Source: Planctomyces sp.
GTDB taxonomy: Bacteria > Planctomycetota > Planctomycetia > Planctomycetales > Planctomycetaceae
Direction: 5' to 3'
Length of the DNA: 64,000 nt
Assembly (NCBI GenBank): GCA_016795105.1
Contig: JAEUIH010000036.1
Location: 1-64,000, forward strand
The notes beneath the pieces were generated by a model. That model saw nothing but the letters and a program-made list of their open reading frames with translations, made no database searches and was not told the origin of the DNA. This document shows, in pieces, positions 1 through 64,000 of the stretch; the first letter of the stretch is position 1; every line of letters starts with the position of its first letter. Both the position numbers and the translations under genes were made by a program.

Positions 1-67
1 ACAGTTTCAAACTCTAACCTCCTGACGGGGACTTGCACCCCGCTGATTTGATTCACTCGCAAACGCA

Positions 68-96
68 CTAGCAGGCATTCTCCGAATGCCGTCCGC
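68..96 (+). repeat. covarying hairpin repeat, copy 1
   Basis: A 29-nt element of the form TAGCAGGCA, three variable bases, TCC, three variable bases, TGCCGTCCGC. The stem GGCATTC/GAATGCC (74-80 with 84-90) closes on the loop TCC. Two other copies (3152-3180 minus, 36465-36493) share the flanks and loop but have other stem bases, always complementary. It is REP-like; function unknown. Confidence 0.75.
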
Positions 97-284
97 CAAC
101 AGCGATTGTGGTACGGCATGCCTCCGGAGAATCATCTGATTTTCTGAACAATTGAAGTGCCCCTGCGATGGGAAAGCCGACGACACTTTTTTGCAGCCGC
201 TGCAGCGGCTGATCGTTTCAGCAGTAACCATAAAGCGAACATAGCAGCTTGCGATTCAGCCCCAGCGGGTCGGCACATCGTCAG

Positions 285-304
285 CCCGTGGTGTAAGCCA
301 CGGG
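285..304. repeat. hairpin CCCGTGG/CCACGGG
   Basis: A perfect 7-bp stem CCCGTGG ... CCACGGG around TGTAAG. The only copy in this window. I recall similar palindromes between genes in other planctomycetes, but that is memory and not a search. Confidence 0.5.
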
Positions 305-328
305 TTTCGGAGCCAACTTGCAGCCAAA

Positions 329-341
329 AGCCCGGAGGGCT
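329..341. repeat. small hairpin AGCCC/GGGCT
   Basis: AGCCC-GGA-GGGCT, a short inverted repeat 24 bases downstream of the hairpin at 285-304. Probably part of the same REP-like cluster. Confidence 0.35.
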
Positions 342-1195
342 GACACATTGCGATTGAGTTGCGTTTTGGATACCCGTATCGCCCGCGATTCGAAGTGGTC
401 AATAAACGCATGGATCGGGCGCAAAGAGGAGTACAGCACGAGCGGCACTTGTTCGCCTGCATGCAGGATATCCCTCGATTCGCCAGACGAAAGGCCTCTT
501 GGCCTCCCCATCCCACTGGTAAAGCAATCTTGAATAAGGCTCTCCATTATGAAAGAGTCGTTTAGCAGAGCACTTCGCAAAGCAAGAAGGCTGAACCATA
601 AATGGTCAGAAAAACCGAAAAATGCATCTCGACGGAAGTTGGCGGCGAACGGGTAAATCCGTCAGTGTCACCCCCCCTGCCACCGTCACGCCCATTCCTC
701 CGCTGTGAGGGAATTCTGACCGAGCAGCATGCCGCCGCCATTTCTTCCCTTGGGCGTTTGGAGATCGCGGGGACTATGGTACCCAGCCCGGACTGCAACT
801 ACGTGGATGCATTGACATTCGCCCGATCTGAAATCGCAAAGCCGGGTGGGTTGCAATTGTGCGTGCGACTGCTGTGTGCGATTCATCAGCGTCTGATGCA
901 AGGCGCTCACGCCAACGACACAACGACAAATCCTGAAATTGCAGGCTTACCAAAGAGCCGCCACCAGGGTAGCATACCGCACGAGCGCACGGCCGAGGCC
1001 GATAGTATGGGACGGTACTCACACTTGCTGCTATACAATGTGATCAACTCTTCCCATTTCAAGACTGTATGGAGGGATTTCGCGATCTCTCGTGTGGCAG
1101 ACAACCACGACGTGAGTGCCGAATGTTCCAATGGTTCCCGACAGAACCTCACTGCTTCTCAGATCGTCTAAATAACTCGGAACCGAGTCTTCCGC

Positions 1196-1543
1196 ATGTA
1201 TTCTCACCCGCGCGCGATTGCCTTCGTGATCTTTGTCGTGTCTACGCTGAGTTGCGTGCCCCTTGCAAAGCAACAAGAGAGTACGTTGAAAGAAGATTAC
1301 CCGGAAAAGTGCCCCACACATGGGGAAAAACTTGTCGAGGGACAGCAACTACTCTTCGAAGGAAGTATCAGCCGCGCAGATTGGCCGACACTTGATCACT
1401 ATCTTCGGCTGCCATATTCCGGATATCCACTCACTCGTGATCGTGCCAGGAAGGGCACTGATGGCCAGTATATCATTGTAGGAGTGTGTCCGGTGTGTCG
1501 TAGGGAAATGGAAAAAATTATGGCTCTTGGCGGAATGAAGTAG
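1196..1543 (+). CDS. small secreted or lipoprotein-like protein with two Cys-Pro motifs
   Basis: 115 residues. The N-terminus (about residues 7-25) is a hydrophobic signal-like segment ending near Cys20, in a context that is a poor lipobox. The mature part has a CPTHG motif at about 40 and a CPVCRRE motif near residue 101. The four Cys/His positions could bind a metal. I do not recognise the family and assign no function. The gene stands alone among repeats, with no clear ribosome binding site before its ATG. It may be a real small planctomycete protein; the alternative is a chance frame, but the signal segment and paired CP motifs argue against that. Confidence 0.5.
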   Translation: MYSHPRAIAFVIFVVSTLSCVPLAKQQESTLKEDYPEKCPTHGEKLVEGQQLLFEGSISRADWPTLDHYLRLPYSGYPLTRDRARKGTDGQYIIVGVCPVCRREMEKIMALGGMK

Positions 1544-2061
1544 CCTGAAATTGTGGGCTGAAACACTGCGTCCTCGACCGGTGCCGGATTGGGTGCAGGG
1601 TCTCGATCTTGCATCGAAGATCGCCCATTCCAGCGGCTTTTGTCCTCGTCATCGATTCGAGCATTTCGGATGGTTCACCAAATGGATCGCCCGGCTTTCA
1701 GGATGTCGTAACGCCTGCGGCTCGCCGCTAAACTGATGCACCGACGCCTGCGGCTTGCCGTTAAACTCTGCGCCAACGCCTGCGGCTTGCCGTTAAACTG
1801 GATGGGGGATTTGTTACTTGAGAGACTCATTTGAAGTTCCGGGGGATGCTGGTATCCTCATCACAGTAATCCCCTGCGCTGCTTATGACTGGTGATGAAT
1901 GAACTCGAGTTTTGGTGCCAGAACCATTCCTGACGGTCATTGGCAGGTGATCAAAGACGACGCACATCATTGCCGTGAGACCACCAATGCCTAAGCCTGC
2001 TCCGCAGGTTGATCGCCGTTCCAGAAGCTTGTTCCCGAATCATCCGGTAATCCGGCCGGCG
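1544..2061. other. intergenic region with tandem repeat
   Basis: About 500 bases without a convincing gene. It holds the three-copy GCCTGCGGC array (1710-1799) and the upstream region of the methyltransferase, whose reading frame extends up to a GTG at 1975. No promoter could be identified with confidence. Confidence 0.45.
1710..1799 (+). repeat. three tandem copies of the 25-bp GCCTGCGGC repeat
   Basis: Copies at 1710-1734, 1743-1767 and 1775-1799 follow the pattern (A/G)ACGCCTGCGGC(T)(C/T)GCCG(C/T)TAAACT with a 32-33 bp period. The same unit occurs inverted at 32852-32938 (three copies, 31-bp period) and 43346-43370, and in this orientation at 43573-43597 and 45847-45871. It lies between genes except where noted at 43346. 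It is a REP-like dispersed element; the short, near-constant spacers exclude a CRISPR. Confidence 0.8.
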
Positions 2062-3087
2062 ATGTCATCCATACCTCCATTCTCATTTATTGACCTCTTC
2101 GCCGGCATCGGCGGATTTCGGCTGGGGCTCCAGCGACTTGGGGGACACTGTGTCTTCAGTTGCGAACGCGACCCGTTTTCTGCCAAAACATATGAATCGT
2201 GGTTCGGAGATTCACCGCTTTGCGACATCAATGAAGTCAATCCGGCCGATATACCTGACCACGATATTCTCGCCGCCGGGTTCCCGTGTCAGCCATTTTC
2301 GATTGCGGGTGTCTCAAAGAAACGCAGCCTTGGCCAGGCCGATGGATTCGATTGTGAGAAGCAGGGAAATCTGTTCTTCAAGATCTGTGAAATTGTTGAG
2401 ATCCGCCGTCCTCCTGTGCTGATCCTTGAAAACGTCAAGAACCTCAAGTCGCATGACAAGAGACGCACCTGGCCCATCATTGAAAGGACACTTCAGGACC
2501 TTGGCTATGTTGTCTTCCATAAGATCATAGACGCAGCCGATTATGTTCCTCAACACAGGGAGCGAATCTTCATCGTCTGCTTCGACAGGCATGTGTTCGG
2601 TGAGTCACCAGCATTTGAATTTCCGGACAAGCCAGCCGGACGAAAACCGAAGTTTAAGTCGATCCTCGAAAGCAGTCCGCCGGAAAAGTATACCCTGACA
2701 GACCTGCTCTGGGACTATCTCCAGCGATACGCAGAAAAACATCGTGCCAAAGGGAATGGCTTCGGCTTTGGGATCGCTGATCCTGAAGGAGTATCACGGA
2801 CACTCAGTGCCCGCTACTATAAGGATGGATCCGAAATCCTGATCTCGCAGGGGCCGTCAAAGAATCCTCGACGACTCACCATCGTAGAAGCTGCCAAGCT
2901 CATGGGCTTTCGCGATGTCGTGAAGACTCGGGAAGATATCCCCGTGTCAGACACGCAGGCGTATCGCCAGTTTGGAAACTCTGTGGTTCCGGATGTTGTC
3001 GAGGCTGTTGGTCGGTCTGTTATCAATGTGATGGCCCCCTACCTGGAGCAGCGGGAAAATCGATCTCCTGCTCACAGTCACCGTTGA
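2062..3087 (+). CDS. DNA (cytosine-5-)-methyltransferase, orphan
   Basis: Transfers a methyl group from S-adenosylmethionine to C5 of cytosine in DNA. From the ATG at 2062 the protein has 341 residues. It shows motif I (FIDLFAGIGGFRLG, about 9-22), motif IV PCQPFS with catalytic Cys76, motif VI ENV (123-125), motif VIII QHRER (164-168) and a C-terminal RQFGNSVV (motif X). The frame stays open to a GTG at 1975 (ATG at 1987); I prefer 2062 because the conserved domain begins within ten residues and the upstream residues are basic and Pro-rich. The length fits a single-chain Dcm-like enzyme. No endonuclease or Vsr gene is adjacent, so it looks like an orphan or a remnant of a restriction system. 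The target sequence cannot be read from the protein. Confidence 0.93.
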   Translation: MSSIPPFSFIDLFAGIGGFRLGLQRLGGHCVFSCERDPFSAKTYESWFGDSPLCDINEVNPADIPDHDILAAGFPCQPFSIAGVSKKRSLGQADGFDCEKQGNLFFKICEIVEIRRPPVLILENVKNLKSHDKRRTWPIIERTLQDLGYVVFHKIIDAADYVPQHRERIFIVCFDRHVFGESPAFEFPDKPAGRKPKFKSILESSPPEKYTLTDLLWDYLQRYAEKHRAKGNGFGFGIADPEGVSRTLSARYYKDGSEILISQGPSKNPRRLTIVEAAKLMGFRDVVKTREDIPVSDTQAYRQFGNSVVPDVVEAVGRSVINVMAPYLEQRENRSPAHSHR

Positions 3088-3151
3088 CAGACAACGACTT
3101 CCGGCTGACGGAGCTGAAAAAGCGCGGCGGTGGCGGCAAATCTGCGCGGTG

Positions 3152-3180
3152 GCGGACGGCAGACGGAGTCTGCCTGCTAC
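3152..3180 (-). repeat. covarying hairpin repeat, copy 2
   Basis: On the minus strand this reads GTAGCAGGCA-GAC-TCC-GTC-TGCCGTCCGC. Relative to the copy at 36465-36493 only four bases differ, and they form two compensatory stem-pair changes. It lies between the methyltransferase and DUF2141 genes, four bases beyond the DUF2141 stop codon, so it may sit in the 3' end of the carotenoid operon transcript. Confidence 0.75.
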
Positions 3181-3183
3181 GGA

Positions 3184-3828
3184 TTATCGGACCCTGATTT
3201 CGATCGGGGAGGCATCGCTGATCGTAATCACGGCCTGACTGAACGAAGGTGGCCCAATCACGCCTCGAGCATTGTTTGAAAATCCGTAGGGTTCAGTGGG
3301 AATACCGATTGCATTCTTTGACAGCTTGCCGTTCCCGTCAATGTCCTGAAAGACAGCAATCGCCACAGATTGATTTAGCGGTAATTCAAGAGCAAACTGA
3401 ACCTGATCGTCCGTCGCGGACACGATCGTGGTGCTGCTGCTCAGTTCTGATTTGGGAAATCCGGTTTCAGATTCAAAGACAGCCACATAGACACTTGATG
3501 ACTTCTCCTTCAAACCAGTAACGCTGAACATCGTCTCCTGCCGTTCGACTGGCTCTGCGGCGGCAGAGGTCGAAGCGAGCTTCACAGAGCGGCCCTCATC
3601 CATCAGCATTGCATCGGAATCATCACGATCGTCCGATGCAATCGCTTTCAAATCCCGGCTCGAAGCAGAAGAAGAGGACTTCTCAATTACTTCATGTCCC
3701 GCCAATCGTTCGAATTGAACTTCTCCAGTAGCCATCCGCGGCGAAAGCATCGATTCCTGAACCAGCAGCACTCCACTGGCAAGACCTATGATCATGATCA
3801 GCACTACATAGATATTCATCGACTTCAT
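3184..3828 (-). CDS. DUF2141 domain protein, last gene of the carotenoid operon
   Basis: 214 residues from the ATG at 3828. The frame extends to 3879, but the upstream part overlaps the permease gene and the signal segment starts here. Residues 4-25 form a hydrophobic signal or anchor, so the protein is probably exported. A Ser/Glu-rich linker leads to a C-terminal DUF2141 domain (about 110-214) with the family features: an AVFQDIDGNGKLSKN acidic turn that resembles a calcium site, then IGIPTEPYGFSNNARG and GPPSF. It follows the ABC permease by 43 bases and is co-directional with eight carotenoid and transport genes. DUF2141 has no settled function. By context it may act in the periplasm on the carotenoid product. 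Confidence 0.75.
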   Translation of the reverse strand: MKSMNIYVVLIMIIGLASGVLLVQESMLSPRMATGEVQFERLAGHEVIEKSSSSASSRDLKAIASDDRDDSDAMLMDEGRSVKLASTSAAAEPVERQETMFSVTGLKEKSSSVYVAVFESETGFPKSELSSSTTIVSATDDQVQFALELPLNQSVAIAVFQDIDGNGKLSKNAIGIPTEPYGFSNNARGVIGPPSFSQAVITISDASPIEIRVR

Positions 3829-3871
3829 GGGTACTTCCTGTAAGTTATCCGTGCTTCCAGCGTCGGGTAAG

Positions 3872-5455
3872 CTATCCACGCTTCCAGCGTCGGGAGAACA
3901 GCAATGCCAGAACTCCTAAAACAACCGCACTTCCGAGCAATACCGTGACTTCAGTCCGAAGACTCGTGATCGGTGACTGGTACCAGAAGACTTTTTGGTA
4001 GCCATCCAGAGCCCACGCATTGAATGTCCACTGACCAATTTCCTTCATTCGATCACTCATCACAAAACGCGGGATCATGCTGCCGCCAACGGCTGACATG
4101 CTCAGAATCAGCACCACGGAGACGGCATTCAGCTGAGCACGTGACCTGCAAAGTGTCGCCATCAACATGGCAAAGCTGGCTGTCGCCGCAGCAGTACACA
4201 CTGTCATTACCGTGAAACCATCCAGATGCTTCCACAACTGAATCCTGAAGATCAGCTCCGCCCACAGGAACATGACGGTAATCTGCAAGCACCCCAGAAG
4301 AAAGATTCCGAGCCACTTCCCGGCGATGATATGAAACAACCCGGCTTTCCCAATCAGCATGCGGTCCAGCGTCCCTGATTCAGACTCTTCCAGCAAGGCG
4401 GCCGCATTCCCAGTGGAAGAAAACAACAGAAACAAAACAGCAATCCCGGCGGCGTACATGGCAATACGAGGATTCTCCTGAGTCGCTGCCTGAGGATTCT
4501 CGATGCTGATGCGAACAGCTTCATACGTCACAGACGAACTCTTCTCGGCGGTCCTGGCCTTGACGATTGCCTCGAGCAGCTCCAAAGTGGTCTGATCTGA
4601 CTTCGGCGGATCACTCAGGAACTCCTCCGGTAACCACTCTCTGGGAACACCAGAGATCCCATTCACCGAAATGACACCTTCTGCATCGGTGATTAACCAC
4701 TCACTGCCCGGTTCATTTCCAAAGAACGTTGCGGGATCACTGACCGGATCAAAACATTGAATTGCCTTCAACGCTCGCTGTGATTCCGATTCGCCGGGAA
4801 GAGCTTCAAACGTCTGTTCGCCGACTACTGGCCCGCCATACCCCTGGTCGCGAATTTCCGGTCCCGCATATTTGCTGGCATAGCGAGTCGCAGAACTGAG
4901 GTTAACCAGCTGCATGGCTGCTGTCGAAGCCTGCTTCTGAGCAAAAAAGCCCTCTACAACGGACGTAACCATGGCAACTGCCATCGGATTCTGCCCATCA
5001 GTCACCAGCTGCACAGAACATGGCTCGGCCCCTTGTTCCTCAGCCAGCTCGGAGGGAAAATCCAACGGCAGTCTGATGATCAAGTCGTAGCGACCTGATC
5101 TCTGAGCATCCGCAATCGTTGCATCGATCTTCGCATCGTCCGGAATACCATCTGCGAGTTCCTCTCCTGAGCTGGAGTGTTCCGATGAGTTGGACGGGAC
5201 CGGACATTCAATCAGCGATTTACATTCCAGAGTTGAATTCGATTCGAGAAAAGCTCGCAGCTCAAGGCCCAGTGTCGTCTCAGTACCCGTGATCCAGCCG
5301 ACTCGCAGCTTCTTGTCGCTGCCTGTTGCGATCCCCTTACTAAAGATGCCCGCGAAGATGCTGAAGAATACAACCGGCATCACAAACACAAGCAGCAACT
5401 CGAGAGGATTGTTGCGCAGGCGGAGATACAGAATACGAAGGATTGTCAGGATCAT
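3872..5455 (-). CDS. ABC-2 type transporter permease
   Basis: 527 residues. It has an N-terminal membrane helix (about 18-40), a large extracytoplasmic domain of some 300 residues, and about five C-terminal helices, the layout of ABC-2 exporters of the DrrB/YhfS-like kind. The start overlaps the ATPase gene by 4 bp (ATGA), so the two are probably translationally coupled and form one exporter. The position inside the carotenoid operon suggests export of a lipid-like substrate, perhaps the glycosylated acylated carotenoid, toward the outer membrane. The substrate is inference; exporters of this class also handle lipids and drugs. Confidence 0.85.
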   Translation of the reverse strand: MILTILRILYLRLRNNPLELLLVFVMPVVFFSIFAGIFSKGIATGSDKKLRVGWITGTETTLGLELRAFLESNSTLECKSLIECPVPSNSSEHSSSGEELADGIPDDAKIDATIADAQRSGRYDLIIRLPLDFPSELAEEQGAEPCSVQLVTDGQNPMAVAMVTSVVEGFFAQKQASTAAMQLVNLSSATRYASKYAGPEIRDQGYGGPVVGEQTFEALPGESESQRALKAIQCFDPVSDPATFFGNEPGSEWLITDAEGVISVNGISGVPREWLPEEFLSDPPKSDQTTLELLEAIVKARTAEKSSSVTYEAVRISIENPQAATQENPRIAMYAAGIAVLFLLFSSTGNAAALLEESESGTLDRMLIGKAGLFHIIAGKWLGIFLLGCLQITVMFLWAELIFRIQLWKHLDGFTVMTVCTAAATASFAMLMATLCRSRAQLNAVSVVLILSMSAVGGSMIPRFVMSDRMKEIGQWTFNAWALDGYQKVFWYQSPITSLRTEVTVLLGSAVVLGVLALLFSRRWKRG

Positions 5456-6387
5456 TCCCGCAGACTCCTTCCCGTCAATTCCAGAAAGACATCCTGCAGC
5501 CCATAACTGCGAACATCAATCCGGCTTGGCGCCTGCTCAAGCTGCTTCAGAACTGACAGGACCTGCGGAAGCTCTTTCATGGAGGCCAATGAGCACGTGG
5601 CCGAGGTTCGTGGCTCATCGAATATGAATGACGCCAGCGGCTTCGAACAGGGGTGATCGAACTTCAGATTCACTCGATGCGGATGACCGATGAATTTGCT
5701 GACAAGTTCACTAAGGGTGCCATCCGCAACAATCGCACCGTGGTCCATCACCACGATTCGATCGCAGCGAGTCTCTACTTCTTCCAGTTGGTGAGTCGTG
5801 AGCAGGACGGCTGCACCATCCTCGGTCAGCTGTTTCATCATCTCATAGATACGTTCACGACTCTGCGGGTCAACACCAACGGTGGGTTCATCGAGCAGCA
5901 GAATATCGGGGTCATGCAATACACTGCATGCAATGTTGAGACGTCGCTGCATGCCGCCTGAGAGAGTTTTCGTCAGTGATCGAGTTCGATCCTTCAGCGC
6001 TGCCCATTCCAGCACTTCCTCGATGCGATATTTCAGGACCTTCCCGGTCACACCTTCCAGTCGGCCGAAGATCTCCAGATTCTGCTGCACCGTCAAATCC
6101 GGATAGATTGCAAGGTTTTGAGGAACCAGACCAAGCCGAACCGGTTCGTCGTCGTCAGGATCATCGAACGGGTGTCGAATAATTTTGCCTGAATCCGGTT
6201 TCAGCAGACCACTAATGCAGCGGATCATGGTCGTTTTGCCGGCGCCATTGGGGCCGAAGAATCCGAGTAGTTCGCCAGGCCGCAATTCCAGTGAGATCCC
6301 CTTCAGCGCTTCACGCCCGCGGTAGGTCTTGCGAACATTTTCGAGCGTCAGTACAGGAGACACGGTTGTGGCCGACGACTCACTCAT
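5452..6387 (-). CDS. ABC transporter ATP-binding protein
   Basis: 311 residues. Walker A GPNGAGKT (45-52), Q-loop around Q90, signature LSGGMQ (142-147), Walker B DILLLDEP (161-168) with catalytic Glu167, and H-loop TTHQ. It is the ATPase of the ABC-2 exporter with the following permease, which overlaps it by 4 bp. It also overlaps the glycosyltransferase gene upstream by 4 bp, so it is part of the same transcript. The C-terminal 80 residues resemble the DrrA-type accessory domain. Confidence 0.93.
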   Translation of the reverse strand: MSESSATTVSPVLTLENVRKTYRGREALKGISLELRPGELLGFFGPNGAGKTTMIRCISGLLKPDSGKIIRHPFDDPDDDEPVRLGLVPQNLAIYPDLTVQQNLEIFGRLEGVTGKVLKYRIEEVLEWAALKDRTRSLTKTLSGGMQRRLNIACSVLHDPDILLLDEPTVGVDPQSRERIYEMMKQLTEDGAAVLLTTHQLEEVETRCDRIVVMDHGAIVADGTLSELVSKFIGHPHRVNLKFDHPCSKPLASFIFDEPRTSATCSLASMKELPQVLSVLKQLEQAPSRIDVRSYGLQDVFLELTGRSLRE

Positions 6388-7574
6388 GACGTTGCCATCT
6401 CATAGCTTCGCTGGCGCCACTGCACGCCCCTGCCCTGTGATTTCCGAATCAGGGCAACCCACTGAATGATCAGAAACAAAATGATCGACACTGGGTACAG
6501 CAAACAGGACAGCCATGCACGGTCATACATCAGACAGCACAAGACTCGCGGAAGATAGCTCAGAATACATGCCGCCATCACAATCATCAGAAACTCTTCG
6601 GCGATGATTCCGCAAGGTATGGCCATCAGACAGACCATCGGACACACAAACGCCAGCATCATGAGGACGGTCATCACAGGCAACAGCGGCATCTTCGCGA
6701 ATCCCTCACTGGCATTCTTCATCAGTCCGAACCATGTTTCCGAAAAAGACGTATACATGCGACAGCTGGCGATATCGCAGGCATCAAACAAATCGGTCCT
6801 CAGGCCCGACACTCGGTACGCTCGGGGTAACATGATGCCATCATGCAGTGACTGGCGAATCGAACTGTGTCCACCACTCAGTTCATAAGCCCGTTTTGTT
6901 GTCAGAAAAAACTGACCGCAGCCTGCCGCAGCCCCGGTCATCCTCGTCCATCGCATCAGCGCAAACGGCAGGAAACAGAGTAGTATGACATGGATCAGTG
7001 GAATCAGCAGCTGCTCCCCAATTGTTATGACTCGCTGTCGAGGAAAGCCGCTTAGCAAATCTGAGTCTGTTCTCCTTCGCTGAGAGACGGCGCGTCGCAA
7101 GGCATCTTTCGAAAGTGCGACATCCGCATCCAGAAACACGAGCTCATCAAACTTCGCCTGCTGAGCGAGTTGATAACATGCGAACTGCTTACCACTCCAG
7201 CCTGCCGGAACAGGAACTCCCTTTAACAGACGGACGTTCGAAAACCGCTTCGAATAAGCTTCCACGATCGCCTCGGTGCCATCATCACTTTCATCGTCAA
7301 GGACACACAGGTCACAGTGAACTCCTTCACTCGCCAGAACTGAATCCAGCAGCGGCCCGATCCGGAGAGCTTCATTACGAGCAGGAATTAACACGGAGAC
7401 TTCGAATGGATCGACACAGGGCTCGCTGAGTCCGTCCGACATGCCGGCTAGTCCCGAAACAGTGACCGACATCGCCTTTCGAAAGAACAGCAAATTGACA
7501 AGAAACATGGCCGCAACGAACGCGCTTGTTCCGAGCATTGACCACATGAAGACCGACAAGAAAACGGCAGTCAT
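6384..7574 (-). CDS. family 2 glycosyltransferase, CrtQ-like
   Basis: 396 residues from the ATG at 7574, which overlaps the stop of the acyltransferase by 4 bp. The frame runs further upstream to 7778, but that part is antisense-like shadow within the acyltransferase gene. An N-terminal membrane helix (about 8-31) is followed by a GT-A domain: VLIPARNEA at 61-69, VLDDESDDGT (91-100) and the DxD motif in FLDADVAL (D149, D151). Three or four helices follow at the C-terminus. The arrangement matches CrtQ of the staphyloxanthin pathway, which glucosylates the carboxyl end of 4,4'-diaponeurosporenoate. By context it glycosylates the C30 carotenoic acid. The sugar cannot be inferred. Confidence 0.85.
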   Translation of the reverse strand: MTAVFLSVFMWSMLGTSAFVAAMFLVNLLFFRKAMSVTVSGLAGMSDGLSEPCVDPFEVSVLIPARNEALRIGPLLDSVLASEGVHCDLCVLDDESDDGTEAIVEAYSKRFSNVRLLKGVPVPAGWSGKQFACYQLAQQAKFDELVFLDADVALSKDALRRAVSQRRRTDSDLLSGFPRQRVITIGEQLLIPLIHVILLCFLPFALMRWTRMTGAAAGCGQFFLTTKRAYELSGGHSSIRQSLHDGIMLPRAYRVSGLRTDLFDACDIASCRMYTSFSETWFGLMKNASEGFAKMPLLPVMTVLMMLAFVCPMVCLMAIPCGIIAEEFLMIVMAACILSYLPRVLCCLMYDRAWLSCLLYPVSIILFLIIQWVALIRKSQGRGVQWRQRSYEMATS

Positions 7575-8374
7575 ATCAGTTCCCCGTTGACGGCCTTTGC
7601 TGACACCAAAGGTTCGCCACTGTGCCGATCCTGAAACTCTCGACCGCGAAGTCCGGCCACAATTCGTCTCCAGAAATCGTAAAATCCGCCGACTCCGGCT
7701 CGCCCCATGGCAAGAGTTGTGAAACTCGCCGGGTCGCGAGCAATAGCACGTTCCGCCAATGCCTCCTGAGTCGTCCAAAGGGCCTTTTCCAGTTCAAGCG
7801 TGCGGGCGTCGCGATCTGGCGATAGAGCAGCACAATTCACGGGAGAGCCGAAGTAGACGAGCAGCTCGGGAGAACGTTCATTCCAAAACGTGTACTCGAT
7901 GGCCATCGGCAATGCGATTCCATGAAATTTCGAGTCAACAAGATGGCTGAGTCCATTCATGAATGATGCAGGTTGCCGAACATCATGGAACTTTCCTGCC
8001 GGAGTGAGCCATAAAATCGTCTGTGGGTTCTTGAGCAGTTCACGACTCGTCCGCAGGAACTCTTTCGCACCGCTGGCCGAATCACGTTCAACCGAGAAGA
8101 ATCCCAGACGCTCAAGAACCGGATAACTCCGCAAAGCCTCTGCATCCATCGGAGCCGCGAATCTTCGAGTGGAAAAAAGCAGGTCTGTCATCAACACTCC
8201 GGTCATCGGATCCCACCAGCCCGGATGATTGATGAAACAGACGATCGGTCCTTCAGGCAGATTCTGCAGTTGCTCCTGTCCGATGACTCGAACAGCGTTG
8301 AAGTTCTTTCGAACGAAACGACGAACGTACCGACGAAAGCCCCAGTTCAGAATTTTTGAGGGCAGACTGGACAT
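7571..8374 (-). CDS. PlsC-like acyltransferase, CrtO-type role
   Basis: 267 residues. The HX4D acyltransferase motif is at His50-Asp55 within NHPGWWD, with an N-terminal basic amphipathic stretch suited to membrane association. It resembles 1-acylglycerol-phosphate acyltransferases. In staphyloxanthin synthesis an unrelated integral membrane protein, CrtO, esterifies the sugar. Here a soluble-type PlsC enzyme sits at the matching place, directly before the glycosyltransferase (4-bp overlap). The likely role is acylation of the carotenoid glycoside; a general phospholipid role is the alternative. Confidence 0.8.
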   Translation of the reverse strand: MSSLPSKILNWGFRRYVRRFVRKNFNAVRVIGQEQLQNLPEGPIVCFINHPGWWDPMTGVLMTDLLFSTRRFAAPMDAEALRSYPVLERLGFFSVERDSASGAKEFLRTSRELLKNPQTILWLTPAGKFHDVRQPASFMNGLSHLVDSKFHGIALPMAIEYTFWNERSPELLVYFGSPVNCAALSPDRDARTLELEKALWTTQEALAERAIARDPASFTTLAMGRAGVGGFYDFWRRIVAGLRGREFQDRHSGEPLVSAKAVNGELI

Positions 8375-8477
8375 GTCGTTTCCAGAGCAAAGACAAGTCC
8401 CCGGCTGCGGAGCAGGGAGACTATTGTTAGACCGTCACTCCGCCGACGGAACTTCCTGATCACACAACCTGCTGCTC

Positions 8478-10040
8478 TCAGGCAGCGCGCCCAATACCGT
8501 TCGTTGTTGTTCGCGTTTCTGATCCCCCAGCTCGCATATCCAGATCGACGGTATCAGCTGCGATCCATCCGGACATCATCACCATGGGCATACCTGGACC
8601 GGGATGAGCGGAACCACCGGCAAGGTACAGTCCCTTCATTTCGGAAACACGATTTGCCGGCTTGAAAGCGCCCATGAATCGACCGTGGCTTGCCAGTCCG
8701 TAAATTGCTCCGTTGAGCACATGATACCGGCGATGAATATCGTACGGAGTCAGTGAGTGTTCGACCTCAATCCGTTCCTCGATGTCTTCCATGCCAGCTG
8801 TGGTCTTCAGTTTATTGATGATCACGTCTCGATACGCAGGAAGCATTTTGTTCCAGTTGTGATGCTTTCGCAGATACGGCGTATGAACCAGAACGTACAG
8901 GGCTTCGCCATTTCCCGGAGCAACACGATCCCCTGACAGAGATGGAGCACACACATAGCATGTGGGATCCGCCGCCGGTTCGCCTTTGCCGTAGATTTCT
9001 CCGAACTCGACATGTGGATCGCGACTAAAGACAAAATTGTGATGCAGGATGTGGTCGTACTTTTTGCGAAGTCCCAGATACAGAACAACGCCGGAACACG
9101 CGGCCTCAAACTTCCGTTTTGACATGAACTTCTCGGCGACCTGCTTTGGCAGCAACTCCTCACATGTTCGCACGCAGTCGGAGTTCGATACGACCACTTC
9201 CGCTTTGAGTTGCTCACCACTGTCCAGAGTGACACCCATCACCCGACCAGATTGCGAATCGATCGACTTGACCTGATGATTGATCACATATTTCACACCC
9301 AGCTCCCGACCAAGACGAACAAGGGCTTCCGGAACGGCACGAGTACCCCCCATTGGATACCAGATGCCCTCATCTGTCTGCATATGTGCGATTCCGCAAA
9401 GGACCGCCGGCGACGCTTCCGGGGACGAGCCCACATATTGAGTAAAGTGGTCAATCATCTGAGCAATTCGGTTATCCGGAATATGAGATCGCACCAGTCC
9501 GGCCACCGTTCGACCAAATCGAAGACTCAGCACATCCCGAAGGACATTGAGTGAGAATGACTCCTTCACATTCATTGTGTCTGCGATCCCACCAACGCTT
9601 TTCCAGAAGAAGAACTTCCGGGAGACTTCATCCAGCTTCTTTGAGATCGCCATGAATTTCTCATAGCCCTTACCGGTCGTGTCGGCGCCGGTAAAATCTC
9701 GCAGTCGAGTCTTCATTTCCGGCAATGATTCAACGAGGTCGAACTGGCTGCCATCTTCAAAGAAGCATCGCCACTGCGGGTCCAAACGCACCATATCCAG
9801 ATAGTCTTCCAGCTTTCGACCAGCTTCTGTGAAGACTCGCCGAAGTACTGAAGGCAGAGTCAGAATTGTTGGCCCCATATCAAAACGGTAGCCCTTGTCC
9901 TCCAGCAGCGCCGCTTTGCCGCCGAGCCAGTCGTTCTTCTCGATGACAGTGACCGAATACCCTCGTGCGGCCAGCGTACACGCTGACGCCAGGCCAGCCA
10001 GGCCACTGCCGATTACAATAACATCTGATTGAGAGTTCAT
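8478..10040 (-). CDS. crtP: CrtP-type carotenoid oxygenase (4,4'-diaponeurosporene oxygenase-like)
   Basis: 520 residues. The N-terminal FAD-binding motif GSGLAG (11-16) is followed by EKNDWLGGKAA and DMGPTILTLPSV. The C-terminal GGSAHPGPGMPMVMMSG closes the FAD site. The protein resembles staphylococcal CrtP more than CrtN: GPTILTLP, a DPQWRCFFEDG stretch and YVGSSPEASPAVL match conserved CrtP positions. CrtP oxidises the terminal methyl group of a C30 carotenoid to an aldehyde. The gene lies 25 bp after the aldehyde dehydrogenase gene that would take the product to the acid. A purely desaturating role cannot be excluded from sequence alone. Confidence 0.85.
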   Translation of the reverse strand: MNSQSDVIVIGSGLAGLASACTLAARGYSVTVIEKNDWLGGKAALLEDKGYRFDMGPTILTLPSVLRRVFTEAGRKLEDYLDMVRLDPQWRCFFEDGSQFDLVESLPEMKTRLRDFTGADTTGKGYEKFMAISKKLDEVSRKFFFWKSVGGIADTMNVKESFSLNVLRDVLSLRFGRTVAGLVRSHIPDNRIAQMIDHFTQYVGSSPEASPAVLCGIAHMQTDEGIWYPMGGTRAVPEALVRLGRELGVKYVINHQVKSIDSQSGRVMGVTLDSGEQLKAEVVVSNSDCVRTCEELLPKQVAEKFMSKRKFEAACSGVVLYLGLRKKYDHILHHNFVFSRDPHVEFGEIYGKGEPAADPTCYVCAPSLSGDRVAPGNGEALYVLVHTPYLRKHHNWNKMLPAYRDVIINKLKTTAGMEDIEERIEVEHSLTPYDIHRRYHVLNGAIYGLASHGRFMGAFKPANRVSEMKGLYLAGGSAHPGPGMPMVMMSGWIAADTVDLDMRAGGSETRTTTNGIGRAA

Positions 10041-10065
10041 TCTACATACCCTTTCTGAAACAGCA

Positions 10066-11670
10066 TCACGTTCGATGACTGCGTCTGATTTTGATTTGCT
10101 TCAGGGTTGCCCTGATCATCCGAGGCACTGCCATGAGTGACTGCAGCGGAGTCGCGGCATGTTCCAGCCGAATCAGTTGTGCAAGCACCTCAGCATCCGC
10201 TGAGGTCGGCTTCTGCAGATGCGGCCTGAACCAGTGGCGAGTGGCCACGATTGCCTTCAGTTGAGTCATCTCGAGTAGACCCGATTCACCGCGAGTCATA
10301 CCATGGCCGCTCAGTCCCCGACCGCCAAACGGAACGCGAGGATCGGCTGTCGGGACAATCATGTCGTTGATGACAACACAACCGACTGAAATACGGCGAG
10401 CAAACTGCCAGCTCCGTTCTGTGGAACCAAACACTGTGGCACTCAGCGCATATGGGCACTTCTGATTTTCATACAGAGCTTGTTCTGCGGATTCAACTCT
10501 TATGAATGACAGTACCGGCGCGAAGATGTCGGATTGGGTGACAGACATCTCAGATGTGACGTGATCAAGGATTGCGACGCCGGAGTATTCGGCCAGCGAA
10601 CTGTCGGAGGAAGGCCCGCAGATAAGTGCCGCACCATTTGATATCGCTTCACGAATCTTTAGATCCGCAATGTCTGATAGAGGGCGATCCGCATTACCGA
10701 TTGAACACGATCGTTCTTTTGATCCTGATCCCTGTTCGCTCCCCAGAGCCATTTTCTTCTTCAATAGTCGTATGATCTCATCCGTCTGCTTGCCGGTCGC
10801 GAACACCCGCCGGGGAGCCATACACGTTCTACTGTTATTCAATGTCAGCCCAAACATCAGGCAGTCACTGACCAGATTCAAATCCGCGTCTTCCAGAATG
10901 AAGACCGCATCACAGCCCGAGAGTTCCATCACCGATGGGGTTCCGGCATTGGCAAGTTCACCGCGGACTGCTCTGCCCGTGCTGGCTGAACCAGTAAGAA
11001 ACACTTTGTTGACACCATTTCGAATCGCCAAAGTCGCTGCCTCCGGTGACTCCGGCAATACCTGAATCAGCCCTTCCGGCAGGCCAGCGGATGCCGCCAA
11101 TGAAGCGAACAAATCAGCCACCTGAGAACAACCGACAGCTGGCTTAATCAGTACAGCGTTCCCTGCTGCAATGGCCTGCAATGCCTGGATGCCGGGCAAC
11201 ATCAGCGGATAATTCGACGGACCTATGATCAGCACAACACCCAGCGGTTCGGGTCTCAGAACCACCGAATTCCCCCAAAGCCACTTCGGTCGACTGCGGT
11301 TGCCGGCGGTTTTCTCACGCAGGATCTCTGCTGCTTCAGTCTCCAGATAACGACACGCGTCCAATAACGGAAGAACTTCAGCGGCTAACGTCTCGGCAAT
11401 GTTCTTCCTGTTAACGGAGACGGCCAGTGACTCAGGTTCAGCCGCGATTCGCAGACGGAACTGCTTCAGCACTTTCAAGCGATCCCGAATGGATTCGGCT
11501 GCCCACGCTGTTTGTTTGTTTCGAGCCGTCTCCCCCTGCAACCGCACGCGATGAACCAGTTCAGCAGTCAAAACCGGTCCCGCGGAAGCTTCGCCGTTAT
11601 CATCTGCGGAATGTAGTCGCAGCCGATTTCCAACAGAGCCCTTGAATGATTCGATCGAAGTCGGTCCCAT
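10066..11670 (-). CDS. aldehyde dehydrogenase of the carotenoid pathway
   Basis: 534 residues. An aldehyde dehydrogenase fold with NAD site GSASTG (227-232), general base Glu249 in MELSG and catalytic Cys283 in NNSRTCMAP. Asn153 in GPSNYPL matches the oxyanion Asn, although the usual PWN is PSN. By position between crtN and crtP it should oxidise the carotenoid terminal aldehyde to the carboxylate, the step named AldH in staphyloxanthin synthesis. The start overlaps the crtN stop (TAATG), indicating coupling. The tail after about residue 480 is basic and may bind membrane. Confidence 0.88.
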   Translation of the reverse strand: MGPTSIESFKGSVGNRLRLHSADDNGEASAGPVLTAELVHRVRLQGETARNKQTAWAAESIRDRLKVLKQFRLRIAAEPESLAVSVNRKNIAETLAAEVLPLLDACRYLETEAAEILREKTAGNRSRPKWLWGNSVVLRPEPLGVVLIIGPSNYPLMLPGIQALQAIAAGNAVLIKPAVGCSQVADLFASLAASAGLPEGLIQVLPESPEAATLAIRNGVNKVFLTGSASTGRAVRGELANAGTPSVMELSGCDAVFILEDADLNLVSDCLMFGLTLNNSRTCMAPRRVFATGKQTDEIIRLLKKKMALGSEQGSGSKERSCSIGNADRPLSDIADLKIREAISNGAALICGPSSDSSLAEYSGVAILDHVTSEMSVTQSDIFAPVLSFIRVESAEQALYENQKCPYALSATVFGSTERSWQFARRISVGCVVINDMIVPTADPRVPFGGRGLSGHGMTRGESGLLEMTQLKAIVATRHWFRPHLQKPTSADAEVLAQLIRLEHAATPLQSLMAVPRMIRATLKQIKIRRSHRT

Positions 11671-13238
11671 TACGCAGCCCTCCGCTGAGCGGCTGGCGCC
11701 ATCGGTAAAGCATCCGGAACCGAAGACAGCTCGGGAAACTCAAGCCCCAGCGCGTTGCACATCATCCGGGCCGAGATCCGAGCTGACTCATAGATTACCG
11801 GCAATCCGCTGCCTGGATGAGTGCCACCTCCAACAAGATAGACCTGCTTAAGATCACTAAAGTGGTTCCTCGGCCGAGCATGAAGCATCTGCCCAAGATT
11901 ATGGGCAAGATTGAATGTTGCCCCACGAAAGACCTGATAGGTGTTCTGCCAGTCGTCCGGAGTGATGACCTTCTCGAAGCGAATGCGATTTTCAACATCG
12001 TCAAGCCCAAGCCTGGCCAGTTGCTGCAGGACGCGTTTACGAAACATGGGCGTCTGCGATTTCCAGTCGACATGCGGACTCTGATTCGTCACCGGAGCAA
12101 GAACATAAAGAGTGCTCATTCCGTCCGGGGCCAGCGAACTGTCCGTAACACCCGCATTCTGAACGTAAATCGATGGATCTTCAGACAGGATCTTCAATCG
12201 ATCAATTTCATCCAGATTACGCTGATAGTCCTTCGCAATATAGATCGTATGGTGTGGAAGATGGTCATAGAGCCCGTCGATGCCGAGATACAGCATAAAT
12301 GTCGAACATGAATACTTGCTGCGATCCAGCTTTTGGTTGTTCCAGTTCTTCCGCAAGTGATCCGGCACCAGCGACTTCATCGCCTGAGCGAAGTCTGCGT
12401 TGATCACGAGAGAATCAAACGCCTGATCGCCGCTTCGGGTTCTCAAACCTACCGCTCTGCGACCATCAAAATGCAGTTGCTCGACAGGTTCATTCAGACG
12501 AATATCGACACCCAGATCACGAGCAACCTCGGCCATCTTCTCGCTGACCGCCGCACACCCTCCGGTTGGATGAAAAATCCCGTACTCGTATTCCAGAAAG
12601 GCCAGAATCGTGAACAGACTTGGACACTGAAATGGGGACATACCCAAATACTTGGACTGAAACGAAAACGCTGTCACCAGTCGATCGTCTGAAAAGTGTC
12701 TGCTAAGATCATCAGCCACAGATTGCCATGGTCGAACCCATGGTACCGCCTTCAGCACCGAGGGACGCAGTAAATCGAGCATACTGTTAAACGGAGATTC
12801 AAGAATCGGGCGAAATCGTTCCAGCTTGGTTCTGTTCTCTTTCATAAAGCGAACGAATGAGTCTGCATCCTGAGGCGCGATGCGAGCAATCTCGGACCGC
12901 ATTCGCTCAGGATCAGGAGTCGCATCGATTCGTCCACCAGCACCAAACTCAAGCCTGTATTGAGGATCCAGTCGAGTCATCGGGACTTCACGCCACAAGT
13001 TGCGGCCGACCGACTGGAAGATTTCATCGAGCACTCGAGGGTAAAGAAAGAATGTTGGCCCGGTATCAAACCGGAAGCCATCCGCCTCGATGGCAGCGCA
13101 TCGTCCTCCGACACGTTCTGCTCGTTCAAATATGGTGACGTCTGCGCCCGCCTGAGCCATGAGCATGGCGTTCGCCAGCCCGCCTGGCCCAGCGCCAACG
13201 ATGCAGACTCTCTTTCTGTTCGCAGGCATCCTTGCCAT
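11670..13238 (-). CDS. crtN: CrtN-type C30 carotenoid desaturase
   Basis: 522 residues. FAD motif GAGPGG (15-20), then FERAERVGGRCAA, DTGPTFFLYP, and near the C-terminus GGGTHPGSGLPVI. Several stretches match staphylococcal CrtN positions, notably CSTFMLYLGID, DYQRNLDEI and EDPSIYVQNAG. CrtN introduces double bonds into dehydrosqualene or squalene to give the yellow C30 polyene. It is the second gene of the operon, 49 bp after the synthase, which supports an acyclic C30 substrate. A start at Met4 (13229) is also possible. Confidence 0.87.
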   Translation of the reverse strand: MARMPANRKRVCIVGAGPGGLANAMLMAQAGADVTIFERAERVGGRCAAIEADGFRFDTGPTFFLYPRVLDEIFQSVGRNLWREVPMTRLDPQYRLEFGAGGRIDATPDPERMRSEIARIAPQDADSFVRFMKENRTKLERFRPILESPFNSMLDLLRPSVLKAVPWVRPWQSVADDLSRHFSDDRLVTAFSFQSKYLGMSPFQCPSLFTILAFLEYEYGIFHPTGGCAAVSEKMAEVARDLGVDIRLNEPVEQLHFDGRRAVGLRTRSGDQAFDSLVINADFAQAMKSLVPDHLRKNWNNQKLDRSKYSCSTFMLYLGIDGLYDHLPHHTIYIAKDYQRNLDEIDRLKILSEDPSIYVQNAGVTDSSLAPDGMSTLYVLAPVTNQSPHVDWKSQTPMFRKRVLQQLARLGLDDVENRIRFEKVITPDDWQNTYQVFRGATFNLAHNLGQMLHARPRNHFSDLKQVYLVGGGTHPGSGLPVIYESARISARMMCNALGLEFPELSSVPDALPMAPAAQRRAA

Positions 13239-13287
13239 TGCGTGTCCTTCAGGTATGAGTCAGGAGCGGCAAATTATGCCAACATTC

Positions 13288-14409
13288 TCATTGTGGTACA
13301 ATATGGGTCTCGACCGGTCTGACAGGTGAGACATCCGGGACTGGCAGGTGAGGCCCACGGTGTTCACCAAGTCCGGCATGCCCAGCATTCAGTTTGATCC
13401 CGGACGAACCTGAAACCGAGCTGTCGGGAATGGGCAGTACACACGATTCAGATTGGACCACGGAAAGAAGTCGAATCACTTCATCGCGAGTCAACTTGCT
13501 GCCAGTTCCGCCCTCTCGCAGTTTTCGCAGAGAGCCTTCCGCTAAAAGATACAAAAAGCGGCAATAGAAAATGATGTCCCGGGGGAAATCGTTCTTCTCA
13601 AGCAGACGGATATACATCAAAGCATCGCTCTGTCCACTCATCGCCAGCTCATAGATGGTCTCACGAGAAACCTCAACTGGAATGAACACGCGGCCGTTCA
13701 TAGCATCACGACCAGCGTCTTTCAGGATATTAATGAGCTGCAGAAACTCCCCAAAGCCCACTGACAGCGTCCGCAATTCCTGATGATCGACGAGTCCAGC
13801 GGGATGATGAATGATGAAAATGTCTGTCAGTAACTCACCCACAATCCCTGCGACTGCGTAACAATAGAGTCGAAGATCATTGACCGTTTGAATCTGAATT
13901 TGATTCGGAAAGTCCCGGGATGCATCGATAAAACGGATCATACCTGTGATGGTTGATGTCAATGCGTTCCCAATAACCTGAGATACATTTGGCGGCTGCT
14001 TATCAAAAATGGACAGGAGCCGTGGGAATTCCAGAAGCAGTCGTCCGGTTGGGGATTCTGCAGACCACAATCCTCCAAAGCATGCTAAGGCCGGAGTCGT
14101 GAGATCAGTATGTCCAGAAGACTTGCGATCAGAAGACGTGAATTCGGACGCACTTTCTTCGGGCTGGCTTCCGTCATGCCGACTGAAATAGTTTTTTAGG
14201 CGGTTGAGCAGTTGTTTTTTGAGAAGCGAGTCGCCTTCCGGAGCATCTTCAATACTGTCCGCAACCCGAAACAGAAGATAACTCAAGCCGATCTGTTGAC
14301 GCCTCTCGATCGCCAGCAAAGGGATCGCCAGAGCAAAAGTTCGACTGGTCCCCTGAAGGTGTTCGCCTATAAACTGGTCGTCGCTTTGGTACTGATGGAC
14401 TGCCGTCAT
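13288..14409 (-). CDS. squalene/dehydrosqualene synthase-like enzyme
   Basis: 373 residues. A head-to-head prenyl synthase (squalene/phytoene synthase family) joining two farnesyl diphosphates. The first Asp-rich motif is DSIED (51-55) and the second DAGRD (231-235). YCYAVAGIVGELLT (182-195) and INILKDAGRDAMNGRVFIP are family hallmarks. DSIED is closer to squalene synthases than to the DDxxD of CrtB, so the product may be squalene rather than dehydrosqualene. An insertion at about 78-106 is Ser/Glu-rich, and the last 55 residues are a Pro/Gly-rich tail absent from typical enzymes. It is the first gene of the operon and divergent from ispH. Confidence 0.85.
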   Translation of the reverse strand: MTAVHQYQSDDQFIGEHLQGTSRTFALAIPLLAIERRQQIGLSYLLFRVADSIEDAPEGDSLLKKQLLNRLKNYFSRHDGSQPEESASEFTSSDRKSSGHTDLTTPALACFGGLWSAESPTGRLLLEFPRLLSIFDKQPPNVSQVIGNALTSTITGMIRFIDASRDFPNQIQIQTVNDLRLYCYAVAGIVGELLTDIFIIHHPAGLVDHQELRTLSVGFGEFLQLINILKDAGRDAMNGRVFIPVEVSRETIYELAMSGQSDALMYIRLLEKNDFPRDIIFYCRFLYLLAEGSLRKLREGGTGSKLTRDEVIRLLSVVQSESCVLPIPDSSVSGSSGIKLNAGHAGLGEHRGPHLPVPDVSPVRPVETHIVPQ

Positions 14410-14531
14410 CTTTGAACCACGGTATCCTTTCCCGCATGTATCGTTGCACGAACGAGTGATCTTAGGTGTCGTGGCGCAGTTTACAAGGTCAGGTTTCAGA
14501 ACAGCAACACCGGGATTTATCAGGGAACCTC
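14410..14531. promoter_or_regulatory. divergent intergenic region between the carotenoid operon and ispH
   Basis: About 120 bases that must hold the promoters for the leftward nine-gene operon and for rightward ispH. No operator or sigma-type boxes could be read with confidence. An AGGGA at 14522-14526, five bases before the ispH ATG, is a plausible ribosome binding site. Confidence 0.5.
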
Positions 14532-15497
14532 ATGGACGTTTTGCTAGCCAGCCCTCGGGGATTCTGTGCCGGCGTCGATATGGCAATTGAATGCCTGAAT
14601 GAAACCATTCGCTGTGTCGGCCCAAAGATCTTTGTGTATCACGAAATCGTTCACAACAGAATCGTCGTTGACCATTTTAAGGATCAGGGCGTCACTTTCG
14701 TGGATTCGGTCGAGGAGGTCCCGCACGGCAGCACCCTCGTCTTCAGTGCTCATGGGGTCTCACCGGTCGTGCGAGACGCTGCCAGAGCACGAAGACTGCG
14801 GGTCATTGACGCAACATGTCCACTCGTAGCAAAGGTCCATCTCGAGGTAATTCGATACGCGCGTGAGGGGTATACGATCCTGCTGATTGGCCACAATGGG
14901 CATGATGAGATCGTTGGCACGATGGGAGAATCACCGGACAGTGTCATTCTGGTCGAATCCCCAGCGGACGTCGACCAACTTCCGTACGACGTTAGTCACA
15001 AACTCGCTTACTTGACGCAGACAACGCTGAGCCTTGATGAAGCGAATTCTGTGATAGAAAAGCTGCGTCAGCGATATCCGAACATTGAGTCGCCTGCAAA
15101 AGAGGACATTTGTTACGCAACGACGAATCGTCAGGAGGCAATCAGTACAATCCTGAAGTCAGCAGATCTGCTCATTGTAATCGGCAGTCAGAATAGCTCT
15201 AACAGTCGCCGACTGCTGGAGAAAGGTCTCGCGCAGGGAGTGCCGGGCCACCTGGTTGATGGTGTTGGTGACCTTCAACCGCAGTGGTTTGAGAACGTCA
15301 AGAGGGTTGTCATGACGGCCGGGGCGAGTGCTCCGGAATCGGCGGTCACCGAGTGCATCCAGTACCTGAAACAGCACTTCAACGCATCCGTATTGGATGC
15401 CATTCTTCGCGAAGAGAACGTGCAATTCCCGTTGCCTCGGGAATTGCAGATGCTCAGAAGCCGCACCCCTGCCCCTGCCGCAAATTCATCCAGATGA
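14532..15497 (+). CDS. ispH: 4-hydroxy-3-methylbut-2-enyl diphosphate reductase
   Basis: Last enzyme of the MEP pathway; it reduces HMBPP to IPP and DMAPP with a [4Fe-4S] cluster. From the ATG at 14532 the protein has 321 residues. The three cluster cysteines are visible as Cys12 (PRGFCAGV), Cys96 (DATCPLV) and Cys194 (EDICYATTNRQ). The acid-base Glu126 lies in HDEIVG, with His41 and His124 around the active site. An upstream frame reaches 14466, but the conserved start and AGGGA site favour 14532. Divergence from the carotenoid operon links precursor supply to the pigment pathway. It converges on the GH43-like gene, leaving 22 bp. Confidence 0.95.
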   Translation: MDVLLASPRGFCAGVDMAIECLNETIRCVGPKIFVYHEIVHNRIVVDHFKDQGVTFVDSVEEVPHGSTLVFSAHGVSPVVRDAARARRLRVIDATCPLVAKVHLEVIRYAREGYTILLIGHNGHDEIVGTMGESPDSVILVESPADVDQLPYDVSHKLAYLTQTTLSLDEANSVIEKLRQRYPNIESPAKEDICYATTNRQEAISTILKSADLLIVIGSQNSSNSRRLLEKGLAQGVPGHLVDGVGDLQPQWFENVKRVVMTAGASAPESAVTECIQYLKQHFNASVLDAILREENVQFPLPRELQMLRSRTPAPAANSSR

Positions 15498-15519
15498 CTA
15501 TCCACCGGCGCAGTGGCCC

Positions 15520-17040
15520 TCAATTTGTCCTGCCAAACACAGTGAACTCTGAGACCGCAGGAGTAATCCCGGCCGGAGTTTCAAGAATGACAAGGCGAGC
15601 GCGAATTGCCGTTGTGGGCGGTGACTCGCGATAGTCAATCAGCAAATCGTCGTCATTCCGGCTTCGATCAATCACCGTCGTCCATTGATCCCTGCGGGTC
15701 TCTAATTCGACTCGGTATCGCATCGGGCCTGCGTCTGCTCCTTGTTGAGTGTTCAGTCCGACATCACGCCAGATAATGCGGACGGCGTGGATGGTGGAGG
15801 GCAACAAGAAGTCCGTTGTGAGGGTTGGTTGCTGATCTTCAGTTGACGGTTGCCACCAGGTGCACAAATCGTTGTCGACTGCAAAACGTCCTTCGAGATT
15901 TGGCGCATTCGTCGAGCCAATCGTTCGCAGCTCGCCGTTCATTGGCAGCCAGCCAGTGCTGTGTGCCGCTGCAGGACTCACCGTCCCATTCGGAAGCCGT
16001 TGAGGCAAATGCTGAGGAAGTGAAGTAGCTTCGCGAACATAGAGTTCGCCGTTCTCATCAATATCAGCTCGATCCATCCCCAGTCGTCGTTCGAAGGCAT
16101 GAACAACGGCTGCTCGCACGCTGTAGAATGCCCATAACTCGTCGTTCGGACCAGCCACGATCGAACCATGGGCAGTACCTGTGATCAACCCATCAACGGT
16201 TCGCAGAATCGGATTCCGATTTTGAGGTGTGAATGGCCCGAGGGGAGAATCACCGACGTAGGCTCCCATCGCATAGCTTCGATTCTCAGTACCACCGGCA
16301 CTATAGGTCAGATAGTACTTCCCGTTTCGCTTCAGCATCCATGCCCCTTCCATCCAGCCGGTCCGAGGATTCTGATTCCACGCCCCAACAGCTTCCCAGG
16401 GAAATTTTGCCGAGTCAAACGGGATCAATTCTGACGGCGTGCCGATCACCTGTGTTGGATCAGCGGCGTTGAGCTCCACTCCCCAGATTCCTCCGGCGGG
16501 TGTGCAGCCCCAGTAATAGAACAGTCGATCGTCCGAGTCCGAAAACAACATCGGATCAACAAAGTCGGGTAACGTGCCACTCCGCTGAAGCTCGATTCTG
16601 CCAAGCTCTTCAAATGGACCAAGAGGTGATTCCGAAGCGTAGATCGGAGAGTTGCTGGCCATCAACAGGAATCGATTCCGATGCTTTACAATCGTTGGTG
16701 CGTACCCAGCGTCCCGCACATTAAGCGGATGATGCTTCCAGGTGGCACCAAGATCCTCACTGACCCAGGCCATATCAACAGACGGGTAAAGAAACCACTT
16801 TCCGTCATGCCACAACGCTGTAACATCCGCAAGTTCACGAAACTGCTGCTTGTATCCCAGTCTCCACATCCACTCCGGCCCGGTATCGGTCCCTGACAGG
16901 TCGCGAGCAAACCGTCCGATTGGATAATTGGGAATCGAAAGCGGATTGCACCAGGTGGATGGTGATGGATCATCCGCCTGTGATCTGCCAAGTGCAAAGA
17001 TGCTCAACGCCAGAATCACTGAGTATAGAAAGCATTTCAT
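15520..17040 (-). CDS. secreted GH43-like five-bladed propeller protein
   Basis: 506 residues from the ATG at 17040, where a clear Sec signal peptide begins (residues 1-20, cleavage near SQA). The frame extends to 17109 without signal character. The body resembles glycoside hydrolase family 43: a DVTALWHDGKWFLYPS first blade, DFVDPMLF, and GWMEGAWMLKRNGKYYLTYS, which carries the candidate acid Glu. The C-terminal part (about 370-506) resembles an F5/8 discoidin carbohydrate-binding domain. It would act outside the cytoplasm on a plant or algal polysaccharide; the linkage cannot be inferred. Its start lies 224 bp after the giant gene and contains a hairpin, so it may be a separate unit. Confidence 0.78.
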   Translation of the reverse strand: MKCFLYSVILALSIFALGRSQADDPSPSTWCNPLSIPNYPIGRFARDLSGTDTGPEWMWRLGYKQQFRELADVTALWHDGKWFLYPSVDMAWVSEDLGATWKHHPLNVRDAGYAPTIVKHRNRFLLMASNSPIYASESPLGPFEELGRIELQRSGTLPDFVDPMLFSDSDDRLFYYWGCTPAGGIWGVELNAADPTQVIGTPSELIPFDSAKFPWEAVGAWNQNPRTGWMEGAWMLKRNGKYYLTYSAGGTENRSYAMGAYVGDSPLGPFTPQNRNPILRTVDGLITGTAHGSIVAGPNDELWAFYSVRAAVVHAFERRLGMDRADIDENGELYVREATSLPQHLPQRLPNGTVSPAAAHSTGWLPMNGELRTIGSTNAPNLEGRFAVDNDLCTWWQPSTEDQQPTLTTDFLLPSTIHAVRIIWRDVGLNTQQGADAGPMRYRVELETRRDQWTTVIDRSRNDDDLLIDYRESPPTTAIRARLVILETPAGITPAVSEFTVFGRTN

Positions 17041-17169
17041 CGTGCACGCTCGAATATTTGAGGTCCAGTCAGGTTTCCGGTATTGCCAGTTTGAACAAAC
17101 TCTGGTCAATTGTCATGTCCACTCGCCAAACAACATTACCGGGTGCGGCGGCTGTTGTCCGGGTTCGAT

Positions 17170-17191
17170 CAACGATTGAGGACAATCGTTG
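17170..17191. repeat. hairpin of the TTG-AGGA-CAA family, copy 1
   Basis: CAACGATTG-AGGA-CAATCGTTG, a perfect 9-bp stem with loop AGGA, between the giant signalling gene and the GH43-like gene. Two relatives lie at 60262-60283 and 60302-60323. The stem differences are compensated in every copy. Confidence 0.7.
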
Positions 17192-17264
17192 TACAGACGT
17201 GCGTGCCAGCGGAGATTACAGGAACAAGCAGTCAGCGAATCAAACGGGTGCTGCTTGATGGTTT

Positions 17265-20200
17265 TTATTTGTTTTTTGTTTCCGGGTTGTTTATGAGTTG
17301 TGATTCGAGGTTGCGAATCTGATTGTCTATGTCGGTAAATCGTGATGGCCAACTGATGGTTCGCAGGGATTTCAGTGTAATCTGTGCGTCTGCAAAACGC
17401 TTCACATGAATCTGAGCTTCGGCAAGTCTCAGTAAGCCGGTGGGTTCAAGTTTGCGGTATTGTGCCACCTGCTTCCAGTGAGGAATCGTCTCCGGCCAGC
17501 GATCCAGAGTCTGCAGTCGCTCGGCATAAGCCTGATGACTCTCGGCCTCGTTCGGTGATGATTCGATGATCGATGTGGCTGCTCGTTCCGATTGACTCGG
17601 ATCGTCCTTCAGGCGATCAGCCAGCTGACTATACAACGTCAGTTCATGCGGCATCAGATCAATCAGCTTTCGCAACTGAACGTTCGCTGCATTTCTGTCG
17701 TCCGTTGCATCATATGCCGCGACTAGTGCCTGATGAGTCTCCCGGTCGTTGGGTTGAAGTTCCAGTGCCAGCTTCAACTGAATGATTGCTTTCGGATGCT
17801 CGCCTCGCTCCTGCCAGACTTGTCCGATCGCCTTACGAAGAATCGGATTATCCTGACCCGATTGTTCCGCTTCCTGGTCAAGCTGCTGAATCAGTGCATC
17901 GAGATCGCCCGCAGAGCGCAGAGTGGATTTGAGGGTTTCAATCGTCTGCTGCCGATACTCATGCAGTGAACTCCAGCACGTGATCGCTGAAACCGCTGCG
18001 TTCACGGCTTCCCTCGTATTTCCGAGTCTTCCGTCGATCGATGCCAGCTGCTGATAGTATCCGGACAAAGTTTGGTCGTTCACACCACTCGCCGGATTTC
18101 CCCGCTGATGCAATACGATCGCTTCGGTCAAATACTTCTTCGCGCGATCCAACTCGTTTACGGCCTGACACCCACCTGCAAACTGTGCAGCGACGGATTC
18201 GCTCCAGCGACCATTTGAGTGGAAATGGGCATCGACGTTCTCGATCAGTCGTTGAAGCTGCTCAGCTCGTTGTGCGGCGAAGTATGCACTCATCAGATCG
18301 GTCCGATAGATCATGTTGTCGGGCCGAAGCTCTGTGAGCATCTCCAGAATCTCGATTGATTCCGGAAGTCGACTCGCGTCCCTGAGCCATCGAACCAGCG
18401 TGTAGTGCATGTTTTCGTCGAGTCGTCCCTGTTCTCGAGCAATCAACATAATCTCAATCGCTCGAGGTATCCGTCCCAATCCACTATGCAGATACTGCGA
18501 TACCCTGAAGACTCGCTGCCCTGAATCCCGTCGTTCGTTGAGAATCTCTTCCGCAAACTTTGCAAACTCATCTGCCTTCTCTGACCAAAACTCTGTGTAA
18601 CCTATATAACACGCCGTCAACATACTCGGATTCGGACTCGTGAGATATCGCTTCAGTTCCGGCAACAACAGCCTCAAGACTCGGTCGTCGTACTCACTCG
18701 GACCAGCGTCCTTTCGGGCGATACAAAGCTCATATCCAAGCGTCTCCCATGGCTGCTCATAATGAACAAGGAATCGCTGCGGATACTGTTCAAGTCGTTC
18801 GACGAGATACCGCAGTCGGTCCTGATGTCCAAGCGTGTCACGGATCAGGGTCAAAGGATGCGAAACCGTTTCACGGTAGTTCTCCTGCTGAAGTGGCAAC
18901 ACTTTCGGAATGATCTCGAACGTCAGCTCTTTAACTCGATCGACACACGCAACCAGACTGTGTCGCCGAGCAGTCTGCAGCAGGTCAACCATCTGTATCA
19001 CCTGGATATATCGCTGATTTTCATCAGTGGCTGAGTTCAGCTCGGTCTTCAGCAATGTAAAGATTGACTCCAGCAGTGCATCTCGGCCGTTCCCGATTGA
19101 AACCGAGCCATCAGCATCCATTGCACGAACGTAGAGGGACCTAAGCCGTTCTTTGAGCTCTATCTCCTGCTGGCGATGTACTGGTTTGGAAATGTACTTC
19201 TTCAGAAGATTCTCGGCCCCTGCGAAGTCATGAACTGTCTCAAGCAGACTGACATACCGGAACAGGCTATTCGTATCTTCATTTGGCAACATGTCCTGAT
19301 TCGCCTGTGAGTACCCGCGGAACTCGATCTCAAGTAGATTCAGGGCCCCTGCCCGATCATCGTAGCTCACGAGGAGAAGCTCGCAGAGATCAAGCGTCAT
19401 CTGCAAACGTGGGCGAGAATTCTCCGGAACCATCTGCCGCAACGCGCGTAACTGCCGAAGCTGTTCATTTTTCATCGCAGGATGCGACAAGTTACCGAGC
19501 TGTCGCAGGAACGAGGCCATCATCTGCGGTTCGTTCTCAGACCACTCATGTTCAAAGGCCCGCTTCATCGCATTGACGCTGGCTTCCAGATGTGGACCGG
19601 GCTGGTTCAGGACTTCTGCCGATTTCCTCTCAATAACGGCTTCCATCAGATCCAGTGCACGACGATCAACGGGTGTCAGCTTCCGTTTCCGCAGCTCCTG
19701 AATTCGCGCGATGAGTTCGTCGGCAGTAGCTTCGTTCCGAACTTCCCCAAGTACATTGTTCTGAATCGACTGCAGAATCGGATAGATCTGCTGAGCTGTT
19801 CTGCCGAGAACGCTGTCCGGAATCAACTTTAGCATTCGGAAGTCGCGACTTGCCGAGTAAATCGAATTGACATAGGAGAAGTAGCTCTCCGGTGAACCAG
19901 ACTTCTCGAACAGAACGCGAACCGCCATCAGAGCTTCATCGGAAAGCTCCGAAGGAAGCGTGGCTCCGTTTTGGTACCATCGGTTCGACGCGGCGTACAG
20001 CAGCTGCGCCAAATACTGTTCCGGCATTTGGCGATAAGCCTCGACCAGGGCTCGTTCGTAGTCGTTGCGGCGATCGAGAGCCAAATACCAGTTCGCCAGA
20101 CTGCGGTAGTCCTGAGCAGACAGTAACTTCGCCTGTTCACAAGCTTCAAACAGGGTAACGGCTTCCGGCAGCTGGCCACGTTCTGCCAGTAATCGAGCCA

Positions 20201-23200
20201 GCATCTGCCGCCAGGGAGCTGTCTGGATATCGGTTCGAACCCAATCCCGTAGTGCAGTCTCAAGTTCTTCCGGACGATCCAAAGCGACAAGCAGCCGGAA
20301 CTTTGTCTGGCGCCATGCTGACCCTGGGTTTCCACTCTGAGAGACTCCGGCGTCAACGAATTTCAGCAAGCGCTGCACGCTCAACGGATCTGCCTTCGAT
20401 CGTGACGCCAAATGCATTACCGTTGCAAATGCTCGTGTCCTGAGCTGAAGTTCCAGCAACTCACGACTTGTTTCTGCATCTGTCTGCGGCTTTGGTACTG
20501 ACGGAGCTGCTCCATCCACAATCCCGGCGATTTCATCATCAATTTCATCGGGTGACAGCTTGAGTAATGGAGGAGCGTCTCCAAGTATCTTCCAGCATGC
20601 TGCTTCAGCTTCAGACAGATTCTGCCCAAGCCCCACGTCAACCCAAATCTGTTCCATACGGAACCAGTCACCAATCGGCCCATCAGATTTTGTCGCCTGT
20701 TCGGCCAGTCGTAGCGACATTTCCTTATGGGCAGTCTCCCGGATTGCAGCCTTTTTCTCAACCAGTTGCTTTCGAGTCATCAGGTCTGTTTCTCCCTGAT
20801 CGTGGAGCTGTTGTTCACCGGCTGTGATACGGTTTGCCAACATCACATCCACGAGCCTGATCAGAGACGGAACCTCCTGAAGCGTTCGACTGTGGGGTTC
20901 CGTTTCAATGCTGAGTTGCCGCAGGATGGAAAACGCCTCCTCTTCGACTTCTATTGACCACTTCGTCTGCAGAAGTTCCTCGAACAGCCCAGCCAAATAT
21001 GCAGCGCATTCCGAAGGCCCAAACTGTGAATCATCTGAAGCCCGGGCGATCCGTTCTCGCAGAAATGGCAGCATTAGAGTGGAACGGAATCGATTCACAT
21101 AGATCATGACGATCGCATCGCTCAACTGTTGCTTTTCAACCTTGACCTCAGCCCTGAGCCAGCGATCTTTCAATGCGACCGCGATTTCGTTCCAAATTCG
21201 ATCGGGCACTTCGCTGCCATCCAGTTCTCGTCGGTCATCAATTGGATCAGTGAGAGACAAGCGGCCACTCATTGTCCAGCTGATGAATGAGGACAGTCGA
21301 TCGGCGGGAATGTCTGCTGCATTGGTTCGAAGGTGGCTCAGCCATTCGCCGCGTAACTTGTCCATGGGTTCACTTTGCCCAAAGTAACCACCCGAAAAAC
21401 ACCGATTGGTCAGGTCAAAGTGCTTTTGATGCTTAGCAAAGAAGCGAGCTGTATCCGCCAGCAATTCGAATGGCCGCTCATCGCGCCACTGAAAGCTCAT
21501 ACCCGGAATCTGTCCATTCAGAAAATTCAGGGCGGCCTCAACTTTTTGACGCTGCGGCGGTGACAATTCTCCTTCCACGCGTGCTTCTTTGAGCCACTGA
21601 TCAACTAACGCGTGCACCTGATCCAGCTTATCGCCAAGTATCAACGCCGCCAGGTGATAGCCATATGCGGTGTAGTACTGCGGATCATTGGGACTGTCAG
21701 CAACCCAGTCTGTCGTCCACTGGACAAGTTCGCTCCACTTCGCCTGAGACTTCAGCAGATTGAATACGAGAGGACGAAGAACGCTGTGATCATATTCTGT
21801 TCGTTCGGGCCTTGCGTCTTCTCGCCGCAGCCACGCTTCAGCCACATCGAAACCTTCGATCTGCTGAAGTCGGTCGGTATACGCCTGCTGAGCATAAACA
21901 TCCCAGGAACGCGATTCCGCTATCGATTTAAAGACAGCAAGCGCCTGCTGTGATTTCCCAAGACGTTCCAGTGCCGAGGCTTCTCGCTGAATCCACATCT
22001 CCTGAATCTCTGAATTCATCGAGCGAAAGTACACAGGCTTCAGTTGCTGATGAACATCGTAGAATTCCTGAGCCGACGCAAAACTGTTTAATTGTCCAAG
22101 CAGGAACTCCGCGAGGAATACTTCGTCGCCAGTCACAGAGGATGACAACCGCGAGGCTTCCGCAGTCAGTCGAACTTTGGCTTCTTCGTGTCGTCGAATC
22201 ACATTCTGAAGCATCGTTCGAATCCACCGAACGCCTGATTTCTCTGTGCTCAGTTTCTCTGTGCTCAGTTTCTCCGCAGCTTCAACATGAATCCACAGTT
22301 CATCCCACTGCTGCAGACGAGCATTGTGTAGAATCATGATGATCCGATCGTCGAACGCTGCTGATCCATCCGCGACTCTTTGTCTTGCTGCACTCAGCCG
22401 AGGCGACGGAGAACTCAGGAACTGCGTTCCAGCCTTTTCAGCCAATGCAGCATTCATTCGCTGTGCATACTGCTCGGGTGTGTGTTTCTGAACGTTCAGC
22501 ACTACGTTAACAAGGCGGCGATTCTGAGCATCAAACGTTTGCACATGACGAGCCCACCAGGTACCAGCAATCTCAACAAAGTCTTCGAACGTTGTCGTTG
22601 AAGTCAGCTTATCGCCTTCAAACTGCTCGATCTTTGTCACAACATGACGGACCGTATCCACTGTAATCATCATGCGGTGTTGAGAACCTTCGACCGACAA
22701 CACAAGGCGCGACGTCTGATTGTTCTCTGTTTCAACGACAGCCTTCCATGTTCCGTAGACGTCCCGGATCGACGAAATCGAGAAATCGTTCAGCTGAAAT
22801 GGCGGCGTTTCCAGTTCCTTCGGAGTTGACGGACGAAGCCTTCCGAGTCCAAACGCAACAGAATAGACGCCTCGCTCCTTTCCGTCACAGAAGTTGACAA
22901 CCGTCTGCTGAGACAGATCATTCCCACGCGTGACCCACGCACCTGGTGAGTACAGCGCGAGATCGCCATGTTGATTCAGTTTTCGATTCCAAACCGGATC
23001 AAGCGACTCAATTTCGCGACGAAGCTCGATGCCGCCTTCAACTGCACGCAACTGATCAATACGCAGCAGGCTGCTTGCCAGAGCACTTGCCTCCGGAGTC
23101 CATTTCGATTTCTGATCTACGACTTCCAAATTCGGCGTATCCGGCGTTGGCTGAACCACTGGAAGAGATGGAAAGAGAGTATTCAGCCAGGATGTGTAGT

Positions 23201-26200
23201 CAGGCTCGTTGTAGTAACCCCGTCCCATCATTGGAGAATCAAAAAAGTGTATTGCGTTCTTGGATTTATCCATCGCCAGCCCGCCTCGCAGGCCGCCCAT
23301 CTCTCCCATCATATATCTGCTCATGTCGTCACCACCAAAGCCGCCACCAACCGGCATATTGTCTGCGAAACCAGCATCCATCTCATCTCTTAGACCAACC
23401 AGCATGTCAGCGGGGCCGTCGAATGACTTCTTTGCAAGTGACAGACTCGATTCCTCTAACGACAACTGCTTCCTTCCGAGATCCATCTCGTCTCGTTCAG
23501 ACTTCGCCGCCAGCTCTTCCTTAATTTCACCTGAATCCGACAGGGAATCGAAATCTGAATCCCCCAGCCGGTTGTCGATTCCGTATTGGTCTTTCCCAAA
23601 CGATGGCTCAAACCCCAAACGTCCATTGAAACCACCGCCACCAAAGCCTCCACCCATTCCTCCACTGGCAGACATTGGACGATTCCATTGTTGTTGCCTC
23701 TTGAAATCCATTTCGAGCATCGATCTGCTTCGCCCCAGCCCTGAGAGTTCCTGGAGTATCTGACGCCGGAGATTCAACCTCCACGTTCCTGCAAGCTTCA
23801 TTTGCTGCTGCAGAAGTTCAAAGTTTGCATTTGCACGGCCTTCGGCAAAGAAGCGTTCCCCGTCCCGCATTTCGTAACGGCGTTTCACGCCAAATCGTTC
23901 CCGATCGTTGTCGGACTCAAGCACCAGAAGTGACGTGTAGGGTGTGATGATGTGGAACTCTTCCGAAAGCCGTACGACATCATCCTGAATCGCGGAATTC
24001 GTTCCCTGAGCCAGCAAGTGGTCGAGATGCGATCGAGCCCAGAGACGCGGAATAAACGAGTTCCCGTCTTCCGCGTGCTTCAGATCAATTCGAGCCGCAT
24101 ACCGCACAAGTTCACTGCCACGTCTGCCGCTGACAATCACCTCGCCCGTCTGAGCTTTTCCTTCAGGGAGATATCGTCCGACCAGGATCTGCTGAGTCCC
24201 CGCCGGGATGTTCGGTAACTGCTCTGGATACACAGCAGCGACCTTGAGACCCTTGAATTCTATTTTCAGATCCCTGAGTCCGGGTTGAGCTATCTCGTTC
24301 AATAGTTCGGTCGCAACCACCTGCGAGGTCTGCTCGCCACTCACGACTCGAGATGATCCGCGTCCAACAGTCGCGATGCCTCTCATAACAACCGAATCAC
24401 TGGTATTGCCGACCGTTACCGTATGCAGTGTGATTTGAGACAGTTGCTTGTCTGGCGTTCTCTGAGAGTTCTGAGCCAGTTGCGGCATCTGTGCAAGCCG
24501 TTTCACGAAAGCGGGTGCGTCCGTGTCACCAGCTGACAACATTCCATCTCCGATGTAGATCACATTCGCATCCGCCGGGACTTTCACCAGAACGTCTTCG
24601 TATGCGCGATCCAGATTGGTCCAGCCCAGAGAAATACGGTCGGCAAGAAACGCCTTTGCTGCCTCAACATTCGAAGCCGTGGCCGCCTGCATTTCACCTG
24701 ATCCCCATGCCGTGGCAACATCCGCTGCAACAAGCTGGAATTGATCCTCCGGCCCCAGCGAAGCCAGAATCGAAGCTACGAAATCCATCTGGTCACGCCG
24801 CTTTGCTTCATCCATCGACATCGACGTATCACAGAGCAGAACGATCCTGAGCGGAGCACCTTCTGGAAGTACTTCCCGCTGCCAATTTCCAACGCCACCT
24901 GGCGGAGTCAACTGGATCAGGAAATAGCCGTCGTCTCCGCGCTGATGTGGAATGACAACCACATCGTTCTGTCGTTCATCGAGCTCGAATACCACCTCAA
25001 AATCGCGATTCGGCGAATACTCCTGAGCGGAGAAATCCACTTGTGCGGAATGTTCGGTCAACTGAGTTCGAGTTGAATGCGTCGGACACGTGACTTGCTT
25101 CAAAGGCAGAGCAGAGTTGACGTTCACCGAAAGCGAGAGTTCTCGCAATGGCTTTGTACGCAACAGTTCACTTCGCAACCCATACGAATACCGATACTTG
25201 TTTGCTCGAAGTGGAAGTACCTGAGTATAGACAATTTTGATTCTCTTCTCGGACCGTGCTTCAATTGGAAATACGCGAGCTTTAAAGACATTCCCGCTCG
25301 TCCATTCCAGGAGCCCGGGATCACGACGTTCTCGCAGAATCGTTTCGTAAATTTCACGAGCACGCTGCTTCTCAACAACATCGGCTTCGACAAGCTGGTT
25401 ACCGATCCACATCCCGAAACCGCTGATCGAAGCATCCTGAGGCAATGGGAAATGGAAGATTCCTTCAAGTTGGGATGCTGTATGATTAACAAACGATTCC
25501 TCAATGGTTGTTCGAGCAATCTGATCACGAATCTCGACGCTGACTTTATGGTAACCAACCGTCAGAGGTTCATTGCGACCGTCCGGCATTGTGACGAGCA
25601 GCGACCCCAGTGATTCATTGTTTGAAGCACCTTCAAAGCCCTGCAGCCACGACGGCTTCTGAGGCACTTCAATGAGCGATTCACTTTGATCTGTCCGCAG
25701 AATCAGACTTTGACCCGGCTTGACTTCCTTTTGACCGGCTTGCGGAGCGAGCAGATTCAGTGAGGAACTGTTTTGCTCATTCTCAGCAACCACGACCTGA
25801 ACAATCCCATAGTGCAGTCTGGCTTCATTCAGTGAAATCAGCTCAATCAATGATCCAGGCCCAAGCGTAATCGCACTCCCGTTCGTCAACTGCACCCGTA
25901 CAGCATTGGCGCCTCGAACGTCCGTGCGAAGCCAGTCACCGGGTTGAACCAGCGTTTCACTGCTGATCGGCGTCCAGCGCTTCGCCAGCCGTGGACGCAG
26001 GACAACAATCCCCTGCGATTCACTGATGTCTCCAATCCGTCGGTCCTCCGACAGAGACTTCGAAACAGAGAACTGTTCATCCGCCACAGCGACGTTCAAT
26101 GCGACCAGAGTCATTTCCGCCAGCGGTGGCCCAATGCGTTTGCTTTCGGGATCCCATGCGGCGATCTCCAGCAAACGCAGGTTCTTCGAATCCACGGCGG

Positions 26201-26915
26201 CTTCGATCTCGATTTCGCCATCTTTGCTCGGCAGATGAACTCGATAGATCAGACAGTCGATACCATCCCGATTCTCGCGGTCAACCGGACGAGCGTTCAG
26301 CAGTCTGCTAGCGTCTGTAATTTCTGAATCCAGCAGCGACAGCAGGTCTATTCGTTCCTGAGGACTCAAAAACCAGGGTGAATCTGTCTCTTCGACCGTG
26401 TTCGATGCTTCGTCGATCTTCCACAATCTGGAGCCGGCGGCAATCTGATACTTGTGAGAGGACTCCTGATATCGCACCAGTCCCGGAGTTCGAATCCAGA
26501 CATCAGCAATGGTATCCTCACGCACAATCTTCAGCTGGATTGAATCAGCGCGCTGTAGTTCACTCAGCACCTTTGAGAACGGTGTGGCGATGACCGTCGG
26601 CGTCGAGAAGCTCACAGCAAACCACAACGCGATGGTGGATGCAATCGCCGCGATACTCGCAAGGGCTCGTGACGCCAGAAGTGTAAACATCGGATGTCTC
26701 CGTTGATTCTGTTGAGATGTATCTCTGACTTTTTCGGCCTGCACAATCGTCAGGGTGACGTCTTTCGACGTAGCTGCCTGATCAAATGCGGCCGCCGCGA
26801 CGACTGCGATTGCATCAAGCGCCGCAAAATCCGGCTCGGGAAGTGAACCGTCGATCTGCTTCAGCAAAGATGCCAGTTGACGATCGCTGGGATCCGAAGA
26901 ATTCAAATTCGTCAT
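17265..26915 (-). CDS. giant membrane protein with FecR-like, VIT, VWA and TPR/helical regions; putative anti-sigma factor
   Basis: 3216 residues. The cytoplasmic N-terminus (1-77) is short and helical like an anti-sigma domain. One membrane helix follows (about 78-103), so the bulk is probably outside the cytoplasm. Then come an outer-membrane-lipoprotein-sorting-like region (110-290), a FecR-like segment (about 300-390, with GDWLRTDVRGANAV), a VIT domain (about 440-570) and a VWA domain with MIDAS DTSMS (696-700). A Gly/Met-rich disordered part (about 1120-1300) follows, then a long TPR-like helical region to the end. The start overlaps the ECF sigma gene by 4 bp (ATGA), the usual arrangement of sigma and anti-sigma genes. 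The regulatory role is inferred from this arrangement; ligand unknown. A two-copy 15-bp tandem duplication lies at about 22235-22265 (KLSTE twice). Confidence 0.85.
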   Translation of the reverse strand: MTNLNSSDPSDRQLASLLKQIDGSLPEPDFAALDAIAVVAAAAFDQAATSKDVTLTIVQAEKVRDTSQQNQRRHPMFTLLASRALASIAAIASTIALWFAVSFSTPTVIATPFSKVLSELQRADSIQLKIVREDTIADVWIRTPGLVRYQESSHKYQIAAGSRLWKIDEASNTVEETDSPWFLSPQERIDLLSLLDSEITDASRLLNARPVDRENRDGIDCLIYRVHLPSKDGEIEIEAAVDSKNLRLLEIAAWDPESKRIGPPLAEMTLVALNVAVADEQFSVSKSLSEDRRIGDISESQGIVVLRPRLAKRWTPISSETLVQPGDWLRTDVRGANAVRVQLTNGSAITLGPGSLIELISLNEARLHYGIVQVVVAENEQNSSSLNLLAPQAGQKEVKPGQSLILRTDQSESLIEVPQKPSWLQGFEGASNNESLGSLLVTMPDGRNEPLTVGYHKVSVEIRDQIARTTIEESFVNHTASQLEGIFHFPLPQDASISGFGMWIGNQLVEADVVEKQRAREIYETILRERRDPGLLEWTSGNVFKARVFPIEARSEKRIKIVYTQVLPLRANKYRYSYGLRSELLRTKPLRELSLSVNVNSALPLKQVTCPTHSTRTQLTEHSAQVDFSAQEYSPNRDFEVVFELDERQNDVVVIPHQRGDDGYFLIQLTPPGGVGNWQREVLPEGAPLRIVLLCDTSMSMDEAKRRDQMDFVASILASLGPEDQFQLVAADVATAWGSGEMQAATASNVEAAKAFLADRISLGWTNLDRAYEDVLVKVPADANVIYIGDGMLSAGDTDAPAFVKRLAQMPQLAQNSQRTPDKQLSQITLHTVTVGNTSDSVVMRGIATVGRGSSRVVSGEQTSQVVATELLNEIAQPGLRDLKIEFKGLKVAAVYPEQLPNIPAGTQQILVGRYLPEGKAQTGEVIVSGRRGSELVRYAARIDLKHAEDGNSFIPRLWARSHLDHLLAQGTNSAIQDDVVRLSEEFHIITPYTSLLVLESDNDRERFGVKRRYEMRDGERFFAEGRANANFELLQQQMKLAGTWRLNLRRQILQELSGLGRSRSMLEMDFKRQQQWNRPMSASGGMGGGFGGGGFNGRLGFEPSFGKDQYGIDNRLGDSDFDSLSDSGEIKEELAAKSERDEMDLGRKQLSLEESSLSLAKKSFDGPADMLVGLRDEMDAGFADNMPVGGGFGGDDMSRYMMGEMGGLRGGLAMDKSKNAIHFFDSPMMGRGYYNEPDYTSWLNTLFPSLPVVQPTPDTPNLEVVDQKSKWTPEASALASSLLRIDQLRAVEGGIELRREIESLDPVWNRKLNQHGDLALYSPGAWVTRGNDLSQQTVVNFCDGKERGVYSVAFGLGRLRPSTPKELETPPFQLNDFSISSIRDVYGTWKAVVETENNQTSRLVLSVEGSQHRMMITVDTVRHVVTKIEQFEGDKLTSTTTFEDFVEIAGTWWARHVQTFDAQNRRLVNVVLNVQKHTPEQYAQRMNAALAEKAGTQFLSSPSPRLSAARQRVADGSAAFDDRIIMILHNARLQQWDELWIHVEAAEKLSTEKLSTEKSGVRWIRTMLQNVIRRHEEAKVRLTAEASRLSSSVTGDEVFLAEFLLGQLNSFASAQEFYDVHQQLKPVYFRSMNSEIQEMWIQREASALERLGKSQQALAVFKSIAESRSWDVYAQQAYTDRLQQIEGFDVAEAWLRREDARPERTEYDHSVLRPLVFNLLKSQAKWSELVQWTTDWVADSPNDPQYYTAYGYHLAALILGDKLDQVHALVDQWLKEARVEGELSPPQRQKVEAALNFLNGQIPGMSFQWRDERPFELLADTARFFAKHQKHFDLTNRCFSGGYFGQSEPMDKLRGEWLSHLRTNAADIPADRLSSFISWTMSGRLSLTDPIDDRRELDGSEVPDRIWNEIAVALKDRWLRAEVKVEKQQLSDAIVMIYVNRFRSTLMLPFLRERIARASDDSQFGPSECAAYLAGLFEELLQTKWSIEVEEEAFSILRQLSIETEPHSRTLQEVPSLIRLVDVMLANRITAGEQQLHDQGETDLMTRKQLVEKKAAIRETAHKEMSLRLAEQATKSDGPIGDWFRMEQIWVDVGLGQNLSEAEAACWKILGDAPPLLKLSPDEIDDEIAGIVDGAAPSVPKPQTDAETSRELLELQLRTRAFATVMHLASRSKADPLSVQRLLKFVDAGVSQSGNPGSAWRQTKFRLLVALDRPEELETALRDWVRTDIQTAPWRQMLARLLAERGQLPEAVTLFEACEQAKLLSAQDYRSLANWYLALDRRNDYERALVEAYRQMPEQYLAQLLYAASNRWYQNGATLPSELSDEALMAVRVLFEKSGSPESYFSYVNSIYSASRDFRMLKLIPDSVLGRTAQQIYPILQSIQNNVLGEVRNEATADELIARIQELRKRKLTPVDRRALDLMEAVIERKSAEVLNQPGPHLEASVNAMKRAFEHEWSENEPQMMASFLRQLGNLSHPAMKNEQLRQLRALRQMVPENSRPRLQMTLDLCELLLVSYDDRAGALNLLEIEFRGYSQANQDMLPNEDTNSLFRYVSLLETVHDFAGAENLLKKYISKPVHRQQEIELKERLRSLYVRAMDADGSVSIGNGRDALLESIFTLLKTELNSATDENQRYIQVIQMVDLLQTARRHSLVACVDRVKELTFEIIPKVLPLQQENYRETVSHPLTLIRDTLGHQDRLRYLVERLEQYPQRFLVHYEQPWETLGYELCIARKDAGPSEYDDRVLRLLLPELKRYLTSPNPSMLTACYIGYTEFWSEKADEFAKFAEEILNERRDSGQRVFRVSQYLHSGLGRIPRAIEIMLIAREQGRLDENMHYTLVRWLRDASRLPESIEILEMLTELRPDNMIYRTDLMSAYFAAQRAEQLQRLIENVDAHFHSNGRWSESVAAQFAGGCQAVNELDRAKKYLTEAIVLHQRGNPASGVNDQTLSGYYQQLASIDGRLGNTREAVNAAVSAITCWSSLHEYRQQTIETLKSTLRSAGDLDALIQQLDQEAEQSGQDNPILRKAIGQVWQERGEHPKAIIQLKLALELQPNDRETHQALVAAYDATDDRNAANVQLRKLIDLMPHELTLYSQLADRLKDDPSQSERAATSIIESSPNEAESHQAYAERLQTLDRWPETIPHWKQVAQYRKLEPTGLLRLAEAQIHVKRFADAQITLKSLRTISWPSRFTDIDNQIRNLESQLINNPETKNK

Positions 26916-27511
26916 GACAGTCTGGCTCCCTGATCAGAGCCAACAAGAAGCTCGAACGCTGCACGAAACTCTCGTCGCGCACGAGCCAGTTTGGACTTTG
27001 CCGCATCAATCGTACTACCGAACTCCGCCGCGATGTCTTCCAGGCTGCGTTCATCCAGATACTTCGATGTCAGCAGTATTGCGTAGTCGCCTGGAATCTC
27101 CGCCAGAACCCGTCGAACGAGATCCGCGACATCCTGACGTTCACTCTCCAGAAAAAGGTGGTCCTCTGTTTCCAGCAGTTGAACAACATCCAGTTGACCA
27201 GACTCGACAAGCGACCTCCATCGGTGAGCCCGCTCTTCCTTTCGCCAGAAGTTCGCTGCCTGTCGATGAACAATGCCTGTCAACCAGCCCCACAGAGTTC
27301 CCTGTTCCGGATCGTAACGCCGCCCTGCCATCGCCGCCGCAAGAAATACTTCCTGAACAACATCTGCTATGGCAGCCGAATCTCCACCAACAAGCCTTGC
27401 CGTCAGTCGCCAGACAGCAATCCTGTAGTTCTCATACAGCGCAGCCCAGGCTGCTCGATCACCCTGCCGCAATCGCAAACCGACGTCCTGTTGTTCTTCC
27501 GGACCTAACAC
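26912..27511 (-). CDS. ECF-type RNA polymerase sigma factor
   Basis: 199 residues. Region 2 includes DVVQEVFLAAAMAG and WGWLTGIVHRQAANFWR; region 4 includes YLDERSLEDIAAEFGSTIDAAKSKLARARREF, a helix-turn-helix. Region 3 is absent, as in the ECF class. It starts 170 bp after the end of the kinase gene on the same strand and overlaps the giant membrane protein downstream. It probably drives transcription in response to signals sensed by the kinase or the giant protein. No target promoter could be identified here. Confidence 0.92.
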   Translation of the reverse strand: MLGPEEQQDVGLRLRQGDRAAWAALYENYRIAVWRLTARLVGGDSAAIADVVQEVFLAAAMAGRRYDPEQGTLWGWLTGIVHRQAANFWRKEERAHRWRSLVESGQLDVVQLLETEDHLFLESERQDVADLVRRVLAEIPGDYAILLTSKYLDERSLEDIAAEFGSTIDAAKSKLARARREFRAAFELLVGSDQGARLS

Positions 27512-27680
27512 AAAGCCCGCTCTCTACTGATGACAAAGCCTCTGACGAGGAAGTTGGCGCTTCACCGAGACAGGTGTCGCGAAATCTGTCGGATTTCAGA
27601 AAAAGGCGGTTTAGTGCAATTCTGCATCCAGGTCACGCTCGAGAAATCCATTGCTCGATTCATGCCAGAATCGCACCCGT

Positions 27681-30600
27681 TCATCTGGCGTTCTCAGACT
27701 CCAGTGCCAGCAGAGAAGGGGAGCTCAGAGCCAGACGAAATCCGCAATCAGATCCCCGGGACGAGGGTGGTAACGTGGTCCGTGCTTCGGACCGGCAACT
27801 GTGAGGATCAAAGCCCAGGCTGCCGCCGCGACGAATTCTCCCGGATTGACCAACTGCATACAAATCCCAGCACCATTCCTGGACGTTGCCATGAACGTCG
27901 AAAAGTCCCCAGGCATTCGGCAACTTTGCGCCACATGGTTCAGCCGTATACGTGCCGTACATCTGACCATACCCCGCCAGCAAAGTCTCGTTGTCGCCAG
28001 TCGAGAACTTTGTCGCTGACCCGGCGCGACATGCGTACTCCCACTCCGCCTCAGTCAACAGGCGATAACCACTGGCACCCGAAATCTGACGCCATTCGTT
28101 ATGCATGGTATTCTGATAGTCATTCAATTCCTGACGCCCTGTTCGGACATACCGCGGCTGCAACCCTTCACGCAGACTCAGCCAGTTACAGTACATTAAG
28201 GCATCATACCAACTTACATTCTGAGCAGGATGGTCGGGAGTGGGGCTGACCTTCAGTTCCGCACCCATCCAGCCCTCTGGCTGTTGGGCCGAGTCATATT
28301 TCGGATCATTCATGAACGTCTCAAACTGGCCTCGTGTCACTTCCCTGTCGCTCACCCAGAAGTCACCCCCAACCTTCAGCTGCTTCCCGCCCTGACCAAT
28401 GCCGGTGAGAATCGCCACAAACCTCGGTTCTCTTCGCAGAATCGCAAAGTCCGGATCTTCGTGGACTCCGGATTTATCTCTGAAACCATTCTGTACAGCC
28501 CGATCAAGCAACTCCACTGCACGATCAACATACCGTTGCCTGTCAACCGCGTACTCTGCTCCAGGCCGAGCCTCTGCACAACGCGCTGCAACGCAGGCAA
28601 CACTGTAGAGCGTATACCAATCCTTCGGATTTTCTCTGGATGCGTCTGCAACGAGTCGTTCCGCTTCAGGGATTTCACCCAGCCACACATGGACCATGCC
28701 CTCGGCGTAGACCCTGTAAGGTTTTGATGCATCCTGTTTGAAGTAGTCAGCAAGCAGGTTCTTCGCTTCAACGGCTCGCCCCATCCGCGCCAGCGTCAGA
28801 ATGCGATACAATTCTATCGTCGGCAATGCTTCACCGGGCTCGTGCTGAAGGAGGAACATAAAGTCGTCCAGTGCTCGCTCAAGATTGCCTGTATAATAGT
28901 GTGCCATCCCGCGTTGCATGCGAGTATCCGGATTATTGAAGTCTCTCTCCGCCTGGGATTCCATCGCCATTAACTGCTGACGAAGTTTTTCGACCGGATC
29001 AGGAATCTCGCCTGCCAGCGCAGCAGGCACAGGTCGGATCCGCAACATTGTGACTCCGCCGGAATTGACAAACCAGTTTCTCTTATCGCTGATCACATGA
29101 GCTTCCGGAATCTCCGGAACGTCCAGTTTCCAACTCCGCAGAAGCCATGCAGCAGCGCTGTGCGTGGATGAATCACTCGCTTCCAGATACCACCCGGACG
29201 CAAGTGACTTCCACGACTCTTTGTCACCTTCGGGAACATCGTCTGCCGGAATCTGACCAACTGCAAGGCAGATTCCGGATCGCAGAGCAGGGCTCTCGCT
29301 GTTCTTTACAGAATCGAGCACGACCTTCAGGTCAACCCCCCAATGACGACACTCCTCAATAAACAACGTCCGCTGCTCCGGATCAGGGCGGTCGTCAAAG
29401 GCACAAAGGTCTTCAGCAAGCGCGGAGTCTCCCAGAGCACACGCGACCATTGCGAATCTTGCCCTGCGACGCCAGAGCGATTTATCCGTGCACGTCTCAG
29501 CCTCTGCTTTCAGAGCTTCAATCACGGCACTCCGATTGATCTGCATCGCTGTGACATAGTTGCGAGTATCCTCGTCTGCAATTTCATCAATTTGTGACAC
29601 GAAGTAAGGAATATCCAGCTCGTTGTAGTCTGCCAGAGCAAAGGCCACTGCCAGTTTATGGCGGGCATTGGAGACGGATGCGAATCGAGCCTTCAGTTCA
29701 GGTATAACCATTGTGGCTGGAAGAGTTCGAAGCTTCTCCAGATTGAATGGAACACTCGGACCAAGATTATTCTGCATGGCTTCCACGGCGGTTTGCGTTT
29801 GCTGACGAAGGTTCTTTTCTCGTTCTGCTGAAGTCCACGAATGCAGTCCCGCCCCAAACAGCACTGCAGCCACCAGCAATCCACCCCAGCGGATTCCATG
29901 GAACTGAGTTGCCTTCTTCATCATGGCCTGTTGCGACTCAGTCCAGCGACTGGACTTCGTCAGCAGACGAATACCTATCCATTCGCTGAATGTTGGAAGC
30001 TGCTTGTTCTCCTTCTTCACTCTCCAGATCGCCGACCGTTCCTCAAGTTTCAGCTCCGCTCGACCCTTCCGCGTTTCACGCTGCTTGCGAGTGAGCCATT
30101 CACGTAGAGAAGGGACCAGATAGTCGTGAGTGAGCTGGTAGAAGCGGGTCGTGGGGAGTGAGGAACGATCAATGGGCGTTTGGGAGTTCGGAGTTTCGCC
30201 CCTGTTTTCTACTGCCAATTCCCCACTCCCCGCTGCACCTTCCGTCGGAGTAATCAATCGCAATTCGCCGTCGAGAAGCCGCAGGAGATCCATGAAATCG
30301 GAAGTTCGACCCTGATAACCGGAGGCCTCCTGCAATTCGGCCAGAGATCTCATGTGACCTTTGATATCGGTGTCCAGGTCTGGCAGCAACGTGCCGAGGA
30401 CCCTGCGTGCAGCCATCGAATGAAGTCGATGCCCGGGGTTAGCCTGAGCAGAGCTGAATGTCTCTTCCAGGAAATTGACTCCAATCCCCTGAGTCCCCCC
30501 GACCTGCTCCAGCGTGGACGTCGTCCAGGGTTTGTTCTTCACCATTTCTGCAAACAGAGACAATCGGACTGATACGACTTTCCCGTCATGAGACAGTCCT

Positions 30601-32168
30601 GCACAAACATCGCTGACAAATCGCTTTTCATCGATGGACATTTTGTCTCTGTCAGTCGACAGCCTGCCCAGGGCCTGACCGAACTTCATCAAAACTGACT
30701 CAGCATGATCGACATCAAACAGGTCAACCAGTGCAAAATTGTGTCCTTCAACAATTGGGATATCGAGGACTCTCATCATCCTCGCGGCGGCCACAGAAAA
30801 GTCATCCCGCACCATGACAATCGCCTGTAGTCGACCGCCATCGCACTGCCGCAGAGCATTGACCAGCTCGACACCCGACTCAGCCCTGTTCGCATGCAGC
30901 CATTGCTCAAACTGATCGACAATAACGACAATCTTCTTTGACGATTGCTGCCCCTGCCCTCTTCTTAGAGAAGCCAGCGTGTCGGCGAGTCCCAGGTTCT
31001 TTGGTAACTCCGGAAAACTTTTCTGCAGGCCTCTCAGGATACGCGATTCCGTCTCATCAGGAGTGGCTTCAATGTAGACTGCGATGACATCCTTTGAAAG
31101 ATGCGGTAACAGACCGGCTTTAGCCAGCGACGACTTCCCGCAACCGCTTGGGCCGTAGATCAGCCCAACAATGAAGGTCTGATCCGGGTCGGTCTGTTCA
31201 ATACGTGTCTTCCAGAAAGCTATGCTCTCAGGAAGTCCATCACGATTCCTTTGCCCCGGCAGCAGATCCAAAAAAAAGTCGGCATCATTAACATCGAATG
31301 ATCGCAACCCCTTCGGAACAATTCTGACTGCGACTTTCGCCTGCCCTCCCCCAGCTAATGGCTTTAACCACTGCTCAAGGTCATCAGCAAATTCAGACGC
31401 CGTTGCATACCGATCGGAGGCTCGCTTTGACAGCGCCTTCAGGCAAATACGCTGAAGCTCCTCGGGGATGGTCGGCTGCAATTCCCGAGGAGCCCGCGGT
31501 TCGACACTGATCACCTGCTGCAGTGTCTCCATTACGGTACTGCCGCGAAACGGCCTCTCTTCTGTCAGCAGCTGATACAGGATCACGCCCAGTGAAAAGA
31601 TGTCACTGCGACCGTCGAGCCGATGGCCTTCACCTCGAGCCTGCTCCGGACTCATGTAAGCCGGCGTCCCCGCGATTGCACTTTGCTTCAGATAGTCTTC
31701 TTCTCGAACCGCCAATCCGAAGTCCGCCACGAACGGCGTATTCGAGTGATCTTCGATCAGAATGTTGGCTGGCTTAATATCACGGTGAATCAGTCGCTTC
31801 TGGTGGGCATAATGAAGTGCCTTCGCTACTGTCGCCAGCAATCGAACGGATTCTCGCTCTGCAAATTGACGATCCCTGATGCGATCTTCCAGCGTCGAAC
31901 CATCAACAAACCGCGAGACGACATAGATCGACCCATCCGCTGTACGTCCGACATCGTAAACCGCCACAATGTTCGGGTGGTCCAGACTGGCCACAGTTCT
32001 GGCTTCAGCAAGATATGCGTCAGCATCTTCGGGCCTGTGAAATCGAGCCTTCGACGGGACCTTGATCGCCACCTGTCTGTGCAGTTCTTCGTCAAACGCC
32101 AGATACACCAAACCAAACGCACCCTCGCCGAGCACGCGGTCAAGCCGGTATCGCCCTTCCTGCTGCAC
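27681..32168 (-). CDS. serine/threonine protein kinase with nSTAND, TPR and FGE-like domains
   Basis: 1495 residues from the GTG at 32168. The kinase domain (6-270) is complete: GEGAFG (14-19), Lys36, HRDIKPAN with Asp130, DFG (149-151), APE-like SPE. A STAND/AAA NTPase region follows with Walker A GPSGCGKS (339-346). Then come a membrane helix (about 755-780), a TPR-like region and a C-terminal FGE-sulfatase-fold domain (about 1260-1490, ending GFRLALSS). That domain shows a single Cys in SCRSEAR instead of the Cys pair of active formylglycine-generating enzymes, so it is probably a ligand-binding sensor. It is followed by the ECF sigma gene (170 bp). The same frame continues upstream past one TAG into the adaptor ORF. 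Confidence 0.93.
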   Translation of the reverse strand: MQQEGRYRLDRVLGEGAFGLVYLAFDEELHRQVAIKVPSKARFHRPEDADAYLAEARTVASLDHPNIVAVYDVGRTADGSIYVVSRFVDGSTLEDRIRDRQFAERESVRLLATVAKALHYAHQKRLIHRDIKPANILIEDHSNTPFVADFGLAVREEDYLKQSAIAGTPAYMSPEQARGEGHRLDGRSDIFSLGVILYQLLTEERPFRGSTVMETLQQVISVEPRAPRELQPTIPEELQRICLKALSKRASDRYATASEFADDLEQWLKPLAGGGQAKVAVRIVPKGLRSFDVNDADFFLDLLPGQRNRDGLPESIAFWKTRIEQTDPDQTFIVGLIYGPSGCGKSSLAKAGLLPHLSKDVIAVYIEATPDETESRILRGLQKSFPELPKNLGLADTLASLRRGQGQQSSKKIVVIVDQFEQWLHANRAESGVELVNALRQCDGGRLQAIVMVRDDFSVAAARMMRVLDIPIVEGHNFALVDLFDVDHAESVLMKFGQALGRLSTDRDKMSIDEKRFVSDVCAGLSHDGKVVSVRLSLFAEMVKNKPWTTSTLEQVGGTQGIGVNFLEETFSSAQANPGHRLHSMAARRVLGTLLPDLDTDIKGHMRSLAELQEASGYQGRTSDFMDLLRLLDGELRLITPTEGAAGSGELAVENRGETPNSQTPIDRSSLPTTRFYQLTHDYLVPSLREWLTRKQRETRKGRAELKLEERSAIWRVKKENKQLPTFSEWIGIRLLTKSSRWTESQQAMMKKATQFHGIRWGGLLVAAVLFGAGLHSWTSAEREKNLRQQTQTAVEAMQNNLGPSVPFNLEKLRTLPATMVIPELKARFASVSNARHKLAVAFALADYNELDIPYFVSQIDEIADEDTRNYVTAMQINRSAVIEALKAEAETCTDKSLWRRRARFAMVACALGDSALAEDLCAFDDRPDPEQRTLFIEECRHWGVDLKVVLDSVKNSESPALRSGICLAVGQIPADDVPEGDKESWKSLASGWYLEASDSSTHSAAAWLLRSWKLDVPEIPEAHVISDKRNWFVNSGGVTMLRIRPVPAALAGEIPDPVEKLRQQLMAMESQAERDFNNPDTRMQRGMAHYYTGNLERALDDFMFLLQHEPGEALPTIELYRILTLARMGRAVEAKNLLADYFKQDASKPYRVYAEGMVHVWLGEIPEAERLVADASRENPKDWYTLYSVACVAARCAEARPGAEYAVDRQRYVDRAVELLDRAVQNGFRDKSGVHEDPDFAILRREPRFVAILTGIGQGGKQLKVGGDFWVSDREVTRGQFETFMNDPKYDSAQQPEGWMGAELKVSPTPDHPAQNVSWYDALMYCNWLSLREGLQPRYVRTGRQELNDYQNTMHNEWRQISGASGYRLLTEAEWEYACRAGSATKFSTGDNETLLAGYGQMYGTYTAEPCGAKLPNAWGLFDVHGNVQEWCWDLYAVGQSGRIRRGGSLGFDPHSCRSEARTTLPPSSRGSDCGFRLALSSPSLLALESENAR

Positions 32169-32189
32169 TCCAATACCGCTACTGCTGAT

Positions 32190-32660
32190 CTAGGTCGCAG
32201 TGGACGCTACACCTGCCGGGATTCTCACATCAGGTGGCTTTGGTACTTTTGCCGGCTGCTGAACGATGCCCAGAACCGTGTGACTATGAGGATCACTCGC
32301 CGCACCTGTTTCCGGCTTTCGAACGGTTTTTTGTGATTCATCGATCACCAGAGCAATCGGGGAATCCGTCTTCGTGGAAGTAAACTTCAGCGTCCTCTGA
32401 GTCCCCAGGATTTGTTCTATCGCTTCCGCCAATTGTGGAAACCGTTGTATGTACTCGACCGAAGTGCAGGTTTGGCCGAGCTCTCCGCGCAGCGTTGCTT
32501 CTGATGCGATGAGTTCGAGAAGTTCATGTCCCGCAAGAGGAGGTTTGACATCGCTGACGAGGACTTCCACCAACAGCGGCTCACCTCGCCTCCAAGCCTC
32601 AACTTGCCGAGCACGCAAATCTTCAAGGACCTGAGATGATGGCCCCCTGGCATCAGGCAT
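32190..32660 (-). CDS. kinase N-terminal adaptor-like protein
   Basis: 156 residues from the ATG at 32660, which has a GGGGGGAA stretch 6 bases upstream; an in-frame ATG at 32684 is an alternative. Residues about 10-95 match the leader found at the N-terminus of many planctomycete Ser/Thr kinases: ARQVEAWRRGEP, LLELIASEATLRGELG, EYIQRFPQL. A Pro-rich linker follows. It ends in TAG at 32190-32192, and seven sense codons later, in the same frame, the kinase GTG start appears. In relatives this leader and the kinase are usually one polypeptide. Either the gene was split by a nonsense change or the two are now separate partners. Confidence 0.7.
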   Translation of the reverse strand: MPDARGPSSQVLEDLRARQVEAWRRGEPLLVEVLVSDVKPPLAGHELLELIASEATLRGELGQTCTSVEYIQRFPQLAEAIEQILGTQRTLKFTSTKTDSPIALVIDESQKTVRKPETGAASDPHSHTVLGIVQQPAKVPKPPDVRIPAGVASTAT

Positions 32661-32684
32661 TGTCGATTCCCCCCGAGAATTCAT

Positions 32685-33179
32685 TGTCTGCAGTCCGGGG
32701 ATATTAGGGGTGACTCAATGGCAACACAACGCTACCGAACCCCGATCCGTTGGCCTCGGGCGACGATTACTCAAGACGGAATACAACAATCTCGATCTGA
32801 ACGAGTTAACTGGGCAGAGAGATGGACCCCGTTGGTGTGCTGGAATTGACAAGTTTAACGGCGAGCCGCAGGCGTCTGCGCCAGTTTAACGGCCAGCCGC
32901 AGGCGTCTGCGCCAGTTTAGCGGTAAGCCAGAGGCGTCGGTGCGCTGCAGTAACAATATGCATCCACCAGTGCGCTGCAGTGACAACACAAGCATGTAGC
33001 TAAACGATCAAAACGCCATCATCGGGCTGTCGAAGCGGAACCTGTTGCGGCCGACGAATTCAGGGGCCAACAAGGGGTTGAGGAAGAAGCAAACGACAAG
33101 CCGACGCCTGCGGCTCGCCGACGGTCACACGTGGGGTACAACGGTAACCGAACAACAAGTCGGTAACTGATGGTCGCGA
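32685..33179. other. intergenic region with REP arrays
   Basis: About 500 bases without a gene. It contains the inverted three-copy GCCTGCGGC array (32852-32938), a 30-bp-period direct repeat of GTGCGCTGCAGT (near 32940 and 32970), and a partial copy of the same family in the other orientation (33103-33120). The right-hand part holds the upstream region of the kinase operon; no promoter read with confidence. Confidence 0.6.
32852..32938 (-). repeat. three tandem copies of the 25-bp GCCTGCGGC repeat, inverted
   Basis: Copies at 32852-32876, 32883-32907 and 32914-32938, each AGTTTA(A/G)CGG(C/T)..AGCC(G/A)..GGCGTC, with a 31-bp period. They are the reverse complement of the array at 1710-1799. 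The spacers are six nearly constant bases (TGCGCC), so the whole 31-bp unit was probably amplified together. Confidence 0.8.
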
Positions 33180-33962
33180 TCACCTCTCGCCAGATGCAGA
33201 CTGTGCCCGACGTTGCGCCTGAATCACTCGATATACGAACAGCAGTGTCGCACCTATCCCAACCATAGAAGCTGCCAGGTTGGTCGTGTTCGGATTGGCT
33301 CTGCTCCACAGCAACATTCGGCCGAACCCCCGGTAACTACTCGGTTCGACATCGAGCGTATGCCAGACACTGTTTGGATCGGATGACAGCCACACAACAA
33401 GGACTGCAATGACCGGAAAGAGCAGCCATTCCCAATTCGCCGCAATGGCTCGCCATACGCTCGTTGGTATCTCATAAGGCTTTGATGGAGCAAACGACTC
33501 AACGACTACGTCTGAAACTCTCCCACGCAGCAATGCCTGCGCTTTCCGACTCACGAACGATCTCCACGACGACGCAATGCAGACAGCTGTCATCACAACA
33601 AGCACTCGAGCAGACGCAATTCCCCAACTGTCGCCAACAGGCAGCATTGTGAGGATACCAAGTAACAGGACAAAGGGGGCGAACAGTATGGCAAAGTAGG
33701 CAGGGAACGCTGCAATCCCCCCGACTTCGCTCCAGGTCGGCCAGAACTGATTCGATGGCCCCAATCCGTCTCCTTGACCATCTTTATTCTTCGAGGGATC
33801 AAGCTGAAAACCGAGAATGATCAATGGTGCGCCCAGGATCACACCAATCACAATGGCCAACCATATCGGGAATTTCGGACTGGATGCCGCAACAATCATT
33901 GCGACCATAAACACGCCGATTCCGGAAAACGACACGATCCTTGATAACGATGTTGATTTCAT
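33180..33962 (-). CDS. multi-pass membrane protein of unknown function
   Basis: 260 residues from the ATG at 33962 (frame open to 33986). Five or so hydrophobic segments are visible: about 11-32, 35-52, 85-110, 122-140, and 180-195, with a final one near 233-250. A Gly/Asp-rich cytoplasmic or periplasmic loop (KNKDGQGDGLGPSNQFWPTW) lies after the second helix. I do not recognise a family. It stands alone, downstream of the REP arrays and divergent from the universal stress protein gene. Confidence 0.65.
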   Translation of the reverse strand: MKSTSLSRIVSFSGIGVFMVAMIVAASSPKFPIWLAIVIGVILGAPLIILGFQLDPSKNKDGQGDGLGPSNQFWPTWSEVGGIAAFPAYFAILFAPFVLLLGILTMLPVGDSWGIASARVLVVMTAVCIASSWRSFVSRKAQALLRGRVSDVVVESFAPSKPYEIPTSVWRAIAANWEWLLFPVIAVLVVWLSSDPNSVWHTLDVEPSSYRGFGRMLLWSRANPNTTNLAASMVGIGATLLFVYRVIQAQRRAQSASGER

Positions 33963-34352
33963 CTGCCGATCGTTCCTCTGGGGCAACCCTCAGCCACGGG
34001 GCAACTCAAAACTTATGTCGAACAATCACCCGATGCACCAAACTATGTGGTCACATCTTCATATAAGCCCTTAGTTATCGCAAATCTCTGAGTGTAAAGA
34101 ATCCCACCGGCGTTCAGTAGCCACATCCTGGTGTTGGTACATTTGCTGACGATTCTGTTGTGTACAGTATTTAGCCCTGCATCAGACTTTAGCCCGCAGA
34201 ACTCACAAGTTCGCCGAACTGGATTACCGCAGCAATACGGATCGCGAGATTTCGTTTGATGCCGAGCGGAAAAATGTTGATACATCTCAATTACATCGTA
34301 GTGTGCCTTTCCACGTTTTTTCCGGGATCTTTCAACGTTTCAGAATCGAAAC
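33963..34352. other. intergenic region, no gene seen
   Basis: About 390 bases between divergently transcribed genes. Promoters for the membrane protein and the universal stress protein should lie here. I saw no repeat, RNA gene or clear promoter. Confidence 0.4.
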
Positions 34353-35219
34353 ATGATGAGCAATTATAGGCTTTTCCCCAACCGGCGAGTCGAAGACATT
34401 TTTCTGCCATCTGACTTTCTGGAAGGCAGCGAAACCGCATTCTACCACGCCTTGAAGCTGGCTCTCGCAAGCAAGTCTCTCCTTACAGTGCTCCATGTTG
34501 ATCCCGATGCATCAACAAACTGGCAGGACTTCCCAGGTGTCCGAGAGACTCTCGAACGATGGAAGCTGATCCCGGAAGGAAGCCCCGGAAACGCCATCGC
34601 AAAGCTCGGTATCGACGTCCGCAAGATTGTGGCCGAGGGCAGTGATCCGGTGAAAGCCTGTGTTCGATTTCTTGAAGTCCACAGCGCTGATCTAATTGTT
34701 CTGTCCGTTCATCAGCGTGACGGCATCATGAGATGGCTGGGCAAATCCGTCGCGGAGCCCATTGCACATGCAGCAAAACAAATGACACTTTTCATTCCAA
34801 AGGGTGTGCCGGGCTTCGTGTCGAGTGACGATGGTTCCGTGACCCTGAAAAACATACTGATTCCAGTTGCCACTCAACCGGATCCACGACCTGCGGTGGA
34901 AGCGGTCCTGCGATTGATCGAGAGCCTCGATCTGCAAGGCGGGACGGTAACTCTGCTTCAGGTCAGCCCGCCGAATAATGAGCTGCCGTTTGATCTCCCA
35001 AACGATGCTGCATGGAAGTGGAACGAACTGGTGCTCAACGGAGAACCTGCTGAAATGATTCTCCAGGCTGCCGATCAGATCAATGCAGATTTAATTGTGA
35101 TGACCTCAGAAGGCCCCCATGGATTCCTCGACGGTCTGCGTGGATCGACGACAGAAAGAGTCCTGAGGAAGGCAAAGTGCCCCGTGGGAAGTCTGCCCGT
35201 CGGTTCTTTACTTGGCTGA
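34353..35219 (+). CDS. tandem universal stress protein
   Basis: 288 residues with two UspA-type alpha/beta domains (about 12-150 and 165-287). The second carries the nucleotide-binding signature near the C-terminus, GSTTERVLRKAKCPV, and MTSEGPHG. The first domain has a degenerate version (GKSVAEPIAHAAKQM). Tandem Usp proteins act in stress survival, often via ATP binding. The reading frame of the next gene overlaps its end if that gene starts at 35212, but the likely start is further on. Confidence 0.87.
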   Translation: MMSNYRLFPNRRVEDIFLPSDFLEGSETAFYHALKLALASKSLLTVLHVDPDASTNWQDFPGVRETLERWKLIPEGSPGNAIAKLGIDVRKIVAEGSDPVKACVRFLEVHSADLIVLSVHQRDGIMRWLGKSVAEPIAHAAKQMTLFIPKGVPGFVSSDDGSVTLKNILIPVATQPDPRPAVEAVLRLIESLDLQGGTVTLLQVSPPNNELPFDLPNDAAWKWNELVLNGEPAEMILQAADQINADLIVMTSEGPHGFLDGLRGSTTERVLRKAKCPVGSLPVGSLLG

Positions 35220-35277
35220 TTCAAAGCTCCGGCAGATACTAGCCTGCACGCAGATGAACTTCACTTCAGAGGCCGCA

Positions 35278-36456
35278 ATGCAACAGCAGTATTCTTCGTA
35301 TGCTCGATCGTCCAAAGACCCTCCGTGGGTGTGGGGACTGATTCTGGTGGTCTGGTGCGTGCTGCTTTGCATCATCCCGAATCCACGTCCTTTGGGAGCA
35401 TCTGACTGGGTTGTCGGTCTGCTGCGTTCAGCCTTCAGTACCTCAGAACCCACATCGCGGGCTGTGGCTACAATTCTAATGCGAGGATGTGGGCTGGCAC
35501 TGACAGGCGTTTTGCTCTCGATTTCCCTGAAGCAGGTTCCCCTAAAGATGGCTGCACCGCTCGTGCTATTGTCTGCTCCCTGCATTGCCATTCTCTGCCA
35601 ATGGATCAACTACGGGTACTTTCCCATTTTCCTGCAACTCCAGTTGGGCATCATCAGTGCTGTTGTCGGAGCGTTAGTCGGCCTGATGCTTCGCCGCAGC
35701 TGGATTGCAGGCGGGACGCTGTTCGTGTTAGTGACTGGCTTGTATCTCTGGGGAACGTCAACCGGAGTTTCGGATGATGTTGCGGAAGATGCACGAGCAA
35801 CGGCCGAATACCTACTGGCAAATGCTGATTCGATTCCGAAAGGAGACGACGGTTTCGCAAAGCTCATCGAACTGGCGTTCAAGTATGCAGAAGAAAACTC
35901 ACACGGAACCGATGCCGTGCATCCGAACAAAGCCGCAATCCTCGCAATTGGAGTCATACTTGGCGAAGAGCGAGTAGCGAAGGTCGCTCATCGTCCGATC
36001 AATGTCAGCCGAGTTCCCGAACTTAATGACCTTCGTCGACGAATTACTCTCGTCGGACGAAACGACCTGGCTCGACATTTCTGGGTGAGCGCAGCATTGG
36101 CGATACTGTCGGATGAAAATCGATCGATGACCGTCGGGATCGCAAAGGAAATGATGGATACCACCGCAGGCGGCTCCGGGTTTTCGTTTGACGATCTGGC
36201 AGCGGATCGAGCCGGCACGCTTCTGGCCACAGTCGCTACAAAGAACAATGCAAACGCCCGCAATCTGCAGACGCGGGTCAGAGAAGGCGTGATCATCGCG
36301 GACTTCTTCCCCGGAATTGACGGTCTTCCGTCAGGCCTCACTCGTGAAGTGTTCCAGTCCGAATACGGCGGACTCGGCGGCAAAGAAACACTCAGACTTG
36401 CAAAAGACATCGAGCAACGACTCGCCCGATGCAAAGCTCTGCAAACAATCGAATGA
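35278..36456 (+). CDS. membrane-anchored protein of unknown function
   Basis: 392 residues from the ATG at 35278 (alternatives at 35254 and 35212). The N-terminal third holds four to five membrane helices (about 15-30, 58-75, 85-105, 110-130, 137-155). The C-terminal 240 residues are soluble and mostly helical, with a phrase SDDVAEDARATAEYLLANADSIPK and a DDLAADRAGTLLA stretch. I do not recognise a domain. It may be co-transcribed with the universal stress protein gene 58 bp upstream. Confidence 0.7.
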   Translation: MQQQYSSYARSSKDPPWVWGLILVVWCVLLCIIPNPRPLGASDWVVGLLRSAFSTSEPTSRAVATILMRGCGLALTGVLLSISLKQVPLKMAAPLVLLSAPCIAILCQWINYGYFPIFLQLQLGIISAVVGALVGLMLRRSWIAGGTLFVLVTGLYLWGTSTGVSDDVAEDARATAEYLLANADSIPKGDDGFAKLIELAFKYAEENSHGTDAVHPNKAAILAIGVILGEERVAKVAHRPINVSRVPELNDLRRRITLVGRNDLARHFWVSAALAILSDENRSMTVGIAKEMMDTTAGGSGFSFDDLAADRAGTLLATVATKNNANARNLQTRVREGVIIADFFPGIDGLPSGLTREVFQSEYGGLGGKETLRLAKDIEQRLARCKALQTIE

Positions 36457-36464
36457 ACTCCAAA

Positions 36465-36525
36465 GTAGCAGGCACATTCCATGTGCCGTCCGCAACACAC
36501 ACAGTGCCGTCCGCAACACACAGGG
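36465..36525 (+). repeat. covarying hairpin repeat, copy 3, with partial duplication
   Basis: A full copy (36465-36493) reads GTAGCAGGCA-CAT-TCC-ATG-TGCCGTCCGC. It is followed by a second, partial 3' copy (about 36503-36525) in which GTGCCGTCCGCAACACACA is repeated. The element sits nine bases after the preceding stop codon, the usual place for REP-like hairpins. Confidence 0.75.
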
Positions 36526-36702
36526 TCCGGCTCATCGCGGACGATTCTTTACAGTAATCTCCCTGGAATCCTCGACGCTGGCGAGCATGATTAGCCCGGT
36601 GTCCCCCAGGTTTTCCTAATCGATACAATCATTAAAACCGATAAAGACGGTGTGGCGTTAGCGAGAATGCGCCTTCACCGTCAGTGGATTTGAGGTCGGA
36701 CG

Positions 36703-38100
36703 TTGGAAATCCCATCGGCAAAAATTGCAGGTCTCCGACTACTCGTGCTGGCATGCTTCAGCTTCGGCTCAGCAATTTTCGCGCAGAACTTCGGCCACGC
36801 CCCGCTGATCAATGATCCGTCAATGGATCACCAGTCAGATACTGACTCTGATGTGATCGGGCTGGGAATCGGCGAGAGTGATTTCAATCCTCCCGAAAGC
36901 ATTTTTCAGCCAACCGATCCGCGTCGCCTGTTCACTGTCACCCACGACAACGGAATACTACTCAAGCTTAGAGAAGATGACAAATCCTTTGAACTGAAGA
37001 CAAATCTGCGTTCCCAGTTTCGAGTCATCTCTTTCACGCGGCAGACCGATTCATGGACTGATTCTGCCGGTGTGGTACGGCCGATTGAGGATCGCAGAAA
37101 CTTCGATATTGAACGCCTTCGTCTTATCTTCTCAGGACATGCGTTTACTCCGGAACTGAAGTATCTGATTCAGCTTGACGGGGACAGTGACAGCAGGCAC
37201 ATGATGTCCGTCGTTGATGCCTGGGCAGCATGGCATTTTTCAGACTTGCTTGAGCTTCAGTTTGGTAAGCGCAAAGTGCCTGGCTCTCGAAACTGGATGC
37301 TGGGAGCCTTCGACACACGACTTGCCGACCGCCCGTTCGCCAATGAGTTTTTTCGGCCAAGTCGAACGACCGGCATATGGGCAGTTGGAGATCCGTCCGA
37401 CTCAACCCACTACGAACTGATGGTCGGCCAGGGATATAACACGGAGGCACTCACACCGACGGAAACCGGTGATGACTTTGCAGCAGCCGCTCACATGTGG
37501 TGGGACCCGATCGGAAAATATGGATCGGCCAGACCGACAGACTTTGAATTCCATGACGAGCTGGCCGTTCGAGTTGGCTCTTCATGGGTTTCATCCGTTG
37601 AAGGCACGCCCGGACGACAGCTGGAAGAGGCCGACTTTCTAAGATTGACAGACGGGACGCGAGTAACTGATCCTGGGGCACTGGCGCCCGGAGCAACCGT
37701 CGAAAGCTTCGATGTGTCTCTGCTGGCACTTGACGCGGCATTCAAGTATCAGGGCTGGAGTGCAAACGCAGAGTACTTTTGGCGTTCGGTTACAGATCTC
37801 AGGGCCAACCTGCCCGTCCCTGAAGTCGGACTTCAGCATGGATTCTATGTAGAAGGCGGCTTTTTCATTCTTCCCAAAGAATTCGAACTGAATTCTCAGT
37901 TTGCTTATGTCACAGGAAAAGCCGGGAACCGAACCAGTTATGCCACTGGATTCAGCTACTATCCCAGAAAATCACAGTTCCTGAAGCTAACCGTTGACGC
38001 AACACTGATCGACGGCAGTCCTGTCAACAGCACCGGTAGTGACATCCTGGTTGGAACCGAGGGAACCCTGGTTCGAACTCAGCTGCAGGTACTCTTCTGA
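36703..38100 (+). CDS. OprP/OprO-like outer-membrane porin
   Basis: 465 residues starting at a TTG. A signal peptide covers about 1-27 (hydrophobic core LRLLVLACFSFGSAIFA). The rest fits the phosphate-selective porin O and P family: an N-terminal RSQFRV strand, NFDIERLRLIFSGHAFTPELKYLIQLD, FGKRKVPGSRNW, a long series of alternating strands, and a C-terminal aromatic Phe (VLF). It would form a beta-barrel for anion or phosphate uptake; the substrate is not certain. Its neighbours are unrelated in function. The family is common in planctomycetes, which fits an outer membrane. Confidence 0.85.
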   Translation: MEIPSAKIAGLRLLVLACFSFGSAIFAQNFGHAPLINDPSMDHQSDTDSDVIGLGIGESDFNPPESIFQPTDPRRLFTVTHDNGILLKLREDDKSFELKTNLRSQFRVISFTRQTDSWTDSAGVVRPIEDRRNFDIERLRLIFSGHAFTPELKYLIQLDGDSDSRHMMSVVDAWAAWHFSDLLELQFGKRKVPGSRNWMLGAFDTRLADRPFANEFFRPSRTTGIWAVGDPSDSTHYELMVGQGYNTEALTPTETGDDFAAAAHMWWDPIGKYGSARPTDFEFHDELAVRVGSSWVSSVEGTPGRQLEEADFLRLTDGTRVTDPGALAPGATVESFDVSLLALDAAFKYQGWSANAEYFWRSVTDLRANLPVPEVGLQHGFYVEGGFFILPKEFELNSQFAYVTGKAGNRTSYATGFSYYPRKSQFLKLTVDATLIDGSPVNSTGSDILVGTEGTLVRTQLQVLF

Positions 38101-38148
38101 CATTCCGCCAGCCTACCGAATTTACTGGACCAGAGATCAGGCACGACG

Positions 38149-38610
38149 ATGACAGACAAGAGCGAACTTCCGATGGCTCTGCGTGCGGCTTATCTGGCGC
38201 TGCATCGCCGATCGGAAGCGCATTTCGCAAAGTATGGTGTGACCGCAGACCAGTTTGTACTGCTCGCGACTCTTGCTCGCGGCGATGCCCTGACCCAGCG
38301 TGAACTGGCACGTCGCATGCCATCTGACCCAAGTACGGTCCGAGCAATGCTGGTGCTTCTGGAAAAACAGGGACTGATCCGGCGTGATACTCATCCGGAA
38401 GATTCCCGAGCACGAACAGCCGCCCTCACGACTGCCGGTAAACGAAAATTTCAACAAGTGTTTCGGGCGGGCGAAGCGATTCGACAGCAAATGTTTGATT
38501 CACTTCAGGCCGACGAAGGAAAGACTCTGATTCGATTGCTGAATAGGGTCGCCGAATCACTCACGTCAGAAACTGTGCCTGAAGCTAGACCGACGAACGC
38601 TTCTCAGTGA
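38149..38610 (+). CDS. MarR family transcriptional regulator
   Basis: 153 residues. A winged helix-turn-helix is visible at about 30-100: QFVLLATLARGDALTQRELARRMPSDPSTVRAMLVLLEKQGLI, then the wing RRDTHPEDSRARTAALT. The protein would dimerise and repress until a small ligand binds. Its stop overlaps the GTG start of the desaturase-type gene by 4 bp, so it probably regulates that gene and itself. Confidence 0.9.
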   Translation: MTDKSELPMALRAAYLALHRRSEAHFAKYGVTADQFVLLATLARGDALTQRELARRMPSDPSTVRAMLVLLEKQGLIRRDTHPEDSRARTAALTTAGKRKFQQVFRAGEAIRQQMFDSLQADEGKTLIRLLNRVAESLTSETVPEARPTNASQ

Positions 38611-39542
38611 GCACAAACATGGACTTCGCTGAAACACTGTCCCCTACAAGACCCGAGCGACCGGGGACCATGTTTCTGCGTAGCCGATATGCCCCGCTGC
38701 TGACACACGGAGCATTGCTGGTCCTGAGTGCATCAATGTGGGGTTTACTTTGGTTTACTCCATTGTGGCTGATGTTTATCCCCGGAACTCTGCTGGCTCA
38801 CCGAATCGGAATTTTGCTGCACGAATATCTGCACGGAATCCCCTTCAGAAATTATCGCAGCAACCTGGCTGTCTACGGGTTCTTCGATGGAACAATGCTG
38901 ATGTTCGGATTGATGGAACTCTTTCGGGGAACTCACCTGACACATCACCGCTGGCTGAATGCACCTGGCGATAATGCCGCCCGGCCCTCCAAAACGACTC
39001 CTCGCCATGCCCTGTTCAATCTGCTTATATCGAACGAAGCCGTGCAACATTTGCTGTTTCTCTGGGAAGCGATTCGGGGGCGTCAGGCGATTGTGAGACT
39101 TTCCCGCGTAGCATCTGGAGCTGCATTCTCAACTATCTGCATCCTTGGTCTTCTGCAGCTTGGTCGTGGAGACGTCGTATTGAAACTGATCGCTGTGAAC
39201 TTCTTCACAGTGCTGATTCCAGTCTCTTTAAGAGGAGCGATTGAGCACCACGGGCCAGCGGGGGCAACCGGATTTGCGAATGAATATCACACGTGGATTC
39301 CGCTCTTCAATCTGAATCGGCACATTCACCATCATGAAGACATGCACTGCCCGTGGTATCTGCTTCAGTATCGCTCAGCGAATCCGCTCGCCGCATGGAA
39401 CTATTTCACATACTGGTATCACGTCTACGTTTCGCATGACTATGTACTCATGCGACCGATGTCTGCTCAGGACCTGACACAATCTGCACCTGACCACAGC
39501 TCTGAAAACGCTGCAAACAGCAATAACGTTAATCCTGCGTAA
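38607..39542 (+). CDS. membrane fatty-acid desaturase or hydroxylase-like enzyme
   Basis: 311 residues with a GTG start at 38607 (ATG at 38619 is an alternative). The three histidine boxes of the desaturase/hydroxylase superfamily are seen: HEYLHG, HLTHHRW and HIHHHED, together with EHHGP. Four or more membrane segments flank them. Enzymes of this diiron type desaturate acyl chains or hydroxylate lipids and carotenoids. The substrate cannot be determined from sequence; coupling to a MarR regulator suggests inducible lipid remodelling. A carotenoid role is possible but is not supported by position, 24 kb from the carotenoid operon. Confidence 0.8.
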   Translation: MSTNMDFAETLSPTRPERPGTMFLRSRYAPLLTHGALLVLSASMWGLLWFTPLWLMFIPGTLLAHRIGILLHEYLHGIPFRNYRSNLAVYGFFDGTMLMFGLMELFRGTHLTHHRWLNAPGDNAARPSKTTPRHALFNLLISNEAVQHLLFLWEAIRGRQAIVRLSRVASGAAFSTICILGLLQLGRGDVVLKLIAVNFFTVLIPVSLRGAIEHHGPAGATGFANEYHTWIPLFNLNRHIHHHEDMHCPWYLLQYRSANPLAAWNYFTYWYHVYVSHDYVLMRPMSAQDLTQSAPDHSSENAANSNNVNPA

Positions 39543-39651
39543 TCCTTGGCCTCCGTTCGAGCCAGCTGGTGGCCGCGGCTGGGTGATCGCATCAAGACGG
39601 ACTCCTAACGATATACGCCACTGCATGGAACGACGATGGAATCGCGATTCT

Positions 39652-40893
39652 TCAGGGAAGTGTGGCGATGAGAATCGCACCGGCGATAAACAGGATTCCG
39701 AAAAGAAAGGCGATGCTCAGGAACAACTTCCGATGCCCGAGTGCGGCAACGAGCGCTGCTTTGAAAATCAGGTTGGCCATCACTGCGGAAACAATCACCC
39801 TCCAGCCGGTCTCTGCCGTGAGCCGTCCTGCCGAAACCATTCGTGATGTCGACAGGGTAATCGCATCCATATCTGTCAGGCCGGAGATGACGGCAACCAC
39901 ATAAAGGCCACTCTTTTCAAAGTGAGTCTTCGTCGCCGCAACTGCAAACAGAATGATTGCGTAAAGCGTTCCAAAGACGAGTGCCGACCGGAGTTCCGTA
40001 GGATTTGTCTGCTCTGGCATGGTTTCGGTCTCCTTCCGAGTTCTGAACCAACCAACCAGGCAAAGCAGCATCCCTGCCGAGATCAGCACAGACATTGGCA
40101 GAACGCCCTTCAGCATCGATTGCTGTCCGACTACCGACATTTCTACGGCTACTCGAATCAGACTGACCGTCGTGGAGATCATGATGACAGTGGAAGCCGC
40201 ACGAACCGACGATGGAGCCAGCCGGGAGCGTCTGGCGAAGGTCACTGTTGTTGCTGTACTCGAAATCGTTCCGCCAAGAATGCCGCCAAGAACAGTGCCG
40301 GCCTGCTGCCCAAAGAACTTCCAGACGACGTAGCCTCCGAGACTGATACCAACAACCAGAACAACCATCCACCAAATCTCACGCGGATTCAGAACGTCAT
40401 ACCACCCAAACGTCTGGTTCGGCAGGACCGGCAGAATCACGCACGAGATCAGAACGAACTGCATAATGGCTTTGATGTCAGTATCACCCAGTCGAGCCAC
40501 GATTCCGTGCAGTTCCAGCTTCATCTCGAGCAAAATGGCAACGGCTCCACCGACGGCTACAGCAACCGACCAGTTGCCATTCACCAGATATGCGCCAACA
40601 GCGTACATCAGCGGCATAGCCACAACTGTTGTCAGCCCGGAGCGATCATCATTTCGAACTGAATGCGTCATTTTACCGGCAAGTGCAGTCGCGATGACTC
40701 CTGCAAGCCCGACTGCAACAATCCAGCCGCCATATGTCCCGGCCAGAAGTGCGCAAACAGTGCCGAAGACCGTCACCAAAGGGAAGGTGCGGATGCCTCC
40801 AAGTGGTGCCAGCACATGCTGTCGCTGAAGTCCGACCAACAGGCCCAGAAGGAGCGATATGCCTAAGTCTTCAAAGATGGTCAAAGTCGCCAT
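39652..40893 (-). CDS. DUF4010/MgtC-SapB family membrane protein
   Basis: 413 residues. The N-terminal third is MgtC/SapB-like (LLVGLQRQ followed by GIRTFPLVTVFGTV) and the remainder is a DUF4010-like multi-helix domain (ILGGTISSTATTVTFARRSR and TDMDAITLS). About eleven membrane helices are visible. Proteins with this architecture are widespread and have no agreed function; magnesium or stress roles are guesses. It is a monocistronic gene converging on the desaturase-type gene. Confidence 0.85.
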   Translation of the reverse strand: MATLTIFEDLGISLLLGLLVGLQRQHVLAPLGGIRTFPLVTVFGTVCALLAGTYGGWIVAVGLAGVIATALAGKMTHSVRNDDRSGLTTVVAMPLMYAVGAYLVNGNWSVAVAVGGAVAILLEMKLELHGIVARLGDTDIKAIMQFVLISCVILPVLPNQTFGWYDVLNPREIWWMVVLVVGISLGGYVVWKFFGQQAGTVLGGILGGTISSTATTVTFARRSRLAPSSVRAASTVIMISTTVSLIRVAVEMSVVGQQSMLKGVLPMSVLISAGMLLCLVGWFRTRKETETMPEQTNPTELRSALVFGTLYAIILFAVAATKTHFEKSGLYVVAVISGLTDMDAITLSTSRMVSAGRLTAETGWRVIVSAVMANLIFKAALVAALGHRKLFLSIAFLFGILFIAGAILIATLP

Positions 40894-41119
40894 CGCATTT
40901 CTCGTTCATTGTCATCCGGGCTCTGAGTGAGAACAGAGAATATCGAATTCATCCGCATTACACGACAGCATTGACCTGCAAACATCTTCAATCTGAACAG
41001 CTTTTAGCCCGGAACACCTTCGATATAGCGGAAACGTACAGACCACGTCTAATCAGACTGGCTCGCTGATGCGCGTCGTTGTGCAACCATTCTACCCGCT
41101 CGTCTATTCATCCAATGCG

Positions 41120-41665
41120 TTACAATGATGTTGTAACAACCGGCATGCGCGTCCGAGAGTTTTTGGTGTTTTCGTGAGGTCGTTGCCTGAGTGGGCGATC
41201 ATCGCTGAGCAACTTTCCCGACACAGTGGCGATGCCATCAAATTCTTCATCTCGTGCGACCACAGTCTTATGCTGCATCAGCAACCACGACATGTTGCCC
41301 GACCGCACCTGGCTGACGAGCCATGGGATTCCGGAAGTATGCTGATCCCGTTCGGTCGTCTCTGCATCTGTTTCCAGAAGGAATCCAGCATGGGCAACGG
41401 CGTCCTGGGTATCAAAAACTGAAAACGTATGAAACGACCACGTCAAGTCAGCACAGACTCGCAGATCAGGCATCCTGTATCCTCCAGCGGCATTCGGTGG
41501 ATTGAACGCCAGAAACTTCCCCCGCCGCCCAAGGTGTTCTGCAACTCTGGCGTTCACGCGGTTTCCGAAGCTTTCTCCTATGAATGTCGTCCGCGCCGGC
41601 TCAATTCCCATCCCATGGAGCTTCTCGGCAGCCTCCTCTGCCACCAGATCAACTGAATTAGCCAC
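41120..41665 (-). pseudogene. probable broken hydrolase-like gene
   Basis: 181 residues from a GTG at 41665, without a clear ribosome binding site. GESFGN (about 31-36) resembles a nucleophile elbow of alpha/beta hydrolases. A run LAFNPPNAAGGYRMPDL and DTQDAVAHAGFLLETD look protein-like. In the frame one base away (roughly 41715-41880) a different ORF shows a hydrophobic helix ending in MLELTGLLRGLHS, and the two frames read naturally onto each other near 41700. That suggests a frameshift in a secreted or membrane hydrolase. I do not recognise the family, and the alternative is two short unrelated genes. Confidence 0.4.
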
Positions 41666-42070
41666 CTCCCAGGGATCAGGTCTGCCCGAACACTGTGCAA
41701 ACCGCGCAGCAGACCTGTCAATTCAAGCATAAATACCAGCATCGTTACGTACGAAGACCACAGCTTGATCGACATGATCATCTCCTCGGAAAGTGGCGAT
41801 TCCTGATGAATCTGAGGCGTTCGCTGGAACTCTGCAAGCACCCGGTCAATCGGCACTCCGATCGACGCCACCCATACACATACGTCCGACGCCTGTGACA
41901 AATAAAACGAGTCAGTGCCTGCCAAACTCGCCTTGGCTCTCAGAGTCTGAAGATCTGTACCACTAACAGTTGAATTCTCTTTGAGCCGCAGAGAATTTCT
42001 ACGGCGAGTTGCGTAAGTTGTTTGGTTCTGCCGTTTTGCGCAGCGAAGATTGCAGTGAGTTGATTCCGAT

Positions 42071-42188
42071 TGCATCCAGCGCGTAGCCAGCGTGTTTGGT
42101 AACCACGAAAGACACGAACCACACGAAAAACACAGTCGGGTGCTTTTGCGATTCTTCCGTCTTTTCCGCGTCTTCCATGGTCAAAACG
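42071..42188 (-). repeat. dispersed repeat, inverted relative to 57112-57250
   Basis: The stretch holds TGCATCCAGCGCGTAGCCAG, then GGTAACCACGAAAGACACG, then GCGATTCTTCCGTC and GTCTTCCATGGTCAAAAC. In the same order and on the other strand these blocks recur at 57112-57250. A fragment (CGCTGGATGCAAT) also lies near 45813. The non-coding region between about 41880 and 42471 otherwise shows nothing. Confidence 0.65.
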
Positions 42189-42471
42189 CTGGTCCTGACT
42201 CCGACTTGAATTCAAAACCACAAACTCTGTTCTGGAGTCTTCTCAATTGGCAAGAGAATGAAGGCAAAAGAATGCCGGACTCTGCCATAGTCGTGCGCGG
42301 CCATGTTGACGGAACCGCGCCCGAGAGAGCTCCTATTCAAACTGAACATGCGAAACCGGTGCCGTCCAATTCTTCCATCTCGTCGGCTTGATTTTATCTG
42401 TCGGCACCGGAAACTGATCCCGAGGCCGCTTGTGAGGCGTTGCTGAAGACAAACAGTAAGGTCGGAAAAAA

Positions 42472-43359
42472 ATGAACGCGAAAATCGACGATCTAGTCGA
42501 CGACTATCTGTATGCGCCAAGATTTCCCGATGATCGCGATTTTCGGGTACTGCTCGGAAAACTGTCGCGACTGTCAATCGACCAAGTGCAGCCCGAGTTC
42601 GAGAAACGGATGGCAATCGCGAGCGAAGAAGATCTGGGACGATTGATCGAGCGTTTTGCAATTCTCTTCCAGACGGATTCCGTATCGCTGTTGGCTCATT
42701 GGCTGGACCACGATTCTTCGACCATCCGTTGGCTGGTCTGCCAATGTCTTCATGATGTCGGCAATGCGAGTGTCGTCGATGGGCTAAGGCGTCGCATGTT
42801 CGAAGACCCGGATTGCCAGGTCCGAGTAGAAGCAACGGGTGCCCTGGGAAAGGTTGGTACTCTGAATGTTCTGCCTGACCTCGAACGCGTGTTTCTGAAC
42901 GATCAGGAAACTGACCCACTCGGATATTCTCCTTCGTGGATTGCACACTCTGCGATTACTGATCTACTTCGTTCCTGGACGAGCAGGCAGATTCAGGGCA
43001 ATCCCGCTCCTTCGTTCGAAGAAGGCTTTACGGCCGGATCGATCAAAGGAGAGATTCTTGGTCGCGGTATCCCACGCGATCCGCACGGACAACTCCTGAA
43101 CCTGGCTCGCTATCGCGACCTGCCCAGGAGTGCTTTCGGGCATGGCATGGCAACAAAACTTAATCTGAACACATCACTTCCATCCATATTCGAAGTCTGG
43201 ACAACAGCTCTTTGTGGAGATTCAAGGTTCGAGAGGATCTTTATCTACGAACCGCTGCTGAAGAACATTGCAGAACTGGATTGCGCCATCCACACGATCA
43301 TCGATGTCCCATCCTGTATTGATCACCTTCGGACGCACTCACCCCAGTTTAACGGCTAG
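42472..43359 (+). CDS. HEAT-repeat protein
   Basis: 295 residues. HEAT-type helical repeats are visible: DSVSLLAHWLDHDSSTIRWLVCQCLHDVG, then DGLRRRMFEDPDCQVRVEATGALGKVG, then DLERVFLNDQE. Such proteins are protein-binding scaffolds. The last five codons and the stop (PQFNG, TAG) are encoded by the 25-bp GCCTGCGGC repeat at 43346-43370, so the C-terminus may have been changed by repeat insertion. The function is unknown. Confidence 0.8.
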   Translation: MNAKIDDLVDDYLYAPRFPDDRDFRVLLGKLSRLSIDQVQPEFEKRMAIASEEDLGRLIERFAILFQTDSVSLLAHWLDHDSSTIRWLVCQCLHDVGNASVVDGLRRRMFEDPDCQVRVEATGALGKVGTLNVLPDLERVFLNDQETDPLGYSPSWIAHSAITDLLRSWTSRQIQGNPAPSFEEGFTAGSIKGEILGRGIPRDPHGQLLNLARYRDLPRSAFGHGMATKLNLNTSLPSIFEVWTTALCGDSRFERIFIYEPLLKNIAELDCAIHTIIDVPSCIDHLRTHSPQFNG

Positions 43360-43370
43360 CCGCAGCCGTC
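43346..43370 (-). repeat. GCCTGCGGC repeat supplying a gene's stop codon
   Basis: AGTTTAACGGCTAGCCGCAGCCGTC, one full copy of the family at 1710-1799 in inverse orientation. The TAG inside it is the stop of the HEAT-repeat protein. Confidence 0.75.
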
Positions 43371-43686
43371 AGTTCCCAGCGGTCATCGCTGGCATAGACG
43401 GAAAGACCGATCGCCTGAACGATGATCAAAAGAGCTGGGCTGACACAATTCGAGGCTGACCGTCCCCTTTGGATCAAGCCCCATCAACTCTGGAGCACTG
43501 ATTCTCGTGCCAATATTCGCCTGCCATTTCTACCCGACGGTGGAATCAGGGGGGGCAGCATGGGTGGACTCAGTCGCCTGCGGCTTGCCGTTAAACTTTT
43601 GGGAAGTAAAGCCAATTGACGATCTTCAACGAACTGGTCGTTGTTTCCGTTCGAAGACGCTTTCCAGTAGATTCCCGGCGGAGAAG
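43371..43686. other. intergenic region with a repeat copy
   Basis: About 315 bases without a convincing gene, holding one GCCTGCGGC repeat (43573-43597, plus orientation) and the convergent ends of flanking genes. No terminator hairpin with a T-run was identified. Confidence 0.5.
43573..43597 (+). repeat. GCCTGCGGC repeat, single copy
   Basis: GTCGCCTGCGGCTTGCCGT plus TAAACT. Orientation opposite to the copy at 43346. Confidence 0.75.
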
Positions 43687-44826
43687 TCAGTCATTGCCTG
43701 CCGGCGTACCCAGTGCCTTCAGGACTTTAGGATCTGTACTTTCCGAGAGAAGCTGGACCGACCCGTCACACATCGCGAACATGGCCCCATTCCATCCCGG
43801 TGGTCCTCCAAATCCATCCGGCGATCGATTGATCCCCAAAGCCGGGTCGCGCACGTTGGCCGGGTGGCCCCAGGGTCTGAGGTTTTGCGAAGCGGTTCCC
43901 AGCAGAATTGTGTTCTTCAACCCGTCAGAGATATCATCAAACGTGACTCCTCGCTCCTTATGCACCGGCTTCGCTGAGAAAACAGTTTTTGATTCGACGA
44001 CCCGTATCGGCATCACATGACAATTGGCTGCCCAATGTGTCAGTCCGAACCCGTCCTTGTCGAAGACTTCGCCACTCATCGATGGATTCAGAAACCGATC
44101 ACTCTGGCATTGATACACTTCAGCATTCGGAGGTTTCCTCCAGCTAATCCACTCATCAAGCTGGGGTGCAATATATGTATCGTAAGGACCAATCAACATC
44201 AGCCAGCCATGAAGCAGTTCACCGTGTTCTGTCATCGTCCCTCCCGGAGGCAGCTCGTCATGGGAGTCATGGTAGTTCTGAATGGCCAGACTGAGACTCT
44301 GAAGCTGAAATTTTGCCTGCATTTGATCCGTTTGTTCTGTCAGAATCCCAATGATCCCCATCTCGGAGGCGGCAACGTCTTCTGCCTGGTCGTTGCGTCC
44401 CGACCACATCCAGACAACCTGATGGCAGATTCCGACAAAGGAAATCCCAGACGCAAACAATGCAAGGAACAGGACAACGGAAGTCAGAGCATTGCCAAGT
44501 GTCCAGACATGAGTCTGCGCATTTACACTGCGATTTCTTCGCAGGACCCGCAAGCCACCAAAGTACAGCGTTACAGCCAACAAGGTCAGACAAATCAGGC
44601 CCGCACAGACTGCCGGTGGATCGATCGTCATTCGAGGAATCGTACGAATCGGAAAATAGAGCCATCCGAGCAACAGTTGTTCGAGATGACTGAAGGATGT
44701 CATCCAGCAGATGAGAAATACCGTCACACCTGCTATACCGAAAACCATGGACACCATTCGGCCAGTACTCGCTGGACGTTCAGCAGTACCTACAGAGTCA
44801 CCATCTGATGCGTTTGGGCTCGTCAT
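43687..44826 (-). CDS. DUF1559-like membrane protein
   Basis: 379 residues. Three membrane helices in the first 140 residues (about 24-45, 70-95 and 112-135) replace the usual prepilin-type N-terminus. The C-terminal part is the planctomycete DUF1559 domain, with LSLAIQNYHDSHDELPPGG and the ending DGSVQLLSESTDPKVLKALGTPAG (H-x9-DG type). DUF1559 proteins are abundant pseudopilin-like proteins in planctomycetes, and their role is unknown. It overlaps the upstream gene by 4 bp, so the two form a pair. Confidence 0.82.
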   Translation of the reverse strand: MTSPNASDGDSVGTAERPASTGRMVSMVFGIAGVTVFLICWMTSFSHLEQLLLGWLYFPIRTIPRMTIDPPAVCAGLICLTLLAVTLYFGGLRVLRRNRSVNAQTHVWTLGNALTSVVLFLALFASGISFVGICHQVVWMWSGRNDQAEDVAASEMGIIGILTEQTDQMQAKFQLQSLSLAIQNYHDSHDELPPGGTMTEHGELLHGWLMLIGPYDTYIAPQLDEWISWRKPPNAEVYQCQSDRFLNPSMSGEVFDKDGFGLTHWAANCHVMPIRVVESKTVFSAKPVHKERGVTFDDISDGLKNTILLGTASQNLRPWGHPANVRDPALGINRSPDGFGGPPGWNGAMFAMCDGSVQLLSESTDPKVLKALGTPAGND

Positions 44827-45638
44827 CGGCCTTCTCCTGTGTTGGACTCGTCAGCTCCACTCGCTGACTCAAGTTTCGAGAGAGCCTGTTCGATCTCTGA
44901 GGAGTCCATTGTACCAATCACACCGTTGGTCAGCAGAACCAGACGTTCGTCACCATCGGTATCAGGTTCGTAAACAAAAAGTCGCCCAGCCTCTTCTGCC
45001 TTGCAGCCGCCGATGGCAAGAAACTCCAGCCCTGCAGATGTGGGAATCTGCCAGAGTTCAGGCGAAATCCGTGCATCTGCGAGACTGGGAAGCTCGCCTT
45101 GATGAGTCGCGGCGTAGCGCCACAGTGCGGTTCGCAGTTCTTCGAGCTGTTCGCGCTTCAGGCGGGATTTTTCTGAAGAATCTCCTGCTCCAGAGTAATT
45201 CAGCGTATACGTCCAGCCCTGCTTCTTCCAGGCGCCTGGAGTCATCAATTCACGCGCTCCGGAGATCATGGTGAGTACAACACTGAAGGCAAGCCCCCAC
45301 AGAACCAGCATTGACAGACTCTCGCGAAACGTAATCGAAGGCAATCGAAAGCACTTCGGAGCCAGTGCATTCCATAATCGCTGGACGATCCATCCACTTA
45401 CGAGGAATGTCATTACAAAAAATGAAATCACCTGCAGCTGAATCGCCAATGCTGTACTCGTCAGAGTTCTCGAAGCTCCGTCAACGTCTGTTTTGGCTGT
45501 CCAGCTGGAGGGCATTAGCGATGGCATCCCAGCATCAGCCGTCGCCGAACACATCATCAAGATTGTCATCAAACCGATCGTCACTAAACATCCTTCGGCG
45601 ATCGACCATCGCCCTGCAATCGATCGATCCTGAGGCAT
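44823..45638 (-). CDS. membrane protein paired with the DUF1559-like protein
   Basis: 271 residues from the ATG at 45638; the frame is open to 45683. Three hydrophobic segments (about 14-35, 70-90, 110-130) precede a soluble domain with an EELRTALWRYAATHQGELPS stretch, typical of pseudopilin-like globular parts, and an EPDTDGDERLVLLTNG strand. I do not recognise a named family. The 4-bp overlap with the following gene shows co-translation. Confidence 0.7.
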   Translation of the reverse strand: MPQDRSIAGRWSIAEGCLVTIGLMTILMMCSATADAGMPSLMPSSWTAKTDVDGASRTLTSTALAIQLQVISFFVMTFLVSGWIVQRLWNALAPKCFRLPSITFRESLSMLVLWGLAFSVVLTMISGARELMTPGAWKKQGWTYTLNYSGAGDSSEKSRLKREQLEELRTALWRYAATHQGELPSLADARISPELWQIPTSAGLEFLAIGGCKAEEAGRLFVYEPDTDGDERLVLLTNGVIGTMDSSEIEQALSKLESASGADESNTGEGR

Positions 45639-45767
45639 TGCCTTCTGTCTCCAAATTAGCGTGAACGAATCTCTACTGAACAACTTGATCTTACATCAAC
45701 TCGGTAAAGGCTGAAAAACCACAGAGACGTTTTTTCCCCGAATAGTGCCTCGCCCCACGAGCCCATT

Positions 45768-45797
45768 GTACTCATCACGCTCCGCCGTGATGAGTAC
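45768..45797. repeat. TCATCACG hairpin, copy 1
   Basis: A 12-bp perfect stem GTACTCATCACG/CGTGATGAGTAC around CTCCGC, the longest in this window. A second copy with loop CTCCGT on the other strand is at 57370-57391 with a shorter stem. The location between convergent or divergent genes is typical of REP-like elements. Confidence 0.65.
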
Positions 45798-45846
45798 TGT
45801 CAACGCCGGCGCACGCTGGATGCAATCCAGCCGACAAGAGGGCTCA

Positions 45847-45871
45847 GTCGCCTGCGGCTTGCCGTTAAACT
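45847..45871 (+). repeat. GCCTGCGGC repeat, single copy
   Basis: GTCGCCTGCGGCTTGCCGT plus TAAACT, identical in core to the copy at 43573. It lies 34 bases from the end of the AraC-type regulator gene. Confidence 0.75.
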
Positions 45872-45904
45872 TATCGACGAAGTCATGAACGTGGTGCGAT
45901 TCCG

Positions 45905-46822
45905 CTAAACGTTGTGGCGGAAGGCGGTTGGGGTCTCTCCGGTCTGTTTGAGGAAGACTCGACTGAAATAGGAGGGACTGGAGAACCCAAGTTGCTGACT
46001 GATCTGTTCAACCGTTAGTGACGGGTCATTCAGCAGTCGTTTGGCCTGCCAGATTTTCAACTGATTGAAGTAGGTCATAATTCCGCAGCCAAACGCATTG
46101 CGAAAACACTCCTTGGCGCGAGTTGGGCTGGTCGCAAGCTCCCTGGCGATCTCTGCGATACTCAACCGATCTTCGACGCGAGCAAGCAGCAATCGTCGAA
46201 TCTGTTGAGCCGCATCCTGCTCGCCAGACTCATTAACAGCAGTTCCTGACAGGCGTTCCTTGATGAGCCCTAAGAACAACAACAAAGCACCGGTGAGTGA
46301 AATTGGCTCCAGTGTTTTTTCCGCTGTCAGATGATCCGCGACCTGCCAGAACGCCTGATGCAGTTCCCGATCACCGGATGTGGTAAAACGATGCAATTGT
46401 TGCACCACCGACTGAAGTTCCTCGCAACAGGATTCCACATTGGCGGCGACGGGCCAGCGTCCGGGCTTTGCAGTATCCAGCAGCATACTTACTGTAGCGG
46501 CGGTGTGGCGACCTTCGTTCCGCCAGAAGTGACGGACTCCCGCTCCAATCACATAAAACACACCCGCATCCAGCACCATCTCACCTTCTGTTGAGCAGAA
46601 CGTCAGCGGACCGTGAAGGCACCCATGAATTGCAATACAGGGGTGAGAGTGCGGAGCAGTTACCGTTGCCGCCGGAAAATGGCCCGATGCAAAATTCAGA
46701 AACGGCCGCGGAGTCGGACGCATGTACGCAAGGTAACTCCGATCTTCAAGCAGCGGTGCCGAATCTGATTTCCGGATCGCCGTTGTCTGAAGTTGTTCGG
46801 CTCGTTCTTTTCCTGCGTTCAT
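45905..46822 (-). CDS. AraC family transcriptional regulator
   Basis: 305 residues. An N-terminal cupin-like sensor (about 50-120, with HSHPCIAIHGCLHGP) precedes a C-terminal AraC DNA-binding domain (about 210-302): RLSIAEIARELATSPTRAKECF, then SLTVEQISQQLGFSSPSYFSRVFLKQTGETPTAFR. It is divergent from the c-haem DUF1549/1553 gene and probably controls that operon. A ligand such as a sugar or aldehyde is likely but unknown. Confidence 0.9.
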   Translation of the reverse strand: MNAGKERAEQLQTTAIRKSDSAPLLEDRSYLAYMRPTPRPFLNFASGHFPAATVTAPHSHPCIAIHGCLHGPLTFCSTEGEMVLDAGVFYVIGAGVRHFWRNEGRHTAATVSMLLDTAKPGRWPVAANVESCCEELQSVVQQLHRFTTSGDRELHQAFWQVADHLTAEKTLEPISLTGALLLFLGLIKERLSGTAVNESGEQDAAQQIRRLLLARVEDRLSIAEIARELATSPTRAKECFRNAFGCGIMTYFNQLKIWQAKRLLNDPSLTVEQISQQLGFSSPSYFSRVFLKQTGETPTAFRHNV

Positions 46823-46906
46823 CCTGACACATTCAGTAAACCGTTTTTGGCAATTGGCAAAAAACCGTCGGCGGCATCATAAACAATTCATCTGGTTCTG
46901 CAGGTC

Positions 46907-46933
46907 AATGTTTTGTCCGATCCATGTTTTGTC
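46907..46933 (+). promoter_or_regulatory. direct repeat, possible AraC operator
   Basis: ATGTTTTGTCC occurs at 46907-46917 and 46923-46933, a 16-bp period. A second direct repeat TTGGCAA-TTGGCAA lies around 46845-46858. AraC-family proteins commonly bind such direct repeats; both lie between the regulator and the operon start. Confidence 0.45.
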
Positions 46934-46982
46934 CAAAAGGGACAGAAACTGGTCCGACTTTGCCTTTTGCCGGCGGACTCCA

Positions 46983-49781
46983 ATGCGTACCCTCATCAAC
47001 ATGAAAACGATCACACGGCTTTCGTATCGAATTCTCGCAACCGCTCTGACGTTCGTCAGCGTCGAATCTTTCGTTGCCTGCGCAGATGAAACGAAACCTG
47101 AGAGTTCGGGCGAATTGTCTTATGAAATGAGCATCAAACCGCTGCTCGAGCTGAAGTGCGTTCGTTGCCATGGCGCAGAAACAAGAAAAGCGGACCTGGA
47201 TCTGCAGACGATTTCAGGAATCTTCAAAGGTGGTGAATCCGGACCAGCAATTGTCCGCAGTAAGCCGGATGAAAGCCTGCTGCTTGAAAGAATTCACAGC
47301 GGCGAGATGCCACCGGAAGAAGAGGATCGACTGAGTGAACCTGAAATCAAACAAATTGAACTTTGGATATTGAATGGGGCTTTAACCGACGGCACGCCCC
47401 CACCGCAGACCGATACACCAGCAATACCAAGTCAGCACGATGTCATCCCGATTTTGCTGCGTCGATGTACCGCCTGTCATGGACGTCATCAGCAATTAGC
47501 GAATCTGGATCTTCGCAGCAAATCGACGATGTTGATCGGTGGGAAATCGGGGCCGGCGATCGTGCCCGGAAAACCGGACGACAGCCTGCTCATCAGGATG
47601 ATTCACTCTGGTCAGATGCCACCACTCGAACGTCTGGTCGAGGCCAGTGTAAAACCCATCGAACCGGCTGAGGTTGAGATACTGGCAGAGTGGATCGCTG
47701 CTGGTGCCCCTGAGATTCACATCGAGCCGGATGTAGCCACATCAAATGGAGACCCGCTTGTCAGTGATGACGACCGAAACTTCTGGGCGTTTCGCTCGCC
47801 TCAACGGGCACAGATTCCCGTCGTCCAGGACAAACATCGTGTTCGCAACGAAATTGATGCCTTCATCATACACAAGCTTGAAGCTGCGGGGTTGTCGCTG
47901 AATGCTGAGGCCGATCGCAGTACTCTCATTCGACGGGCAACCTTTGATCTGACGGGTCTGCCACCTGATCCTGCAGACGTCGCTTCGTTTCTGACCGACA
48001 ATGATCCTCGTGCCTACGAACTCCTCATTGACCGGCTGCTCGATTCGCCTCGCTACGGTGAACGATGGGGACGCTACTGGCTGGACCTCGCAGGATATGC
48101 GGATTCTGAAGGCAAACGAGAACAAGACCTGCCGCGACCTCACGCATGGAGATATCGCGACTACGTCATTCGGTCTTTCAACTCGGACAAACCGTTTGAT
48201 CGATTTCTGCTTGAGCAGATCGCTGGTGACGAGCTGGCGGATTATGAAAATGCGACTGAAATTACTCCTGAGATCTATGAGAACCTCGTAGCGACCGGAT
48301 TCCTGAGAATGACTCCGGATGCATCGTGGGCCAACATCACGGGTTATGTTCCGGATCGGCTCGATGTCATTGCAGATGAAATCGACGTACTTGGTTCAGC
48401 AGTCATGGGACTGACTCTGAAGTGCGCTCGTTGCCACACCCACAAATTTGATCCAATCCCCCATCGGGACTATTACAGACTGCTGGATGTCTTCAAGGGT
48501 GCGTACGACGAGCACGCATGGCTAAGACCCGATATCCGTCCGGGCATCGGACCGGTCTCGCAGGATGTCGTGGGCGGACGCCATTTGCCGTTCGTTACGA
48601 CCGCCGAACGGAAGGACTGGGAAAGTCATCAGGATCGTGTTCAACAGGAAGTCGCTGCTGCGAAGGCACGCAATGAATCTGCCGAACAAATTCGAGCACT
48701 CGAGGCCCGACTAAAGCCTGAACCCAGAGTACAGGCACTCTGGGATCGCGGTGATCCATCGCCCACGTATATTTATCGGCGCGGTGACTGGCTGAGTCCT
48801 GGCACATTGGTCGGTCCGGGCGTTCCATCAGTTCTGACAGATGGCCGTACACCGTTTGAAGTCACTCCCCCATGGCCGGGTGCGAAACAGACAGGCCGCC
48901 GACTTGCATTTGCAAGGTGGCTGATCCGGCCAGACCATCCGCTGACGGCCCGCGTTCAGGTCAACCATATCTGGAAGCATCATTTTGGGCGAGGTATCGT
49001 GGTCACACCTGGCAACTTTGGAAGAGCAGGAATGCCACCGACCCATCCCGAACTGCTCGACTGGCTTGCCTGTGAGTTTGTCGATCGCGGATGGAGCCTG
49101 AAGGAGATTCATCGTTTGATCATGACCAGTTCTGCATACCGGCAGAGCTCAACCGTGATACACGTCCATGAACAGGCAGATCCATCGAATTCCCTCCTTT
49201 CGCGAATGCCCATGACCCGTCTCGATGCGGAGTCACTTTATGATTCGCTGCTTCTGGTTGCTGGTCGCTTAGACGAAACACGATTCGGTCCGGCTGACAA
49301 TGTTGAATCACGTGCTGATGGACTGGTAACTCCGATCGCAACGGAACGAGGCTGGCGACGGTCAATCTACGTTCAACAGATGCGCAAGAAACTGCCAACG
49401 TATCTGGAAAGTTTTGACTTTCCACAGATGAATCCTAACTGTATCGAACGCCGCGACTCGATCGTCGCACCTCAGGCACTCCATTTGATGAACAATGGAA
49501 TGATCATGGAACTTGCTGATCACTTTGCGGCTCGTGTGATTCTTGAAACGGATCTCAACAGAGCAAAGCAGATCGAACGGGTTTACCAGATCGCGCTCAG
49601 CCGAGCACCTGATAAGGAAGAAATGCGGATCGGACTGGAGACGCTCAACAGGTTCCATACGGTCTGGAAGGATCAACTGAGTGTGAGTGGCTCGCCGGAT
49701 GAGGCAACACTTCAAGCGAAAGCACTGGCTGCGTATTGCCATGCGATCATGAATTCTGCATCGTTTATCTTCGTGGACTAG
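46983..49781 (+). CDS. c-type cytochrome DUF1549/DUF1553 protein
   Basis: 932 residues from the ATG at 46983 (ATG at 47001 also possible; the frame is open to 46854 but without a signal sequence). A signal peptide (about 12-34) is followed by two planctomycete-type c-haem domains with CVRCH (Cys59, Cys62, His63) and CTACH (Cys162, Cys165, His166). DUF1549 (about 280-500) contains a third CARCHTHK motif. DUF1553 (about 650-910) starts near GRRLAFARWLI and contains LKEIHRLIMTSSAYRQSS. These large secreted proteins are predicted to take part in oxidative polymer or sugar degradation; no activity is proven. It is the first gene of the operon, just before a DUF1501 partner (9 bp gap). Confidence 0.92.
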   Translation: MRTLINMKTITRLSYRILATALTFVSVESFVACADETKPESSGELSYEMSIKPLLELKCVRCHGAETRKADLDLQTISGIFKGGESGPAIVRSKPDESLLLERIHSGEMPPEEEDRLSEPEIKQIELWILNGALTDGTPPPQTDTPAIPSQHDVIPILLRRCTACHGRHQQLANLDLRSKSTMLIGGKSGPAIVPGKPDDSLLIRMIHSGQMPPLERLVEASVKPIEPAEVEILAEWIAAGAPEIHIEPDVATSNGDPLVSDDDRNFWAFRSPQRAQIPVVQDKHRVRNEIDAFIIHKLEAAGLSLNAEADRSTLIRRATFDLTGLPPDPADVASFLTDNDPRAYELLIDRLLDSPRYGERWGRYWLDLAGYADSEGKREQDLPRPHAWRYRDYVIRSFNSDKPFDRFLLEQIAGDELADYENATEITPEIYENLVATGFLRMTPDASWANITGYVPDRLDVIADEIDVLGSAVMGLTLKCARCHTHKFDPIPHRDYYRLLDVFKGAYDEHAWLRPDIRPGIGPVSQDVVGGRHLPFVTTAERKDWESHQDRVQQEVAAAKARNESAEQIRALEARLKPEPRVQALWDRGDPSPTYIYRRGDWLSPGTLVGPGVPSVLTDGRTPFEVTPPWPGAKQTGRRLAFARWLIRPDHPLTARVQVNHIWKHHFGRGIVVTPGNFGRAGMPPTHPELLDWLACEFVDRGWSLKEIHRLIMTSSAYRQSSTVIHVHEQADPSNSLLSRMPMTRLDAESLYDSLLLVAGRLDETRFGPADNVESRADGLVTPIATERGWRRSIYVQQMRKKLPTYLESFDFPQMNPNCIERRDSIVAPQALHLMNNGMIMELADHFAARVILETDLNRAKQIERVYQIALSRAPDKEEMRIGLETLNRFHTVWKDQLSVSGSPDEATLQAKALAAYCHAIMNSASFIFVD

Positions 49782-49790
49782 GGGGAAGCG

Positions 49791-51275
49791 ATGTCAGGTC
49801 GGAATGAATCCCAATGCAAATCCCGGTGTCAGACCATCAGCCGCCGCAGCTTACTCGGAAGTGTGTCCGGTGGATTGTATGGAGCTGCGCTGGCACAGTT
49901 GCTGGGAACGAACTGCCCTGCTGAAGAAACTGCAACACTGTCTGCCGGAAATGCGCCGCCCACAAACATGAATCCTCGACCGCCTCACGCAGAGCCGCGG
50001 GCGAAGTCAGTCATTCACCTGTTTATGAATGGCGGGCCAAGTCAGATGGATCTCTTTGATCCCAAGCCTGTACTGGATGCTCATCACGGCGAAAAATACT
50101 TCGACAGGATCGCGGGCGAAGTGGAGAGCCCGCAGTCCGCCGGTGCGCTGATGCGAAGCCAATACAAGTTTGCTCAGCATGGTCAATGCGGAATGTGGAT
50201 GTCAGATGCTTTGCCAAACCTGTCTCGACAGGTCGATGACATCGCAATGATCCGTTCAATGTATACGACAAACATCACGCACGAACCTGCGATTTACATT
50301 ATGCAGTCCGGCAAGATGAGTCCCGGACGGCCGACTCTCGGATCGTGGGTTGTTTATGGGCTGGGGTCGGAATGCCGGAATCTGCCCGCCTATGTCGTTC
50401 TGGATGACCCGCTGGGCCTGCCCGTCAACGGAGTGGAAAACTGGGAGGCCGGTTTTCTGTCGCCCATGTTTCAGGGAACCCGGTTCCGCTCAACCGGTAC
50501 TCCGGTTCTCAATCTTCGCGCTGACGTCGAACGCCCCGTCGACGTCGTCAACAGTGAACGTCAACTGATTGCAGAACTTGATGTTTTGCACCAGTCGCGA
50601 CGACCAGGTCAATCCGTCCTGGCAGCAAGAATCGCCAGCTATGAACTGGCGGCCAGGATGCAGATTTCGGCGAGTGAGGCTCTGGACCTTTCGCAGGAAA
50701 CACAAAGCACTCTCGACATGTATGGTATAGGTCGCGAGCCCACAGATTCTTATGGTCGTCGATGTCTGATGGCTCGTCGATTGATCGAACGGGGAGTTCG
50801 CTTCGTGCAGTTGTTCGTCAACGGGAATCTCTGGGATCATCACACGGGATTACTCGCTGGATTGAAAACATGCTGCGACCGAACGGATCTGCCTATCGCC
50901 GGACTGATTCGGGATCTGAAGCAACGTGGATTATTCGATTCGACTCTTGTTGCGTGGGGCAGCGAATTCGGAAGGCTGCCAATTGCTCAGCTCGCTGCAG
51001 ACCGGGACGATCGAAATGCGGGCCGCGACCACAACAAAAACGCGTTTAGTGTCTGGCTGGCGGGAGCCGGAATTCAGGGAGGAACGACGCATGGTGCTAC
51101 CGATGAACTTGGATTGCACTCAGTCGAAGATCGAGTCAGTGTGCCGGATTGGCATGCAACGGTCCTGCACTTGCTGGGGCTCGATCATCGTCAGTTGTTT
51201 GTTCTTGACAATGGGCTCAAAGAGAAGTTGACCGGAGTCGAAGAGGCTCGAATCGTAAAGGAGATTCTGAAATGA
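49791..51275 (+). CDS. DUF1501 protein, Tat-exported
   Basis: 494 residues. A twin-arginine type signal (SRRSLLGSVSGGLYGAALAQLL) precedes the alkaline-phosphatase/sulfatase-fold-like DUF1501 domain: FMNGGPSQMDLFDPK, then LMARRLIERGVRFVQLFVNG and LVAWGSEFGRLPIAQ. It is 9 bp from the DUF1549/1553 gene, the pairing seen across planctomycetes. Function unknown; a hydrolase role is suspected from the fold. The stop overlaps the next gene by 4 bp. Confidence 0.9.
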   Translation: MSGRNESQCKSRCQTISRRSLLGSVSGGLYGAALAQLLGTNCPAEETATLSAGNAPPTNMNPRPPHAEPRAKSVIHLFMNGGPSQMDLFDPKPVLDAHHGEKYFDRIAGEVESPQSAGALMRSQYKFAQHGQCGMWMSDALPNLSRQVDDIAMIRSMYTTNITHEPAIYIMQSGKMSPGRPTLGSWVVYGLGSECRNLPAYVVLDDPLGLPVNGVENWEAGFLSPMFQGTRFRSTGTPVLNLRADVERPVDVVNSERQLIAELDVLHQSRRPGQSVLAARIASYELAARMQISASEALDLSQETQSTLDMYGIGREPTDSYGRRCLMARRLIERGVRFVQLFVNGNLWDHHTGLLAGLKTCCDRTDLPIAGLIRDLKQRGLFDSTLVAWGSEFGRLPIAQLAADRDDRNAGRDHNKNAFSVWLAGAGIQGGTTHGATDELGLHSVEDRVSVPDWHATVLHLLGLDHRQLFVLDNGLKEKLTGVEEARIVKEILK

Positions 51276-52405
51276 CGGCCAGAGTAAATGATGGTGTCGT
51301 ACTCCGAGGAATGTCTGCGCTTGCGATCGTTGCTTTCAGTTGGATGAGTGTCAGCTCGCCTCTTAGCGTCAGCTCGTTTCTCAGAGCCAGCGAGCCAATG
51401 GCACTCATTGCCAGCTCTGACAATCCAATTGTGCCTGAAGGAAGCGTTCTCGAACTGATCTACACACGACAGGCCAGACTGAACAGCGGGCTGACCGAAG
51501 GCCCGGCAGTTGCACCGGATGGCAGCATCTATTTCACAGATATGCCTTTCGGTTCTGACAATGGCATGATTCTTCGTTTTGATCCCAAAACGCGCCAGAC
51601 AAGCGTGTTCACAGACAATTCGGGAAAATCGAACGGCCTCGCGTTCCTGAAAGACGGCTCGGCGATCTCCTGTGATGGAGCGGATGGAGGTGGCAGACGA
51701 CTGGTGCGATGGAATCTCTCTACGGGTGAAGGCACGACTCTCGTCGACCGCATTCAGGGTAAGCGATTCAATTCACCGAACGATCTTTGCGTCGATCTGA
51801 AGGGTCGCATCTACTTCACGGATCCTCGATACGGCGGAACCGAACCGCGTGACCTTGAGCATGAAGCCGTGTATCGCCTCGACCCCGACGGCACGGTTCT
51901 GGAAATCACTCGGGATGTTGAAAAACCGAACGGGATTGTTCTGAGTCCGGATCAGAGAACGCTGTATGTCGGCGATCACAACAATGGTGGCAACAGGCTG
52001 AAGCCGACGGATCCGGAACCCAAACGAGGAGCCATGAAAATCTACGCGTTTCCTCTGAACGCGGACGGACTTGTGGATGGTCCTCGTCGCACGCTGGTGG
52101 ATTTCGGTACTGAAAATGGGTGTGATGGAATGACGGTCGACTCGCAGGGTAACCTCTATGCCTCGTGCAGAAGCCTGAGCCGTCCTGGCATCAAAGTTGT
52201 CGACCCTTCAGGTCAGGAACTGGTGTTTGTAGAAACCGGACCCCGAAATCAGACGGGATTGTTTGATGACTGGAAGGGAATTCCCAGCAATGTTGAATTC
52301 GGCATCGGCGATGATTCTCATTCACTCTACATCACAATCGACAAGAGTCTGTATCGCCTTCGCGTGAAGACCAGCGGCTTTCATCCCCACCTGTCAGAAC
52401 GATAG
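51272..52405 (+). CDS. SMP-30/gluconolactonase-like protein
   Basis: 377 residues with an N-terminal hydrophobic signal (about 12-40). The six-bladed propeller of the SMP-30/gluconolactonase family is visible: NSGLTEGPAVAPDGSIYFTDMP (metal-ligand Glu), GKSNGLAFLKDGS, FNSPNDLCVDLKGRIYFTDPRYG, KPNGIVLSPDQRTLYVGDHN and NGCDGMTVDSQGNLY. Such enzymes hydrolyse sugar lactones. It overlaps the DUF1501 gene by 4 bp and belongs to the same operon. Confidence 0.88.
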   Translation: MTARVNDGVVLRGMSALAIVAFSWMSVSSPLSVSSFLRASEPMALIASSDNPIVPEGSVLELIYTRQARLNSGLTEGPAVAPDGSIYFTDMPFGSDNGMILRFDPKTRQTSVFTDNSGKSNGLAFLKDGSAISCDGADGGGRRLVRWNLSTGEGTTLVDRIQGKRFNSPNDLCVDLKGRIYFTDPRYGGTEPRDLEHEAVYRLDPDGTVLEITRDVEKPNGIVLSPDQRTLYVGDHNNGGNRLKPTDPEPKRGAMKIYAFPLNADGLVDGPRRTLVDFGTENGCDGMTVDSQGNLYASCRSLSRPGIKVVDPSGQELVFVETGPRNQTGLFDDWKGIPSNVEFGIGDDSHSLYITIDKSLYRLRVKTSGFHPHLSER

Positions 52406-52439
52406 ACCTCGACACCACTTGAACAGGAGAAGAGAAACC

Positions 52440-53462
52440 TTGGCTCCCATCATTGTCCCTGACAGCACAGGCAGTGTTGTCGGTATGCGCCGCTATGAAG
52501 CCAACGATCGCTGGGCACAACTGCCGAAGGATTTCAGTTGGCAGGAAGTTACAGCGGTCGCAACTGACTCACAGGATCGAGTGTTCGTCTTCAATCGGGG
52601 TGAGCATCCGGTGATTGTTTTTGATCGCGAAGGTCGATTTCTGCGTTCATGGGGCGAAGGCGTGTTCGCGCGTCCGCATGGCATCACCATTGGTCCGGAC
52701 GATATGGTCTATTGCACGGATGACCTCGATCACACCGTCCGCAAGTTTGCCCCCGACGGCACTTTGCTGATGACCCTCGGCACAAGCGGCGTGCCGTCAA
52801 ACACTGGCGCGACTAGTATCGATTTTCGGACAATCCAACACTCAGGCCCACCGTTCTACTTCCCGACAAATGTTGCACTAAATTCCGCGGGAGAGATTTA
52901 CGTTACGGATGGCTACGGCAATGCCCGAGTCCACAAATTCTCGCCCGACGGGAAACTCCTGATGTCCTGGGGCGAGCCGGGCACCGGTCCGGGACAGTTT
53001 CGAGTTCCGCACGGAATCGCCATCGATTCGCATGGGGCTGTCTTCGTGGCGGATCGCGAGAACAGTCGCATCCAGATTTTTGACGCGGACGGTAAGTTCA
53101 TCGACGAAAGGACGGATATCGCACGTCCCTGCCAGGTGGCGTTTGACAGTGCCGGCAATCTGTTCGTCGCCGAGCTCGGCTATCGTTCCGGTATGTGGCC
53201 GGGAACCTTTCCGCCGTCACCTGATGCGACCGGTGGCCGCGTCAGCATATTCGACCCTGCGGGGAAGATGGTTGCGCAATGGGGGGGAGGTGCCAATCCA
53301 ACGGCTCCAGGCGATTTCTTTGCACCGCACGATATCTGTGTCGATTCGCATGGAGACCTGTACGTCTCCGAAGTTGTGATGTCGGCCGGAGGCAATCGAG
53401 GTCTTGTATCACCGGATTGTCATAGTCTGCAGAAATTTAAACTCCTCGAAAGCCACCAATGA
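52440..53462 (+). CDS. NHL-repeat beta-propeller protein
   Basis: 340 residues from a TTG at 52440, preceded nine bases upstream by AGGAGA (52425-52430). An in-frame TTG at 52419 lies before that site and is less likely. NHL repeats: DSQDRVFVFNRGEHPVIVFD, GRFLRSWGEGVFARPHGIT, FAPDGTLLMTLG, FSPDGKLLMSWGEPGTGPGQFRVPHGIAIDSHGAVFVADREN. They resemble the propeller of peptidyl-glycine amidating lyase and of NHL ligand-binding proteins. Its exact role is unknown. The stop overlaps the next gene by 4 bp. Confidence 0.85.
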   Translation: MAPIIVPDSTGSVVGMRRYEANDRWAQLPKDFSWQEVTAVATDSQDRVFVFNRGEHPVIVFDREGRFLRSWGEGVFARPHGITIGPDDMVYCTDDLDHTVRKFAPDGTLLMTLGTSGVPSNTGATSIDFRTIQHSGPPFYFPTNVALNSAGEIYVTDGYGNARVHKFSPDGKLLMSWGEPGTGPGQFRVPHGIAIDSHGAVFVADRENSRIQIFDADGKFIDERTDIARPCQVAFDSAGNLFVAELGYRSGMWPGTFPPSPDATGGRVSIFDPAGKMVAQWGGGANPTAPGDFFAPHDICVDSHGDLYVSEVVMSAGGNRGLVSPDCHSLQKFKLLESHQ

Positions 53463-54271
53463 GTCGCATGGAAATCATTACTCGCGCAGATGGTCCTGCC
53501 ACGGCACAACTCGCTCCCGGCGTGGATGTGCGAATCATGGCGACCGGTTCGATGGGAGCCGTTGGCGTCACAACATCCCTTGCGACGTTTGGAACTGGTT
53601 CCGAACTGCCCTATCACCAGCATCCGTTCAGCGAAGTGATCGTTGTCATCTCCGGTGAAGCTCTTGTGATGGTTGAGGGGCGGCGATACACGCTGCGTCC
53701 GTTCGATGCGGTCCATATTCCCGCTGGTACACCACACGCCGTGCGGAATCCTTCGACAGAATGTCAGGCTGTTCTGCATTCGTCGTTTGCGTCGGAAACT
53801 CCGACTCGCGAATCGGTTTCCAACAGCTTTGCCGTCGTGGACTGTACTGAGACGACTCACCAGACTCCCGAAAGTCTGATCCGCTTTGGCGAGGCTCCTG
53901 TGTATGAACTTGCTCCGAAGGCCTATTTTAGAGACCTATTCGCTCGACGATTCGGGTCTCGCGGCCTGTGTGGCGGCTACGGCCTGTTTGAACCCGGTGC
54001 TTCTTTGCCCTGTCACTTCCATGCTTACGACGAATCGATCACGATCGTAACGGGTGAAGCCGTTTGTCAGGTCGCCGGGAAGGAATACCTGTTATCCGGC
54101 TGCGGTACTGCCTGTATCCCCAAAGGCCGACGACATCGATTTCTCAACCATTCGGACCGACCAATGGCGATGATCTGGGTTTATGCCGGCGACGAACCGG
54201 AACGCACGATTGTCGATGCGTGTTACTGCCAAAGTGGGGCGGCAGCAGACAACCAGACTTCCGAGGTCTGA
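53459..54271 (+). CDS. bicupin domain protein
   Basis: 270 residues with two cupin domains (about 35-110 and 175-245). Metal-binding histidines are visible as HQHPFSEV and HIPAGTPH in the first and HFHAYDES and PKGRRHRF in the second. Bicupins include dioxygenases and sugar-acid isomerases or ectoine-type enzymes. It is in the same operon as the propeller proteins and a dehydrogenase, so a carbohydrate role is plausible. Confidence 0.85.
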   Translation: MSRMEIITRADGPATAQLAPGVDVRIMATGSMGAVGVTTSLATFGTGSELPYHQHPFSEVIVVISGEALVMVEGRRYTLRPFDAVHIPAGTPHAVRNPSTECQAVLHSSFASETPTRESVSNSFAVVDCTETTHQTPESLIRFGEAPVYELAPKAYFRDLFARRFGSRGLCGGYGLFEPGASLPCHFHAYDESITIVTGEAVCQVAGKEYLLSGCGTACIPKGRRHRFLNHSDRPMAMIWVYAGDEPERTIVDACYCQSGAAADNQTSEV

Positions 54272-54331
54272 ACTCCGGGAAAATTGAATAGCGGCAATCA
54301 ACTTTAGGCAGACTCAATCAAGGATTTACTG

Positions 54332-55426
54332 ATGCGTGCATGGCGTTTTTATGGTTTCGGCGATTTTCGTCTGGACGAAGTTCCTGTGCCCGAACTTCGT
54401 CCGCGACATGTGCTGGTAGAACCACTATGCGTACAGCCCAGCGTCACGGAGGCACAGCTTGCATTCGGGATTCCGACACTTGCTTACGATCGAGTCAAAC
54501 GTCGACTTGAAGCGGAAGCTCCGATTCAGTTGTTCGGTCACGAATTCTGTGCTCGGATTATCGAAACCGGTCCGGGTGTGAGCCGATTCAAAGTCGGAGA
54601 TCGCATCGCTGCTCGCGCCAAACTTCCCTGCGAACAATGTGCGTTGTGTCGTTCTGAACGAAGCTATCTTTGCCGCAAAGGACCAGTCATTGGCTTCGAT
54701 CAGCCAGGCTGTTTCAGCGAAATTGCCCTGCTGCCGGAAATCGCTCTCGTCAAGGTCGATGACTGTATCTCGGACAGTGAAGGAGCCTGCCTGCAGTCTT
54801 TGAGTGACAGTATTGCGGCCGTTGAAACTGCCGGAATTCAAATCGGTGATTCCGTGGTGATCTACGGACAGGGCAGCATGGGGCTCGAGTGTCTGCAGGT
54901 TGCACGAATCAGCGGCGCTGGACGGATCATTACAGTGGATGTCCGCGATGAATCCTGTCGCGTCTCAAAGGAACTGGGAGCTGACCATGCGTTGAATGCA
55001 AGGAACTGCGATGTTGTTGCCACAATCCGCGATCTGACCGAAGGGAATGGGGCCAATATCGTCTTCGAGTGTGCCGGAGGAAGTGCGAAGCAGGGACTCG
55101 CGGGTACACAGACACTTCGACAAGCCATTGACTCTGTACAGTCCGGAGGCAAAATCATCGGTGTGTCCTGGTTCGGCGGTCCTCTGGAGCTCGATGTTGA
55201 TCTGCTGCGAGAACGCAGCCTGCGATATCTATTCCCCGATATCAGCACGCAAGCTCATCTCGAACACACGGTGCGGCTGGTGGCTTCCGGAAGAGTCCAG
55301 CTCAATTCTACGATTACTCATCGACTGAACGGGCTGGAAGCAGTTCCTCAGGCATTCGAAATCACTGCCAACAAAGGCAAATATCAGGCGATCAATCCGG
55401 CACAGGTTGTCCTGAATGCTGGCTGA
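54332..55426 (+). CDS. zinc-dependent alcohol dehydrogenase
   Basis: 364 residues of the medium-chain family. The catalytic Zn motif GHEFCARI appears at about 70-77, the structural Zn cysteines at CEQCALCRSERSYLC (about 107-121), and the NAD motif GQGSMG near 178-183 with DVRDESC after it. The usual first ligand motif is replaced by CVQPSVTEA. It would oxidise an alcohol, perhaps a sugar alcohol; the operon context supports carbohydrate metabolism. Confidence 0.9.
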   Translation: MRAWRFYGFGDFRLDEVPVPELRPRHVLVEPLCVQPSVTEAQLAFGIPTLAYDRVKRRLEAEAPIQLFGHEFCARIIETGPGVSRFKVGDRIAARAKLPCEQCALCRSERSYLCRKGPVIGFDQPGCFSEIALLPEIALVKVDDCISDSEGACLQSLSDSIAAVETAGIQIGDSVVIYGQGSMGLECLQVARISGAGRIITVDVRDESCRVSKELGADHALNARNCDVVATIRDLTEGNGANIVFECAGGSAKQGLAGTQTLRQAIDSVQSGGKIIGVSWFGGPLELDVDLLRERSLRYLFPDISTQAHLEHTVRLVASGRVQLNSTITHRLNGLEAVPQAFEITANKGKYQAINPAQVVLNAG

Positions 55427-55509
55427 TTTCGTTCTCGTTGAGCGTGGTGTTCTTCAGTGGATGTGTTGTGATTTTGAGCCGCGAGGCGCTGCAAACTCTG
55501 GAGTGAAGT

Positions 55510-57063
55510 ATGTCTCACAGGCTGATGCAGGTTGTCATGTTCGCAGTCTCGATCTGCTCCGTCACTGCGCTGGCATCCGAACCCATCAACATCGGAAGTC
55601 GGCGGGAGTTGTTTGTCGATCAGGCACTCGTCGAACGTCTGGATGGCAGGGCCGAGTTTCGACTTCACCATCCGACCCCTCATGAAGTGGCACTGACGTT
55701 TGACAAGCCATGGGAGGGGAACGCCAGCGGGTACGCGACGGTCTTTCAGGATGGCGACATCTATCGGATGTATTACCGAGGTCACCGATACATCATTGAC
55801 CCGCCCCCACTGAGGCAAGCTCAGTCAGAAGTGGTTTGCTATGCCGAGAGTCGAGACGGAATTCACTGGGTGAAACCGAACCTCGGGCTGTTCGACTGGC
55901 CACCAACCATGAACAACACCGGAACGAAAGAGAACAACATCTTCTGGCGTGGCGGATACGAGACACACAACTTTGCTCCGTTTAAAGATACGAATCCCGC
56001 ATGCTCACCCGATGAACTCTACAAAGCCGTGGGAGGTACGACTGAAAGTAAGGGTCTACTGACGTTTAAGTCGGCAGATGGAATTCACTGGTCCAGGCTC
56101 AGCGATGGCCCGGTCGTAACAACCGGAGCGTTTGACTCGCACAACACAGTCTTTTGGGACGCAGGTCACCAGCGATATTCGATGTATGTTCGTTACTTCA
56201 GCGAAAAGGACTTCAAGGGCCTGAGATCGATCGGCGTTTCGCATTCGGCCGATTTCAGGAAATGGTCAGAACCCGTAGGACTCACCTACCCGGCCGATTC
56301 GCCGCCCCAGCAAATGTACACGAATCAAATCGCCCCCTATCAGCGAGCACCGCACATCCTGATGGGCTTTCCAACTCGCTTCGTCTCTCGCCCGCTGACC
56401 GAGCATGCGAAACAACTGGAGCCCGTGACAACGCGATCACAGTTTGCCGCTTCGATCGCAGGGAGTGGCGCCTATACCGGAGCTGAAGTGACCGATGGCC
56501 TGTTTATGACCAGCCGCGACGGGCGGGCGTTCCATCGCTGGGATGAGGCGTTTCTGCGCCCGGGACCGGAGTCAGAGGGCCGCTGGATCTACGGCGATAA
56601 CTACCAGAGCTATGGCCTGTTCGAAACTAGATCTCCCAATCCTGCCGGACCAAATGAACTCTCGATGCACTTCAACGAAGGTTCATGGCGCGATGAAATC
56701 CATCGATTGCGACGTTACACGATTCGACTCGATGGCTTCGTTTCATTTCACGCTCCGCTGACCGGCGGCGAATTAACAACCAAACCTTTGACATTCACGG
56801 GAAGTCGCCTTTCGCTGAATTACTCTACATCTGCTGCCGGAAGTCTCCGCATCGAACTTCAGAACGCTGAAGGTCAGCCGATTCCTGGCTACTCACTCGC
56901 TGACGCCAACGAACTATTCGGGGACTCCGTTGATCAAACCGCCTCATGGAAAGACGTCGTCAATACAAACCACACCGAGATCAAACATCTCTCCGGCCAG
57001 CAGGTCCGCCTCCGATTTGTCCTCAGCGACGGCGATCTGTTTTCGTTCCAGTTCTCTGACTGA
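55510..57063 (+). CDS. secreted glycosidase-like propeller protein
   Basis: 517 residues with a signal peptide (about 1-23, cleaved near ALA). The body shows five-bladed propeller features of GH43/GH32-like proteins: GYATVFQDGDIYRMYYRG, YAESRDGIHWVKPNLG, FKSADGIHWSR, FDSHNTVFWDAGHQRYSMYVR and GLFMTSRDGRAFHRWDEAFL. A Ser/Thr-rich beta domain closes the C-terminus. Such proteins are common in planctomycete and verrucomicrobial polysaccharide loci. The substrate is unknown. Confidence 0.8.
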   Translation: MSHRLMQVVMFAVSICSVTALASEPINIGSRRELFVDQALVERLDGRAEFRLHHPTPHEVALTFDKPWEGNASGYATVFQDGDIYRMYYRGHRYIIDPPPLRQAQSEVVCYAESRDGIHWVKPNLGLFDWPPTMNNTGTKENNIFWRGGYETHNFAPFKDTNPACSPDELYKAVGGTTESKGLLTFKSADGIHWSRLSDGPVVTTGAFDSHNTVFWDAGHQRYSMYVRYFSEKDFKGLRSIGVSHSADFRKWSEPVGLTYPADSPPQQMYTNQIAPYQRAPHILMGFPTRFVSRPLTEHAKQLEPVTTRSQFAASIAGSGAYTGAEVTDGLFMTSRDGRAFHRWDEAFLRPGPESEGRWIYGDNYQSYGLFETRSPNPAGPNELSMHFNEGSWRDEIHRLRRYTIRLDGFVSFHAPLTGGELTTKPLTFTGSRLSLNYSTSAAGSLRIELQNAEGQPIPGYSLADANELFGDSVDQTASWKDVVNTNHTEIKHLSGQQVRLRFVLSDGDLFSFQFSD

Positions 57064-57111
57064 TCACACCTCTGTAATACGACGTAGCCACGAAAGAATC
57101 ACAGGCAGGGT

Positions 57112-57250
57112 TGGCGGTTTGACCACAGAAGAGACGGAAGAGACGGAAGAGACGGAAGAGACGGAAGAGACGGAAGAATCGCAGAAGTGCTCGATTGTGC
57201 TTCTCCGTGCATTCCGTGGTTACCAATCACACTGGCTGCGAGCTGGATGC
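57112..57250 (+). repeat. dispersed repeat with 9-bp tandem expansion
   Basis: Five copies of GAGACGGAA (57131-57175) lie inside a longer element whose other blocks (CCACAGAA, GAATCGCAGAAG, GTGGTTACCAATCAC, GCTGGATGC) recur inverted at 42071-42188 with a single copy of the corresponding triplet block. This looks like local slippage within a dispersed element. Confidence 0.7.
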
Positions 57251-57369
57251 TGTCGGGAAAAAACCGCGGAGATTGGGTGGCTGTGGATTTGAAGCACAGG
57301 CTGATGCGACGGTTTAACGACAAAGTAGGGGCAGGGGCGGCCCCTGGGACTCGTCGACCCAGAGACTCG

Positions 57370-57391
57370 TCATCACGACGGAGCGTGATGA
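57370..57391. repeat. TCATCACG hairpin, copy 2
   Basis: TCATCACG-ACGGAG-CGTGATGA: an 8-bp stem and 6-base loop, the reverse complement of the copy at 45768-45797 with one loop base changed. Confidence 0.65.
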
Positions 57392-57414
57392 GTACTTTGG
57401 GGAGCTCGAAAGAA

Positions 57415-58806
57415 TCACAGCAAGCCGGAAATTGGCTCGCCTTCTGTCGCTCGGAGTGGTCGTCCTGTGGCGTCAGGGAAGGTGGCTTCGTGACCGATGC
57501 CGAGCAGATGCAGGATTGTTGCCGTCAGTTCCTGCGGAACGACGCGGTCATGATCCGGATAGGCGCCGGTTTTGTCGCTGGCGCCGTAGACCTGTCCAGC
57601 CTGAATTCCAGCACCAGCCATCGCAAAGCTGAACACATTTCCCCAGTGATCACGACCGCCTGACGGATTAAAGTTTGGAGTGCGACCCATTTCACCGATT
57701 GCGATGACAAGCGTCTCGTCCAGCATTCCTCGCTCGTCGAGATCCTCAATCAGCGCCGTGAAGCCCTGATCGAACTGCGGACACAAAACATCTTTCATGC
57801 GTCGGTCGTTGTGAGCGTGTGTGTCCCACAACGGATTGGGAGCACTCAGATCCCCAGGCTCACGAGGCCAGTTGACGAACACCATACGCACACCCGACTC
57901 GACAAGCCGCCGTGCCAGCAGAACCGACTGCCCCCATTTACCGCGGCCATAGCGATCTCTCAGTTCTGGTGGCTCTCTATCGATCGCGAATGCACCCTGT
58001 GCTGTTCCGGATCGGAGCATTTCCATTGCCTCTCGGCTTAATCGCTCATAGTCCATTACGACGGATGCATCAGCCCGTCGCAATGTATTCAGTCCGGTGA
58101 GCAGCGAGTCGCGGGACTCAAGACGTGTCGGCGTCACTTGTTCCGGCAACGTCAGACTCTCAATTCGGAAGTCCGGCGCTGAAGGATCACATTTCAGGAT
58201 CTCCGGATCCCATCGGCGGCCCAGAAAGCCTGCGTTCTGTCCAGGCAGGAACACATTCGGGTTGGCGACAATCGCTTCGGGAAGCATCACCGAACTGAAC
58301 GGGCCATTCTCAGTAGGCTTTAACATCCTGATGATGGAGCTCAGCGTTGGCCAGTCAGTGGGGGCAAGCGCCCGCATGTCGGGACCGGTATACTTATGCC
58401 CGGTATTGATCCAGTAACCGGCCGATTCATGATTGGGATCGTCGGTCGCAAAGGACCGAACAACGGCAAGCTTGTGAGCAATCGATGAGATTCGAGGGAG
58501 CAGTTCACAGAAATGTACTCCCGGTACGCTGGTCGCGATTGGCGAAAACGAGCCCCGAATCTCGGATGGAGCATTGGGCTTGGGATCAAACGTCTCATAC
58601 TGAGACGGCCCGCCGCTCAGATAGATCCACATCACGCTCTTCGCACGTCCGAATGTTGAAGCAAGTGATCCTGCGGTCGAAGCAGAATCGGCGGCGAGAG
58701 CCGTTGAGTTCGTCGCCCAATGCACCAGCGGCGCCATACTCGCCGACATCCATGCTGTCGAACCGGCATGCAGGAATCGGCGGCGATTGAGCGAATCGCG
58801 GATCAT
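57415..58806 (-). CDS. DUF1501 protein, copy 4 of the tandem set
   Basis: 463 residues. A Tat-type signal (RRRFLHAGSTAWMSASMAPLVHW) precedes the DUF1501 fold: LSGGPSQYETFDPKP, LARRLVESGVRMVFVNW, IAIGEMGRTPNFNPSGGRDHWG and HLLGIGHEATF. The start overlaps the stop of the next DUF1501 gene by 1 bp (58806), so they form one operon. No DUF1549/1553 gene is its direct neighbour. Confidence 0.88.
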   Translation of the reverse strand: MIRDSLNRRRFLHAGSTAWMSASMAPLVHWATNSTALAADSASTAGSLASTFGRAKSVMWIYLSGGPSQYETFDPKPNAPSEIRGSFSPIATSVPGVHFCELLPRISSIAHKLAVVRSFATDDPNHESAGYWINTGHKYTGPDMRALAPTDWPTLSSIIRMLKPTENGPFSSVMLPEAIVANPNVFLPGQNAGFLGRRWDPEILKCDPSAPDFRIESLTLPEQVTPTRLESRDSLLTGLNTLRRADASVVMDYERLSREAMEMLRSGTAQGAFAIDREPPELRDRYGRGKWGQSVLLARRLVESGVRMVFVNWPREPGDLSAPNPLWDTHAHNDRRMKDVLCPQFDQGFTALIEDLDERGMLDETLVIAIGEMGRTPNFNPSGGRDHWGNVFSFAMAGAGIQAGQVYGASDKTGAYPDHDRVVPQELTATILHLLGIGHEATFPDATGRPLRATEGEPISGLL

Positions 58807-60143
58807 CAGAACAACTCCGGCAGCGGCCTGTGTCCGTCAACCAGGTACTGCGGACGGCCAGCAAGATCCTGGAGTTTGGTTTCCGGATCGAGTCCCAGGA
58901 ATCGGTGCAGGCTGGCATGGACTTCACCAAAGTGGACGGGGCGGCTGGCAATTTCGGCCCCCATCCGATCGGTTGAACCTATCACCTGTCCTGTACGGAA
59001 TCCTCCACCAGCAATCAATCCTCCACCCACCTGTGGCCAGTGGTCGCGGCCTGCATCCTTATTAATCTGTGGCGTACGACCGAATTCACCCCAGGCCACA
59101 ACCGCTACGTCATTACTCAGCCCGCGTTCATGCAGGTCTTCGATCAGCGCCGACAGGGCCCGATCAAAGATTGGAAGATGTGTGTTCTTCGCTTCGCTGA
59201 AATTCTGACTGTGGAAGTCCCAGCGGCCGAAGTTGAGTGTGACAACACGAGCCCCTGCTTCGACAAGTCGCCTCGCAAGCAGAAAGTGTTCGGGATTCCG
59301 AGGAGCACCGTCACCGTAGTTCTTCGTGTCACCCTTACCGTACCGTTCAACAACGGCGGGATCTTCCTGCGACAGATCGAATGCATCCGCGAGTTTGCTG
59401 GAGGTAAGAATTCCCAGCGCCTGAGCATTGATGTCGTCAATACCTTTCAGCGTACCTCGAGTATCAATGTCACGACGAAGAACATCGAACGATCGAAGCA
59501 ATTCGCCGCGATTTTTCAATCGATCCTGAGTGATCGCGTTCAGAACCATGTCAGCCTGTGCCGGACCCGAAGGACGAAACGCCGCATGGCCAACGCCGAG
59601 GAATCCTGGCAACCCGGGCGAACCATAGGGCGGATGTCCCGAATCTGGTGCCAGTCCGATGAAAGGCGGAACCGAAGGATCGGCTGCACCGCTCACTTTG
59701 GAAACCACCGGCCCGATCGCGGGCCAGCCTCCCGGGGGCTGGTTGATAAACGATCGTCCCGTGTAACATATAAATGAATCGTGCGATCCGTTTGGCGACC
59801 CGTAGACCGACCTCAGCGGAATGCAGCGGTCCATGATCTTCGCCATGTACGGCATGTGTTCGCAGATCTCAATCCCCGGGACACTTGTCGGTATCGGCCG
59901 GAACTCACCGCGAATCTCCGAAGGGGCTTCCATCTTCAGGTCATACATATCCTGATGCGGCGGAGCTCCGACCATGTAGATCATGATCACGGATTTGTGT
60001 GACTGTCGAATTCCGGCGACCTCTTCTGCCCGCAGCAATCCCGGCAGGGACAACCCTCCCATCCCGAGTGCCCCGATTCGGATCGCAGTGCGACGACTGA
60101 TTCCATCACACAACCGCTGTTTCGTGCCAGTCATTCGCAACAT
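58806..60143 (-). CDS. DUF1501 protein, copy 3 of the tandem set
   Basis: 445 residues. Tat signal SRRTAIRIGALGMGGLSLPG, then MVGAPPHQDMYDLKMEAPSEIRG, LARRLVEAGARVVTLNFG, VAWGEFGRTPQINKDAGRDHWP, HRFLGLDPETKLQD. It is closest in character to the next copy (60354), sharing HQDMYDLKM and GQVIGSTDR/GQVIGSTNR, which suggests a tandem duplication. Confidence 0.88.
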   Translation of the reverse strand: MLRMTGTKQRLCDGISRRTAIRIGALGMGGLSLPGLLRAEEVAGIRQSHKSVIMIYMVGAPPHQDMYDLKMEAPSEIRGEFRPIPTSVPGIEICEHMPYMAKIMDRCIPLRSVYGSPNGSHDSFICYTGRSFINQPPGGWPAIGPVVSKVSGAADPSVPPFIGLAPDSGHPPYGSPGLPGFLGVGHAAFRPSGPAQADMVLNAITQDRLKNRGELLRSFDVLRRDIDTRGTLKGIDDINAQALGILTSSKLADAFDLSQEDPAVVERYGKGDTKNYGDGAPRNPEHFLLARRLVEAGARVVTLNFGRWDFHSQNFSEAKNTHLPIFDRALSALIEDLHERGLSNDVAVVAWGEFGRTPQINKDAGRDHWPQVGGGLIAGGGFRTGQVIGSTDRMGAEIASRPVHFGEVHASLHRFLGLDPETKLQDLAGRPQYLVDGHRPLPELF

Positions 60144-60261
60144 GCGATGATCCTCTTTCTGGTCATATTGACCTGGTCCAGACAGTTCGCCGCTTCAATG
60201 CTCGGATCAATTCTAACCGATACATTCTCGTTCCAAAACAGGAAAACCTAAGTCCACTGTA

Positions 60262-60283
60262 GAACGATTGTCCTCAATCGTTC
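60262..60283. repeat. hairpin of the TTG-AGGA-CAA family, copy 2
   Basis: GAACGATTG-TCCT-CAATCGTTC, the complement-orientation form of the copy at 17170-17191, with flanking CTGTA. Confidence 0.7.
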
Positions 60284-60301
60284 AAACCCCCGGATCACCG
60301 T

Positions 60302-60323
60302 GATCAATTGAGGACAATTGATC
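60302..60323. repeat. hairpin of the TTG-AGGA-CAA family, copy 3
   Basis: GATCAATTG-AGGA-CAATTGATC, lying 18 bp from copy 2 and oppositely oriented. It differs from copy 2 only at stem positions with compensation. Confidence 0.7.
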
Positions 60324-60353
60324 TACTATGGAACCCCCATCCCACCTCCAGCC

Positions 60354-61712
60354 TTACACCAATTCGCGAATGATTTCTCGCCGGTCCAGCAAATATTGGG
60401 GACGACCACGCTGATCGATAATCGTCGCATGATTCACGTCAATCCCCAACTGATGATACAAAGTCGCAAAAACATCCTGATAGTGAACCGGTCGGTCCTG
60501 AGGCACTTCTCCAAGTCGATTGGTCGAACCAATCACCTGCCCCATCCGCATCCCGCCGCCGGCCAGCAGAGCACATGATGCCTGCGGCCAGTGGTCTCTT
60601 CCACCACCGGCATTGATTCTCGGCGTTCGACCGAACTCACCCCAGGCAATCACGCTGACATCCTGTTCGAGTCCTCGTGCATGCAGGTCTTCCACCAGAG
60701 CGGTGATCCCAAGGTCCAGCTTGTTCAGCTGTTCCGGCAACCGTTCGAAGTTCTGACCATGGCGGTCCCAGCTCCCGAACGACAGCGTGACGCAGCGCAC
60801 ACCGGCTTCCACCAGACGCCTCGCCATCAGGAATTGGTCCATCCAGTGAGGTCCGGCGTCTTCACCGAAAGCCGGAGCTGAACTGCCACGTCCATATCGA
60901 TCTCGCAGCTCCGATGACTCTCGTTCCAGGTCCATCGCTTCTACCAGCCTGCTGGAGGTCAACACATCAAATGCTTTTTGAGTAAAGACATCGACGGCCT
61001 GCAGCTTCGAACTGGTCTCCACTCGACCGCGAAAACTGTCGAAACTATTCAGCAGTGATTGTCGATCCCGCAATTGATCCAGTGTGATCCCATTGAGCCT
61101 CATGTTGGCCATACCATCACTGTCGGGTTGAAACGGCGCATATGCCGGACCCAGAAATCCCGGCAGGCCCGGATTTGAATACGGTGCATGTCCGGTTCTT
61201 GTCGTCAATCCAACAAAAGGCGGCACCGCAGGGTCAACGGCACCGTGCAACCGGGCAACCGCAGATCCGAGCGAAGGATGGTTGTCCTGTCGACCACCAG
61301 GTCCTATCGGGTAACCACTGAGACACATATCCGATGCGTGCTGATCCGGTCCACCATAAAGCGACCTGATGATGGCGAACATATCCATCATCTTTGCGAG
61401 ACGAGGCATGTGTTCGCAGATTTCGATGCCCGGCACGTTGGTTGCGATCGGACGGAACGATCCGCGAATTTCCAGAGGAGCGTCCATCTTGAGATCGTAC
61501 ATGTCCTGGTGTGATGGTCCACCGGACAAATAGATCATGATAATCGCCTTATGCGACAGTGACTTGCCACGAGTCGCCACAGTTGACTCTTCTGCCTGAA
61601 GAATCTGTGGCAACGACAACCCACCCAGAGCCAGTCCACCCAACCTCAAGAAATGCCGTCGCGAGTGTCCATCGCAGGTACTTGCACGTCGAGGACTTAA
61701 GATCGAGAGCAT
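60354..61712 (-). CDS. DUF1501 protein, copy 2 of the tandem set
   Basis: 452 residues. Tat signal SRRHFLRLGGLALGGLSLPQ, then LSGGPSHQDMYDLKMDAPLEIRG, SGYPIGPGGRQDNHPSLG, LMARRLVEAGVRCVTLSFG and IAWGEFGRTPRINAGGGRDHWP. Similar to the 58806 copy, so probably a duplicate. A 210-bp gap with the two hairpins separates it from that copy. Confidence 0.88.
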   Translation of the reverse strand: MLSILSPRRASTCDGHSRRHFLRLGGLALGGLSLPQILQAEESTVATRGKSLSHKAIIMIYLSGGPSHQDMYDLKMDAPLEIRGSFRPIATNVPGIEICEHMPRLAKMMDMFAIIRSLYGGPDQHASDMCLSGYPIGPGGRQDNHPSLGSAVARLHGAVDPAVPPFVGLTTRTGHAPYSNPGLPGFLGPAYAPFQPDSDGMANMRLNGITLDQLRDRQSLLNSFDSFRGRVETSSKLQAVDVFTQKAFDVLTSSRLVEAMDLERESSELRDRYGRGSSAPAFGEDAGPHWMDQFLMARRLVEAGVRCVTLSFGSWDRHGQNFERLPEQLNKLDLGITALVEDLHARGLEQDVSVIAWGEFGRTPRINAGGGRDHWPQASCALLAGGGMRMGQVIGSTNRLGEVPQDRPVHYQDVFATLYHQLGIDVNHATIIDQRGRPQYLLDRREIIRELV

Positions 61713-61836
61713 ATAAGGTCTTTCCGTAAGAATTGATCTACCACCCTACTCTTTAACACACATGCAGGATTGTCGTCCATCCGTCGATCGACAGAATCAG
61801 CCTGCACTGAACATTCCGGCATCCCTGAACAGCAGG

Positions 61837-63330
61837 TCATGCCAAAATCTCCGTCACTACATTGGCGTGCGTCAAGTCAGCATCAGACAACGATTCGTTC
61901 CGGCCATCGTGTTCATAGGTCAAACGGCGATGATCGAGCCCCAGGCAGTGAAGCATTGTGGCGTGAAGGTCATGCATACTGACAATTTTCTCCACCGATT
62001 CGTATCCGAATTCGTCGGTGTTGCCATGAGAGTATCCTCCTTTGATACCTCCACCTGCAAGCCACAGCGAGAATCCTCGCCGGCTGTGATCACGACCGTT
62101 GGCCCCCTGCGAGACCGGTGTACGGCCAAACTCGCCCATCCAGACGACCAGCGTGGAATCGAGTAACCCTCGCTGCCTCAGGTCCTTCACCAGAGCGGCT
62201 GATGGCTGATCGAGCTGGGCAGCAACACCCTTTGTTGCGTTCGCATTGTCAGAGTGCGTGTCCCACGGCTGCCCCTGCAGATAGACGCCAACGAACCGAA
62301 CACCATGTTCCAGCAGCCGACGCGCCAGAAGGCACCGAGTTCCGTACGGTGCTGTGCTCGGCTGATTAATGCCATATAGCCTGCGAGTTTCTTCCGTTTC
62401 GCTCGCAAGGTCAACGGCAATGGGTACTGCCGTCTGCATTCGAGCGGCTGTTTCGAAGTCTTTCAGTCGAGCTTCAAGATCGGTGTTTTCCGGAAATCGC
62501 TCCAGATGTTCGGCGTTGAGCTTCTGAATAAAATCGAGTTGACGTCGGCGAGCGGCTTCCGAAACGCGTCCTGGTGTCCGCAGGTTGAGGACCGGAGCAG
62601 TCGACAAATCGCCCGCGTTGAAGGCCGTTCCCTGATACTGGGCCGGCAGCCAGCCCGCTGACCAGTTGAGCGTACCGTTGATCGGCAGTCCGCCGGGATC
62701 CGGCAATACAACAAATGCCGGCAGGTTATGGTTCAATGATCCGAGCCCATAAGTCAGCCACGAACCAAAGCTCGGCTTGTCAGTGGCGATCGGATGTCCG
62801 CTATGAGCGATCCGAAGTGCTGTTTCGTGACAAACCGATTCTGTTGTCATCGAACGAACAAGAGTGATCTCGTCGGCGATGGAAGATATGTGCGGAATCA
62901 GTTCCGACAACATCATTCCCGATCTGCCAGCCGGATGAAACTTAAACGGCGAGCCCAGCAGATTGCCAGATCCCGCCGGAGATAGCGTTTCCACTTTCAC
63001 GCCGCCCGGATATGGCTTGCCGTCCATCCGGTTGAGTTCGGGCTTCGGGTCGAACAAGTCCATTTGACTCGGACCACCATTCTGAAACAAGACAACAACA
63101 CGTTCGGCCTTCGGTGGATGATGAGCTACCTGAAGTTGCTGTTGCTCGGCTGCCTGCAGCCAGTTAAAGGCGATCGATCCCAGAAGCCCTCCGGCTGTGT
63201 GGCTGAGAAAGGTTCGGCGGCCAGAGGCGGGTTGGCGACGAACAGAAGCAGGGCTGCGAGGCAAGGCTGCGCTGGATCGCGGAGCGATCCACGACTTTGG
63301 CAAAACATCCTGTTCTTTGTAATCACTCAT
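61837..63330 (-). CDS. DUF1501 protein, partner of the upstream DUF1553 gene
   Basis: 497 residues from the ATG at 63330 (frame open to 63516, but that part overlaps the upstream gene). Tat signal GRRTFLSHTAGGLLGSIAFNW. Motifs: FQNGGPSQMDLFDPKPELN, LLARRLLEHGVRFVGVYLQG, VVWMGEFGRTPVSQGANGRDHSR. It begins 5 bp from the end of the DUF1553 gene, so this is the conserved pair. It resembles the plus-strand copy at 49791 more than the other tandem copies. Confidence 0.9.
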   Translation of the reverse strand: MSDYKEQDVLPKSWIAPRSSAALPRSPASVRRQPASGRRTFLSHTAGGLLGSIAFNWLQAAEQQQLQVAHHPPKAERVVVLFQNGGPSQMDLFDPKPELNRMDGKPYPGGVKVETLSPAGSGNLLGSPFKFHPAGRSGMMLSELIPHISSIADEITLVRSMTTESVCHETALRIAHSGHPIATDKPSFGSWLTYGLGSLNHNLPAFVVLPDPGGLPINGTLNWSAGWLPAQYQGTAFNAGDLSTAPVLNLRTPGRVSEAARRRQLDFIQKLNAEHLERFPENTDLEARLKDFETAARMQTAVPIAVDLASETEETRRLYGINQPSTAPYGTRCLLARRLLEHGVRFVGVYLQGQPWDTHSDNANATKGVAAQLDQPSAALVKDLRQRGLLDSTLVVWMGEFGRTPVSQGANGRDHSRRGFSLWLAGGGIKGGYSHGNTDEFGYESVEKIVSMHDLHATMLHCLGLDHRRLTYEHDGRNESLSDADLTHANVVTEILA

Positions 63331-63334
63331 TTTG

Positions 63335-64000
63335 TCATTCCACATATAAGAACGCATTGCTGGCCAGAAGCATCTGACAGAAATCAGCAACGGACCAAAG
63401 TGCTGCGTCATCACCTGTGTATTGGATACGCTGCGTTTCGATGAATTCTTCGGCAACCGAACCTTCTTTATCTGTTGGATTTCGGCCGATCGCGATACGC
63501 CACGCGCGGCGAACAAGCTCCTGAGCCGAGCCGTCCGTTTCGGTTAATAGACGTTTTGCAAAGGCCTCTGCTCTTGCGACTGAGAAATCTGAATTCAGCA
63601 ATGCCAACGACTGCAGTGGAACTGTCGATGAAGGGCGTGTTGTGCAGATTGTGGCAACCGATGGGGCGTCGAACACTTTCATGAAACTCACAGTCTGTGA
63701 ACGACGCTGCTGCAGATAAACGCTCCGTCGCAGTGCTCCCGGAACTCCTTCATCGACGACAACCTCACCAATCGCTGTCTGTTTCGTTGGCACATAGGGA
63801 CCAAACGGTGTCGAATCGAGCTGAGAGGCCACGGCAAGCATCGAATCGCGGATCACTTCGGCTTCCAGACGTCGAACAGGCCATCGCCACCAGAGTCGAT
63901 TATCGCGATCTGCGTCAAGCCCTTCCGGTCGCGCAGTCGACGACTGACGATACACGGCCGAGTTTAAGATTCGTCGGTGCAGTGCCTTTTGACTCCATCC
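63335..64000 (-). CDS. DUF1553 protein, C-terminal part (5' end outside the window)
   Basis: The frame is open to the window edge; the 222 visible residues begin with GWSQKALHRRILNSAVYRQSS, which is the usual start of the DUF1553 C-terminal segment, followed by RRLEAEVIRDSMLAVASQL and AWRIAIGRNPTDKE. The N-terminal c-haem and DUF1549 parts should lie beyond the window end. Pairs with the DUF1501 gene that follows. Confidence 0.88.
   Translation of the reverse strand, partial: GWSQKALHRRILNSAVYRQSSTARPEGLDADRDNRLWWRWPVRRLEAEVIRDSMLAVASQLDSTPFGPYVPTKQTAIGEVVVDEGVPGALRRSVYLQQRRSQTVSFMKVFDAPSVATICTTRPSSTVPLQSLALLNSDFSVARAEAFAKRLLTETDGSAQELVRRAWRIAIGRNPTDKEGSVAEEFIETQRIQYTGDDAALWSVADFCQMLLASNAFLYVE

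What the first reader, a model, noticed from the sequence alone, without database searches (positions are those of the whole stretch)
17265..32660. Kinase, ECF sigma factor and giant anti-sigma-like protein in one operon
On the minus strand a kinase with nSTAND, TPR and FGE-like domains is followed by an ECF sigma gene and, overlapping by 4 bp, by a 3216-residue membrane protein with FecR-like, VIT, VWA and TPR regions. Sigma and anti-sigma genes often overlap like this. I infer a signalling system in which the kinase acts on the sigma or anti-sigma factor. I know ECF-kinase pairs in planctomycetes, but not this combination with such a giant partner.
Basis: partly seen in the sequence, partly recalled or inferred. 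Interest (0 to 1): 0.75.

Follow-up and report, generated by a model that had tools for sequence, protein, structure and literature searches.

The report
Sigma factor with giant anti-sigma partner
A gene switch (an ECF sigma factor) sits directly in front of a very large membrane protein that most likely holds it inactive, and this two-gene pair recurs across planctomycetes behind its own conserved promoter-like site, whereas the neighbouring kinase looks like a chance neighbour.

Summary
The three minus-strand genes exist as described, but the conserved unit is two genes: the ECF sigma gene (26912-27511) and the 3216-aa membrane protein (17265-26915, 4-bp overlap). In 87 loci with the giant, those with a short cytoplasmic head before the membrane helix nearly always have an ECF gene directly upstream (59 of 62); those without a head have none in 13 of 14; four loci carry a different head with a different ECF subfamily. 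The window's head is predicted as two helices, as in class II anti-sigma factors such as CnrY; the next domain has the LolA/RseB fold. Sigma and giant distances correlate, r 0.77. A promoter-like motif lies before sigma in 43 of 55 loci, in the window between kinase and sigma. The kinase is not conserved: 0 of 40 loci have one upstream on the same strand; the genome has 152 kinase-domain matches. Best reading: an auto-regulated ECF/anti-sigma pair whose anti-sigma carries a giant outer part. New variant of a known kind. Binding, signal, release and auto-regulation are inferred.

The parts
26912..27511 (-). ECF sigma factor, 199 aa
   Evidence: conserved next to the giant
17265..26915 (-). giant membrane protein, 3216 aa, proposed anti-sigma factor
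26766..26894 (-). cytoplasmic head, residues about 8-50, two predicted helices 9-23 and 30-49
26607..26678 (-). membrane helix, residues about 80-103
   Evidence: hydrophobic stretch, located
26043..26591 (-). LolA/RseB-fold domain, residues about 109-291
   Evidence: AF2 model, VIA-align
25668..26048 (-). FecR-like beta domain, residues about 290-416 (assignment weak)
25227..25550 (-). VIT domain, residues 456-563
24351..24848 (-). VWA domain, residues 690-855, with DxSxS at 696
17268..22118 (-). TPR-like C-terminal half, residues about 1600-3216 (weak, sub-threshold hits only)
27553..27579 (-). conserved promoter-like motif CGACAC-N14-CGCCAAC before the sigma gene
27681..32168 (-). kinase with nSTAND and FGE domains: neighbour, judged not part of the unit

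Best explanation
Sigma and giant form an ECF sigma / membrane anti-sigma pair. In the resting cell the two-helix head of the giant, on the cytoplasmic side of one membrane helix, holds the sigma factor. The rest of the giant lies outside the cytoplasm: a LolA/RseB-fold domain (a fold that binds lipids or lipoproteins in known proteins), a FecR-like beta domain, VIT and VWA domains and a long TPR-like part. A change sensed there, perhaps lipid or lipoprotein state or the giant's own assembly, frees the sigma factor, which then transcribes at least its own operon from the conserved motif. Shown by sequence comparison: the recurring pair, the joint presence or absence of head and sigma, the correlated divergence, the upstream motif. 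Predicted: the two-helix head and the LolA/RseB fold. Inferred: binding, topology, signal, release, auto-regulation.
For: Pair: of 19 giant copies in 17 of 99 genomes, 16 have the sigma gene next to them. Wider set of 87 loci (80, 6, the window; for these last 7 sigma was entered): by a hydropathy rule, of 76 usable loci 59 have head and sigma (4 of the 59 with the other head), 13 neither, 3 head only, 1 sigma only; 11 dropped. Head swap: L146, L147, L151, L159 carry another head and a TIGR02989-type sigma (118.9-142.9 bits, cut-off 124.55, 3 of 4 over it); the four group A sigmas scored, the window's among them, reach 52-68 bits. L126 and L127, which lack head and sigma, fall among group A rows in the tree, with middling support. 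Sigma and giant distances: r 0.773, 0 of 2000 permutations as high, 52 pairs. Motif: CGACAC in 37 of 55 upstream regions against at most 17 for any hexamer in 5 shuffles; 37 of 55 reach 11 of 13 matches against 0.75 expected. AF2 of the L090 sigma plus head: pLDDT 83.4, pTM 0.75, head about 76-85. Fold of 109-291: LprG Z 11.7, LolA up to 10.9, RseB 9.8, MucB 8.5.
Against: No binding was tested. The head was modelled joined to sigma through a stop codon read as glutamine, with only 3 alignment rows over the head; the best whole-length matches have rmsd of 6 A or more, and SigG1, not listed as an anti-sigma complex, aligns over 151 residues at 8.0 A like RpoE/NepR. L080 has a head and no sigma found on its contig. 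L122 and L125 have only sigma remnants. 12 of 55 upstream regions have no credible motif (score 10.3 or less), and the motif was found and scored on the same loci. The LolA-fold region is not found by BLAST in 7 of 49 group A giants, so it cannot be the sensor in all. The correlation partly reflects common descent. DAED of region 2.2 is degenerate (x-V-A-D) in the family and AIAD in the window.
Confidence: 0.75

Rival explanations
1. Three-gene system: the kinase phosphorylates sigma or the giant and so controls release, as PknT does for EcfP and PknS for EcfK.
For: Same strand, kinase directly upstream, no terminator-like site in the gap. Kinase-activated ECFs exist (PMC8999054, passages).
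Against: 0 of 40 loci have a kinase or nSTAND match upstream on the same strand; 3 of 40 have one on the other strand. Only 27 of the 40 have 5 kb or more before sigma, so a long unrelated kinase could be missed in the rest. Conserved promoter-like motif between kinase and sigma. 152 Pkinase matches in the genome. The threonine found two residues after the invariant Q of region 2.2 in 35 of 43 rows is V in the window. The kinase's upstream frame is interrupted by a TAG.
Confidence: 0.07
2. The giant is an effector or structural envelope protein first; sigma only drives its production, and the head gives simple feedback without sensing an outside signal.
For: Relatives without head or sigma exist, with a signal-peptide-like start. 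The only high-scoring sites found in the own genome lie before its two sigma-giant pairs; in 99 genomes the two sites scoring over 40 also lie before such pairs.
Against: A LolA-fold region is found in 42 of 49 group A giants, and weakly (E 0.001) in L077, a head-bearing protein with another outer part; this points to sensing.
Confidence: 0.3
3. Sigma and giant are merely neighbours; the overlap is operon compaction.
For: No direct binding evidence; L080 has a head without sigma.
Against: Head and sigma present or absent together, different head with different sigma subfamily, r 0.773 of distances.
Confidence: 0.05

Closest known systems
CnrH/CnrY (class II anti-sigma; PMC4598750 and PMC7406223, passages)
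   Same: cytoplasmic anti-sigma domain of two helices on a membrane protein (predicted here)
   Different: in the Cnr system a separate protein, CnrX, is the sensor; here about 3100 outer residues are in the same chain as the head
RpoE/RseA/RseB and AlgU/MucA/MucB (system recalled; folds)
   Same: ECF, membrane anti-sigma, and a LolA-fold outer domain
   Different: RseB and MucB are separate proteins; here the LolA-fold domain is in the anti-sigma chain
STPK-associated ECFs (ECF43, ECF59, ECF61, ECF62, ECF217, ECF283; PMC8999054, passages)
   Same: ECF gene near a kinase gene in a planctomycete
   Different: kinase not conserved here; an anti-sigma candidate is present
TIGR03788 VIT/VWA proteins
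   Same: VIT plus VWA core, 203 bits
   Different: far under the cut-off of 551.65; much longer, with head and sigma
planctomycete giant genes (PMC5177795, passages)
   Same: very long gene in a planctomycete
   Different: a word search of that text found no 'sigma factor' and no 'anti-sigma'

Membership tests
ECF sigma factors | sigma regions 2 and 4 only | tested here: met
Class I anti-sigma domain, zinc type | H-x3-C-x2-C motif | tested here: not met
   no Cys in the N-terminal 77 residues
Class I anti-sigma domain | four-helix domain | tested here: not met
   two helices predicted before the membrane helix; prediction only
Class II (CnrY-like) anti-sigma | two-helix cytoplasmic domain before one membrane helix | tested here: met
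   predicted
Class II (CnrY-like) anti-sigma | helices embrace sigma 2 and sigma 4 | tested here: inconclusive
   pTM 0.75; CnrH aligned over 154 residues, Z 11.1, rmsd 6.0; contacts not seen
STPK-associated ECF groups | conserved kinase neighbour, no anti-sigma | tested here: not met
   0 of 40 loci on the same strand; anti-sigma candidate present
LolA/RseB fold | fold of residues 109-291 | tested here: met
   LolA, LprG, RseB and MucB rows at Z 8-12 over about 139-167 residues, beside others such as EPDR1 and VioE; by sequence only 2 of 46 members hit LolA, best E 0.0057
FecR | Pfam FecR match | tested here: inconclusive
   1 of 46 members, E 0.046
TIGR03788 sortase-target VIT/VWA | score over the cut-off | tested here: not met
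   203 against 551.65 bits
ECF groups of the current classification | group assignment | not testable with these tools
   no such library on hand

The most novel reading that the evidence does not exclude
A private sigma factor: an ECF whose main or only target is the operon of one giant envelope protein, which is at once its product, its sensor and its brake. The same giant body has been joined to two different anti-sigma heads, each with its own ECF subfamily.
Probability: 0.35. Interest if true: 0.75.

Novelty: new variant of a known kind. Interest (0 to 1): 0.58.

Why it matters
It would show membrane anti-sigma factors growing to over 3000 residues with the sensor, and possibly the effector, in one chain, and swapping sigma-binding heads in evolution. 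Relatives without head and sigma give a natural comparison, and relatives occur in named strains (Zavarzinella formosa DSM 19928, L121; Thalassoglobus neptunius KOR42, L113) in which it could be tested. It also removes a kinase from a pathway in which it probably has no part.

Tried and rejected
Kinase as a member: rejected. Other conserved neighbours of the giant: none but sigma; the remaining clusters in the list shown are shadow frames of the sigma or giant genes, scattered families (kinases among them), or genes shared by near kin. Regulon search in the own genome with CGACAC-N13-16-CGCMAA: 12 sites against 17 for the reversed pattern; only the two sigma-giant loci score high with the weight matrix, 31.5 and 37.9, the next 10.7. 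A stricter pattern in 99 genomes: 30 sites in 22 genomes against 3 for the reversed pattern, none in the own genome. Three of the 30 lie before a sigma gene of the subfamily (scores 40.9, 45.6 and 15.7); the other 27 score 21.7 or less, and their genes were not identified; the excess over the control is unexplained, so a wider regulon is not excluded. First structure alignment A3, with head-only rows, was misaligned and not used. PDB by sequence profile: no match. VIA-align lists: no conclusion is drawn from families that are not listed. Papers: searches listed no paper that, from titles and the starts of abstracts, describes this pair; passages were seen in PMC8103513, PMC8999054, PMC5177795, PMC4598750, PMC7406223, PMC8567305 and PMC8195603; the last describes other ECF and vWA systems. 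Jogler 2012 is not held; the 2021 ECF re-classification was not read. In the tree, L111 is labelled as without head but is an N-terminally cut fragment.

Full report
What is there. Pfam supports kinase, nSTAND1 and FGE domains in the first, sigma regions 2 and 4 in the second, VIT and VWA in the third; TPR matches stay below Pfam's cut-off, and FecR is found in 1 of 46 family members at E 0.046.

Pair and kinase in relatives. A search of 99 genomes (own genome included) found 19 strong copies of the giant in 17 genomes. The sigma gene is adjacent in 16 of the 19, in L074 split over two frames. Of the other three, L064 (same place as L122) has a sigma remnant, L072 ends at its contig edge, and L080 has a head but no sigma on its contig. 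A scan of genome contigs found 99 stretches that encode a relative and kept the best 80, in Planctomycetota, Verrucomicrobiota, Lentisphaerota and Kiritimatiellota by record title; several are the same contigs as above. No neighbour but sigma recurs beyond scattered families or close kin. Of 49 group A loci of that scan with sigma, 40 have at least 1.5 kb before sigma and 27 at least 5 kb; none of the 40 has a match to the window's kinase or nSTAND domain upstream on the same strand, and 3 have one on the other strand. The own genome has 152 Pkinase matches, some of them halves of one gene; with an assumed 7000 genes, a kinase directly upstream on the same strand is expected by chance at roughly 1% per gene, so one case in 41 is unremarkable (inference).

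Three head types. Group A giants, such as the window's, begin with a short head (consensus D..LA.LL...D.DAP.PD...L.RLR..S...F) before the membrane helix and have the sigma gene next door. Group B giants begin with a signal-peptide-like stretch (by eye and hydropathy only) and have none. Four loci (L146, L147, L151, L159) carry another head and a TIGR02989-type sigma. By a hydropathy rule that does not use the head profile, 76 of 87 loci could be used: 59 head and sigma (4 of them with the other head), 13 neither, 3 head only, 1 sigma only (Fisher p 5e-11, relatedness ignored). The 11 dropped are L099, L106, L111, L119, L136, L138, L145, L148, L150, L162 and L163 (truncated, too little upstream DNA, or a misread start). 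Of the four exceptions, L122 and L125 have sigma remnants; L137 appears to have a spurious N-terminal extension (by eye), and so does L073, whose head matches the profile at E 2.1e-12. L080 was not in that table. In a tree of the VIT-VWA part, L126 and L127, without head and sigma, fall in a set of 8 rows with 6 group A rows (support 83, not starred); the four other-head loci lie in one set of 8 rows (support 100) that also holds two loci without a head and two unassigned.

Co-inheritance. Sigma and VIT-VWA distances over 52 pairs correlate at r 0.773, none of 2000 permutations as high; the second pair of the own genome (L059) has its nearest sigma and nearest body in the same two loci, L152 and L157. 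Common descent contributes to this.

Promoter-like motif. In 55 upstream regions CGACAC occurs in 37, against at most 17 for any hexamer in 5 shuffles. The pair CGACAC and CGCAAAT at 12-17 nt reaches 11 or more of 13 matches in 37 of 55, against 0.75 expected from shuffles. With a weight matrix made from those 37, 43 of 55 regions score 17.4 or more and 12 score 10.3 or less or nothing; the window scores 31.5. The pattern was chosen on these same loci. In the window it is at 27553-27579, in the gap between kinase and sigma. Of 12 exact pattern matches in the own genome, against 17 for the reversed pattern, only the two before its two sigma-giant pairs score high. A stricter pattern gave 30 sites in 99 genomes against 3 for the reversed one; three lie before a sigma of the subfamily, and the two with scores over 40 lie before sigma-giant pairs; the other 27 score 21.7 or less. 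A wider regulon is therefore not excluded. No terminator-like site was found in the kinase-sigma gap.

Structure. AlphaFold2 of giant residues 1-450 (46 rows) gives two head helices (9-23, 30-49), a disordered linker, and a confident beta domain at about 109-291, mean pLDDT 84.8. That domain aligns best with an uncharacterised Thermus protein (Z 12.6), then EPDR1 (11.9) and LprG (11.7), with LolA (up to 10.9), RseB (9.8) and MucB (8.5) further down. Of 49 group A giants with sigma, 42 have a BLAST match to this region and 7 do not. Sigma joined to the head (L090, stop read as Q) gives pLDDT 83.4 and pTM 0.75, the head region at about 76-85 with only three rows over it. Its long alignments within 8 A are to SigW (157 residues, 6.6 A), CnrH (154, 6.0 A) and RpoE/NepR (150, 8.0 A), all solved with anti-sigma, and to SigG1 (151, 8.0 A), whose title names no anti-sigma; long alignments to sigma factors in polymerase complexes have rmsd of 22 A or more. 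Contacts could not be inspected.

Other heads and bodies. The head recurs on an 871-aa protein (L077, E 9.5e-11) and, more weakly, on a 584-aa one (L082, E 0.0016); L081 (0.28) and L078 (9) are not supported by the profile. L078, also beside a sigma of the wider subfamily, carries PSCyt2 and PSD1 domains.

Kinase reading frame. The 164-aa ORF 32190-32684 is in frame with the kinase, with one TAG between; a same-genus relative (L166) has the frame open there up to its contig edge, 36 bases, but carries a TAG elsewhere. L167, L169 and L171 appear to have an N-terminal leader in one frame with the kinase, though the 164-aa ORF has no significant match there. This suggests an interrupted leader or a sequence error.

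Mechanism and verdict. The best-supported reading is an auto-regulated ECF/anti-sigma pair with a class II-like head and a giant outer part. Binding, signal, release and auto-regulation are inferred. The kinase is most likely a chance neighbour. It is a new variant of a known kind; none of the ten paper searches listed a paper that, from title and start of abstract, describes it, but Jogler 2012 is not held and the 2021 ECF re-classification was not read.

Noticed in passing
window 32168-32684, minus strand: 164-aa ORF in frame with the kinase, separated by one TAG and 7 codons; same-genus L166 has the frame open at that place.
   Followed up: partly
L059 (G000:C155): second sigma-giant pair in the own genome, sigma 40% and VIT-VWA part 50% identical to the window pair.
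   Followed up: yes
L081 (G000:C341): further sigma of the wider subfamily in the own genome, overlapped by a 636-aa ORF with a hydrophobic stretch; head match not significant.
   Followed up: partly
L078, 12684-15506: protein beside a related sigma carries PSCyt2 and PSD1 domains, a possible further outer part.
   Followed up: no
L205, L213, L216 (G059): three similar sites CGCGACACCCC...TTTCGCAAAT on different contigs look like a dispersed repeat.
   Followed up: no
L187-L216: the strict motif occurs 30 times in 99 genomes against 3 for its reverse; 27 of the 30 are not before a sigma of this subfamily.
   Followed up: partly
window 32860-33000: short repeated stretches (CTGGCGCAGACGCCTGCGGCT and others) upstream of the kinase leader (by eye).
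   Followed up: no
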